The notes under the pieces: model-generated | Database searches by the model: none | Told to the model about the DNA's origin: nothing | Seen by the model: only the letters and a program-made list of their open reading frames with translations | NCBI GenBank assembly: GCA_964019135.1 | Contig: OZ025263.1 | Coordinates: 21,677,123 to 21,741,122 of the forward strand | Direction of reading: 5' to 3' | Length of the DNA stretch: 64,000 nt | Source: Arenicola marina | Taxonomy: Eukaryota; Annelida; Polychaeta; Arenicolidae | Shown: positions 1-64,000 of the stretch, piece after piece | How positions within the stretch are numbered: position 1 is the first letter of the stretch | Layout: every line of letters begins with the position of its first letter | Position numbers and translations under genes: made by a program

Positions 1-1282
1 CAGAGGGTATCTGCTGGGGTAGAGGGGACAGGGAACCAGCCTGGGGAGACAGAGGGTATCTGCTGGAGTACAGGGGACAGGGAACCAGCCAGGGGAGACA
101 GAGGGTATCTGCTCGGGTAGAGGGGACAGGGAACCAGCCAGGGAAGACAGAGGGTATCTGCTGGGTTACTGGGGACAGGGAACCAGCCAGGGGAGACAGA
201 GGGTATCTGCTGGGGTACAGGGGACAGGGAACCAGCCAGGGGAGACAGAGGGTATCTGCTGGAGTACAGGGGACAGGGAACCAGCCAGGGGAGACAGAGG
301 GTATCTGCTGGAGTACAGGGGACAGGGAACCAGCCAGGGGAGACAGAGGGTATCTGCTGGGGTACAGGGGACAAGGAACCAGCCAGGGGAGACAGAGGGT
401 ATCTGCTGGGGTACAGGGGACAGGAAACCAGCCTGGGGAGACAGAGGGTATCTGCTGGAGTACAGGGGACAGGGAACCAGCCAGGGGAGACAGAGGGTAT
501 CTGCTGGAGTACAGGGGACAGGGAACCAGCCAGGGTAGACAGAGGGTATCTGCTGGGGTACAGGGGACAGGGAACCAGCCAGAGGAGACAGAGGGTATCT
601 GCTGGGGTAGAGGGGACAGGGAACCAGCCAGCGGAGACAGAGGATATCTGCTGGAGTACAGGGGACAGGGAACCAACCAGGGAGACAGAGTGTATCTGCT
701 GGAGTACAAAAGGACAGGGAACCAGCCAGGGGAGACCGAGGGTATCTGCTGGAGTACAGGGGACAGGGAACCAGCCAGGGGAGACAGAGGGTATCTGCTG
801 GAGTACAGGGGACAGGGAACCAGCCAGGGGAGACAGAGGGTATCTGCTGGGGTACAGGGGACAGGGAACCAGCCAGAGGAGACAGAGGGTATCTGCTGGG
901 GTAGAGGGGACAGGGAACCAGCCAGGGGAGACAGAGGGTATCTGCTGGAGTACAGGGGACAGGGAACCAACCAGGGAGACAGAGTGTATCTGCTGGAGTA
1001 CAAAAGGACAGGGAACCAGCCAGGGGAGACCGAGGGTATCTGCTGGGGTACAGGGGACAGGGAACCAGCCAGGGGAGACAGAGGGTATCTGCTGGGGTAC
1101 AGAGGACAGGGAACCAGCCAGGGGAGACAGAGGGTATCTGCTGGAGTACAGGGGACAGGGAACCAGCCAGGGGAGACAGAGGGTATCTGCTGGGGTACAG
1201 AGGACAGGGAACCAGCCAGGGGAGACAGAGGGTATCTGCTGGAGTACAGGGGACAGGGAACCAGCCAGGGGAGACAGAGGGT
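1..1282. repeat. 49-bp minisatellite, about 26 copies
   Basis: Tandem array of a 49-bp unit with the core GGGAACCAGCCAGGGGAGAC followed by an AGAGGGTATCTGCTGG segment. It runs off the left edge and ends abruptly near 1282, where the unit dissolves into unique sequence. Units differ by point changes (GGGGTACAG, GGAGTACAG, GGGGTAGAG). A distinctive variant with a shortened AACCAACC segment occurs at 671 and again at 965, which is six units (294 bp) apart and shows block duplication inside the array. The long frames seen on both strands come from the repeat: 49 is not divisible by three, but three units (147 bp) are. Confidence 0.97.
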
Positions 1283-1520
1283 GACTGCTCGGCTCCCTTG
1301 AAGTATCTATTAGTGAGGAGATCGTCGTGTAGTAAAGAGAGTACAGGAGGGGAGAGTGCGGCCGGAGGGCCACATGTTGCGACTGATTGATCACCTGGTA
1401 TACAGACGTGAGAGGGGCGGTGGGGGGAGGGGGTGTTACTAGTCGTCTGGCCGTCAAGGGTGTTCTTTAATTTTGCTCGCCAAAATATAATACTGATAAC
1501 ATGGCGGGTATCATATATGT
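1283..1520. other. Unique spacer, no gene seen
   Basis: Non-repetitive sequence between the 49-bp array and a small inverted-repeat element. It includes a short G-rich run around 1418-1434. I see no coding signal. Confidence 0.6.
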
Positions 1521-1681
1521 CAGGGGCGGATCCACGGGGGGGGGGGGGGGCGGACCCACCGCCCCCTATTTGAGGAAGAACGCCATCTGAGGCGGCGTGG
1601 ATGCCCCCCCCCCCCCCCCCCCCCGCCGCCGGTCGCAAGGTTAGTGAACCCTTCCTTTTCAAATTCCTGGATCCGCCCCTG
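1521..1681. mobile_element. Short non-autonomous DNA element with CAGGGGCGGATCCA ends
   Basis: A 161-bp segment bounded by a perfect 14-bp terminal inverted repeat: CAGGGGCGGATCCA at 1521 and its reverse complement TGGATCCGCCCCTG ending at 1681. The interior holds a G homopolymer after the left end and a C homopolymer of about 20 bases near 1603-1624, so the whole piece can fold back. Ends beginning CAGGG are typical of hAT-superfamily elements; that assignment is inference. I could not find a convincing 8-bp target duplication in the flanks. Related ends occur at 41255, 41755 and 45335. Confidence 0.55.
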
Positions 1682-2870
1682 TATGCTATTTACCAATGTC
1701 TATGTTTGGTAATACTAAAAAGAACGTTACAGATATACACATATCAAGCCGAAGTCAACCGATGTGTGTTCGGTTGGGCGGAAGTGCAGTGATCGGTGCA
1801 ATGCAATCTGTAGCCCCCGTGGCATTAAAAGTTGAACCACGTGTCCGCCTTCACATTGTATGAGAAACAAACATCATTTTTTTGTTTTTAAGTCACCGTT
1901 AAGTCCAAGACTAAAGAGACCAAAGATGTAATTCCCCTTGCCTTTCACCGTTCTTTTATGCTCTGAGTCATGTCACAGTGCTGTGGAACGACATGGATTT
2001 AAAGGGCCTCTTATAGGTAATCAGACTCCTGAACCTGTTCATGGGGAGAGAGGCCCTTGACCCCCGCCCACGGACCTCTTCCACCCACCCAGCGCAGCTA
2101 TCAGGCCGACGCCCCCCCCCCCACCCTGGCCCCTCACCCCCGCCCGCCCCACCCAGACGCTAGGTCCCCCTTCTCACGCTAACCGGCAGAAGCCAACAAA
2201 GTAGGTCCCACAAACGTCGCCTGCAAATCAAAAAAAAAAATCTACCATTTGCCGATTTTTTATGAGATTTGTTGTCTGGCGATCAATTGATCTTGAAGCA
2301 TTCCTATGGATTAATCCCCCTCCCCTCCGGCCCTCTGCCCCCAAGCACACCCTCCCCCCCACCCCTCCAATCTTTCGCCCTATTACACCCCTACCCCTTC
2401 CCACCCATACCGCTGTCCGATAATCCCACCACATCCCCGGCCAGAACCCCCCGATTTCCCTATCTAAACCCCCTCTGTAAGAACAGTAAGAACCCAAGCA
2501 AAGCCCTATCAACGACTGTATCTGGCTGAGTACCTTGTCAAAACCTTGTTTGATCAGTAGAACCAGAATGGATGTGTCTAGATTCTACCCCAAGGTAAAG
2601 GGATATGAGACCTTGAGGCAGATTCGTAGCGAGCGGTGCACCGCAGTCAACATGGCTCGGTGGCTGGTTGGCTGCCGAAGGACACTTTGGGGCGGTGTTA
2701 GCGAGCAGCCAGTCCACTGAAACCGACCGTGGGGATCTTGGTGGATGGCTAGAGAAGAACACTTCTCCCTTCAGGTGTAACTGGAAATCGCATCGTGCCA
2801 TTGGAAAGGGTTCAATTAAATCTCCTGGGGTAACCCACAACCATTTTTAGAAAAGGAAAAATGATCTTCA
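1682..2870. other. Unique region, no gene seen
   Basis: About 1.2 kb without recognisable features beyond C-rich blocks at roughly 2100-2165 and 2317-2460. Short open frames here have no recognisable domain and mostly follow base-composition bias. Confidence 0.5.
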
Positions 2871-2880
2871 TTCAACAAAA

Positions 2881-2975
2881 ACAGAGTGGGGCGCGAACCC
2901 CCGAGCTCCAGTACTAGGGCTGCTCTCATTGAATTCCCCCCACAAAGCCAAACAACTAGACTATGGGGTGTCCTC
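2881..2975 (-). mobile_element. tRNA-like remnant (Pol III A/B boxes), possible SINE head
   Basis: Read on the minus strand, TAGTCTAGTTG (plus 2953-2963) resembles a tRNA A box. GGGTTCGCGCCC (plus 2889-2900) resembles a B box, lacking only the usual A after GGTTCG. A TTTTT run just beyond it (plus 2876-2880) could act as a Pol III terminator. The A-to-B spacing of about 53 bp is long for an ordinary tRNA and I could not fold a clean cloverleaf, so a degenerate tRNA or SINE head is more likely than a working tRNA gene. The B-box sequence is shared with the element at 12241. Confidence 0.4.
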
Positions 2976-3230
2976 CAGGCAGATTTTTTTTGACAGGGCA
3001 TTCACCAGACCATTGGGGTGTTCCAGAAGCAATATTAATCCTTTTTCTCTCAATATTTTACAATATTTACGGAGCGCAACTATTTCCAAATTATAGTTAA
3101 ATATTTAGTGAATACGCCCCAACAACTGTCTTGCTGCATTCGACCGCGGTCAACCGCGATACTCGGCCCAAGGCAACGGGTGCATCTATAGGCCTGGGCC
3201 TTGACATAGGCATAGGCATAATATAGCATT
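2976..3230. other. Unique AT-leaning spacer
   Basis: No gene or repeat recognised. A small GCATAGGCATA-type iteration lies just before the 23-bp minisatellite. Confidence 0.5.
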
Positions 3231-3385
3231 CTAGCACCTATTATATCATCATTTCTAGCACCTATTATATCAGTTTTCTTGCACCTATTATATCAGTTTT
3301 CTAGCACCTATTATATCAGTATTCTAGCACCTTATATATCAGTTTTCTAGCACCTATTATATCAGTATTCTAACACCTATTATGT
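3231..3385. repeat. 23-bp minisatellite, 7 copies
   Basis: AT-rich tandem repeat with core CTAGCACCTATTATATCAG. Unit starts fall at 3231, 3255, 3278, 3301, 3324, 3347 and 3370, which gives a 23-bp period with one 24-bp step. Confidence 0.9.
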
Positions 3386-3820
3386 TGACGTCCGGTTCGT
3401 GTTGGAGCTTTCGCGGTGTTCCAATGCTAGGTGCGTGATCATTCGTTGTCTGATTGTACCCAGGAGGAAGTGGCGGGTGGGGGAGATGGGGTCTCAGGTC
3501 TGGGTTTTCACCGTGGCAGGACAGGTGATCGCTAAGGCTGCTTGGGGGGTGGGGGAGGGGGGGGGGGTGGCGGCAGCCGGAAGCGGCAGCCGGCAGACGT
3601 TGGACTAGTAAAGTAAGGGCGTGTTGGATTTACCTGAAACCATAACCTTTTTTGCCGAACTGACTGTTCGACAGGAGAAGAACCGAAGCCGGTTTGATCG
3701 AAACCGTGAAACTATCAAGAGACCTGGTTTGACGATTTCGGTTCCGCGGAACTGTCTGCTCAATCAACCGATAACCCATAGTTAATCATAAATGTAGTGA
3801 ATAGAGACTTCCCGATGGTC
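3386..3820. other. Unique spacer with a G-rich block
   Basis: No gene recognised. A G-rich segment at about 3540-3580 has runs long enough for G-quadruplex formation. Confidence 0.5.
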
Positions 3821-4030
3821 TGCCCGCCTAGAGGCCAACGCATCGTTTCATTTGTTTACAGTTCAGCATGTAATGATGACAGTGCGTTATGTTATTAACG
3901 GACAGTCCAATCGCGGTCAGAAAACACTCGGCCTATGATTGCTGGTACAACGTCATACGCATAACGCAATTTCATCATTACATGCTGCAATGTAAACAAA
4001 TAAAACGATGCGTTGGCCTCTAGGCGGGCA
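3821..4030. repeat. Inverted repeat, ~71-bp arms and 68-bp spacer
   Basis: The left arm (3821-3891, starting TGCCCGCCTAGAGGCCAACG) is repeated as reverse complement at 3960-4030 with only a handful of mismatches. The spacer 3892-3959 is unique. The right arm stops about 40 bp before the 37-bp GC-rich array begins. It could be a foldback or MITE-like element or a local inverted duplication. No terminal target duplication is evident. Confidence 0.88.
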
Positions 4031-4070
4031 AACCGTTGACACCGGTTCCGAAAACGGCCCGCGACGGTGG

Positions 4071-5122
4071 TTGTGACAGAGCGACACACCGCGGTCCGTG
4101 TGGGTGGTGGCGGCAGAGCGACACACCGCGGTCCGTGTCGGTGGTGGCGACAGAGCGACACACCGCGGTCCGTGTCGGTGGTGGCGACAGAGCGACACAC
4201 CGCGGTCCGTGTGGGTGGTGGCGACAGAGCAACACACCGCGGTCCGTGTCGGTGGTGGCGACAGAGCGACACACCGCGGTCCGTGTCGGTGGTGGCGGCA
4301 GAGCGACCCACCGCGGTCCGTGTCAGTGGTGGCGACAGAGCGACACACCGCGGTCCGTGTCGGTGGTGGCGACAGAGCGACACACCGCGGTTCGTGTCGG
4401 TGGTGGCGACAGAGCGACACACCGCGGTCCGTGTCGGTGGTGGCGACAGAGCGACACACCGCGGTCCGTGTCGGTGGTGGCGACAGAGCGACACACCGCG
4501 GTCCGTGTCGGTGGTGGCGACAGAGCGACACACCGCGGTCTGTGTGGGTGGTGGCGACAGAGCGACACACCGCGGTCCGTGTCGGTGGTGGCGACAGAGC
4601 GACACACCGCGGTCCGTGTCGGTGGTGGCGGCAGAGCGACCCACCGCGGTCCGTGTCGGTGGTGGCGACAGAGCGACACACCGCGGTCCGTGTCGGTGGT
4701 GGCGACAGAGCGACACACCGCGGTCCGTGTGGGTGGTGGCGACAGAGCAACACACCGCGGTTCGTGTCGGTGGTGGCGTCAGAGCGACACACCGCGGTCC
4801 GTGTCGGTGGTGTCGACAGAGCGACACATCGCGGTCCGTGTCGGTGGTGGCGTCAGAGCGACACACCGCGGTCCGTGTGGGTGGTGGCGACAGAGCGACA
4901 CACCGCGGTCCGTGTCGGTGGTGGCGACAGAGCGACACACCGCGGTCCGTGTCGGTGGTGGCGACAATGCGACAGAGCGACACACCGCGGTCCGTGTCGG
5001 TGGTGGCGACAGAGCGACACACCGCGGTCCGTGTCGGTGGTGGCGACAGAGCGACACACCGCCGTCCGTGTCGGTGGTGGCGACAGAGCGACACACCGCC
5101 GTCCGTGTCGGTGGTGGCGACA
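4071..5122. repeat. 37-bp GC-rich minisatellite, about 28 copies
   Basis: Tandem array with core GCGACACACCGCGGTCCGTG followed by TCGGTGGTGGCGACAGA. Each typical unit carries ACCGCGGT, a perfect palindrome holding a SacII site, and several CpGs. The unit has no stop in most frames, so open frames of 250-400 codons appear on both strands. The last units change CCGCGGTCC to CCGCCGTCC. A short partial-unit insertion sits near 4967. Confidence 0.97.
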
Positions 5123-5488
5123 AGGCGACTCTGGCGCCAGCCTCCCCGACGTCATTACAGCGGGGGCCCCTCAAGGACGTCAGCCAGCCAGACAGCCACC
5201 CCCACTCGCAGCCCCAACTAACCCTGGCACCCTCTGGCGGTAATCATGGATTACACTGAGCATACTGCTGCCAAGGCGGGCAATGGGGTACTCGCCACCG
5301 GGGAGGGGGTAGTAGAGGGAGGCTGTGGGGGGGTGGGGGAGGGGGAGGAAGGGGATAAAGAGGTGGTGGCAGGGGGGGAAAAACAGGAGGGATAGGGTAA
5401 GATTGGGAAGAGAAGAAGAGAGAGATGGGCCTTAATATGAAGCCAAAATGACGGAACACACTACAAGGTAGGGCGTCATACGAAACGC
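5123..5488. other. Spacer with polypurine tract
   Basis: Unique sequence followed by an almost pure purine tract (G-rich, about 5300-5430) just before the 21-bp array. No gene seen. Confidence 0.6.
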
Positions 5489-8400
5489 GCTATGGCTGTG
5501 ACAGACAGAGCTATGACTGTGACAGACAGAGCTATGACTGTGCCAGACTGAGCCATGACTGTGACAGACAGAGCTTTGACTGTGACAGAGAGAGCTATGA
5601 CTGACAGACAGAGCTATGACTGTGACCGACAGAGCTACGACTGTGACAGACATAGCTATGACTGACAGACAGAGCTATGACTGTGACAAACCTATGACTG
5701 TGACAGACAGAGCTATGACTGTGACAGACAGAGGTAGGACTGTGACAGACAGAGCTATGACTGACAGACAGAGCTAGAACTGTGACAGACAGAGCTATGA
5801 CTGTGACAGACAGAGCTACGACTGTGACAGACAGAGCTACGACTGTGACAGACAGAGCTATGACTGTGACAGACAGAGCTATGTCTGTGACAGACAGAGT
5901 TATGACTGTGACAGACAGAGCTATGACTGACAGACAGAGCTAGGACTGTGACAGACAGAGCTATGACTGTGACAGACAGAGCTAGGACTGTGACAGACAG
6001 AGCTATGACTGTGACAGACATAGCTATGACTGACAGACAGAGATAGGACTGTGACAGACCTATGACTGTGACAGACAGAGCTATGACTGTGACAGACAGA
6101 GGTAGAACTGTGACAGACAGAGCTATGACTGTGACATTCAGAGCTAGGACTGTGACAGAGAGAGCTATGACTGTGACAGACAGAGCTAGGACTGTGACAG
6201 AGAGAGCTAGGACTGTGACAGACATAGCTATGACTGTGACAGAGAGAGTTAGGACTGTGACAGACAGAGCTAGGACTGTGACAGACAGAGCTATGACTGT
6301 GACAGACATAGCTATGACTGTGACAGACAGAGCTATGACTGTGACAGACAGAGCTAGAACTGTGACAGACAGAGCTATGACTGTGACAGACAGAGCTAGG
6401 AATGTGACAGAGCTATGATTGTGTGACAGTGCTACGACTGTGACATAGCTATGACTGTGACAGACAGAGCTATGACAGACAGAGCTAGGACTGTGACAGA
6501 CAGAGCTATGACTGTGACAGACAGAGCTAGGACTGTGACAGACAGAGCTATGACTGTGACAGACATAGCTATGACTGACAGACAGAGATAGGACTGTGAC
6601 AGACCTATGACTGTGACAGACAGAGCTATGACTGTGACAGACAGAGGTAGAACTGTGACAGACAGAGCTATGACTGTGACATACAGAGCTAGGACTGTGA
6701 CAGAGAGAGCTATGACTGTGACAGACAGAGCTATGAATGTGACAGACAGAGCTAGGACTGTGACAGAGAGAGCTAGGACTGTGACAGACATAGCTATGAC
6801 TGTGACAGAGAGAGTTAGGACTGTGACAGACAGAGCTAGGACTGTGACAGACAGAGCTATGACTGTGACAGACATAGCTATGACTGTGACAGACAGAGCT
6901 ATGACTGTGACAGACAGAGCTAGAACTGTGACAGACAGAGCTATGACTGTGACAGACAGAGCTAGGACTGTGACAGAGCTATGATTGTGTGACAGTGCTA
7001 CGACTGTGACATAGCTATGACTGTGACAGACAGAGCTATGACTGACAGACAGAGCTAGGACTGTGACAGAGAGAGCTATGACTGTGACAGACATAGCTAT
7101 GACTGTGACAGACAGAGTTATGACTGTGACAGACAGAGCTATGACTGTGACAGACAGAGCTATGACTGTGACAGGCAGAGCTAGGACTGTGACAGACAGA
7201 GCTATGACTGTGACAGGCAGAGCTAGGACTGTGACAGACAGAGCTAGGACTGTGACAGACAGAGCTAGGACTGTGACAGACAGAGCTAGGACTGTGACAG
7301 ACAGAGCTAGGACTGTGACAGACAGAGCTATGACTGTGACAGACAGAGCTAGGACTGTGACAGACAGAGCTAGGACTGTGACAGACAGAGCTATGACTGT
7401 GACAGACAGAGCTAGGACTGTGACAGACAGAGCTATGACTGTGACAGACAGAGCTATGACTGTGACAGACAGAGCTATGACTGTGACAGACAGAGCTATG
7501 ACTGTGACAGGCAGAGCTAGGACTGTGACAGACAGAGCTAGGACTGTGACAGGCAGTGCTAGGACTGTGACAGACAGTGCTAGGACTGTGACAGACAGAG
7601 CTATGACTGTGACAGACAGAGCTAGGACTGTGACAGACAGAGCTAGGACTGTGACAGACAGAGCTAGGACTGTGACAGACAGAGCTAGGACTGTGACAGA
7701 CAGAGCTATGACTGTGACAGACAGAGCTATGACTGTGACAGACAGAGCTATGACTGTGACAGGCAGAGCTATGACTGTGACAGAGAGAGTTAGGACTGTG
7801 ACAGACAGAGCTAGAACTGTGACAGACAGAGCTATGACTGTGACAGACAGAGCTATGACTGTGACAGACAGAGCTATGACTGTGACAGACAGAGCTAGAA
7901 CTGTGACAGACAGAGCTATGACTGTGACAGACAGAGCTAGGACTGTGACAGAGTTATGATTGTGTGACAGTGCTACGACTGTGACATAGCTATGACTGTG
8001 ACAAACAGAGCTATGACTGACAGACAGAGCTAGGACTGTGACAGAGAGAGCTATGACTGTGGCAGACATAGCTATGACTGTGACAGACAGAGTTATGACT
8101 GTGACAGACAGAGCTATGACTGTGACAGACAGAGCTATGACTGTGACAGGCAGAGCTAGGACTGTGACAGGCAGAGCTATGACTGTGACAGGCAGAGCTA
8201 GGACTGTGACAGACAGAGCTAGGACTGTGACAGACAGAGCTAGGACTGTGACAGACAGAGCTAGGACTGTGACAGACAGAGCTAGGACTGTGACAGACAG
8301 AGCTATGACTGTGACAGACAGAGCTAGGACTGTGACAGACAAAGCTAGGACTGTGACAGACAGAGCTAGGACTGTGACAGACAGAGCTAGGACTGTGACA

Positions 8401-10421
8401 GACAGAGCTATGACTGTGACAGACAGAGCTATGACTGTGACAGACAGAGCTATGACTGTGACAGACAGAGCTATGACTGTAACAGGCAGAGCTAGGACTG
8501 TGACAGACAGAGCTAGGACTGTGACAGACAGTGCTAGGACTGTGACAGACAGTGCTAGGACTGTGACAGACAGAGCTATGACTGTGACAGACAGAGCTAG
8601 GACTGTGACAGACAGAGCTAGGACTGTGACAGACAGAGCTAGGACTGTGACAGACAGAGCTAGGACTGTGACAGACAGAGCTAGGACTGTGACAGACAGA
8701 GCTATGACTGTGACAGACAGAGCTATGACTGTGACAGGCAGAGCTATGACTGTGACAGACAGAGCTATGACTGTGACAGACAGAGCTAGGACTGTGACAG
8801 ACAGAGCTAGGACTGTGACAGACAGAGCTAGGACTGTGACAGACAGAGCTAGGACTGTGACAGACAGAGCTAGGACTGTGACAGACAGAGCTAGGACTGT
8901 GACAGACAGAGCTAGGACTGTGACAGACAGAGCTATGACTGTGACAGACAGAGCTATGACTGTGACAGACATAGCTTTGACTGACAGACAGAGCTATGAC
9001 TGTGACAGACAGAACTATGACTGTGACAGAGAGAGGTAGGACTGCGACCGACAGAGCTATGACTGTGACAGACATAGCTATGACTGTGACAGACAGATCT
9101 TTGACTGTGACAAACAGATCTATGACCGTGACAGACAGAGCTATGACTGTGACAGACAGCTATGACTGACAGACAGAGCTATGACTGTGACAGACCTATG
9201 ACTGACAGACAGAGGTAGGACTGTGACCGACAGAGCTATGACTGTGACAGACAGAGCTATGACTGACAGACAGAGCTAGGACTGTGACAGACAGAGCTAG
9301 GACTGTGACAGACAGAGCTGTGACTGTGACAGACAGAGCTATGACTGTGACAGACAGAGCTATGACTGTGACAGACATAGCTATGACTGACAGACAGAGC
9401 TATGACTGTGACAGACCTATGACTGTGACAGACAGAGGTAGGACTGTGACCGACAGAGCTAGACTGTGACAGACAGAGCTATGACTGTGAGAGACAGAGC
9501 TATGACTGTGACAGACAGAGCTAGGACTGTGATAGAGCTATGACTGTGACAAAGGTACGATTGTGACACACAGAGATATGACTGTGACAGAGCTATGACT
9601 GTGACAGACAGAGCTATGACTTTGACAGACAGAGCTATGACTGTGACAGACGGAGCTATGACTGTGACAGACAGAGGTAGGACTGTGACAGAGCTATGAC
9701 TGTGACAAAGCTACGACTGTGACAGACAGAGGTAGGACTGTGACAGAGATATGACTGTGACAGACAGAGCTACGACTGTGACAGACAGAGATATGACTGT
9801 GACAGACAGAGCTATGACTGTGACAGACAGGGCTATGGCCGTGACAGACAGCGCTATGACTGTGACAGACAGGACTATGACTGTGACAGACAGAGCTATG
9901 ACTGTGACAGAGCTATGACTGTGACAAAGCTATGACTGTGACACACAGAGCTTTGACTGACAGACAGAGCTATGACTGTGACAGACAGAGCTAGGACTGT
10001 GACAGACCGAGCTAGGACTGTGACAGACAGAGCTAGGACTGTAACAGACAGAGCTATGACTGACAGACAGATCTATGACTGTGACAGACAAAGCTATGAC
10101 TGCAACAGACAGGGCTAGGGTTGTGACAGACAGAGCTATGACTGTGACAGACAGAGCTATGACTATGACAGACCAAGCTATGACTGTAACAGACAGAGCT
10201 ACGACTGTGACGGACAGAGCTATGACTGTGACAGACAGAGCTATGACTGTGACAGACAGAGCTATGACTGTGACAGACAGAACTATGACTTTGTGGCAGA
10301 GCTATGACTGTGACAGACAGAATTATGACTGTAACAGACAGAGCTATGACTTCGACAGATAGAGCTATGACTGTGTGACAGATAGTGATACGACTGTGAC
10401 AGACAGCTACACGACTGTGTT
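5489..10421. repeat. 21-bp satellite array, about 235 copies with higher-order blocks
   Basis: Nearly 5 kb of a 21-bp unit, core GCTATGACTGTGACAGACAG, the main variant having TAGGACT in place of TATGACT. Since 21 is divisible by three, the minus strand reads as endless SVTVIAL/SVTVLAL heptads and the plus strand as TDRAMTV, which yields spurious frames up to about 850 codons. Higher-order structure is clear. The odd junction GATTGTGTGACAGTGCTACG recurs near 6418, 6984 and 7959. A block at about 7063-7960 recurs at 8038 (offset 975 bp). A block near 6051 recurs 545 bp later. Edges are more degenerate (GGCTATGG, shortened units) than the 7-9 kb core. Confidence 0.98.
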
Positions 10422-10477
10422 TCAAAGCGCTACCAATGTGTGACATAAACGTACTGAACATTCAGTGCGCACGATTA

Positions 10478-10735
10478 CTTCATGTGCTTACTGTGCTCAA
10501 TGTGCTTACTGTACTTACCGTATTACTGTATTTAATGTATTTACAGTGCTTACTGTGCTCAATGTACTTACTGTACTTACCGTATTACTGTATTTAATGT
10601 ATTTACAGTGCTTACTGTGCTCAATGTACTTACTGTACTTACCGTATTACTGTATTTAATGTATTTACTGTGCTTGCTTCACTCAGTGTACTCACTGTAC
10701 TTAATGTACTCACTGTATTTACAGTGAATACCTGG
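10478..10735. repeat. 62-bp tandem repeat, 3-4 copies
   Basis: GTATTACTGTATTTAATGTA recurs at 10520, 10582 and 10644, a 62-bp period. Each unit is itself built from shorter steps of the form ACTGTACTTA/ATGTACTTA. The right end decays into single steps by about 10735. Confidence 0.9.
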
Positions 10736-11024
10736 CCGGGCAGACAGGGTGATACAGGTACTCAGTCGATTCCCCATTGACACACGCTTGACAAGGCGAT
10801 TGCGCGCCATGCCTTGCTGGCCACTATCACAGTGACGGAGGACTTATTGGTTCCTGCAGCTGGGGGCTGTCACAAGAGATCACGCTCTGGTACTGGGGGA
10901 CAGCCCTGTGTGACCCAGGCCAGGCCAGCTCAGGCCATGCTTGGCCGGTCAGCCCAGCAAATTATGGCCCCCATCACCAGCATAAGACCATCTCGCATTG
11001 GGGTTACTTTTGCACTCGACGGTT
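10736..11024. other. Unique spacer
   Basis: A short open frame (10814-11026) shows no recognisable domain. No other feature seen. Confidence 0.5.
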
Positions 11025-11353
11025 AGGGGGGGAGGGGGAGAGAGGGGGGGAGGGAGGGGGAGGGATTGAGAAAGGGAGGGGGCAGGGAGAGAGGGAGAGA
11101 GGGAGGGAGGGAGGGGGGCAGGGAGTTAGGGACAGAGGAGAGATGAGGAGAGGGAGGGAGGGGAGGAAGGGAGGGAGATATGAATGGGAGGGAGGGGGCA
11201 AGAGAGGGAGGGATAGAGGGAGGGGGGATTGAGGTAGGGAGGGAAGGGGAGAGATGGAGGAAGGGAGGGAAGGAGGGAGGGCAGGTAGGGGAGGGAGGGC
11301 AGGTAGGGAGGGATGAGGGAGGGAGAGGGGGGTGGGAGGGAGAGGGGGGGAGG
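11025..11353. repeat. Polypurine (GGGA-rich) tract
   Basis: About 330 bp in which the plus strand is almost all G and A (GGGAGGGAGGGG patterns), broken by few pyrimidines. Such tracts can form intramolecular triplexes or G-quadruplexes. The reverse strand reads as low-complexity P/S/L frames and is not coding. Confidence 0.93.
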
Positions 11354-12240
11354 TCAAGTAACATGTCAGTATTGATGGCCGAGAGATAAAATGACGCCGT
11401 CTTCAAAGCAACGTCCAGGCCAGTTTTACGCCGTTTTTACGGAGATCTACGGGCGAGGAAACAGATCGGTCACCGTGGCAGGTCGATTCCACCTCAAACA
11501 TTGAGGATTCAAAGCATTGAGGCATGTGAAAAACAGCGATAACCATTCAGAGAAACGGCTTCCATAACGGGAGGCTTGCTATATATAGACTTGTAATGAT
11601 TCATATTTTATAGCATGTAGAGCCACAAATCAAAAGTAATTTTCACCCGAGGAAGGCAAGATGGAGCCACAAGTAATATATTTAACACGGGGTATCTGTC
11701 ACCGCATAATGAGTGCACAGATTTATCATACAATAATTGTCATTTTCACAACGTTGCTAAATAAAATAATCATTGCCTGTACCCACACATGGTATGAACT
11801 CTGACAGTAAGAAATAAATCTTATAGCTGTAGTTAAGCTTACTCAATATTTTTTTTTCAAATTAACAATTGAGTTAACAATTAAGTGGTTTTGATTTATG
11901 TCATTTGATAATTGCTGTAGGATGGTATTCCCCAGCGGATTATACAGACACACCGTGTTTCCTTGCATACCTTCCGTAGTAACATTGAAATCTGGATTTT
12001 GAGCTTAAAGGTGGGTTTTGAACAATTTTTTGCTAAAGAAAGTGGACGGACTTAAATAAACCACCCCCATTAGATTTTTAGTTCAATGCGTTACCCAATT
12101 TAATTCTAAGCAACGCCGCTTCATCTTAATAAGAAGCGCTGAATATTCGAAGAAAGGCTTAATTGGACCGTCATCAGAATAAAATTGGTCCATAGATTAT
12201 CTCGTCACAGACGAACGAATCAAATGCCATCAAAGTAAAC
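11354..12240. other. Unique AT-rich region, no gene seen
   Basis: About 900 bp of ordinary complex sequence. I found no open frame with a recognisable product and no clear repeat. Confidence 0.5.
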
Positions 12241-12480
12241 GGTGTCACCCCTTGGTCTAGATGGTAGCGCGTTCGGCTAGTGTGAAGAATGCTCTGCCAG
12301 CCCTGGGCGTGGTTCGCGCCCCGCCTGTGTGTACAGGACAAAGCTCCCATGTCTCTCTTCGCATGAGGTATAAAGAGAGTTACTCTCGCGGACTCTACCT
12401 TGACCCCGTGACCCTTCCCATAGTGGCAATATGACCTACATGGGTGCAAGCGCCCTACATGAACAGAGCAAGAAAAATAA
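12241..12480 (+). mobile_element. tRNA-derived SINE-like element
   Basis: The 5' part is tRNA-like. TGGTCTAGATGG at 12253-12264 matches a Pol III A box, and GGTTCGCGCCC at 12311-12321 matches a B box with normal spacing (about 46 bp). A non-tRNA body of about 150 bp follows, ending in an A-rich tail (AAGAAAAATAAACG near 12470). This head-body-tail layout is that of a SINE. The true ends and target duplications are uncertain. A short AAA(G/A)TAAACG match on both sides is only suggestive. Confidence 0.6.
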
Positions 12481-12844
12481 ACGTGCTATGGAAAAGAAAT
12501 GCTATGGGAAACGAAGACAACCATAGACCAGCAATATATATAATTATAGAACTTCAAGTATAGCTATCAGTGAAGGGAAACGAATTAGTTGTTTGCACCG
12601 CTTGAAACTCAGGAATAGGGTTTGTGAACAAAAGATCAGTAAAATAAAGACAATACAGGATAACACATGACTATACGTACATGTATATATATATATATAA
12701 TGAGAGAGAGAGAGAGCCATTCCTTCAATTTTATATGATTTTACCTTGATTGATGATAACGTTGTAGAAATACTATACTTGCTTTATTAGACGGAGCAAT
12801 GATCTATGTGATGAGGCGGTTTGTGTTTGTATTTATTGTAATTT
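12481..12844. other. AT-rich spacer with a TA/GA microsatellite
   Basis: Complex AT-rich sequence with an (AT)n tract at about 12684-12699 directly followed by (GA)n at about 12703-12715. No gene seen. Confidence 0.6.
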
Positions 12845-12995
12845 ATTGTATCTATAATTTTATTTTATTCTGAAATTTTATTTTATTTTATTTCGAAATT
12901 TTATTTCATTTTGTTCTGAAATTTTATTTCACTTTATTCTGAAATTTTATTCTATTTCATTCTGAAATTTTATTTTATTCTGAAATTTTACTTTA
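12845..12995. repeat. AT-rich 23-bp minisatellite, about 6 copies
   Basis: CTGAAATTTTATTT-type units. The GAAATT core occurs at 12872, 12895, 12918, 12941, 12963 and 12982, so the period is 23 bp with the last steps shortened to 22 and 19. Confidence 0.85.
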
Positions 12996-14185
12996 ATTTA
13001 CTTATCCTTTTAAGTTATTTAATTTATATTTTATTCCAAGGTGTTATTCATTGAATTGTGGTAGTAATGCCACAGACATTTGTTTAAAATAGATATTCAC
13101 AACAATCTGCGGGACCATGGGAAGCATAAGAGCAAAGAAAACATTCTGCTACATGATTAGATAATATGATCCAACGCTGCGGACCTAAACGTTTGCAGCC
13201 ATTTATGGACAGTAATCGCTCATTGTTGGTAATATTTCGCGACAATGCCGCGATGCCTTTCATGTGTTCCGATGGGGCTGGTGAAGACTCCATTGTCGTC
13301 GGTCTCATTATAGGGGGCAGTGCAGGGCGCTGGGGGATGGGCGATGGGCCAGCGGATCTATGGTGGGGGCGAGGGGGGGAGGTGGGGGGGGGGGTAGCTT
13401 CCCTAATAGATGGTCAGTGGTTGCCTTGAAGTCGGCAGTGGCCCCAGACACACATCCCTACCGCTACCTCTTCTGTGTATGGTCAGTTGGGAGGGCCTTT
13501 CCCGGGGTGACGTCACTTCCTTTGATAAACCCAGACATGAACAATAAAGAAACATCTGGCGCCTACACGTTCCCCCTCCACCCCGCTCCATCCTCTACCT
13601 TTACCCTCAACATTATCGCAGCAGGAATCGTGAATGGTTATGGCATTCTCTAAATTAAATGCATTAATGACAAAACACTCTATATGCTGAGAAAAACGGA
13701 ATTCAAAGGAGTCCGTTTGTTGCGCCATACAGAGCTCTGCTCAAGAGTGTGTATAGATGGTGAAACCAGTGAGCTGATTGGAGGCATCTGATCGTCGCGT
13801 GAAATATTCAGGCTTAAAGACTAATTAGTACCGCAAAAAACATTCCGCGTCAGAAGTCACCTAGATAGTCTAGAGGCAGCGGCGTGATCTGTCCCTAATG
13901 TAGTGTATGATGTAAATCATGACATACCACCTTGTGATATGTACACGTTTTTCTAGATGTCTTGTATGCATGTATGTGTTTTTGTTTCAACAGAAAATAA
14001 TTATAGAATTTTTTTTTAAAATGTCATACCAATGTTATGCCACGACCACCCGCCCACCCCATCCACCATCCCCACCACCCCCAGCCCCCAACCCCCAGCC
14101 CCCACCCATCGCACTCTTTGGTTGGCATCCGTTCGTCTACAAAAGACGATGGGTTTGCAGCTTTTGTTAAGCCTATATGGGGTGA
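12996..14185. other. Unique region with G- and C-rich blocks, no gene seen
   Basis: A G-rich block lies at about 13362-13396 and a C/A-rich pyrimidine block at about 14040-14110. Open frames of 60-130 codons here overlap on both strands and lack recognisable domains. Confidence 0.5.
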
Positions 14186-14187
14186 GC

Positions 14188-14332
14188 GTGGGAGAAGAAA
14201 CGGACGTGGTTGGGGTAGAGTGGGGTGGAGGTGGCAGAAGAAACGGAGATTCGGGGTGGAGTAGGGGTAGGGGTGGTCGTGGGAGAAGAAACGGAGGAGG
14301 GTGGGGGTAGGGGTGGGGGTAGGGGTGTAGTA
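14188..14332. repeat. G-rich degenerate tandem repeat
   Basis: GAGAAGAAACGGA-like segments at about 14191, 14234 and 14282 separated by GGGGTGGAG/GGGGTAG runs, about 42-50 bp apart. The end becomes a GGGGGTAGGGGT simple repeat. Confidence 0.7.
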
Positions 14333-14910
14333 GGATCGGGGGCGGAGGTGGGGATGGCATACGCGGACCAGCGACGACCGCTGCCATCATTAGGTACTTA
14401 ACAACACTACAGGGAAACACACCAGTCAGGGGGTCAGTCTACATACAATACGGACACACCGGGAACCAGCCTGTCGCCATTTTGACGCGCCACGCTCGGT
14501 GCGACCTTTACAGTGTTTGAGAGTGACACACACCCGCTCAATATTGGTAGGCGGAGAGTACTGATGCGCGTAAGACATAGATAATTCAGGCGAGAAGTAC
14601 ACAAGAGAGTGCTGTCGACGTAAGGTCGGGTCTGGACGACTAAGCGCACTAAGTGCAGTAAGTGCCGTAAGTGCTGTGAAGGTTTAATCTTCTGCTATGT
14701 TCTGGTGCGGCTTAAGAACACTTCTGTGAGGTTCAGTGTGTGTTCTGTGTGGCAAAGTTTGGATCTGGCTCTCCCCCAGCGTGAATGAGAAGGTCCCCTT
14801 TAGGTAAGCCTCCTTATGGAGGAGAAGAGAAGTCTTACATATCTTATACATTGACAATACGCAATGTCAATGTCTGATCCAGACACTGATATACCTACCA
14901 GGTACAGTAA
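14333..14910. other. Unique spacer
   Basis: Contains a short iteration of TAAGTGC(A/C)G at about 14648-14675. Otherwise complex sequence with no recognisable gene. Confidence 0.5.
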
Positions 14911-15390
14911 CCCAGCCAACCCACAACGTTCGCACAACGTTAGTTTTTGGTTGTAATCACGTCATCTTAAAGTTAACATCAGGACAACGTTTGTTGCAAA
15001 CAATATTTTGTAGTCCATATTCCATAAAGATTACACCTTTGCTAGTGACTAATAAAAATGGCTGCGTGTAGTAGTTGTTATAAATACGAAATAGTGAGAA
15101 GTCGGGAGTGGACGTTTTCATAACGTTAGAGCAACGTTACGGGAAAAATCAGACATCATGAAAACATTATGTTATTCATTTTCTTTGACAGTCATGCTTC
15201 TATTTAAATCATCATAAACGCATTTGTTCCTTACAGAAGGCACAAGTTTAATACTGGACTGCATGTCTGAAAACGTTATCTGAAAACATTCCGGCAACGT
15301 AACAAAACATACATTTTTACGTGTCACAACGTTTTCGCAACAAAAAAAACGTTGTGTTGACGTTGTCATGACGTTAACCTGTTTGCTGGG
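14911..15390. mobile_element. 480-bp MITE-like element with CCCAGC ends
   Basis: Starts CCCAGCCAACCCACAACGTT and ends GTTTGCTGGG, the reverse complement CCCAGCAAAC matching the left end imperfectly (8 of the first 10 bases). The interior is studded with roughly eleven ACGTT motifs in both orientations, giving subterminal inverted repeats. No coding capacity is visible; a 108-codon frame on the minus strand overlaps it but resembles nothing. The superfamily is not assigned, because I cannot identify a target-site duplication with confidence. Confidence 0.62.
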
Positions 15391-16390
15391 AACCTTCACC
15401 GGTGGAGTAGAGGCAATCGAACGTTGCAGAGCTGCCCTGCAGTCAATTTGGGTAGCCTCTCTTATTGGCTGGTTCGTACCCTCCCAACGTTCCTTCACTT
15501 ATATCGGTCGCATCAAAATGCAATGGTTACGGTTGAAGCAGTGACGTCATGGTCGGTTGTGGTAGATCGAAGTTTCAAATATAAAAAAAAATGCATTTAA
15601 TTCATTCGAACGGAAATTAGGCTTTTATGAAAGCTTGAAAGTACTGGTCTAAAATGAGAACCTACATCATGTTCGGCTGTAGTGATTGCCCCGTCTGGCC
15701 CCCAGGTTAGGTCAGCCACGAGTCTCTTTGATAGCGGAATAGGTTTAACACCCTATGCGGACACCGGTTAGATATTCCAGCCACAGCTCTGTGTTCTGCT
15801 CCTCAGCCCTGACCATGCTCCTTTAAACGAAAAAACACGTCTGATGGCCCAGTATTTGACACATCTGTGAATACCCCACAAAGGCAGTGACTATTGGCAT
15901 GCTCCGCACCCAGCGGTGGGGCTAGATATTGACATATTTTAGTATGATTAATTGTAATATATAGCTGCCCCCTTTCTCGACGTCTGGGAGGGAGCAGCCA
16001 AGGAGAACGGTAGGTCCAGGACTGCCGTCAATCTTAGGCTTTTATTGAATGACTCTGCTCTCTGTCTCTTGGGTCAAATGGTAGCCAGTCTGGGGGAAGA
16101 CTGTGACGTCATCGAGACGTCTGATGAAGCTTTCTTTCGGCAAGAAACTATGTGACAGTAGTAAAAACACTTGTTTGACAGGCAGTGTATCTTCAATTCC
16201 GTAATAATGGCATGTGTTTTATCACAATAACTCAAGTTATGGCCCACAGGGGATTAACAGTATTATACTACAATAATCTCACTCCAACATCATCTCGATC
16301 CCGCGTAATCCAATGATGTTGCATGGGCGGTGATGGCGACAACTGGGGCACGCTGTCCACACGGCGGTTAGGCAGTATGGTCGGTCAGCC
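15391..16390. other. Unique region, no gene seen
   Basis: About 1 kb of complex sequence between the MITE-like element and the 45-bp satellite. TGACGTCA-type CRE matches occur near 15542 and 16106, but there is no open frame or exon that I can defend. Confidence 0.5.
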
Positions 16391-19300
16391 ATTCCCTCTC
16401 ACGGTCAAAGCAGGCAAAACATTCACCCGTCTGCCATTCCCTCTCACGGTCATAGCAGGCAAAACATTCACCCGTCTGCCATTCCCTCTCACGGTCATAG
16501 CAGACAAAACATTCACCCGTCTGCCATTCCCTCTCACTGTCATAGCAGGCAAATCATTCACCCGTCTGCCATTCCCTCTCACGGTCATAGCAGGCAAAAC
16601 ATTCACCCGTCTGCCATTCCCTCTCACGGTCATAGCAGGCAAAACATTCACCCGTCTGCCATTCCCTCTCACGGTCATAGCAGGCAAAACATTCACCCGT
16701 CTGCCATTCCCTCTCACGGTCATAGCAGACAAAACATTCACCCGTCTGCCATTCCCTCTCACTGTCATAGCAGGCAAAACATTCACCCGTCTGCCATTCC
16801 CTCTCACGGTCATAGCAGACAAAAAATTCACCCGTCTGCCATTCCCTCTCACGGTCATAGCAGGCAAAACATTCACCCGTCTGCCATTCCCTCTCACGGT
16901 CATAGCAGGCAAAACATTCACCCGTCTGCCTTTCCCTCTCACTGTCATAGCAGGCAAAACATTCACCCGTCTGCCAGTCCCTCTCACTGTCATAGCAGGC
17001 AAAACATTCACCCGTCTGCCATTCCCTCTCACGGTCATAGCAGACAAAACATTCACCCGTCTGCCATTCCCTCTCACTGTCATAGCAGGCAAAACATTCA
17101 CCCGTCTGCCATTCCCTCTCACTGTCATAGCAGGCAAAACATTCACCCGTCTGCCATTCCCTCTCACTGTCATAGCAGGCAAAACATTCACCCGTCTGCC
17201 ATTCCCTCTCACGGTCATAACAGGCAAAACATTCACCCGTCTGCCATTCCCTCTCACTGTCATAGCAGGCAAAACATTCACCCGTCTGCCATTCCCTCTC
17301 ACTGTCATAGCAGGCAAAACATTCACCCGTCTGCCATTCCCTCTCAATGTCATAGCAGGCAAAACATTCACCCGTCTGCCATTCCCTCTCACGGTCATAA
17401 CAGGCAAAACATTCACCCGTCTGCCATTCCCTATCACGGTCATAGCAGGCAAAACATTCACCCGTCTGCCATTCCCTCTCACTGTCATAGCAGGCAAAAC
17501 ATTCACCCGTCTGCCATTCCCTCTCACTGTCATAGCAGGCAAAACATTCACCCGTCTGCCATTCCCTCTCACGGTCATAGCAGGCAAAACATTCACCCGT
17601 CTGCCATTCCCTCTCACGGTCATAGCAGGCAAAACATTCACCCGTCTGCCATTCCCTCTCACGGTCATAACAGGCAAAACATTCACCCGTCTGCCATTCC
17701 CTCTCACGATCATAGCAGGCAAAACATTCACCCGTCTGCCATTCCCTCTCACGGTCATAGCAGGCAAAACATTCACCCGTCTGCCATTCCCTCTCACGGT
17801 CATAGCAGGCAAAACATTCACCCGTCTGCCTTTCCCTCTCACTGTCATAGCAGGCAAAACATTCACCCGTCTGCCATTCCCTCTCACTGTCATAGCAGGC
17901 AAAACATTCACCCGTCTGCCATTCCCTCTCACGGTCATAGCAGACAAAACATTCACCCGTCTGCCATTTCCTCTCACGGTCATAGCAGGCAAAACATTCC
18001 CCCGTCTGCCATTCCCTCTCACGGTCATAGTAGACGAAACATTCACCCGTCTGCCATTCCCTCTCACTGTCATAGCAGGCAAAACATTCACCCGTCTGCC
18101 ATTCCCTCTCACTGTCATAGCAGGCAAAACATTCACCCGTCTGCCATTCCCTCTCACTGTCATAGCAGGCAAAACATTCACCCGTCTGCCATTCCCTCTC
18201 ACGGTCATAGCAGGCAAAACATTCACCCGTCTGCCATTCCCTCTCACGGTAATAGCAGGCAAAACATTCACCCGTCTGCCATTCCCTCTCACGGTCATAA
18301 CAGGCAAAACATTCACCCGTCTGCCATTCCCTCTCACGGTCATAGCAGGCAAAACATTCACCCGTCTGCCATTCCCTCTCACTGTCATAGCAGGCAAAAC
18401 ATTCACCCGTCTGCCATTCCCTCTCACTGTCATAGCAGGCAAAACATTCACCCGTCTGCCATTCCCTCTCCCGGTCATAACAGGCAAAACATTCACCCGT
18501 CTGCCATTCCCTCTCACTGTCATAGCAGGCAAAACATTCACCCGTCTGCCATTCCCTCTCACGGTCATAGTAGACGAAACATTCACCCGTCTGCCATTCC
18601 CTCTCACGGTCATAGCAGGCAAAACATTCACCCGTCTGCCATTCCCTCTCACTGTCATAGCAGGCAAAACATTCACCCGTCTGCCATTCCCTCTCACTGT
18701 CATAGCAGGCAAAACATTCACCCGTCTGCCATTCCCTCTCACGGTCATAGCAGGCAAAACATTCACCCGTCTGCCATTCCCTCTCACGGTCATAGCAGGC
18801 AAAACATTCACCCGTCTGCCATTCCCTCTCACGGTCATAGCAGGCAAAACATTCACCCGTCTGCCATTCCCTCTCACGGTCATAGCAGGCAAAACATTCA
18901 CCCGTCTGCCATTCCCTCTCACGGTCATAGCAGGCAAAACATTCACCCGTCTGCCATTCCCTCTCACTGTCATAGCAGGCAAAACATTCACCCGTCTGCC
19001 ATTCCCTCTCACGGTCATAACAGGCAAAACATTCACCCGTCTGCCATTCCCTCTCACTGTCATAGCAGGCAAAACATTCACCCGTCTGCCATTCCCTCTC
19101 ACTGTCATAGCAGGCAAAACATTCACCCGTCTGTCATTCCCTCTCACGGTCATAGCAGGCAAAACATTCACCCGTCTGCCATTCCCTCTCACTGTCATAG
19201 CAGGCAAAACATTCACCCGTCTGCCATTCCCTCTCACTGTCATAGCAGGCAAAACATTCACCCGTCTGCCATTCCCTCTCACTGTCATAGCAGGCAAAAC

Positions 19301-22176
19301 ATTCACCCGTCTGCCATTCCCTCTCACGGTCATAGCAGGCAAAACATTCACCCGTCTGCCATTCCCTCTCACGGTCATAGCAGGCAAAACATTCACCCGT
19401 CTGCCATTCCCTCTCACTGTCATAGCAGGCAAAACATTCACCCGTCTGCCATTCCCTCTCACGGTCATAGCAGACAAAACATTCACCCGTCTGCCATTTC
19501 CTCTCACGGTCATAGCAGGCAAAACATTCCCCCGTCTGCCATTCCCTCTCACGGTCATAGTAGACGAAACATTCACCCGTCTGCCATTCCCTCTCACTGT
19601 CATAGCAGGCAAAACATTCACCCGTCTGCCATTCCCTCTCACTGTCATAGCAGGCAAAACATTCACCCGTCTGCCATTCCCTCTCACTGTCATAGCAGGC
19701 AAAACATTCACCCGTCTGCCATTCCCTCTCACGGTCATAGCAGGCAAAACATTCACCCGTCTGCCATTCCCTCTCACGGTAATAGCAGGCAAAACATTCA
19801 CCCGTCTGCCATTCCCTCTCACGGTCATAACAGGCAAAACATTCACCCGTCTGCCATTCCCTCTCACGGTCATAGCAGGCAAAACATTCACCCGTCTGCC
19901 ATTCCCTCTCACTGTCATAGCAGGCAAAACATTCACCCGTCTGCCATTCCCTCTCACTGTCATAGCAGGCAAAACATTCACCCGTCTGCCATTCCCTCTC
20001 CCGGTCATAACAGGCAAAACATTCACCCGTCTGCCATTCCTTCTCACTGTCATAGCAGGCAAAACATTCACCCGTCTGCCATTCCCTCTCACGGTCATAG
20101 CAGACAAAACATTCACCCGTCTGCCATTTCCTCTCACGGTCATAGCAGGCAAAACATTCCCCCGTCTGCCATTTCCTCTCACGGTCATAGCAGGCAAAAC
20201 ATTCACCCGTCTGCCATTCCCTCTCACTGTCATAGCAGGCAAAACATTCACCCGTCTGCCATTCCCTCTCACTGTCATAGCAGGCAAAACATTCACCCGT
20301 CTGCCATTCCCTCTCACTGTCATAGCAGGCAAAACATTCACCCGTCTGCCATTCCCTCTCACGGTCATAGTAGACGAAACATTCACCCGTCTGCCATTCC
20401 CTCTCACGGTCATAGCAGGCAAAACATTCACCCGTCTGCCATTCCCTCTCACTGTCATAGCAGGCAAAACATTCACCCGTCTGCCATTCCCTCTCACTGT
20501 CATAGCAGGCAAAACATTCACCCGTCTGCCATTCCCTCTCACGGTCATAGCAGGCAAAACATTCACCCGTCTGCCATTCCCTCTCACGGTCATAGCAGGC
20601 AAAACATTCACCCGTCTGCCATTCCCTCTCACGGTCATAGCAGGCAAAACATTCACCCGTCTGCCATTCCCTCTCACGGTCATAGCAGGCAAAACATTCA
20701 CCCGTCTGCCATTCCCTCTCACGGTCATAGCAGGCAAAACATTCACCCGTCTGCCATTTCCTCTCACTGTCATAGCAGGCAAAACATTCACCCGTCTGCC
20801 ATTCCCTCTCACGGTCATAACAGGCAAAACATTCACCCGTCTGCCATTCCCTCTCACTGTCATAGCAGGCAAAACATTCACCCGTCTGCCATTCCCTCTC
20901 ACTGTCATAGCAGGCAAAACATTCACCCGTCTGTCATTCCCTCTCACGGTCATAGCAGGCAAAACATTCACCCGTCTGCCATTCCCTCTCACTGTCATAG
21001 CAGGCAAAACATTCACCCGTCTGCCATTCCCTCTCACTGTCATAGCAGGCAAAACATTCACCCGTCTGCCATTCCCTCTCACTGTCATAGCAGGCAAAAC
21101 ATTCACCCGTCTGCCATTCCCTCTCACGGTCATAGCAGGCAAAACATTCACCCGTCTGCCATTCCCTCTCACGGTCATAACAGGCAAAACATTCACCCGT
21201 CTGCCATTCCCTCTCACTGTCATAGCAGGCAAAACATTCACCCGTCTGCCATTCCCTCTCACTGTCATAGCAGGCAAAACATTCACCCGTCTGCCATTCC
21301 CTCTCACGGTCATAGCAGGCAAAACATTCACCCGTCTGCCATGCCCTCTCACGGTCATAGCAGGCAAAACATTCACCCGTCTGCCATTCCCTCTCACTGT
21401 CATAGCAGGCAAAACATTCACCCGTCTGCCATTCCCTCTCACTGTCATAGCAGACAAAACATTCACCCGTCTGCCATTCCCTCTCACGGTCATAGCAGGC
21501 AAAACATTCACCCGTCTGTCATTCCCTCTCACGGTCATAGCAGGCAAAACATTCACCCGTCTGCCATTCCCTCTCACGGTCATAGCAGGCAAAACATTCA
21601 CCCGTCTGCCATTCCCTCTCACTGTCATAGCAGGCAAAACATTCACCCGTCTGCCATTCCCTCTCACGGTCATAGCAGGCAAAACATTCACCCGTCTGCC
21701 ATTCCCTCTCACGGTCATAGCAGGCAAAACATTCACCCGTCTGCCATTCCCTCTCACGGTCATAGCAGGCAAAACATTCACCCGTCTGCCATTCCCTCTC
21801 ACGGTCATAGCAGGCAAAACATTCACCCGTCTGCCATTCCCTCTCACGGTCATAGCAGGCAAAACATTCACCCGTCTGCCATTCCCTCTCACTGTCATAG
21901 CAGGCAAAACATTCACCCGTCTGCCATTCCCTCTCACTGTCATAGCAGACAAAACATTCACCCGTCTGCCATTCCCTCTCACGGTCATAGCAGGCAAAAC
22001 ATTCACCCGTCTGCCATTCCCTCTCACGGTCATAGCAGGCAAAACATTCACCCGTCTGCCATTCCCTCTCACGGTCATAGCAGGCAAAACATTCACCCGT
22101 CTGCCATTCCCTCTCACGGTCATAGCAGGCAAAACATTCACCCGTCTGCCATTCCCTCTCACTGTCATGGCAAACC
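16391..22176. repeat. 45-bp satellite, 128 full copies, open on both strands
   Basis: A highly uniform array with core CAGGCAAAACATTCACCCGT followed by CTGCCATTCCCTCTCACGGT. Unit starts run from 16391 to 22151 in exact 45-bp steps (128 full units plus a partial 129th). Since 45 is divisible by three, the plus strand is open for 1,959 codons (16323-22202), reading FPLTVIAGKTFTRLP per unit. The minus strand is open for 1,983 codons, reading GNGRRVNVLPAMTVR, and other frames are open for long stretches. The commonest variation is ACGGTC versus ACTGTC, silent in both main frames. Others alter residues (A to T, G to D, and an A-G-K to V-D-E triple change). No indel or stop breaks the array. I call it satellite DNA. 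A translated repetitive protein cannot be excluded from the sequence alone. Confidence 0.97.
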
Positions 22177-22555
22177 AAGCATTGTGTCGTGTGAAACAAT
22201 GAAGACCACTTAAACGATGACCGCCCGCAACTCTCCACCCCCCCACTCTACCGACCCCCCCTACCCCCACCCCACCCCCGTACACCCCCAGCTCCCCCAC
22301 ACACCCCTCCCCTCCCTTCGATCCCCAATCGTTCATCCTGCACTACCTCGCCGCACATCAAAAACATCTTCAGAGTATATACATCATGGATCGCCTGGTC
22401 TTCGGCTTGGCGCCATGCTTGCCCATTGCGTGCTGATCAGCCGGAGAGATAATCTCCTTAATCCCTGCGATTAGTGTTCTTGTCTGGACTATTTATAGAT
22501 ATCTGCTCCAAATCTGTGGCGGTGGTTATTTTTAATCTGTCGTTGACCGGGCTGT
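22177..22555. other. Unique spacer with C-rich block
   Basis: C-rich sequence at about 22235-22315, then complex sequence. No gene seen. Confidence 0.5.
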
Positions 22556-22559
22556 CCTC

Positions 22560-23345
22560 CAATTGGCTACTAAATTAATTTATTTGCACCGATTCGGTAA
22601 TAAATTATTCCTGCTTGCACCCATGGGCTACTAAATTAATCCTGTTTGCCCCCTTTGGCTACCAAATTATTCATGTTTGCACCCATTGGCTACTAAAGTA
22701 ATCCTGTTTTTACCCATTGGCTACTAAATTATTCATGTTTGCACCCATTGGCTACTAAATTAAACCTGTTTTTACCCATTGGCCACTAAATTATTCATGT
22801 TTGCACCCATTGGCTACTAAATTATTCATGTTTACACCCATTGGCTACTAAATTAATCCTGTTTGCACCCATTGGCCACTAAATTATTCATGTTTACACG
22901 CATTTGCTACTAAATGAATCCTGTTTTCACCCATTGGCTACTAAATTATTCATGTTTGCACCCATTGGCTACTAACTTAATCCTTTTTTCACCCATTGGC
23001 TACCAAATTATTCATGTTTGCACCCATTGGCTACTAAATTAATCCTGTTTGCACCCATTGGCTACTAAATTATTCATGTTTGCACCCATTGGCTACTAAA
23101 TTAATCCTGTTTACACCCATTGGCTACTAAATTAATCCTGTTTTCACCCATTGGCCACCAAATTATTCATGTTTACACCCATTGGCTACTAAATTAATCC
23201 TGTTGTCACCCATTAGCTGCTACTTTAAACCTTTTTTCACCCATTGGCTACTAAATTATTCATGGTTGCACCCATTGGCTACTAAAGTCTGACCAACTGT
23301 CTACTAAATTACTCCTGCCTGGACGCCTTGGGTACTAAATTACTG
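22560..23345. repeat. 31-bp minisatellite, about 25 copies
   Basis: Core ACCCATTGGCTACTAAATTA with starts such as 22681, 22712 and 22743 (31-bp period). Units tend to alternate between a TTCATGTTTGC and an ATCCTGTTTNC second half, suggesting a 62-bp dimer. Each unit carries ATTGG, the reverse of a CCAAT box. Both edges are degenerate. Confidence 0.94.
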
Positions 23346-23685
23346 CTGTTTGTTGCTGCTGCTAGATCATCCGTGCTGAATGTGGTAATGACCTTGACCT
23401 TTACGCAATGCTATGTCACGTCAGTAAATGTGTTTACCATTGCAGGGCGCTGACCAATCGCTGCCGGACACAGACGGAGGCTGCCACGCACACGATCCAG
23501 TGATTCCTGCATACAGATGACGAAACTGAACTGAATGTTATTGGCTGCATCTACGGCACACACCGTTATGTCAGCTTCGCGATCCTACCAGCGGACGGCA
23601 GTGAAGGGAACCAAACCAACCGACCATATGGCCATAAGGGACGCTAGCTGGAAAAATCAACGTGTATTAATAATAACCGTGTCCT
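23346..23685. other. Unique spacer
   Basis: Complex sequence with short unassigned open frames only. Confidence 0.5.
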
Positions 23686-24000
23686 TCAAGTCCCCCGCCC
23701 CCTCCCCCTCCACCCTGTTATACCCCACCCTGCGCCTCGACCTCAAGTCGCCCCCCCTCCACTCCAACCTCTCCTCCCCCACCCTGCCCCTCGACCTGTA
23801 GTCGCCTCCCCCCCCCCCTCCACCCTCGCCCCCCCCCCCCGGGCCCCTCGACCTCTCCTAGCTGCGTGACCTCCTCCTCCCGTACGCCCTCTCTTCCACG
23901 CCCCCCGCCCACCCCCCGTTCTCCCCTCCACCCACCCCCCCGTCCTCCCCTCCACCCCCCCGTCCTCCCCTCCATCCCAACTCCCCACCCCTCGTCCGCT
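23686..24000. repeat. Polypyrimidine (C-rich) tract
   Basis: The plus strand is dominated by CCCCTCC and CCCCACC runs with a few short mixed interruptions. Frames on both strands are low-complexity P/S/T or G/R/E and are not credible genes. Confidence 0.85.
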
Positions 24001-24164
24001 GAAGTCTCAGGGCTCGGGTTTCACCCCATCCACGACCGGCGCCCCTCCGTCATCCCGCGGTATCGGCAGCCCACCTGTCAATGGCCGCTCACCCGCCACG
24101 TGGCCTGTGACCTTCACCTAATATCGCCCCCCGAAAAAGTTCGACCAATAACTGGTCAATAGCT

Positions 24165-24720
24165 TGTAGCGGAGCGGGGGTGAGGGGGGGGTGGGGTGGT
24201 AGGGTAGAGGGGTGTAGACTGGTGCTCGCCCAGGGCACATGCAGGGATATGACGTGGATGGTAAGGGGGGCTGGGTAGGAGGGGGAGGGGGAGGAGTTAA
24301 TAAGGGGTAATGGTGGGAGGGCAAGGGAGGGGAATATTATTATCGGCAGTCACAAAGCTGGCGGCGGGTGGTGTGTCCATGGGAGGGGGTGGGGGTGGGG
24401 GTAGGTGGTGTGTTCATGAGTGGGGGTGGGTGGGGATGGGGTGGAGGTGGGTGCTATGTCCAAGGGAGGGGTGTGGGGTGGATGCGTCGTCCATTGGTTG
24501 GGGTGAGAGGTGTGTTCATATGGGTGGGGGTGGGCATGGCGTGTGCAGTGACAACTGCGGGTGAGGCCCGACGGGTGGTTTTGGGTGAGTAGTGTGGCCA
24601 TGGGTGTGGGTGGGTGAAGGTCGTGAGGGTGGTCGTGGGTGGTTGAGGTCGCGGGGTGGGTGAGGTCGCGAGGTGAGTGAGGTCGCGGGGGTGGTTGTAG
24701 GGTTTGTTGGCATGGCAGTC
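24165..24720. repeat. G-rich GGGTGG-type tract
   Basis: GGGGTGGG and GGTGGTGTG simple iterations over about 550 bp, including GGTGAGGTCGCGGGG-like steps near 24645-24690. No gene seen. Confidence 0.8.
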
Positions 24721-24924
24721 AATCCCCGGCCGAGAGTAGGTCGGCGGCTAATTCCTGCCGATGATTCGGGTTATTAGAGATGGGATATGGAGGTCGACCG
24801 CCTACAGACAGACCAGAGGCCATTCTCCCTTCAGCCCACGTAATTGAAACAGCGAAGACAGTTAAGTGATTGGGTCTATGTGACTGAGGCACCGTTCACA
24901 CAGGCAACCAAAAGTCGGCTTACA

Positions 24925-25450
24925 GACCCAACCGCCCCACATAAACATTTGGCAGAAGACAACCCAACCACCCCACATAAACACTCAGCCAAAGACCAAC
25001 CCAAACTCTGCCCACTCGAATATTCATCCCAAGACCAACACAACTGTCCCACATAGACACGCGGCCAAAGACAACCCAAAGACCAACCCAAAATCGAGTA
25101 TTTGTCCCAAGAATAACCTAACTGTCTCACAAAAACCAAGCCGACAGCCCCACATAAACATTTGGCCAAAGACAGTGTAACTGCCCCAGACAAACATTTC
25201 TCCAAAATCCAACATAACTGGCTCAACCGAGAATTCGTCCAAAGAATAATCAAACTGTCCCACAAGAGAATTGCGGCATAAACCAAACCAACATCGTACG
25301 TAAACAATTGGCAAAACAAACATGCGCCCCATATACAAATTCGGCCAACGAAAACCCAACTGCCCCTCATAAACATTCGATCAAAGACAACCCAAACCTC
25401 TCATAAACACTCGGCCAAAGACAACCCAACCGCCCCACAATTGAACCAAA
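24925..25450. repeat. Degenerate ~36-40-bp tandem repeat
   Basis: Units of the form ACCGCCCCACATAAACATTT followed by GGCCAAAGACAACCCA, for example at 24931 and 24967 (36 bp apart). They drift in length and sequence toward the right end, where only GCCCCACAA-type fragments remain. This looks like an old array. Confidence 0.82.
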
Positions 25451-25686
25451 GATCTGCCAAACCAACGTCTCGCTCTAAGACTTTCGACCCCTATCCGTCG
25501 AGCTGTCCTTAGCAGTCGCCACCTCGCCCCATATGGACAATCGGCCCACCACCCTAAACGCCCCACCTATCAAACCGCCCAGCTGACCGCCCGACCTGTC
25601 GCCCCACAGGCGTCAAGGCGGCCCACGAGTCCAGTCGCCCTCCGCCGTCAACAAACAACAGAGCCATGAGACCCAACTGGCGGTAA
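25451..25686. other. Unique spacer
   Basis: C-rich complex sequence with possible residual traces of the preceding repeat. No gene seen. Confidence 0.45.
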
Positions 25687-26006
25687 CAAGGGACTAAGTT
25701 GTGGAATAGCGTTACAAAGGACTTGAAATTACCTGAATTACCTAAAGAATTTATTTAAAACCATAATGTTGACATTAAATGTTTTCTCTTGCAAATATTT
25801 TTTTTTGCTTAATGGGCACTTTAGGCAATGGGTGAGCGGTAGGAAAATCGGAGTTTGTGAAACGGATGTTTGTTATTCAGCGTCATATGTGCACAGTTCA
25901 TCACCATGATCATCATTGTCAGTGTCGGTCAATAGCACTTGTGCTAATGTTTAAATTGGATTTAATTCTGACGTTGAATAAAGATTTATCCTATCTTATC
26001 TTTACT
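25687..26006 (+). mobile_element. 5'-truncated non-LTR retrotransposon 3' end
   Basis: Codons from 25687 read QGTKLWNSVTKDLKLPELP and then KEFI before a stop at 25756. This matches the familiar LWNSLP-type C-terminus found at the end of reverse-transcriptase ORFs of Jockey/CR1-like LINEs. An in-frame stop at 25684 marks the truncation or decay point. The rest is an A+T-rich 3' untranslated region ending in AATAAAGATTTATCC and a short TATCT iteration, as in LINEs with simple-repeat tails. The family placement is inference from a short peptide. The copy is dead. Confidence 0.62.
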
Positions 26007-27346
26007 ACGCCCGTGGTGGTTGATTATACAGTTAGGTGTTACTTTCCAGTATTAACGGCAGTTTTAATGTCAACGTTTGCATGATTTCCCGGATCTTTAT
26101 GATAAGCGTTGTTATGATGTTACCATGACTTATCAGCCCTGGCTTGTAGATGGGGCAGGAGGGTGGTTCAGTGTTCGGTATCAAACATGTGCGTTGTGTA
26201 ACTACTCACTACTAGGGGTCTGGAAGGGGGTGTCCAGTGTCGATTTTTAACAATTCTCAGTATCGAATGTCGATTTTTAAGGACGTTCCGTGTCGCTTTA
26301 AAAAAAATCCGTGTCGATGTGGCTTTTTCAGATTCTCCGTGTAGGAATTTGGGGGTCAATGTCGAATTTAGATTTTTCAAATATGCCTGTGTCGGGTGCC
26401 CTACTACTAGGTGACCAGAATAATTACATTAGTTCAACATCCCATTGTACCAAAGGTATCTTGCCGGGGGAGAGTTGCACAAGACCGCGCGGAGGAGGAC
26501 GCATCAATTGTTGGAACGGCAGTACAAGGAAAAGGAAGCTTGCCACATTCGCGTCACATCATTCATTAATCTATTTACGTTCTTTATTTGCGTCCATTCG
26601 TTGTATCCTCGTCTGTTGACGTGTGTCTTTGTATTTCTCTGTCTCTCTGTCCGCCTTAACGATACTGTCTGGTTCCTGACTGTGTACCTCCAGTTAGATC
26701 ACGACACGTGACCAGCTGTGAGGCCCCCCGCTGGGAGATTACACGAGCATGTGAGTTACGTCAATGTGCTGACGTCACCACATGTGGGGTATCATCCTGG
26801 CCAGTTTTGTGTGTAAACGCTTGCTGTAGGACTAGGTGCTTTGATTGTCATTGCTTCCCCGAGACCCGCATCTCGGAATCAAGTAAAATTAACCTTAAAA
26901 GTCCCTCTTTGGCTCCACTTGAAGCAAAGTTTCTCCATCAGATCTTCGAATCCATTTCCGCCCTGCTTAATTCCAAGTCATAAACGGATGTCGTCATCCT
27001 GCAGGGTATCCCCCCACACGTCTCAACCTCACCCCCCCCCCCCACACACACACACCCTGAAATCCACCCACCACCACCCCTCGTCCCCTCTTTGGCCTGG
27101 AGGTCACGTGGTCCGAGAGGCCGACCAAGGGACTCTGAGGACTTGGTTTATTGCGCTGCGATTGGTTGAAATACCGGCCTCCCGGGGCATCAGTGTGCCC
27201 TTTCCCTGAGAGGGGGCGCTGTCAACAACCTGTAACCACTTATCGGGCTCAGCCGTTCCGGACGAAATCCCACAGTCTCCACGCACCCCTCCCCCACTCC
27301 ACCAGTCGCACCACCATTAGCTGGGCCAATGAGATCCTCGTCCTTG
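26007..27346. other. Unique region, no gene seen
   Basis: Complex sequence. A loose GTGTCGATTTTT iteration occurs at about 26235-26400, and a C run followed by (CA)n at about 27030-27055. Open frames of 60-120 codons show no domain that I recognise. Confidence 0.5.
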
Positions 27347-27540
27347 ACGCGTCCATTAAATCACACGCGTCCATCATATCGCACGCGTCCAACATTTCCC
27401 AACAGTCCATCAGATCAGACGAGTCCATCATATCACACGAGTCCATTTTATCACACGCGTCCATCATATCACACGAGTCCAACATATCCTAATAGTTTAT
27501 CATAGCACACGAGTCCATCATATCATACGCGTCCATCATC
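27347..27540. repeat. 18-bp minisatellite, about 11 copies
   Basis: Units TCCATCATATCACACGCG with variants (CAACAT, CAGATC, ACACGAG). The 18-bp period produces a repeated MMDACD/MDSCDM reading on the minus strand that is not a gene. Confidence 0.92.
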
Positions 27541-27995
27541 ACAACTTTGACTTCCAGCTCCTTGCTCGAAAAGGGATTTCCAAGATATTAATGTTCCTAT
27601 ATTATGCCATCAAAATAGAATACCTGTGTACTGATATTCGGGACCACTATTACACATATTGGCCATTACCCCATAAGACGCGTTAAAGCATCAAGCAATA
27701 TAGTCATGTAGGTTCCCCTTTGAACCTAGTCATACTACTTCTTTTACTGACAACTCCGTCACAAAACATCTCTATTCCAGATATTATGAAATCAATACAT
27801 GGATTACCTCATTTCTGTAAAAATATAATTTCTGAATATTTACATAGACCTTTCACCTGTCTATATTAAGCAATTAAACCGGAACATGAATTTACGTCAC
27901 GCACTCAGAGTTGATTGTACATGCCTAGTTTGTACAGGCTTCGTGCCCGAACGGGTATATATTATGCTATTTCCACGAACAGAACGTGTTTTCTA
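27541..27995. other. Unique AT-rich spacer
   Basis: No gene or repeat recognised. Confidence 0.5.
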
Positions 27996-28465
27996 AGCAG
28001 CCTGCTGTATGGCAGTGAAACGTGGATTATCGCATATTGTGGCCAAGAAAGGAAAGTGAACAACTTCCATGTTTTTTGCTTGTAAGACATGTTAGACATA
28101 TGTCGGCAAGACACCTTAACGAAGGCTGAAATGTTAGCCATGGCCAGCCTACCAAGCATTCTTGCTCTTGTGAAGCAAATATGTCTTCGTTGGCTTGGGA
28201 ACGTTCATCGTTTGTAAAGAGGTCAACTAGACGGCCAAAGCTCAGGTTTAAAGATGTTTGCAAGCGTGCCATGAAGGCTTTGGGCATCGATTCACATTCT
28301 TGGAAGAATCTAGCATCCTGTAAAATTAGATTGGTACGTCTCGTGCGAGTGGGAATGGCCCACCACGACGGGCTCTGCTTTGAGAAACTGGATTTGAAAC
28401 GCCAATCTAGGCGTCCAGTGAATATAAACCTAAACGCAACGACAGGTTTTCTGTGCGACGACTAA
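27996..28465 (+). pseudogene. Decayed LINE ORF2 C-terminal region
   Basis: Frame starting at 27996 reads LLYGSETW at 28002, later LRWLGNVHR ending near 28211, broken by stop codons at about 28074 and 28215. The reading then continues in another frame from 28223 with RRPKLRF and RFKDVCKRAMKALGID, then W-KNLASCK. YGSETW, RWLGHV and RGRPKLRFKDVCKRDLKALGID-type blocks, in this order, are characteristic of the region downstream of the reverse transcriptase core in many animal non-LTR retrotransposons. The copy is 5'-truncated, has at least two stops and one frameshift, and cannot be active. The open frame 28181-28465 is the right half of this remnant, not an independent gene. Confidence 0.85.
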
Positions 28466-28767
28466 TTAAGCTTATTAAGATTATTTAGTCATGAACGCAA
28501 ATGCCATGAAAGAAATCTTATTACTTAAACCGAAACAAAAGTTGCAAATACATCGTCTTTCGATGACAGACGGATGCCAACCACATGTTTACGATTTAAT
28601 TTTCCATGAGGTTTACCTGTAACTGTGATGAGAAATGCTCACTTTATTTAAGGACTCTGCGGCATACGAAGGCCAGGGTTTGATTGGTGCCGCGGAGATC
28701 GACGACTGGACGGTGGGTGGAAGTGTTGGGGGAGGTGGGGAGATAGACCGCCGGATTTCGCTCAGGG
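28466..28767. other. Unique spacer
   Basis: AT-rich then mixed sequence. No gene seen. Confidence 0.5.
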
Positions 28768-28913
28768 CCATATGTCCGGGCAAGATCGCTGAGAGCCATG
28801 TGGCCGTGCGAGATCGCTGAGAGCCATGTGGCCGGGCGAGATCGCTGAGAGCCATGTGGTCGGGCGAGATCGCTGAGAGCCATATGGCCGGGCGAGATCG
28901 CTGAGAGCCATGG
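28768..28913. repeat. 28-bp minisatellite, 5 copies
   Basis: Core AGATCGCTGAGAGCCATG followed by TGGCCGGGCG. Starts at 28783, 28811, 28839, 28867 and 28895 give an exact 28-bp period. Confidence 0.93.
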
Positions 28914-29030
28914 CCACCCTCTCCTCCCCCACCTCTCTCTCCCCTGGCGCTGTCATTTAGTGATGTTATCACAACGAGGGGATTGGCACCCATGCAATGA
29001 CGCCCCCACGCGTCTTACAACCATCGCTAC

Positions 29031-29201
29031 CTGGTGGACGAAGGGGGTGCGAGGGGGCGAGGCGGTGGTGGGAGAGAAAGGAGGGGGGGGGGGGAGCCTG
29101 CGAGGGGGCGAGGCGGTGGTGGGAGAGAAAGGAGGGGGGGAGGGGCCCTCCTTTCTCGTCCACCACCGCCTCGCCCCCTCACACCCCCTTCCTCCACCAC
29201 C
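29031..29201. repeat. Direct plus inverted repeat, GC-rich hairpin
   Basis: A segment at about 29049-29085 (GCGAGGGGGCGAGGCGGTGG then TGGGAGAGAAAGGAGG) is repeated directly 51 bp downstream (about 29100-29136). It appears again as reverse complement at 29147-29180 with two mismatches over 34 bp. The first copy extends the inverted match outward through GGTGGACGAAGGGGGTGC (about 29034-29050) against 29181-29201, giving arms of about 54 bp. A C/T-rich block follows to about 29270. Confidence 0.85.
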
Positions 29202-29399
29202 CCCCTCCATCTCCCTCTACCACCACTGCCAACCCTGTACCCGCACCCCCCCCCCCTCCCCTTGGACTCCTCGTCGCCAATGTTCCACTTCACACACAGC
29301 TTACGCGCGGTTAACAGCCGTGATTAGTTAAGCCGTCATCGACACAGACACACAGACACCGAGACACACGTGGACACAGCGAGAGCCAACCACCTACCT

Positions 29400-29765
29400 C
29401 GCTGGCTGGCTGTTATGGTAATCCGACAGGGGGGGTGTGGGGGCCTCCGCCGGCAGGAGGTGGGAGCCTCCAGGCGTCGCTCGGCTGGGTACCCCGGGGG
29501 GAGGGGGGGTGGGGTGGAGGGGTGGAGGGCTTCAGTCCACCCACCGAGGGGTGCGGGATCCCCCCTCGTCGCCCCGTCGCCTTCACGACAACTCGGATCC
29601 TCGGCGGGCGGGACGTCGGGCCGCGGCCTTGAGGGGGTGATAGCGCCGTGACGTCATTTCCGGGCGGTAAAGAGCCGTCGCGTGTCCCGGCGCGGTATCT
29701 GCGGAGGAAGAAAGGACACAACGGCGTCACTTCGGTTAGAGGCGGACGCCGGGCGAGCGAGGAAT
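29400..29765. promoter_or_regulatory. CpG-dense patch with CRE and ETS-like motifs
   Basis: A CpG-rich, GC-rich stretch, densest at about 29540-29760. It contains TGACGTCA (a full CRE palindrome) at 29649-29656 immediately followed by TTCCGG (reverse of an ETS core), a pairing often seen in TATA-less animal promoters. No gene start is identifiable on either side, so promoter function is only a suggestion. Confidence 0.3.
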
Positions 29766-29814
29766 GACAGGCACCTCGAACAATCTTATCATATTGGCCC
29801 GATACCGTGGGATA

Positions 29815-30350
29815 AGGAGAGGGGGGGGGTGAAGACAGAGCGGGGATGGGGGTAGGAGGGGAGGGGGCAGCGGGAGAAGAGGAGGGGAGGGGGAGGGGGA
29901 GGGGGAGGCCGTGGCTTGACGCCGTTGCTCACACCGCTCGCTGTTATTGAGCGCTAACCGTTTTTTCGGTGGTTCCCGATATTTGATATAAACGACCCCC
30001 CCCCCCCCGCTTCCTCCATCCCTCCTGCTTCGCCTCTGTCCCTCTCTCCCCCCTCCGTCTGCACTTACCTGCATCCACCGCGCCGACGAATTGTTCAACC
30101 CGACACCCGAACACCCAACCTGCCTTCCTTTGACAACTCTTCCGATCAACCGCCCCATCATACACTACCCGCCCCCCTCCTCCAGCTTCCTTCCCCTCCA
30201 CCCACTGCCTCCACACCACTTTTATCCATTCTCGCCCCTCCACCTACCCCCATTCCCGACTGCTTCACACATCCTTGCGGTTCCACCCCCCCCCCTCGCC
30301 CCTCTACACCCCCACCCCCTCGCCCCCTCCACCCCCCCCCCCGCGCTCCA
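29815..30350. repeat. Polypurine block then polypyrimidine block
   Basis: G/A-rich sequence at about 29817-29910 is followed, after about 90 bp of mixed sequence, by C-rich sequence from 29996 to about 30350 with several C homopolymers. Open frames here are low-complexity proline or glycine/arginine readings. Confidence 0.75.
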
Positions 30351-30589
30351 GCCACCCCTGCTGCACTTCTTTGACGGCCGATCGGCGTCTTTTTTTCAGT
30401 CTCAGCTTCTTAGAGAGCAGTTTCCTCGCTCGACTTAAATTCTCCCCTTCAATAGCTGAGGTTGTTGAGGCCCCACCCTCCGCCATACCCCCCGGAAGCA
30501 CCCCTATATCCATCTGTCTCGAGCCCCCGCCCCCCCCCCCCACCCCTCCATCTCACGTTGGTGTCCTCGTAGCGAGCTCGGCGGGTCCT
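30351..30589. other. Unique spacer
   Basis: Complex sequence left of the duplicated segment, with a C run near 30528-30541. No gene seen. Confidence 0.5.
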
Positions 30590-33092
30590 CATGGAATAGC
30601 TTGGTGTCAGAACTGCATGAATAATTCACTGAGGTTTCCCATGATGTAGGTCTCCTACCAGGAACGGACCACGGTCAGGGGCAAGAGTGCGACCCTCGCG
30701 TCAATGTACCAGTGGTCAGGGGAAGTGTGACCCACGCCCTCAATGTACCAGTGGTCAGTGGAAGTGTCACTCACGCCCTCCAAATGTACCGGACACTGGA
30801 CCAGTGGTCAGGGGAAGTGTGACTCACGCCCTCCAAATGTACCAGACACTGGACCAGTGGTCAGGGGAAGTGTGACCCACGCCCTCCAAATGTACCAGAC
30901 ACTGGACAAGTGGTCAGGGGAAGTGTGACCCACGCCCTCCAAATGTACCGGACACTGGACCAGTGGTCAGGGGAAGTGTGACCCACGCCCTCCAAATGTA
31001 CCAGACACTGGACCAGTGGTCAGGGGAAGTGTGACTCACACCCTCCAAATGTACCGGACACTGGACCAGTGGTCAGGGAAAGTGTGACTCACGCCCTCCA
31101 AATGTACCGGACACTGGACCAGTGGTCAGGGGAAGTGTGACTCACGCCCTCCAAATGTACCGGACACTGGACCAGTGGTCAGGGAAAGTGTGACTCACGC
31201 CCTCCAAATGTACCGGACACTGGACCAGTGGTCAGGGGAAGTGTGACTCACGCCCTCCAAATGTACCGGACACTGGACCAGTGGCCAGGGGAAGTGTGAC
31301 TCACGCCCTCCAAATGTACCAGACACTGGACCAGTGGTCAGGGGAAGTGTCACTCACGCCCTCCAAATGTACCAGACACTGGACAAGTGGTCAGGGGAAG
31401 TGTGACCCACGCCCTCCAAATGTACCGGACACTGGACCAGTGGTCAGGGGAAGTGTGACTCACGCCCTCCAAATGTACCGGACACTGGACCAGTGGTCAG
31501 GGAAAGTGTGACTCACGCCCTCCAAATGTACCGGACACTGGACCAGTGGTCAGGGGAAGTGTGACTCACGCCCTCCAAATGTACCGGACACTGGACCAGT
31601 GGTCAGGGGAAGTGTGACTCACGCTCTCCAAATGTACCGGACACTGGACCAGTGGTCAGGGAAAGTGTGACTCACGCCCTCCAAATGTACCGGACACTGG
31701 ACCAGTGGTCAGGGGAAGTGTGACTCACGCCCTCCAAATGTACCGGACACTGGACCAGTGGTCAGGGGAAGTGTGACTCACGCCCTCCAAATGTACCGGA
31801 CACTGGACCAGTGGTCAGGGGAAGTGTGACTCACGCCCTCCAAATGTACCGGACACAGGACCAGTGGTCAGCGGAAGTGTGACTCACGCCCTCCAAATGT
31901 ACCGGACACTGGACCAGTGGTCAGGGGAAGTGTGACTCACGCCCTCCAAATGTACCGGACACTGGACCAGTGGTCAGGGGAAGTGTGACTCACGCCCTCC
32001 AAATGTACCGGACACTGGACCAGTGGTCAGGGGAAGTGTGACTCACGCTCTCCAAATGCACCAGACACTGGACCAGTGGTCAGGGGAAGTGTGACTCACG
32101 CCCTCCAAATGTACCGGACACTAGACCAGTGGCCAGGGGAAGTGTGACTCACGCCCTCCAAATGTACCGGACACTGGACCAGTGGTCAGGGGAAGTGTGA
32201 CCCACGCCCTCCAAATGTACCAGACACTGGACCAGTGGTCAGGGGAAGTGTGACTCACGCCCTCCAAATGTACCGGACACTGGACAAGTGGTCAGGGGAA
32301 GTGTGACTCACGCCCTCCAAATGTACGGGACACTGGACCAGTGGTCAGGGGAAGTGTGACTCACGCCCTCCAAATGTACCGAACACTGGACCAGTGGTCT
32401 GGGGAAGTATGACTCACGCCCTCCAAATGTACCGGACACTGGACCAGTGGTCAGGGGAAGTGTGACTCACGCCCTCCAAATGTACCGGACACTGGACCAG
32501 TGGTCAGGGAAAGTGTGACTCACGCCTTCCAAATGTACCGGACACTGGACCAGTGGTCAGGGGAAGTGTGACTCACGCCCTCCAAATGTACCAGACACTG
32601 GACCAGTGATCAGGGGAAGTGTGACTCACGCCCTCCAAATGTACCGAACACTGGACCAGTGGTCAGGGGAAGTGTGACTCATGCCCTCCAAATGTACCAG
32701 ACACTGGACCAGCGTATTTGTTTTGGTCCCGGAGCCCCTGTTCAGCTTCATCTATTCATTATTCGTCGTCCAGGAAAGATTCCTTTTCGAGGTTGGCCCT
32801 TGTTTAAAACCCCGATTTATTTCACCTACTAAAGCGCGTGAGATGAAGGTGGCATTAAAGGCACGGCACCCGGTCGCTCCCACAACGGGCAAACTAGACT
32901 CCAACATGAACGTTATATTTGTTTAAAGTGTTCTATAATAATTGACCGCAAAACACGTCCCTACTTAAACCAATATATATCTTCCAATATTGATCTGATG
33001 CTTGTTATCTATAATGTCCATTGCTATGCGATCAATTTGGGGATTCATTAAGCACGAGGTCTCAACAGCGTGCCCGCCAAGCCACCCAGAAG
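30590..33092. repeat. Copy 1 of a duplicated segment holding a 53-bp minisatellite (~37 units)
   Basis: Contains about 120 bp of unique left flank, a 53-bp array (about 30713-32711, core CACTGGACCAGTGGTCAGGG then GAAGTGTGACTCACGCCCTC), and 380 bp of unique right flank ending at the N gap. Every full unit carries CACTGGACCAGTG, an interrupted 6-bp palindrome. The first two units are shortened, lacking the CCGGACACTGGA part. The whole segment recurs after the gap. Confidence 0.97.
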
Positions 33093-33292
33093 NNNNNNNN
33101 NNNNNNNNNNNNNNNNNNNNNNNNNNNNNNNNNNNNNNNNNNNNNNNNNNNNNNNNNNNNNNNNNNNNNNNNNNNNNNNNNNNNNNNNNNNNNNNNNNNN
33201 NNNNNNNNNNNNNNNNNNNNNNNNNNNNNNNNNNNNNNNNNNNNNNNNNNNNNNNNNNNNNNNNNNNNNNNNNNNNNNNNNNNNNNNNNNNN
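33093..33292. other. Assembly gap, 200 N
   Basis: Exactly 200 undetermined bases. A round length suggests a fixed scaffold placeholder rather than a measured distance. The sequence just left (ending CACCCAGAAG) and just right (starting CATGGAATAGC) are the two ends of the same duplicated segment. Confidence 0.99.
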
Positions 33293-36209
33293 CATGGAAT
33301 AGCTTGGTGTCAGAACTGCATGAATAATTCACTGAGGTTTCCCATGATGTAGGTCTCCTACCAGGAACGGACCACGGTCAGGGGCAAGAGTGCGACCCTC
33401 GCGTCAATGTACCAGTGGTCAGGGGAAGTGTGACCCACGCCCTCAATGTACCAGTGGTCAGTGGAAGTGTCACTCACGCCCTCCAAATGTACCGGACACT
33501 GGACAAGTGGTCAGGGGAAGTGTGACTCACGCCCTCCAAATGTACCAGACACTGGACCAGTGGTCAGGGGAAGTGTGACCCACGCCCTCCAAATGTACCA
33601 GACACTGGACAAGTGGTCAGGGGAAGTGTGACCCACGCCCTCCAAATGTACCAGACACTGGACCAGTGGTCAGGGGAAGTGTGACTCACGCCCTCCAAAT
33701 GTACCGGACACTGGACCAGTGGTCAGGGAAAGTGTGACTCACGCCCTCCAAATGTACCGGACACTGGACCAGTGGTCAGGGGAAGTGTGACTCACTCCCT
33801 CCAAATGTACCGGACACTGGACCAGTGGTCTGGGGAAGTGTGACTCACGCCCTCCAAATGTACCGGACACTGGACCAGTGGTCAGGGGAAGTGTGACTCA
33901 CGCCCTCCAAATGTACCAGACACTGGACCAGTGGTCAGGGGAAGTGTGACTCACGCCCTCCAAATGTACCAGACACTGGACAAGTGGTCAGGGGAAGTGT
34001 GACCCACGCCCTCCAAATGTACCAGACACTGGACCAGTGGTCAGGGGAAGTGTGACTCACGCCCTCCAAATGTACCGGACACTGGACCAGGGGTCAGGGA
34101 AAGTGTGACTCACGCCCTCCAAATGTACCGGACACTGGACCAGTGGTCAGGGGAAGTGTGACTCACGCCCTCTAAATGTACCGGACACTGGACCAGTGGT
34201 CAGGGGAAGTGTGACTCACGCCCTCCAAATGTACCGGACACTGGACTAGTGGTCAGTGGAAGTGTGACTCACGCCCTCCAAATGTACCAGACACTGGACA
34301 AGTGGTCAGGGGAAGTGTGACTCACGCCCTCCAAATGTACCGGACACTGGACCAGTGGTCAGTGGAAGTGTGACTCACGCCCTCCAAATGTACCAGACAC
34401 TGGACAAGTGGTCAGGGGAAGTGTGACCCACGCCCTCCAAATGTACCAGACACTGGACCAGTGGTCAGGGGAAGTGTGACTCACGCCCTCCAAATGTACC
34501 GGACACTGGACCAGTGGTCAGGGAAAGTGTGACTCACGCCCTCCAAATGTACCGGACACTGGACCAGTGGTCAGGGGAAGTGTGACTCACGCCCTCCAAA
34601 TGTACCGGACACTGGACCAGTGGTCAGGGGAAGTGTGACTCACGCCCTCCAAATGTACCAGACACTGGACCAGTGGTCAGAGGAAGTGTCACTCACGCCC
34701 TCCAAATGTACCAGACACTGGACAAGTGGTCAGGGGAAGTGTGACCCACGCCCTCCAAATGTACCAGACACTGGACCAGTGGTCAGGGGAAGTGTGACTC
34801 ACGCCCTCCAAATGTACCGGACACTGGACCAGTGGTCAGGAAAAGTGTGACTCACGCCCTCCAAATGTACCGGACACTGGACCAGTGGTCAGGGGAAGTG
34901 TGACTCACGCCCTCCAAATGTACCGGACACTGGACCAGTGGTCAGGGGAAGTGTGACTCACGCCCTCCAAATGTACCGGACACTGGACCAGTGGTCAGGG
35001 GAAGTGTGACCCACGCCCTCCAAATGTACCGGACACTGGACCAGTGGTCAGGGGAAGTGTGACTCACGCCCTCCAAATGTACCGGACACTGGACCAGTGG
35101 TCAGGGGAAGTGTGACTCACGCCCTCCAAATGTACCGGACACTGGACCAGTGGTCAGGGGAAGTGTGACTCACGCCCTCCAAATGTACCGGACACTGGAC
35201 CAGTGGTCAGGGGAAGTGTGACTCACGCCCTCCAAATGTACCAGACACTGGACCAGTGGTCAGGGGAAGTGTGACTCACGCCCTCCAAATGTACCGGACA
35301 CTGGACCAGTGGTCAGGGGAAGTGTGACCCACGCCCTCCAAATGTACCAGACACTGGACCAGTGGTCAGGGGAAGTGTGACTCACGCACTCCAAATGTAC
35401 CGGACACTGGACAAGTGGTCAGGGGAAGTGTGACTCACGCCCTCCAAATGTGCCGGACACTGGACCAGTGGTCAGGGGAAGTGTGACTCACGCCCTCCAA
35501 ATGTACCGAACACTGGACCAGTGGTCTGGGGAAGTATGACTCACGCCCTCCAAATGTACCGGACACTGGACCAGTGGTCAGGGGAAGTGTGACTCACGCC
35601 CTCCAAATGTACCGGACACTGGACCAGTGGTCAGGGAAAGTGTGACTCACGCCCTCCAAATGTACCGGACACTGGACCAGTGGTCAGGGGAAGTGTGACT
35701 CACGCCCTCCAAATGTACCAGACACTGGACCAGTGGTCAGGGGAAGTGTGACTCACGCCCTCCAAATGTACCGAACACTGGACCAGTGGTCAGGGGAAGT
35801 GTGACTCATGCCCTCCAAATGTACCAGACACTGGACCAGCGTATTTGGTCCCGGAGCCCCTGTTCAGCTTCATCTATTCATTATTCGTCGTCCAGGAAAG
35901 ATTCCTTTTCGAGGTTGGCCCTTGTTTAAAACCCCGATTTATTTCACCTACTAAAGCGCGTGAGATGAAGGTGGCATTAAAGGCACCCGGTCGCTCCCAC
36001 AACGGGCAAACTAGACTCCAACATGAGCGTTATATTTGTTTAAAGTGTTCTATAATAATTGACCGCAAAACACGTCCCTACTTAAACCAATATATATCTT
36101 CCAATATTGATGTGATCCATTTTATCTATAATGTCCATTGCTATGCGATCAATTTGGGGATTCATTAAGCACGAGGTCTCAACAGCGTGCCCGCCAAGCC
36201 ACCCAGAAG
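33293..36209. repeat. Copy 2 of the duplicated segment (53-bp array, ~45 units)
   Basis: Matches 30590-33092 from its first to last base. The left flank is the same, the array (about 33416-35838) is eight units longer, and the right flank (35839-36209) differs by two 5-bp indels and a few substitutions. The total length difference of 414 bp equals 8 x 53 minus the 10 bp of flank indels. After 36209 the sequence continues into DNA not present left of the gap. This pattern fits two overlapping contig ends or two alleles. Confidence 0.95.
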
Positions 36210-36351
36210 GTTTCTAACCGGGCAGACAGAGAAAGCAAGACCTCCACACACAGGAAGTGTTCCTGATATATTGTGCCATATAGGTAGTCCACTTCGCGTC
36301 CTCTTCCTGGTAATTGGTAAAATGTTAATTAAGTACTTTAAGCACAACGCC
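36210..36351. other. Unique spacer
   Basis: No feature recognised. Confidence 0.5.
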
Positions 36352-36464
36352 CATGGTACATATATACATATGGTACATGGTACATATATACATATGGTAC
36401 ATGGTACATATATACATATGGTACATGGTACATATATACATATGGTACATGGTACATATATACA
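36352..36464. repeat. 24-bp minisatellite, about 4.7 copies
   Basis: GGTACATATATACATATG repeated every 24 bp with CATGGTAC joins. It is strongly self-complementary and reads as HGTYIHMV on the plus strand. Confidence 0.93.
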
Positions 36465-36829
36465 ATGTTTGACACACTATTCAGGTCGATAACGTACATA
36501 TCTATATACAAATATCAGCTACAGCGATGCTAAAAATGACTCTTAAGTTGAATGCTTCGTAAACAATAAATGGCTAAATTCATAATAATGTTTGGTTTTT
36601 ACGGCTGAAAAGTCCGTTAAAATTGTCGGAAGTGGGATAACGTGTATATACTTTTACAGTCTCTTATCCCGACTGGAGACATCTTCTTCTTTCTGCCTAT
36701 AAACCAAAACCGATGTGAGGGCTTTTGAGACTCCTAAACAGACATCACTATAGTCTGCTAATGTTGTAATTATCGCCGTAATTATCTATGAATAATCTAA
36801 TACGGAGATTGCAATAAAATGTCACTCGA
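36465..36829. other. Unique AT-rich spacer
   Basis: No gene or repeat recognised. Confidence 0.5.
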
Positions 36830-37450
36830 TCGTCACTCTTTCTAAACATATTCTCGACTCGTCATTATTCTTCGGAATATAGTCATCATGATTATCGTTG
36901 GGTCAGTCATCACGCTTCAATATTCTTTGGGGTGAGATCATTCTTAGTTAAGGTATTCTGCGGAGTGCCAGATGGCTAAATGGTTATTATTTCCCAGACT
37001 GTGATACGTTTTGGGGTGACGCTATTTGTAAACTCATGGTGTCATTATTATTTTTTGCGCTGTCATTATTCGTCGAGTGTCATTATTCCGTGAAATGACA
37101 TTATTATTTGGGGTGTCAGTATTCTTCGGTGCGTCATTATTCCTTGGGCTGTCACTATCCTTGGGAGTGTCATTATTCTTTGGTGGATCATTAATTTATA
37201 GCGTCATTAATTTTCCCATGGTCATTGTTATTCATAGAGGTATTTTTTTCTTCTGCGAGTCATTATTTATACATAATGTCTCAAATTTCTTGAGTGTATT
37301 TCCTCTAGATGACATTATTTTGAATTCATCATTATTGTGAGTGGCATTATTTCTCACAATGGCATTATTCTCCAGACAGTCATTATTCCTTCGAGTGTTA
37401 TTTTTCTCGGCGGTGTCATTATTCCTATGAGTGTCATTACTGCAGGAAAC
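36830..37450. repeat. Old degenerate GTCATTATTC repeat, ~20-28-bp period
   Basis: GTCATTATTC(T/C)T(T/C)GG(A/G) and variants recur irregularly about every 20-28 bp over 600 bp. The array is heavily diverged. A hydrophobic open frame at 37077-37340 is built from these units and is not a convincing gene. Confidence 0.78.
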
Positions 37451-38235
37451 GTCACAATTTTGTATTTATTATTTTTCCACCAAATACCTCCCAGAGCGAG
37501 GGACGACACACCGTCTGCCTCAGATGGTCCTTGTGTGGGCAGAGATCTATTTATAGAAGCCTCAATGCATGTCAATCTTCCGTCTATCTTGGTCTTCTGC
37601 CCCCCCCCCTCCCCACACACACATTTTTTGCCCGGCCCTCCCTTGTTTGCCCCCCCCCCCTCCACCCGCTACCCTCCCTCTCCGCCTACCCTCTACCCAG
37701 CTCACCTACATACCCAGCCGCCCGCGCAAGTTACATTTGTATTGAACCACAACCCGACCCCACCCCCTACCCAGACCCCGACCCCTCCCCCACCTCGCCT
37801 AACCCATCACCCCCCCCCCCCTCCCCCCTTACCTTCCTCCGTGCGTCTTTACCCTTCTATTCCCCTTACGCACATTGGCTGCCAATATGCGCCCCAAATG
37901 CCAACAAGAATAACCTTCACTGACACAATGCGAGTCGCCACACATCTGTCCCTGGCCGGGTTCCCTGTCGACCAGTACCTCCCCGGCTGCCCCCCTAACA
38001 GCCCCCCCCCCAAACCCGCCACCATCCTCACTCCTCCTTCTCCCCGCCGCCTCAGTGAACGGGAAGGACAGTGTCCCTGGGCAGCCAGTCAGTCAGGCCC
38101 CCCCATCAAGGTCAGGTGGTGGGGCGGGGGGGAGGGTGAGGTGGAGTGGGGCATTCAGCTGACCACTAATAGGGGTGCGATGGACCAAATTGGAAACCTG
38201 GAGACACAGTGCCAACATTGCGGACACCTTACTAT
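37451..38235. other. Unique region with C-rich block, no gene seen
   Basis: C-rich sequence at about 37599-37835 and 37990-38030 dominates. A 314-codon frame (37337-38281) spans degenerate repeat plus proline-rich low complexity and has no recognisable domain. Confidence 0.5.
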
Positions 38236-38700
38236 GATGGAACCAGCCTGCCCCACACACTCCCTTGCACCTCTCGCATGAAACCAGCCTGCCCCACATA
38301 CTCCCTAGCACCTCTCGCATGGAACCATCCTAGCCTACACACTCCCTCTGTTTTGTCTCGCATGGAACCAGCCTGCCCCACCCACTCCCTTGCACCTCTC
38401 GCATGGAACCGGCCTGCCCCACACACTCCCTTGCACCTCTCGCATGGAACCAGCCTGCCCCACACACTCCCTCTGCCTCTCTCGCATGGAACCAGCCTGC
38501 CCACACACTCCCTTGCACCTCTCGCATGGAACCAGCCTGCCCCACACACTCCCTCTGCCTCTCTCGCATGGAACCAGTCTGCCCCACACACTCCCTTGCA
38601 CCTCTCGCATGTAACCAGCCTGCCCCACACACTCTCTTTGCCTCTCTCGCATGGAACCAGTCTGCCCTACACAATCCCTTGCACCTCTGCCTCTCCCGCA
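38236..38700. repeat. 41-bp minisatellite, about 11 copies
   Basis: Core CTCGCATGGAACCAGCCTGC followed by CCCACACACTCCCT and either TGCACCT or CTGCCTCT. GCATGGAACC-type starts lie about 41 bp apart, alternating with slightly longer units. Open frames on both strands follow from the repeat. Confidence 0.94.
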
Positions 38701-38872
38701 TGGAAGAGCATTTGAGCGTTTTTGCAATGATGTCCGTATCTGAATCTGGTCGGCTACCCGATGAATACCCTAACTGAAAAGCAAGGGTGACCGTAACGGC
38801 CAAAATAAAATACCCTATATATCTCGAAAGGTTGGGGCTTGACAGTAACTGTAGATCATTACAAGCACGACC
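38701..38872. other. Unique spacer
   Basis: No feature recognised. Confidence 0.45.
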
Positions 38873-39002
38873 GCTCACCTCCGTGGATCATAATCCGTAC
38901 GGTGTCCGTGCACATGGCGGCCCTGTGTATAATACTTGGGTATATTATAGGGCCGCCGTGGGCTGACTGATACAGTACTGATTGGGATCAACGGAGGTGA
39001 GC
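38873..39002. repeat. Imperfect 130-bp hairpin
   Basis: Left end GCTCACCTCCGTGGATCA pairs with right end TGGGATCAACGGAGGTGAGC. Inside, GGCGGCCCTGTGTATAATAC pairs with GTATATTATAGGGCCGCC around a short loop near 38937. It may be a foldback MITE or a small hairpin transcript locus. Confidence 0.75.
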
Positions 39003-39341
39003 CCTCGTGGGGAGGCTATATGTGTGGTGGACCGACAGTTATGTTCAACATCATTGACTTCTTCATGACGTCACTACCATGTAAAGAAAGCATTTGGTTG
39101 TTCTCCTCTTTTCACAATAGCAGCCTAATAACTTTGTTGGGCGATGTAGAGCATGTGTCACGGCGGATGCAAGGGGGAAACATGTGGGAAACTTGTATTA
39201 CTTACCTCCGACCATGTATTGACATATCAAAGCTTATTAATAAGATGAACGTTCTTCTGGGCATAACAGAGCAGGAACATTTATTGGTAGACCACATGTG
39301 TATAATGGTTAAAAAGTATATATTTGCCGCACGATGTATTA
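39003..39341. other. Unique spacer
   Basis: A 108-codon frame (39020-39346) has no recognisable domain and sits between hairpins. Probably non-coding. Confidence 0.4.
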
Positions 39342-39442
39342 GATAAGGAATGAGTTGTAGGTCATTATTGGGATCGAAGAACTTCGAGGCGTAGCCGAGA
39401 AGTTGTGAGATCCCAATAATGACCTACAACTCATTCCTTATC
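39342..39442. repeat. Perfect 34-bp-arm palindrome
   Basis: Arm 39342-39375 (GATAAGGAATGAGTTGTAGG and GTCATTATTGGGATC) is matched without mismatch by its reverse complement at 39409-39442. The 33-bp centre is itself partly self-complementary (AACTTCGAGGC/GCCGAGAAGTT), so the 101 bp can form one nearly continuous hairpin. Confidence 0.95.
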
Positions 39443-39445
39443 TGG

Positions 39446-39652
39446 CTTAATGCCTACTTCTATTGTTTCCTCCGAGGAGGCGGCGATGGCATGGCGTATG
39501 TGAGCAGGAGGTCATTATTGTACCAAAGCGGGTCATTATAGTTCCGTCACAATAATGACCCGCTTTGGTACAATAATGACCTCCTGCTCACGGTCCGCAG
39601 GTCCTTACCGGCAAAACACGACTCCGAGGAAACAATAGAAGTATGCATTAAG
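39446..39652. repeat. Nested inverted repeats with perfect 40-bp inner arms
   Basis: Outer arms CTTAATGCCTACTTCTATTG (from 39446) and its near-complement ending at 39652 are about 27-31 bp with one or two mismatches. They enclose an inner palindrome: 39500-39539 (GTGAGCAGGAGGTCATTATT then GTACCAAAGCGGGTCATTAT) against 39552-39591, perfect over 40 bp with a 12-base loop. This is a foldback-type structure adjoining the palindrome at 39342. Confidence 0.93.
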
Positions 39653-39655
39653 AAA

Positions 39656-39935
39656 AGATAAAGGGTTTTAGTTATTCCAGCAGTGATAAGACAAATCAAA
39701 AGGTTATATAAATTAGAAACTTCAATTCTTTCTAAGGAGACCGGAAAAAAATATATTATAACAAGTGGGAGACTGTAAAAGAACTGATGGATAAAGGGTA
39801 AATTAAATGTTATCATTAGACTTTGTATGTACGCTCTGTTTCCTTTCATTGTGTATGTATGTTATAGTTATAGTTATATATTATGTATATGTAGCAAAAT
39901 GAATGTTACTGAATAAAAGAAAAAAAAAGAAAAAA
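39656..39935 (+). mobile_element. Possible LINE 3' end with poly(A)
   Basis: A short reading IYYNKWETVKELMDKG ends in a stop near 39799. An AT-rich tail with GTTATAGTTATAGTTATA steps follows, then AATAAA at about 39912 and A-rich sequence AAAAAAAAAGAAAAAA. A truncated L1-like 3' end or processed transcript would look like this. The peptide is too short to place, and an upstream stop interrupts the frame. Confidence 0.35.
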
Positions 39936-40370
39936 ATATGCATTGGATTTGCAATCAACCTGTTGACGCGAGTGCATTGTAAAGAAGAAAAAAAAAAAGT
40001 TTCAACCAAACCTACGTTTCAAATGCTATAGTTTCGGACCGACTTTCTGAAAGCACGTCTCTACAAATTCGGGGAGATGCACGATAGTTGGGGGAGAGGA
40101 ACATTCCGATCATGCTCTGACCTATATTTCCCACTTGGGTAGACCCTAAATCAAATCTACGTATAAATACTCTTCAACAGAGTCTGATGTAGAACACAAA
40201 ACAGCGTAAAAGGCGTCTAAACCCAGATCTAGAGTCCATGAACAAAAGTCTTATATAAATTAACTGTTTAATTTCCGTCGGTACTATGCACTACGATATG
40301 ACCTATTGCCTGCCATTCCGCCACGATGAATGTTATAATTTGTGAGATTATATGAAGTTCAAGTAAACGG
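39936..40370. other. Unique AT-rich spacer
   Basis: No gene or repeat recognised. Confidence 0.5.
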
Positions 40371-40728
40371 GCTACCTAGCATGCACCACAGAGAGCAGCG
40401 TCCGGTACAGGTTACCCAGCATGCACCACAGAGAGCAGCGTTCGGTACAGGTTACCCAGCATGCACCACAGAGAGCAGCGTCCGGTACAGGTTACCCAGC
40501 ATGCACCACAGAGAGCAGCGTCCGGTACAGGTTACCCAGCATGCACCACAGAGAGCAGCGTCCGGTACAGGTTACCCAGCATGCACCACAGAGAGCAGCG
40601 TCCGGTACAGGTTACCCAGCATGCACCACAGAGAGCAGCGTCCGGTAAGGTTACCCGGCATGCACCACAGAGAGCAGCGTCCGGTACAGGTTACCCAGCA
40701 TGCACCACAGAGAGAAGCCTTGGGTACA
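40371..40728. repeat. 40-bp minisatellite, about 9 copies
   Basis: ATGCACCACAGAGAGCAGCG starts at 40381, 40421, 40461 and so on in exact 40-bp steps, followed by TCCGGTACAGGTTACCCAGC. The units are nearly identical except at the ends and a 1-bp loss near 40650. Confidence 0.96.
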
Positions 40729-41254
40729 TGTGGAATCAGCGTGTTCTTAATCCCGGACAAATCGGCATTGACGTAAACATTGGTTTCTTTGTCAACCCAA
40801 GCTACGTGCCAGATAGTTTATTATAATTATGTACATGTTATCCGTCCTATTCCTATTACAGCTACCCCGGTAACGGCAAAATCATTCATTTTTGATCATG
40901 CGTTAGCTTGCGTGATAGACTCGGTAAAGAAATAAATCACCTCTAACAATGATATCATAGAGCGTCTCTCGTACCACCATCCCCCGACCGCCCCCCGCCT
41001 ACTGCCCTACCCCCTCTTCTTTCAATCATACAAACACAGACATCCTCTCCCCAGCCCCTCCTCCCCATTTAACCCCATCACCCCAGCCTTGCCACAATGG
41101 ACGAGTGAACTATCAAGGAGTGACGTCAAGCCATTTGTGTCATTGCAAAATAGATGAACGGTGGTGATCGAAACGGTAAACAATATGTACGCTCCCCCCC
41201 CCCCCCTCCATCATACACTTAATGGTGAAGGAGGATAAACAGAATGCACCAGCA
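40729..41254. other. Unique spacer
   Basis: C-rich patches at about 40978-41085 and a C run at about 41195-41210. No gene seen. Confidence 0.5.
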
Positions 41255-41405
41255 CAGTGGCGGATAAGGCGATAAGTTTTACTGTCTGTAGGGGTGATGG
41301 TAAGGGGTTTTACCCCTCCCCCCTCCCTCTCAAGGAAGGGACCGTATATCAAGTTTAGAGAGTTTTGCCGGCCTGCCCCTTCCCAAAATCCTGTATTCGC
41401 CCCTG
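41255..41405. mobile_element. Short inverted-repeat element (CAGKGGCGRAT ends)
   Basis: Left end CAGTGGCGGATAAGG and right end CCTGTATTCGCCCCTG (reverse complement CAGGGGCGAATACAGG) share most positions. Length is 151 bp. It looks like a diverged relative of the element at 1521. No clear target duplication. Confidence 0.45.
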
Positions 41406-41754
41406 CACAACACAATGACAATACGATGCAAAAATACAGCACTTTATTGGGCATATTTGGATTCCACGCGAGATTGCTACGACAACGCGACATCACCATG
41501 ACAACGCGACATCGCCATGACGGTGCGACGCGTCCTCGCGCATTTCACGTGTATCCATATTTAACCAAGAGACAGGACTACCTAGAAGTCGTTTCTGGGA
41601 TAATACCGACTGAAGCGTATTTGCCCCCTCTCTAGAGGAGCTGGGTGATGGATGGGCCTATCGGTCTCTTGCGCCCAGGTAGTTAAACAATTTCGTGACC
41701 CGCTTTTTCTAATTCTCCTGTGACTGATGTGGCTGATCCAGGGGGTTTCCAGGG
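41406..41754. other. Unique spacer
   Basis: Contains a short duplicated ACGACAACGCGACATC / CATGACAACGCGACATC iteration near 41478-41513. No gene seen. Confidence 0.5.
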
Positions 41755-41894
41755 CAGGGTAGGATCCAGGCATGCTGGAAAAGGGGGAGGGGGGCAGTTT
41801 TGAGCTTTTTGGTTTCCATATGTTGAATGGTATAAATTTCGGACCTAAAAAAGGGGGCCGGGACCGGGTCGGCCACCCCCTGGACCCGCCCCTG
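41755..41894. mobile_element. Short inverted-repeat element (CAGGG-GGATCCAGG ends)
   Basis: Left end CAGGGTAGGATCCAGG and right end CCTGGACCCGCCCCTG (reverse complement CAGGGGCGGGTCCAGG) match at 13 of 16 positions. Length is 140 bp and the subterminal sequence is G-rich/C-rich. Same apparent family as 1521-1681. Confidence 0.45.
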
Positions 41895-42690
41895 CAGAGG
41901 CTGTCCAGGGGGTGTCCAGGGGCGTCAGGATCACCTCTACATTACTGTTGCACCCCCCCCCCTCTCGCTCCCGCCCCTATCTTCATGCCGCCCGCCGCCC
42001 GCCCGCCTGGTCGTCAGATTTCAGAGAGCTCATGCCATCAAGTAGATCTCTGGATGTTGACAAGCATTTCATGTGTTTTCAGTGGAAATATTCAACATGA
42101 GCCTCACATGGTAGCGGAATCTGTCACCAGGGGGAAGCACCTCTTGAGTTGAACAGAAGAACACCGAGAAGCATTGCTGTCAGCGATCGAGCAGGATCGG
42201 CTCGGAGGTAGCATCATAAGCGGAAGGACTCCTGTTCCGTGCCTGGGTACAGTGCCACATGGCTGCCAGTAGGGACAGCGACGGCCCTCCCTCACCATGC
42301 TCACAGGCCGTCTACAACAGACTCAAGTGGTACCAGGTTACTAGTATGTCAGGTGTTAGCCTGTGAAACTTAAGGCTTTGGCCGTCAGCTTTCCGGGAAC
42401 AGCGCCCATTCTACTCTAGCTTCCTTTTCATGCACTTAGATATTTCATTCTGCACAGACCTTGCCGTCTCTCTCTCTCTCTCCTCGCGAGCATGAGTCCC
42501 TTGTTTGTAAATGGAGCCGTTACGTGGCGACATCGCATGCTAGACGTATGGCCAGATTACCAACGGCCAACGGTGTCTTGACTACTGGCAATGTACCAGG
42601 TACCCTCCATGGTTACTGTTAACTAGTGTAACCCTCCATGGCTAGTGTCATCCCATGTCACCCTCCATGGCTACTGTCACCTCGTATCAC
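41895..42690. other. Unique region, no gene seen
   Basis: Complex sequence with a C run (about 41952-41962) and a short (CT)n at about 42467-42482. A GTCACCCTCCATGGCTA-like iteration lies at about 42600-42680. Confidence 0.5.
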
Positions 42691-43168
42691 ATCCTCATCC
42701 GCCTCCTCCTGCGCCTCCTAATCCGCCTCCTCATCCTCCTCCTCATCCTCATCCTCATCCTCATCCGTCTCCTCACCTCCTCCTCATCCTCTTCCGCCTC
42801 TGCCTCCTCATCCGCCTCCTCATCCTCCTCCTCCTCCTCATCCTCATCCTCATCCGTCTCCTCACCTCCTCCTCATCCTCTTCCGCCTCCGCCTCCTCAT
42901 CCGCCTCCTCATCCGCCTCCTCATCCTCATCCTCATCCTCATCCGTCTCCTCACCTCCTCCTCATCCTCTTCCGCCTCCGCCTCCTCATCCGCCTCCTCA
43001 TCCTCCTCCTCATCCTCATCCGTCTCCTCACCTCCTCCTCATCCTCTTCCACCTCCGCCTCCTCATCCGCCTCCTCATCCGCCTCCTCATCCGCTTCCTC
43101 ATCCGCCTCCTCATTCTCCTCCTCTTCCGCCTCATCCACCACGTCATCCGCCTCCTCCTCCGCTCCTG
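42690..43168. repeat. CCTCCTCATCCGC pyrimidine-rich array
   Basis: Tandem triplet-like repeat of CTC, ATC and CGC steps with a larger period: CATCCGTCTCCTCACCTCC recurs at 42762, 42851, 42940 and 43017 (89, 89 and 77 bp). One strand reads poly-serine/leucine and the other an E/A/D-rich run. Both are low complexity. Confidence 0.93.
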
Positions 43169-43560
43169 TCGGACACGGGATGTCATCTATATTTCATGCA
43201 GTCTGCCAATTACCACGACTCCACCCGTGCTGACTGATAGCTCCGTCCACCGCTGAAGACCCTTCGTGGTCGCCAGAAAAAGGTCAGCCCCTCCAACCCA
43301 TTAATCTTTCTCCGTCCGTGTGACTCCTGCCACTTGCGCTGCGTGAAACTCGGGCTGGGCCACGGCTGGTGGCGGGGGGAGGGGGGTTGTGAGGGTTGGG
43401 GGGGGGGGGTGAGAGCCGGTCATCGCCAGTCCACCCCCAACACCCTTCGTTCTTCCGCTCCTGCCTCCGCTGGCCCCTCTCACCCTGGGCGTGTGATTAT
43501 CCGGGGTCTGATAGTTATCACCCCCCACCACCCCCAATTCTACTTATCCACCCCATGCGC
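43169..43560. other. Unique spacer with G-rich block
   Basis: G-rich at about 43370-43412. No gene seen. Confidence 0.5.
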
Positions 43561-44935
43561 CCGATAGCCACAGGCCGCCCAACACCCCCAACCCAACCAT
43601 AGCCACAGGCCGCCCAACACCCCAACCCCAACCATAGCCACAGGCCGCCCAACACCCCCAACCCAACCATAGCCACAGGCCGCCCAACACCCCCACCCCA
43701 ACCATAGCCACAGGCCGCCCAACACCCCCAACCCAACCATAGCCACAGGCCGCCCAACACCCCCACCCCAACCATAGCCACAGGCCGCCCAACACCCCCA
43801 ACCCAACCATAGCCACAGGCCGCCCAACACCCCAACCCCCCAACCATAGCCACAGGCCGCCCAACACCCCCACCCCAACCATGGCCACAGGCCGCCCAAC
43901 ACTCCCAACCCAACCATAGCCACAGGCCGCCCAACACCCCCACCCCAACCATAGCTACAGGCCGCCCAACACCCCCAACCCAACCATAGCCACAGGCCGC
44001 CCAACACCCCAACCCCCCAACCATAGCCACAGGCCGCCCAACACCAACACCCCAACCATAGCCACAGGCCGCCCAACACCCCCAACCCAACCATAGCCAC
44101 AGGCCGCCCAACACCCCAACCCCAACCATGGCCACAGGCCGCCGAACACTCCCAACCCAACCATTGCCACAGGCCGCCCAACACCCCCACCCCAACCATA
44201 GCTACAGGCCGCCCAACACCCCCACCCCAACCATGGCCACAGGCCGCCCAACACCCCCACCCCAACCATGGCCACAGGCCGCCCAACACTCCCAACCCAA
44301 CCATAGCCACAGGCCGCCCAACACCCCCACCCCAACCATAGCTACAGGCCGCCCAACACCCCCACCCCAACCATAGCCACAGGCCGCCCAACACCAACAC
44401 CCCAACCATAGCCACAGGCCGTCAACAACCCCAACGCAACCATAGCCACAGGCCGCCCAATGCCAACACCCCAACCATAGCCACAGGCCGCCCAACACCA
44501 ACACCCCAACCATAGCCACAGGCCGCCCAACACCAACACCCCAACCATAGCCACAGGCCGCCCAACACCCCCACCCCAACCATAGCCACAGGCCGCCCAA
44601 CACCAACACCCCAACCATAGCCACAGGCCGCCCAACACTACCAACCCAACCATAGCCGCAGGCCGCCCAACACTCCCAACCCAACCATGGCCACAGGCCG
44701 CCCAACACCAACACCCCAACCATAGCCACAGGCCGCCCAACACCCCCACCCCAACCATAGCCACAGGCCGCCCAACACCCCCACCCCAACCATGGCCACA
44801 GGCCGCCCAACACCAGCACCCCAACCATAGCCACAGGCCGCCCAACACCAACACCCCAACCATAGCCACAGGCCGCCCAACAACCCCAACGCAACCATAG
44901 CCACAGGCCGCCCAATACCAACACCCCAACCATAT
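43561..44935. repeat. 35-bp minisatellite, about 39 copies
   Basis: ATAGCCACAGGCCGCCCAAC followed by ACCCCCAACCCAACC. CAGGCCGCCC falls at 43571, 43606 and 43641. Variants exchange ACCCCCAACCC, ACCCCCACCCC and ACCAACACCCC linkers, the last becoming dominant after 44390. Tryptophan/glycine-rich frames on the minus strand result from the unit. Confidence 0.97.
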
Positions 44936-45010
44936 TCTGGTTTGGACGAAAACAAAATTATGGCCATGCACGAGAATTATGCATCTTGGCGTTGTCTTCA
45001 ACACATGTTT

Positions 45011-45177
45011 GAGTCATGGTCCATACAGCCACTGTTTGCGGCACGGTCCACATAGCCACTGTTTGAGGCACGGTCTACCTAGCTACTGTTTGAGTCATGG
45101 TCCACATACTGTTTAAGTCATGGCCCACATTGTCACTGTTTGAAGCATGGTCCACAAATCCGATGTTTGAGTCATTT
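45011..45177. repeat. Degenerate 27-bp repeat, about 6 copies
   Basis: Units GAGTCATGGTCCA followed by CATAGCCACTGTTT, with one shortened copy near 45100. Period 27 bp. Confidence 0.85.
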
Positions 45178-45334
45178 TTGCAACTATATAGGCCATTCAT
45201 GTATGCCGGCAACAAGCCAACATGAATTGCTAACTTTAATATCGCCCAAATTCATGAACAAATCCACCATAGAAATATGCGGATGCAAACTATGGCATTA
45301 CGGAATGAATCGTTAGCCTGCACGAGGTCTGCTG
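45178..45334. other. Unique spacer
   Basis: No feature recognised. Confidence 0.4.
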
Positions 45335-45557
45335 CAGTGACGAATCCAAGCGGGGGAGGGTTTAGGGTCCTTAAACGCCCAAAGGGATGTTAAGGACTGT
45401 TAAAATCGAAAGTTTGACCGTCTTTCTATATAAAATCAAATTGCTCTGAGATGTGAAACAATTGGTGGTCGACCTGCCCCCTTCCCGCCCTGTTCGCAAG
45501 TTTTCAGCCCCCCCCCCCCCCACACCCTCTCCGTTCAAATTCTAAGATGCGCCCCTG
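45335..45557. mobile_element. Diverged short inverted-repeat element
   Basis: Left end CAGTGACGAATCCAAG and right end with reverse complement CAGGGGCGCATCTTAG match at 11 of 16 positions, with a G-rich left and C-rich right subterminal zone. It resembles the elements at 1521, 41255 and 41755. This is the weakest member of the set. Confidence 0.35.
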
Positions 45558-45925
45558 ACTTGTGATGTCTTAATTAACGAAAATGACGTGTGCAGAGAAT
45601 TTCGTAAAGTTTCAGAAGCTGTCCAATCTGTGGTTAATAGATTGGGAGATCGCTGCTTAGAATGTAGGTTACAAAATCGGTGCGTAGAAAAACCGAGCAG
45701 ACCATTAAATTAACAGCTCCCCTGGTGACATTCGATTTTAATAGCCTTTTGTCTCCTAATTGATTAATGGGACGTCCCTCATTCAAAGCGTTTTTTCTCT
45801 GTTTTAAAAGGGTTCACACTCGCGAAATAAAAGCCTTGTTGCCAGTATAGCAGCAACAAAACCCTATCTATTATGGAAGGGAAGGGCACTTTGCTGATGG
45901 TGTGGCAAGTAAGCCCCTAATCCGT
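45558..45925. other. Unique AT-leaning spacer
   Basis: No gene or repeat recognised. Confidence 0.5.
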
Positions 45926-46038
45926 GTCGCTTTCTCTTTCGCTTGCTCTGTCTCTCTCAGTCTCTCCGTCTCTGTCTGGCATTCATCTTTTTTCTCTCTG
46001 TCTCTTTCGCTGTTTTTTTTCGGTCACTTTCTCTCTTT

Positions 46039-46076
<38 letters not shown>

Positions 46077-46105
46077 CACCGGTCTCTCTTTCTCTCTCTA
46101 TGTCT
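45926..46105. repeat. CT-rich microsatellite region
   Basis: Interrupted (TC)n, purest at about 46040-46070, with TTTC and TCTG interruptions. The serine/leucine-rich frames are low complexity. Confidence 0.85.
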
Positions 46106-46507
46106 CCCTCAACGGCATTGCATTATCTGATTTCCGCATTAAAACATACAAGAAAACGTGACTTCAGACAGAATAACCACCATCAATGCCCTCCACATCC
46201 TGTGACGTCACGCCCTTGTCGGTTGCCGGGCCCCACAGGGTACGTAAGTAAGCCCCATTTCCGTTGGATTATGCCCCAGATATCGAGCGAAATAATATCC
46301 TAGTTCCCAGTACGGGGACCCATCCTGCTCCGCGAACCGGAAAACCATCAGTTAATGTCATTTGGCATCCACCGGAGCACGGACAAAGTTTTGACGTGGC
46401 CTTAATTTACCCTGTTAGCATTGGTTGCGTTTTGTAAGGAGCTTACTCTGCCTGTTATAGCATTATAGAGTTTTGCTACCAGGTTACTGCCACGTGTTGA
46501 CCCCAGA
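46106..46507. other. Unique spacer
   Basis: About 400 bp of complex sequence between the CT-rich tract and the large satellite. No gene recognised. Confidence 0.5.
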
Positions 46508-49500
46508 GGCCGTGCGTTATGCCCAAACCACTGCTGTAGCACCAGAGAGACCGTGCGTTATGGCCTAACCACTGCTGTAGCACCAGAGGCCGTGCGTTAT
46601 GCCCTAACCACTGATGTAGCACCAGAGAGGCCGTGCGTTATGCCCTAACCACTGCTGTAGCACCAGATGCCGTGCGTTATGCCCTAACCACTGATGTAGC
46701 ACCAGAGAGGCTGTGCGTTATGCCCTAACCACTGCTGTAGCACCAGAGAGGCCGTGCGTTAAGCCCTAACCACTGATGTAGCACCAGAGAGGCTGTGCGT
46801 TATGCCCTAATCACTGCTGTAGCACCAGGCGCCGTGCGTTATGGCCTAACCACTGCTGTAGCACCAGGAGCCGTGCGTTATGCCCTAACCACTGCTGTAG
46901 CACCAGAGGCCGTGCGTTATGGCCTAACCACTGCTGTAGCACCAGAGAGGCCGTGCGTTATGCCCTAACCACTGACGTAAACACCAGAGAGGCTGTGCGT
47001 TATGCCCTAACCACTGCTGTAGCACCAGGCGCCGTGAGTTATGGCCTAACCACTGATGTAGAACCAGAGAGGCCGTGCGTTATGCCCTAACCACTGCTGT
47101 AGCACCAGAGGCCGTGCGTTATGCAATAACCACTGCTGTAGCACCAGAGGCCGTGCGTTATGCCCTAACCACTGCCATAGCACCAGAGACGCCGTGCGTT
47201 ATGCCCTAACCACTGCTGTAGCACCAGAGGCCGTGCGTTATGCCCAAACCACTGCTGTAGCACCAGACGCCGTGCGTTATGGCCTAACCACTGATGTAGC
47301 ACCAGAGAGGCCGTGCGTTATGCCCTAACCACTGCAGTAGCACCAGAGAGGCCGTGCGTTATGCCCTAACCACTGCTGTAGCACCAGACGCCGTGCGTTA
47401 TGGCCTAACCACTGATGTAGCACCAGAGAGGCCGTGCGTTTTGCAATAACCACTGCTGTAGCACCAGAGGCCGTGCGTTATGCCGTAACCACTGCTGTAG
47501 CACCAGAGAGGCCGTGCGTTATGCCCTAACCACTGCTGTAGCACCAGAGAGGCCGTGCGTTATGCCCTAACCCCTGCTGTAGCACCAGAGGCCGTGCGTT
47601 ATGCCCTAACCACTGATGTAGCAACAGAGAGGCTGTGCGTTATGCCCTAACCACTGCTGTAGCACCAGAGAGGCCGTGCGTTATGCCCTAACCACTGCTG
47701 TAGCACCAGTAAGGCCGTGCGTTATGCCCTAACCACTGATGTAGCACCAGTAAGGCCGTGCGTTATGCCCTAACTACTGCTGTAGCACCAAAGAGGCTGT
47801 GCGTTATGCCCTAACCATTGCTATAGCACCAGGCGCCGTGCGTTATGGCCTAACCACTGCTGTAGCACCAGAGAGGCCGTGCGTTATGGCCTAACCACTG
47901 CTGTAGCACCAGGGAGGCCGTGCGTTATGCCCTAACCACTGCCATAGCACCAGAGACGCCGTGCGTTATGCCCTAACCACTGCCATAGCACCAGAGACGC
48001 CGTCCGTTATGCCCTAACCACTGCTGTAGCACCAGAGGCCGTGCGTTATGCCGTAACCACTGCTGTAGCACCAGAGAGGCCGTGCGTTATGCCCTAACCA
48101 CTGCTGTAGCACCAGAGAGGCCGTGCGTTATGCCCTAACCAATGCTGTAGCACCAGAGGCCGTGCGTTATGCCCTAACCACTGCTGTAGCACCAGAGAGG
48201 CCGTGCGTTATGCCCTAACCACTGATGTAGCACCAGAAAGGCTGTGCGTTATGCCCTAACTACTGCTGTAGAACCAGAGAGGCTGTGCGTTATGCCCTAA
48301 CCATTGCTATAGCACCAGGCGCCGTGCGTTATGGCCTAACCACTGCTGTAGCACCAGAGAAGCCGTGCGTTATGCCCTAACCACTGCTGTAGCACCAGAG
48401 GTCGTGCGTTATGCAATAACCACAGCTGTAGCACCAGGGGCCGTGCGTTATGGCCTAACCACTGCTGTAGCACCAGAGAGGCCGTGCGTTATGCCCTAAC
48501 CACTGCCATAGCACCAGAGACGCCGTGCGTTATGCCCTAACCCCTGCCATAGCACCAGAGACGCCGTCAGTTATGCCCTAACCACTGCTGTAGCACCAGA
48601 GGCCGGGCGTTATGCCGTAACCACTGCTGTAGCACCAGAGAGGCCGTGAGTTATGCCCTAACCACTGCTGTAGCACCAGAGAGGCCGTGCGTTATGCCCT
48701 AACCACTGCTGTAGCACCAGAGGCCGTGCGTTATGCCCTAACCACTGATGTAGCACCAGAGAGGCTGTGCGTTATGCCCTAACCACTGCTGTAGCACCAG
48801 AGAGGCCGTGCGTTATGCCCTAACCACTGCTGTAGCACCAGAGAGGCTGTGCGTTATGCCCTAACCACTGCTGTAGCACCAGAGAGGCCGTGCGTTATGG
48901 CCTAACCACTGCTGTAGCACCAGAGAGGCCGTGCGTTATGCCCTAACCACTGCTGTAGCACCAGAGAGGCTGTGCGTTATGCCCTAACCATTGCTATAGC
49001 ACCAGGCGCCGTGCGTTATGGCCTAACCACTGCTGTAGCACCAGAGAGGCCGTGCGTTATGCCCTAACCACTGCTGTAGCACCAGAGGCCGTGCGTTATG
49101 CAATAACCACAGCTGTAGCACCAGGGGCCGTGCGTTATGGCCTAACCACTGCTGTAGCACCAGAGAGGCCGTGCGTTATGCCGTAATCACTGCTGTAGCA
49201 CCAGAGAGGCCGTGCGTTATGCCCTAACCACTGCTGTAGCACCAGAGAGGCCGTGCGTTATGCCCTAACCACTGCTGTAGCACCAGAGAGGCCATGCGTT
49301 ATGGCCTAACCACTGCTGTAGCACCAGGGGCCGTGCGTTTTGGCCTAACCACTGCTGTAGCACCAGAGAGGCCGTGCGTTATGCCCTAACCACTGCTGTA
49401 GCACCAGAGAGGCCGTGCGTTATTCCTCAACCACTGCTGTAGCATCAGTGAGGCCGTGCGTTATGCCCTAACCACTGATGTAGCACCAGAAAGGCTGTGC

Positions 49501-52500
49501 GTTATGCCCTAACCATTGCTATAGCACCAGGCGCCGTGCGTTATGGCTTAACCACTGCTGTAGCACCAGAGAGGCCGTGCGTTATGGCCTAACCACTGCT
49601 GTAGCACCAGGGAGGCCGTGCGTTATGCCCTAACCACTGCCATAGCACCAGAGACGCCGTGCGTTATGCCCTAACCACTGCCATAGCACCAGAGACGCCG
49701 TCCGTTATGCCCTAACCACTGCTGTAGCACCAGAGGCCGTGCGTTATGCCGTAACCACTGCTGTAGCACCAGAGAGGCCGTGCGTTATGCCCTAACCACT
49801 GCTGTAGCACCAGAGAGGCCGTGCGTTATGCCCTAACCAATGCTGTAGCACCAGAGGCCGTGCGTTATGCCCTAACCACTGCTGTAGCACCAGAGAGGCC
49901 GTGCGTTATGCCCTAACCACTGATGTAGCACCAGAAAGGCTGTGCGTTATGCCCTAACTACTGCTGTAGAACCAGAGAGGCTGTGCGTTATGCCCTAACC
50001 ATTGCTATAGCACCAGGCGCCGTGCGTTATGGCCTAACCACTGCTGTAGCACCAGAGAAGCCGTGCGTTATGCCCTAACCACTGCTGTAGCACCAGAGGT
50101 CGTGCGTTATGCAATAACCACAGCTGTAGCACCAGGGGCCGTGCGTTATGGCCTAACCACTGCTGTAGCACCAGAGAGGCCGTGCGTTATGCCCTAACCA
50201 CTGCCATAGCACCAGAGACGCCGTGCGTTATGCCCTAACCACTGCCATAGCACCAGAGACGCCGTCAGTTATGCCCTAACCACTGCTGTAGCACCAGAGG
50301 CCGGGCGTTATGCCGTAACCACTGCTGTAGCACCAGAGAGGCCGTGAGTTATGCCCTAACCACTGCTGTAGCACCAGAGAGGCCGTGCGTTATGCCCTAA
50401 CCACTGCTGTAGCACCAGAGGCCGTGCGTTATGCCCTAACCACTGATGTAGCACCAGAGAGGCTGTGCGTTATGCCCTAACCACTGCTGTAGCACCAGAG
50501 AGGCCGTGCGTTATGCCCTAACCACTGCTGTAGCACCAGAGAGGCTGTGCGTTATGCCCTAACCACTGCTGTAGCACCAGAGAGGCCGTGCGTTATGGCC
50601 TAACCACTGCCGTAGCACCAGAGAGGCCGTGCGTTATGCCCTAACCACTGCTGTAGCACCAGAGGCCGTGCGTTATGCAATAACCACAGCTGTAGCACCA
50701 GGGGCCGTGCGTTATGGCCTAACCACTGCTGTAGCACCAGAGAGGCCGTGCGTTATGCCGTAATCACTGCTGTAGCACCAGAGAGGCCGTGCGTTATGCC
50801 CTAACCACTGCTGTAGCACCAGAGAGGCCGTGCGTTATGCCCTAACCACTGCTGTAGCACCAGAGAGGCCATGCGTTATGGCCTAACCACTGCTGTAGCA
50901 CCAGGGGCCGTGCGTTTTGGCCTAACCACTGCTGTAGCACCAGAGAGGCCGTGCGTTATGCCCTAACCACTGCTGTAGCACCAGAGAGGCCGTGCGTTAT
51001 TCCTCAACCACTGCTGTAGCATCAGTGAGGCCGTGCGTTATGCCCTAACCACTGCTGTAGCACCAGAGAGGCCGTGCGTTATGCCCTACCCACCGCCGTA
51101 GCACCAGAGAGACCGTGCGCTATGGCCTAACCATTGCCGTAGCACCAGAGAGGCCGTGCGTTATGCCCTAACCACCGCCGTAGCACCAGAGCGGCCGTGC
51201 GTTATGCCCTAACCACTGCTGTAGCACCAGAGGCCGTGCGTTATGGCCTAACCACTGCTGTAGCACCAGAGAGGCCGTGCGTTATGGCTAACCACTACTG
51301 TAGCACCAGGGGCCGTGCGTTATGGCCTAACCACTGCTGTAGCAACAGGGGCCGTGCGTTATGCCCTAACCACTGCTGTAGCACCAGGAAGGCCGTGCGT
51401 TATGCCATAACCACTGCTGTCGCACCAGAGAGGCCGTGCGTTATGCCATAACCACTGCCATAGCACCAGAGACGCCGTGCGTTATGCCCTAACCACTGCC
51501 ATAGCACCAGAGACGCCGTGCGTTATGCCCTAACCACTGCTGTAGCACCAGAGAGGCTGTGCGTTATGCCCTAACCATTGCTATAGCACCAGGGGCCGTG
51601 CGTTATGGCCTAACCACTGCTGTAGCACCAGAGAGGCCGTGCGTTATGCCGTAACCACTGCTGTAGCACCAGAGAGGCCGTGCGTTATGCCCTAACCACT
51701 GCTGTAGCACCAGAGAGGCCGTGCGTTATGCCCTAACCACTGCTGTAGCACCAGAGAGGCCATGCGTTATGGCCTAACCACTGCTGTAGCACCAGGGGCC
51801 GTGCGTTATGGCCTAACCACTGCTGTAGCACCAGAGAGGCCGTGCGTTATGCCATAACCACTGCCGTAGCACCAGAGGCCGTGCGTTATGCCCTAACCAC
51901 TGCTGTAGCATCAGTGAGGCCGTGCGTTATGCCCTAACCACTGCTGTAGCACCAGAGAGGCCGTGCGTTATGCCCTACCCACCGCCGTAGCACCAGAGAG
52001 GCCGTGGGTTATGCCCTGACCACTGCTGTAGCACCAGAGGCCGTGCGTTATGGCCTAACCACTGCTGTAGCACCAGAGAGGCCGTGCGTTATGGCTAACC
52101 ACTGCTGTAGCACCAGGGGCCGTGCGTTATGGCCTAACCACTGCTGTAGCACCAGGGGCCGTGCGTTATGGCCTAACCACTGCTGTAGCACCAGAGAGGC
52201 GGTGCGTTATGCCCTAACCACTGCTGTAGCACCAGAGAGGCCGTGCGTTATGCCCTAACCACTGCTGTAGCATCAGTGAGGCCGTGCGTTATGCCCTAAC
52301 CACTGCTGTAGCACAAGAGAGGCCGTGCGTTATGCCCTACCCACCGCCGTAGCACCAGAGAGACCGTGCGCTATGGCCTAACCACTGCTGTAGCACCAGA
52401 GAGGCCGTGCGTTATGCCCTAACCACTGCCGTAGCACCAGAGAGGCCGTGGGTTATGCCCTAACCACTGCTGTAGCACCAGAGGCCGTGCGTTATGGCCT

Positions 52501-55500
52501 AACCACTGCTGTAGCACCAGAGAGGCCGTGCGTTATGGCCTAACCACTGCTGTAGCACCAGAGAGGCCGTGCGTTATGCCGTAACCACTGCTGTAGCACC
52601 AGAGAGGCCGTGCGTTATGCCGTAATCACTGCTGTAGCACCAGAGAGGCCGTGCGTTATGCCCTAACCACTGCTGTAGCACCAGAGAGGCCGTGCGTTAT
52701 GCCCTAACCACTGCTGTAGCACCAGAGAGGCCATGCGTTATGGCCTAACCACTGCTGTAGCACCAGGGGCCGTGCGTTTTGGCCTAACCACTGCTGTAGC
52801 ACCAGAGAGGCCGTGCGTTATGCCCTAACCACTGCTGTAGCACCAGAGAGGCCGTGCGTTATTCCTCAACCACTGCTGTAGCATCAGTGAGGCCGTGCGT
52901 TATGCCCTAACCACTGCTGTAGCACCAGAGAGGCCGTGCGTTATGCCCTACCCACCGCCGTAGCACCAGAGAGACCGTGCGCTATGGCCTAACCATTGCC
53001 GTAGCACCAGAGAGGCCGTGCGTTATGCCCTAACCACCGCCGTAGCACCAGAGCGGCCGTGCGTTATGCCCTAACCACTGCTGTAGCACCAGAGGCCGTG
53101 CGTTATGGCCTAACCACTGCTGTAGCACCAGAGAGGCCGTGCGTTATGGCTAACCACTACTGTAGCACCAGGGGCCGTGCGTTATGGCCTAACCACTGCT
53201 GTAGCAACAGGGGCCGTGCGTTATGCTCTAACCACTGCTGTAGCACCAGGAAGGCCGTGCGTTATGCCATAACCACTGCTGTCGCACCAGAGAGGCCGTG
53301 CGTTATGCCATAACCACTGCCATAGCACCAGAGACGCCGTGCGTTATGCCCTAACCACTGCCATAGCACCAGAGACGCCGTGCGTTATGCCCTAACCACT
53401 GCTGTAGCACCAGAGAGGCTGTGCGTTATGCCCTAACCATTGCTATAGCACCAGGGGCCGTGCGTTATGGCCTAACCACTGCTGTAGCACCAGAGAGGCC
53501 GTGCGTTATGCCGTAACCACTGCTGTAGCACCAGAGAGGCCGTGCGTTATGCCCTAACCACTGCTGTAGCACCAGAGAGGCCGTGCGTTATGCCCTAACC
53601 ACTGCTGTAGCACCAGAGAGGCCATGCGTTATGGCCTAACCACTGCTGTAGCACCAGGGGCCGTGCGTTATGGCCTAACCACTGCTGTAGCACCAGAGAG
53701 GCCGTGCGTTATGCCATAACCACTGCCGTAGCACCAGAGGCCGTGCGTTATGCCCTAACCACTGCTGTAGCATCAGTGAGGCCGTGCGTTATGCCCTAAC
53801 CACTGCTGTAGCACCAGAGAGGCCGTGCGTTATGCCCTACCCACCGCCGTAGCACCAGAGAGGCCGTGGGTTATGCCCTGACCACTGCTGTAGCACCAGA
53901 GGCCGTGCGTTATGGCCTAACCACTGCTGTAGCACCAGAGAGGCCGTGCGTTATGGCTAACCACTGCTGTAGCACCAGGGGCCGTGCGTTATGGCCTAAC
54001 CACTGCTGTAGCACCAGGGGCCGTGCGTTATGGCCTAACCACTGCTGTAGCACCAGAGAGGCGGTGCGTTATGCCCTAACCACTGCTGTAGCACCAGAGA
54101 GGCCGTGCGTTATGCCCTAACCACTGCTGTAGCATCAGTGAGGCCGTGCGTTATGCCCTAACCACTGCTGTAGCACAAGAGAGGCCGTGCGTTATGCCCT
54201 ACCCACCGCCGTAGCACCAGAGAGACCGTGCGCTATGGCCTAACCACTGCTGTAGCACCAGAGAGGCCGTGCGTTATGCCCTAACCACTGCCGTAGCACC
54301 AGAGAGGCCGTGGGTTATGCCCTAACCACTGCTGTAGCACCAGAGGCCGTGCGTTATGGCCTAACCACTGCTGTAGCACCAGAGAGGCCGTGCGTTATGG
54401 CCTAACCACTGCTGTAGCACCAGAGAGGCCGTGCGTTATGCCGTAACCACTGCTGTAGCACCAGAGAGGCCGTGCGTTATGCCCTAACCACTGCTGTAGC
54501 ACCAGAGAGGCCATGCGTTACGGCCTAACCACTGCTGTAGCACCAGGGGCCGTGCGTTATGGCCTAACCACTGCTGTAGCACCAGAGAGGCCGTGCGTTA
54601 TGCCCTAACCACTGCCGTAGCACCAGAGAGGCCGTGCGTTATGCCCTAACCACTGCTGTAGCATCAGTGAGGCCGTGCGTTATGCCCTAACCACTGCTGT
54701 AGCACCAGAGAGGCCGTGCGTTATGCCCTACCCACCGCCGTAGCACCAGAGAGGCCGTGGGTTATGCCCTAACCACTGCTGTAGCACCAGAGGCCGTGCG
54801 TCATGGCCTAACCACTGCTGTAGCACCAGAGAGGCCGTGCGTTATGGCTAACCACTGTTGTAGCACCAGGGGCCGTGCGTTATGGCCTAACCACTGCTGT
54901 AGCACCAGGGGCCGTGCGTTATGGCCTAACCACTGCTGTAGCACCAGAGAGGCCGTGCGTTATGCCCTAACCACTGCTGTAGCACCAGAGAGGCCGTGCG
55001 TTATGCCCTAACCACTGCTGTAGCATCAGTGAGGCCGTGCGTTATGCCCTAACCACTGCTGTAGCACAAGAGAGGCCGTACGTTATGCCCTACCCACCGC
55101 CGTAGCACCAGAGAGACCGTGCGCTATGGCCTAACCACTGCTGTAGCACCAGAGAGGCCGTGCGTTATGCCCTAACCACTGCCGTAGCACCAGAGAGGCC
55201 GTGGGTTATGCCCTAACCACTGCTGTAGCACCAGAGGCCGTGCGTTATGGCCTAACCACTGCTGTAGCACCAGAGAGGCCGTGCGTTACGGCTAACCACT
55301 GCTGTAGCACCAGGGGCCGTGCGTTATGGCCTAACCACTGCTGTAGCAACAGGGGCCGTGCGTTATGCCCTAACCACTGCTGTAGCACCAGAAAGGCCGT
55401 GCGTTATGCCATAACCAATGCTGTAGCACCAGAGAGGCCGTGCGTTATGCCCTAACCACTGATGTAGCACTAGAGAAGCTGTGCGTTATGCCCTAACCAT

Positions 55501-58500
55501 TGCTATAGCACCAGGCGCCGTGCGTCATGGCCTAACCACTGCTGTAGCACCAGAGAGGCCGTGCGTTATGCCCTAACCACTGCTGTAGCACCAGAGAGGC
55601 CGTGCGTTATGCCCTAACCACTGCTGTAGCACCAGAGGCCGTGCGTTATGCAATAACCACAGCTGTAGCACCAGGGCCCGTGCGTTATGGCCTAACCACT
55701 GCTGTAGCACCAGAGGCCGTGCGTTATGCAATAACCACAGCTGTAGCACCAGGGCCCGTGCGTTATGGCCTAACCACTGCTGTAGCACAAGAGAGGCCGT
55801 GCGTTATGCCCTAACCACTGCTGTAGCATCAGAGAGGCCATGCGTTATGGCCTAACCACTGCTGTAGCACCAGAGAGGCCGTGCGTTATGCCCTAACCAC
55901 TGCTGTAGCACCAGAGAGGCCGTGCGTTATGCCCTAACCACTGCCGTAGCACCAGAGAGGCCGTGCGTTATGCCCTAACCACTGCTGTAGCACCAGGGGC
56001 CGTGCGTTATGGCCTAACAACTGCTGTAGCACCAGGGGCCGTGCGTTATGGCCTAACCACTGCTGTAGCACCAGAGAAGCCGTGCGTTATGCCCTAACCA
56101 CTGCTGAGCACCAGAGAGGCCATGCGTTATGGCCTAACCACTGCTGTAGCACCAGGGGCCGTGCGTTATGGCCTAACCACTGCTGTAGCACCAGGGGCCG
56201 TGCGTTATGGCCTAACCACTGCTGTAGCACCAGAGAGGCCGTGCGTTATGCCCTAACCACTGCTGTAGTACCAGAGAGGCCGTGCGTTATGCCATAACCA
56301 CTGCCGTAGCACCAGAGAGGCCGTGCGTTATGCCCTAACCACTGCTGTAGCACCAGGGGCCGTGCGTTATGCCCTAACCACTGCTGTAGCACCAGAGGCC
56401 GTGCGTTATGCCCTAACCACTGATGTAGCACCAGAGAGGCTGTGCGTTATGCCCTAACCACTGCTGTAGCACCAGAGAGGCCGTGCGTTATGCCCTAACC
56501 ACTGCTGTAGCACCAGAGAGGCTGTGCGTTATGCCCTAACCACTGCTGTAGCACCAGAGTGGCCGTGCGTTATGGCCTAACCACTGCTGTAGCACCAGAG
56601 AGGCCGTGCGTTATGCCCTAACCACTGCTGTAGCACCAGAGAGGCTGTGCGTTATGCCCTAACCATTGCTATAGCACCAGGCGCCGTGCGTTATGGCCTA
56701 ACCACTGCTGTAGTACCAGAGAGGCCGTGCGTTATGCCCTAACCACTGCTGTAGCACCAGAGAGGCCGTGCGTTATGCCCTAACCACTGCTGTAGCACCA
56801 GAGGCCGTGCGTTATGCAATAACCACAGCTGTAGCGCCAGGGGCCGTGCGTTATGGCCTAACCACTGCTGTAGCGCAAGAGAGGCCGTGCGTTATGCCCT
56901 AACCACTGCTGTAGCACCAGAGAGGCCATGCGTTATGGCCTAACCACTGCTGTAGCACCAGGGGCCGTGCGTTATGGCCTAACCACTGCTGTAGCACCAG
57001 AGAGGCCGTGCGTTTTGCCCTAACCAAGGCTGTAGCACCAGAGAGGCCGTGCGTTATGCCCTAACCACTGCTGTAGCATCAGTGAGGCCGTGCGTTATGC
57101 CCTAACCACTGCTGTAGCACCAGAGAGTCCGTGCGTTATGCCCTACCCACCGCCGTAGCACAGAGAGACCGTGCGCTATGGCCTAACCATTGCTGTAGCA
57201 CCAGAGAGGCCGTGCGTTATGCCCTAACCACTGCCGTAGCACCAGAGAGGCCGTGCGTTATGCCCTAACCACTGATGTAGCACCAGAAAGGCTGTGCGTT
57301 ATGCCCTAACTACTGCTGTAGAACCAGAGAGGCTGTGCGTTATGCCCTAACCATTGCTGTAGCACCAGGCGCCGTGCGTTATGGCCTAACCACTGCTGTA
57401 GCACCAGAGAAGCCGTGCGTTATGCCCTAACCACTGCTGTAGCACCAGAGGTCGTGCGTTATGGCCTAACCACTGCTGTAGCACCAGGGGCCGTGCGTTA
57501 TGGCCTAACCACTGCTGTAGCACCAGAGAGGCCGTGCGTTATGCCCTAACCACTGCTGTAGCACCAGAGAGGCCGTGCGTTATGCCCTAACCACTGCTGT
57601 AGCATCAGTGAGGCCGTGCGTTATGCCCTAACCACTGCTGTAGCACAAGAGAGGCCGTGCGTTATGCCCTACCCACCGTCGTAGCACCAGAGAGACCGTG
57701 CGCTATGGCCTAACCACTGCTGTAGCACCAGAGAGGCCGTGCGTTATGCCCTAACCACTGCCGTAGCACCAGAGAGGCCGTGGGTTATGCCCTAACCACT
57801 GCTGTAGCACCAGAGGCCGTGCGTTATGGCCTAACCACTGCTGTAGCACCAGAGAGGCCGTGCGTTACGGCTAACCACTGCTGTAGCACCAGGGGCCGTG
57901 CGTTATGGCCTAACCACTGCTGTAGCAACAGGGGCCGTGCGTTATGCCCTAACCACTGCTGTAGCACCAGAAAGGCCGTGCGTTATGCCATAACCAATGC
58001 TGTAGCACCAGAGAGGCCGTGCGTTATGCCCTAACCACTGATGTAGCACTAGAGAAGCTGTGCGTTATGCCCTAACCATTGCTATAGCACCAGGCGCCGT
58101 GCGTCATGGCCTAACCACTGCTGTAGCACCAGAGAGACCGTGCGTTATGCCCTAACCACTGCTGTAGCACCAGAGAGGCCGTGCGTTATGCCCTAACCAC
58201 TGCTGTAGCACCAGAGGCCGTGCGTTATGCAATAACCACAGCTGTAGCACCAGGGCCCGTGCGTTATGGCCTAACCACTGCTGTAGCACCAGAGGCCGTG
58301 CGTTATGCAATAACCACAGCTGTAGCACCAGGGCCCGTGCGTTATGGCCTAACCACTGCTGTAGCACAAGAGAGGCCGTGCGTTATGCCCTAACCACTGC
58401 TGTAGCATCAGAGAGGCCATGCGTTATGGCCTAACCACTGCTGTAGCACCAGAGAGGCCGTGCGTTATGCCCTAACCACTGCTGTAGCACCAGAGAGGCC

Positions 58501-61500
58501 GTGCGTTATGCCCTAACCACTGCCGTAGCACCAGAGAGGCCGTGCGTTATGCCCTAACCACGGCTGTAGCACCAGAGAGGCCGGGCGTTATGCTCTAACC
58601 ACTGCCATAGCACCAGGGGCCGTGCGTTATGGCCTAACAACTGCTGTAGCACCAGGGGCCGTGCGTTATGGCCTAACCACTGCTGTAGCACCAGAGAAGC
58701 CGTGCGTTATGCCCTAACCACTGCTGAGCACCAGAGAGGCCATGCGTTATGCCCTAACCACTGCTGTAGCACCAGAGAGGCCATGCGTTATGGCCTAACC
58801 ACTGCTGTAGCACCAGGGGCCGTCCGTTATGGCCCAACCACTGCTGTAGCACCAGAGAGGCCGTGCGTTATGCCATAACCACTGCCGTAGCACCAGAGGC
58901 CGTGCGTTATGCCCTAACCACTGCTGTAGCATCAGTGAGGCCGTGCGTTATGCCCTAACCACTGCTGTAGCACCAGAGAGGCCGTGCGTTATGCCCTACC
59001 CACCGCCGTAGCACCAGAGAGGCCGTGGGTTATGCCCTGACCACTGCTGTAGCACCAGAGGCCGTGCGTTATGGCCTAACCACTGCTGTAGCACCAGAGA
59101 GGCCGTGCGTTATGGCTAACCACTGCTGTAGCACCAGGGGCCGTGCGTTATGGCCTAACCACTGCTGTAGCACCAGGGGCCGTGCGTTATGGCCTAACCA
59201 CTGCTGTAGCACCAGAGAGGCCGTGCGTTATGCCCTAACCACTGCTGTAGCACCAGAGAGGCCGTGCGTTATGCCCTAACCACTGCTGTAGCATCAGTGA
59301 GGCCGTGCGTTATGCCCTAACCACTGCTGTAGCACAAGAGAGGCCGTGCGTTATGCCCTACCCACCGCCGTAGCACCAGAGAGACCGTACGCTATGGCCT
59401 AACCACTGCTGTAGCACCAGAGAGGCCGTGCGTTATGCCCTAACCACTGCCGTAGCACCAGAGAGGCCGTGGGTTATGCCCTAACCACTGCTGTAGCACC
59501 AGAGGCCGTGCGTTATGGCCTAACCACTGCTGTAGCACCAGAGAGGCCGTGCGTTATGGCCTAACCACTGCTGTAGCACCAGAGAGGCCGTGCGTTATGC
59601 CGTAACCACTGCTGTAGCACCAGAGAGGCCGTGCGTTATGCCCTAACCACTGCTGTAGCACCAGAGAGGCCATGCGTTACGGCCTAACCACTGCTGTAGC
59701 ACCAGGGGCCGTGCGTTATGGCCTAACCACTGCTGTAGCACCAGAGAGGCCGTGCGTTATGCCCTAACCACTGCCGTAGCACCAGAGAGGCCGTGCGTTA
59801 TGCCCTAACCACTGCTGTAGCATCAGTGAGGCCGTGCGTTATGCCCTAACCACTGCTGTAGCACCAGAGAGGCCGTGCGTTATGCCCTACCCACCGCCGT
59901 AGCACCAGAGAGGCCGTGGGTTATGCCCTAACCACTGCTGTAGCACCAGAGGCCGTGCGTTATGGCCTAACCACTGCTGTAGCACCAGAGAGGCCGTGCG
60001 TTATGGCTAACCACTGTTGTAGCACCAGGGGCCGTGCGTTATGGCCTAACCACTGCTGTAGCACCAGGGGCCGTGCGTTATGGCCTAACCACTGCTGTAG
60101 CACCAGAGAGGCCGTGCGTTATGCCCTAACCACTGCTGTAGCACCAGAGAGGCCGTGCGTTATGCCCTAACCACTGCTGTAGCATCAGTGAGGCCGTGCG
60201 TTATGCCCTAACCACTGCTGTAGCACAAGAGAGGCCGTGCGTTATGCCCTACCCACCGTCGTAGCACCAGAGAGACCGTGCGCTATGGCCTAACCACTGC
60301 TGTAGCACCAGAGAGGCCGTGCGTTATGCCCTAACCACTGCCGTAGCACCAGAGAGGCCGTGGGTTATGCCCTAACCACTGCTGTAGCACCAGAGGCCGT
60401 GCGTTATGGCCTAACCACTGCTGTAGCACCAGAGAGGCCGTGCGTTACGGCTAACCACTGCTGTAGCACCAGGGGCCGTGCGTTATGGCCTAACCACTGC
60501 TGTAGCAACAGGGGCCGTGCGTTATGCCCTAACCACTGCTGTAGCACCAGAAAGGCCGTGCGTTATGCCATAACCAATGCTGTAGCACCAGAGAGGCCGT
60601 GCGTTATGCCCTAACCACTGATGTAGCACTAGAGAAGCTGTGCGTTATGCCCTAACCATTGCTATAGCACCAGGCGCCGTGCGTCATGGCCTAACCACTG
60701 CTGTAGCACCAGAGAGGCCGTGCGTTATGCCCTAACCACTGCTGTAGCACCAGAGAGGCCGTGCGTTATGCCCTAACCACTGCTGTAGCACCAGAGGCCG
60801 TGCGTTATGCAATAACCACAGCTGTAGCACCAGGGCCCGTGCGTTATGGCCTAACCACTGCTGTAGCACCAGAGGCCGTGCGTTATGCAATAACCACAGC
60901 TGTAGCACCAGGGCCCGTGCGTTATGGCCTAACCACTGCTGTAGCACAAGAGAGGCCGTGCGTTATGCCCTAACCACTGCTGTAGCATCAGAGAGGCCAT
61001 GCGTTATGGCCTAACCACTGCTGTAGCACCAGAGAGGCCGTGCGTTATGCCCTAACCACTGCTGTAGCACCAGAGAGGCCGTGCGTTATGCCCTAACCAC
61101 TGCCGTAGCACCAGAGAGGCCGTGCGTTATGCCCTAACCACTGCTGTAGCACCAGAGAGGCCGGGCGTTATGCTCTAACCACTGCCATAGCACCAGGGGC
61201 CGTGCGTTATGGCCTAACAACTGCTGTAGCACCAGGGGCCGTGCGTTATGGCCTAACCACTGCTGTAGCACCAGAGAAGCCGTGCGTTATGCCCTAACCA
61301 CTGCTGAGCACCAGAGAGGCCATGCGTTATGGCCTAACCACTGCTGTAGCACCAGGGGCCGTGCGTTATGGCCTAACCACTGCTGCAGCACCAGAGAGGC
61401 CGTGCGTTATGCCCTAACCACTGCTGTAGTACCAGAGAGGCCGTGCGTTATGCCATAACCACTGCTGTAGCACCAGAGAGGCTGTGCGTTATGCCCTAAC

Positions 61501-64000
61501 CACTGCTGTAGCACCAGAGAGGCCGTGCGTTATGGCCTAACCACTGCTGTAGCACCAGAGAGGCCGTGCGTTATGCCCTAACCACTGCTGTAGCACCAGA
61601 GAGGCTGTGCGTTATGCCCTAACCATTGCTATAGCACCAGGCGCCGTGCGTTATGGCCTAACCACTGCTGTAGCACCAGAGAGGCCGTGCGTTATGCCCT
61701 AACCACTGCTGTAGCACCAGAGAGGCCGTGCGTTATGCCCTAACCACTGCTGTAGCACCAGAGGCCGTGCGTTATGCAATAACCACAGCTGTAGCGCCAG
61801 GGGCCGTGCGTTATGGCCTAACCACTGCTGTAGCGCAAGAGAGGCCGTGCGTTATGCCCTAACCACTGCTGTAGCACCAGAGAGGCCATGCGTTATGGCC
61901 TAACCACTGCTGTAGCACCAGAGAGGCCGTGCGTTATGCCCTAACCAAGGCTGTAGCACCAGAGAGGCCGTGCGTTATGCCCTAACCACTGCTGTAGCAA
62001 CAGTGAGGCCGTGCGTTATGCCCTAACCACTGCTGTAGCACCAGAGAGGCCGTGCGTTATGCCCTACCCACCGCCGTAGCACCAGAGAGACCGTGCGCTA
62101 TGGCCTAACCATGACTGTAGCACCAGAGAGGCCGTGCGTTATGCCCTAACCACTGCCGTAGCACCAGAGAGGCCGTGCGTGATGCCCTAACCACTGCTGT
62201 AGCACAAGAGGCCGTGCGTTATGGCATAACCACTGCTGTAGCACCAGAGAGGCCGTGCGTTATGGCTAACCACTGCTGTAGCACCAGGGGCCGTGCGTTA
62301 TGGCCTAACCACTGCTGTAGCAACAGGGGCCGTGCGTTATGCCCTAACCACTGCTGTAGCATCAGTGAGGCCGTGCGTTATGCCCTAACCACTGCTGTAG
62401 CACCAGAGAGGCCGGGCGTTATGCTCTAACCACTGCCATAGCACCAGGGGCCGTGCGTTATGGCCTAACCACTGCTGTAGCACCAGGGGCCGTGCGTTAT
62501 GGCCTAACCACTGCTGTAGCACCAGAGAGGCCGTGCGTTATGCCCTAACCACTGCTGTAGCACCAGAGAGGCCGTGCGTTATGCCATAACCACTGCCGTA
62601 GCACCAGAGAGGCCGTGCGTTATGCCCTAACCACTGCTGTAGCACCAGGGGCCGTGCGTTATGCCCTAACCACTGCTGTAGCACCAGAGAGGCTGTGCGT
62701 TATGCCCTAACCACTGCTGTAGCACCAGAGAGGCCGTGCGTTATGCCCTAACCACTGCTGTAGCACCAGAGAGGCCGTGCGTTATGCCCTAACCACTGCC
62801 GTAGCACCAGAGAGGCCGTGCGTTATGCCCTAACCACTGCTGTAGCACCAGAGAGGCCGGGCGTTATGCTCTAACCACTGCCATAGCACCAGGGGCCGTG
62901 CGTTATGGCCTAACAACTGCTGTAGCACCAGGGGCCGTGCGTTATGGCCTAACCACTGCTGTAGCACCAGAGAAGCCGTGCGTTATGCCCTAACCACTGC
63001 TGAGCACCAGAGAGGCCATGCGTTATGGCCTAACCACTGCTGTAGCACCAGGGGCCGTGCGTTATGGCCTAACCACTGCTGCAGCACCAGAGAGGCCGTG
63101 CGTTATGCCCTAACCACTGCTGTAGTACCAGAGAGGCCGTGCGTTATGCCATAACCACTGCCGTAGCACCAGAGAGGCCGTGCGTTATGCCCTAACCACT
63201 GCTGTAGCACCAGGGGCCGTGCGTTATGCCCAAACCACTGCTGTAGCACCAGAGGCCGTGCGTTATGCCCTAACCACTGATGTAGCACCAGAGAGGCTGT
63301 GCGTTATGCCCTAACCACTGCTGTAGCACCAGAGAGGCCGTGCGTTATGCCCTAACCACTGCTGTAGCACCAGAGAGGCTGTGCGTTATGCCCTAACCAC
63401 TGCTGTAGCACCAGAGAGGCCGTGCGTTATGGCCTAACCACTGCTGTAGCACCAGAGAGGCCGTGCGTTATGCCCTAACCAGTGCTGTAGCACCAGAGAG
63501 GCTGTGCGTTATGCCCTAACCATTGCTATAGCACCAGGCGCCGTGCGTTATGGCCTAACCACTGCTGTAGCACCAGAGAGGCCGTGCGTTATGCCCTAAC
63601 CACTGCTGTAGCACCAGAGAGACCGTGCGTTATGCCCTAACCACTGCTGTAGCACCAGAGGCCGTGCGTTATGCAATAACCACAGCTGTAGCGCCAGGGG
63701 CCGTGCGTTATGGCCTAACCACTGCTGTAGCGCAAGAGAGGCCGTGCGTTATGCCCTAACCACTGCTGTAGCACCAGAGAGGCCATGCGTTATGGCCTAA
63801 CCACTGCTGTAGCACCAGAGAGGCCGTGCGTTATGCCCTAACCAAGGCTGTAGCACCAGAGAGGCCGTGCGTTATGCCCTAACCACTGCTGTAGCAACAG
63901 TGAGGCCGTGCGTTATGCCCTAACCACTGCTGTAGCACCAGAGAGGCCGTGCGTTATGCCCTACCCACCGCCGTAGCACCAGAGAGACCGTGCGCTATGG
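46508..64000. repeat. 39/41-bp satellite, over 400 copies, running off the window
   Basis: Core GCCGTGCGTTATGCCCTAAC followed by CACTGCTGTAGCACCAGAG, with or without an extra AG, so units are 39 or 41 bp. Variants include GGCCTAACC, GCAATAACC, GCCATAACC, CTATAGCACCAGGC and CCCACCGCCG. These marked units recur in fixed order, showing higher-order repeats. Pairs separated by 1,698 bp occur (the CGTCCG variants at 48001/49699 and CGTCAG at 48565/50263). Pairs separated by 1,862 bp occur (51197/53059 and 52004/53866). Triplets spaced 2,579-2,580 bp occur (55201, 57780, 60360). Short frames of 60-85 codons are repeat readings. The left boundary near 46508 is sharp and the array continues past 64000. 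Confidence 0.98.

Follow-up and report, generated by a model that had tools for sequence, protein, structure and literature searches.

The two nearly identical segments that lie on either side of a gap in the Arenicola marina assembly (GCA_964019135.1, contig OZ025263.1) very probably represent a heterotype (haplotypic) false duplication, in which a scaffold gap coincides with a heterozygous 53-bp minisatellite, as judged from the assembled sequence itself. The scaffold would contain two versions of one locus, each derived from a different parental chromosome. The apparent duplication is most likely not a real feature but an assembly artefact of a known kind, ordinary for a tandem repeat of variable length. 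The window referred to below is the whole stretch of DNA analysed, 64,000 nt long (positions 21,677,123 to 21,741,122 of the contig), and the features described are on its forward strand.

The window contains a single run of N, at positions 33093-33292, that is exactly 200 bases long. Copy A (30590-33092, 2503 bp) runs up to this gap and copy B (33293-36209, 2917 bp) extends from the gap onward, so that both copies adjoin the gap, one per side, on one scaffold. The first 60 bases 3′ of the gap match the sequence from 30590 onward, and positions 36170-36209 match the final 40 bases 5′ of the gap, in agreement with an earlier note on this DNA in which the copies were said to begin and end on the same bases. 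In a global alignment the suffix of contig 1 aligns end to end with the prefix of contig 2, i.e., the two form a dovetail. The limits of the match are those of the contigs: contig 2 does not reach back beyond the base that matches 30590, and contig 1 does not extend beyond the base that matches 36209. The earlier note had taken the coincidence of the outer breakpoints with the gap as an argument against a true duplication; this argument is weak and does not discriminate, since contig ends bound the match either way. The same contig ends would also bound the visible match if a segment of 2.9 kb or more had really been duplicated in tandem and the junction lay in the unsequenced gap, and the geometry alone permits that arrangement.

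The flanking sequences of the two arrays are similar far above chance. The left flank of copy A (30590-30746, 157 bp), which includes degenerate shorter units, is identical to that of copy B (33293-33449) at the start of contig 2, with no substitution in 157 bp and all 127 31-mers in common. The right flanks (32713-33092, 380 bp, where contig 1 ends, and 35840-36209, 370 bp) differ by five substitutions and by two 5-bp segments of copy A, at positions 32717 and 32860, that copy B does not have. The two 5-bp flank indels reported earlier are thus present, both in the right flank; the second is an additional GGCAC adjoining GGCAC, a short tandem duplication of a kind that is common between alleles. 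When the window was compared with itself with tandem arrays masked (E 1e-3), the only same-strand pairs were the two flank pairs, the right one with a match of 371 bp (97.3%, E 2e-179) and the unmasked portion of the left one with a match of 96 bp (100%, E 1e-43); the five other pairs are inverted. The divergence of the flanks fits the level of alleles. Odd, and counting against an allelic reading, is the clustering of four of the five right-flank substitutions within 10 bp (32995-33004 in copy A, 36112-36121 in copy B), the rest of the flank being nearly identical. A search for a template of this cluster gave no match of at least 9 bases within 30000-37000, and a few 9- to 11-mer matches are found elsewhere in the window.

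Between the flanks lie the arrays. Minisatellites are head-to-tail arrays with units of roughly 10-100 bp, and both arrays are of this type: tandem-repeat analysis gave a period of 53 with 37.1 copies in array A (30747-32712) and 45.1 copies in array B (33450-35839), with 96% matches in each. The whole units number 37 and 45, as estimated in the earlier note. That note had also described the difference between the copies as exactly eight units and a few substitutions. As a net length the first statement holds, copy B being longer by 414 bp (8 x 53 minus 2 x 5), but the correspondence of the interior units is ambiguous. The second is correct for the flanks (none on the left, five on the right) but not for the arrays, which account for 34 of the 39 substitutions in the global alignment. 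The same alignment places two gaps in the array, of 318 bp (six units) and 106 bp (two units), in addition to the two 5-bp indels. The longest exact stretch common to copies A and B is 212 bp; 448 of the 1198 distinct 31-mers of copy A and 432 of the 1182 of copy B are specific to that copy, and no 31-mer of either was found elsewhere in the window.

At the level of whole units, 35 unit types were distinguished, 21 in array A and 22 in array B, with 8 common to both. Unit-level alignment with gap settings of 3/1 paired 37 units, 14 of them identical, with 35 substitutions or 1.8% per base; with settings of 2/0.5, 36 units were paired, 15 of them identical, with 29 substitutions. An earlier scoring, in which long gaps were charged too little, paired only 10 units and was superseded by these, although its cost (29.6) was also better than that of shuffled orders (lowest of 300 shuffles, 31.4). 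The order of units over the whole arrays is shared: the alignment score of 25 compares with a mean of -3.0 (sd 3.1) when the units of array B were shuffled, none of 400 shuffles scored as high, and reversal of the unit order gave -9. This agreement is carried by the array ends. After both arrays had been trimmed by 4 units at the start and 10 at the end, which left interiors of 23 and 31 units, the score was 4.0, a value reached by 62 of 400 shuffles (shuffle mean 1.5, sd 2.1), i.e., interior colinearity is not above chance. The two arrays thus resemble two versions of a single array whose edges are conserved and whose middle is altered, a pattern expected for alleles of a minisatellite. However, the non-colinear interior itself (23 versus 31 units) counts against alleles, since diverged paralogues would show the same.

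A scan for higher-order periods covered 19 lags per array. In array A lags 8 and 9 stand out (values matched or undercut by 11 and 1 of 500 shuffles), and in array B lags 6, 7, 8 and 15 (22, 12, 7 and 18 of 500). A higher-order period as the source of the eight-unit step is suggestive, the values being uncorrected for the 38 tests.

The earlier note had proposed overlapping contig ends, or two alleles of one minisatellite, as better explanations than duplication. This preference is supported by the dovetail, the 200-N gap, the allele-like flank variants and the agreement of the array ends. Each of the two proposals stands, but not as alternatives, since the differences between the copies point to a heterozygous overlap, which is both at once, and not to one haplotype repeated. 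Contig 1 would stop 380 bp beyond the 37-unit allele of the minisatellite, and contig 2 would start 157 bp ahead of the 45-unit allele. The assembler would have left the contigs unjoined, probably owing to the allele differences, and the scaffolder would then have ordered the contigs correctly and placed a fixed gap of 200 N, with the overlap unrecognised. The true distance across the gap would be negative, and the 200-N length of the gap is probably conventional rather than measured. The difference in allele length probably arose in the ordinary way, as the array gained and lost units in blocks. In the available text of PMC13173280, an assembly scaffolded with YaHS is described as having 939 gaps that total 187.8 kb, an average of 200 each, and the present assembly may have been made with a YaHS-like scaffolder. 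The part of PMC11249255 that was available does not mention how long the gaps written by YaHS are.

The sequences next to the contig ends were considered as causes of the break. A C-rich tract (29990-30589, 50% C) lies directly to the left of copy A, with C runs of 10-13 at 29996, 30286, 30332 and 30530. The 500 bp left of 30590 are 48.8% C (97th percentile of the window) and 71.4% C+T (98.9th percentile), with C runs of 10-12. Loss of reads from one haplotype at this tract is a plausible cause of the break. On the other side, a 24-bp AT-rich repeat is found at 36352-36464, 143 bp past 36209. Folding energies were ordinary in the three 300-base stretches tested (from 30290, 36210 and 36330 onward). 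The proposal that DNA difficult to sequence halted the two contigs at their ends is thus only half supported.

The real tandem duplication introduced above, in which the two arrays would be paralogues that have diverged since, is unlikely. The 1-2% divergence, the unequal array lengths and the non-colinear interior suit paralogues as well as they suit alleles. However, no gap would be expected at such a duplication: the assembler passed exact repeats of 667 bp (in a 45-bp array) and 1256 bp (in a 41-bp array) in ungapped arrays of the window, so copies whose longest exact match is 212 bp should not have stopped it. Nor is a junction visible, as a comparison of the 1000 bp after 36209 with the 1000 bp before 30590 gave a best E of 5.2, although a junction could sit inside the gap. 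Ko et al. can be cited against a real duplication, but the support from that study for false duplication is partly circular, the presence of a gap being among its own criteria. A genuine recent duplication of the whole minisatellite with its flanks, in which the interiors then diverged fast and the array ends stayed colinear, is very improbable. Least credible is a homotype false duplication, in which one haplotype is present twice and the differences are consensus errors at low-coverage contig ends: according to the available text of PMC8081667, homotype duplications commonly sit at the boundaries of contigs and have a size near the read length, and the overlap here is at contig ends and only 2.5-2.9 kb long, but copies A and B are not identical except for consensus errors. 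Arrays that differ by eight whole units in length and by 34 substitutions in the alignment make an implausible error profile, the sets of unit types differ, and the two copies agree base for base over the final 88 bp of contig 1, although errors might be anticipated there.

The heterotype false duplication favoured here resembles known cases. The "flanking contigs" type of heterotype false duplication is described in an Extended Data figure legend of Rhie et al. 2021 (PMC8081667), where, as far as the legend goes, two haplotype versions of one locus lie on one scaffold with a gap between them, one running on from the 5′ side and the other running into the 3′ side. No difference from this type is seen in the sequence layout, which was the basis of the comparison. 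The heterozygous contig overlaps treated by purge_dups, in the portion of PMC7203741 available, are likewise partial overlaps of contigs and not fully contained haplotigs; overlaps of that kind are removed there, whereas the present one remains in the scaffold. Alleles of hypervariable minisatellites (e.g., PMC2599865) differ in unit number and in their internal variant maps, as do the copies here at what is probably one locus, with the difference that only two putative alleles are present in this case.

The region is very rich in minisatellites, with about 65% of the known bases of the window (41463 of 63800) in tandem arrays, whose unit lengths include 49, 37, 21, 45, 31, 53, 41, 40 and 35 bp. 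The 41-bp array (46505-64000) is at least 17.5 kb long, runs to the end of the window and has exact internal repeats of up to 1256 bp. The 45-bp array (16384-22172) has 128.6 units with 97% matches, and three of its frames are open for about 1959-1985 codons; these frames are open because the unit length is divisible by three, and they give no evidence of a gene. Two adjacent near-palindromes, at 39341-39443 (87% self-complementary) and 39446-39652 (77%), have a fold-back-like look, and further near-palindromes are present at 3817-4034 and 38866-39009. Positions 12245-12330, where A-box- and B-box-like motifs were seen by eye, may be a tRNA-derived SINE; ARAGORN found no tRNA in the window. 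The translation of 28130-28465 resembles a LINE reverse transcriptase in its C-terminal region but had no Pfam match at E 0.1. The Pfam search covered six of the 82 listed open reading frames and gave no match at that threshold, and no Rfam match was obtained at gathering thresholds.

The importance of the finding lies mainly in assembly quality. If the two copies are alleles, the scaffold would exceed its true length by about 2.7 kb (2503 + 200) when allele B is kept, or by 3.1 kb (2917 + 200) when allele A is kept, and counts of repeat arrays or of duplications would include this locus twice. A side benefit is that copies A and B probably record the maps of the two alleles that one individual carries at a variable minisatellite.
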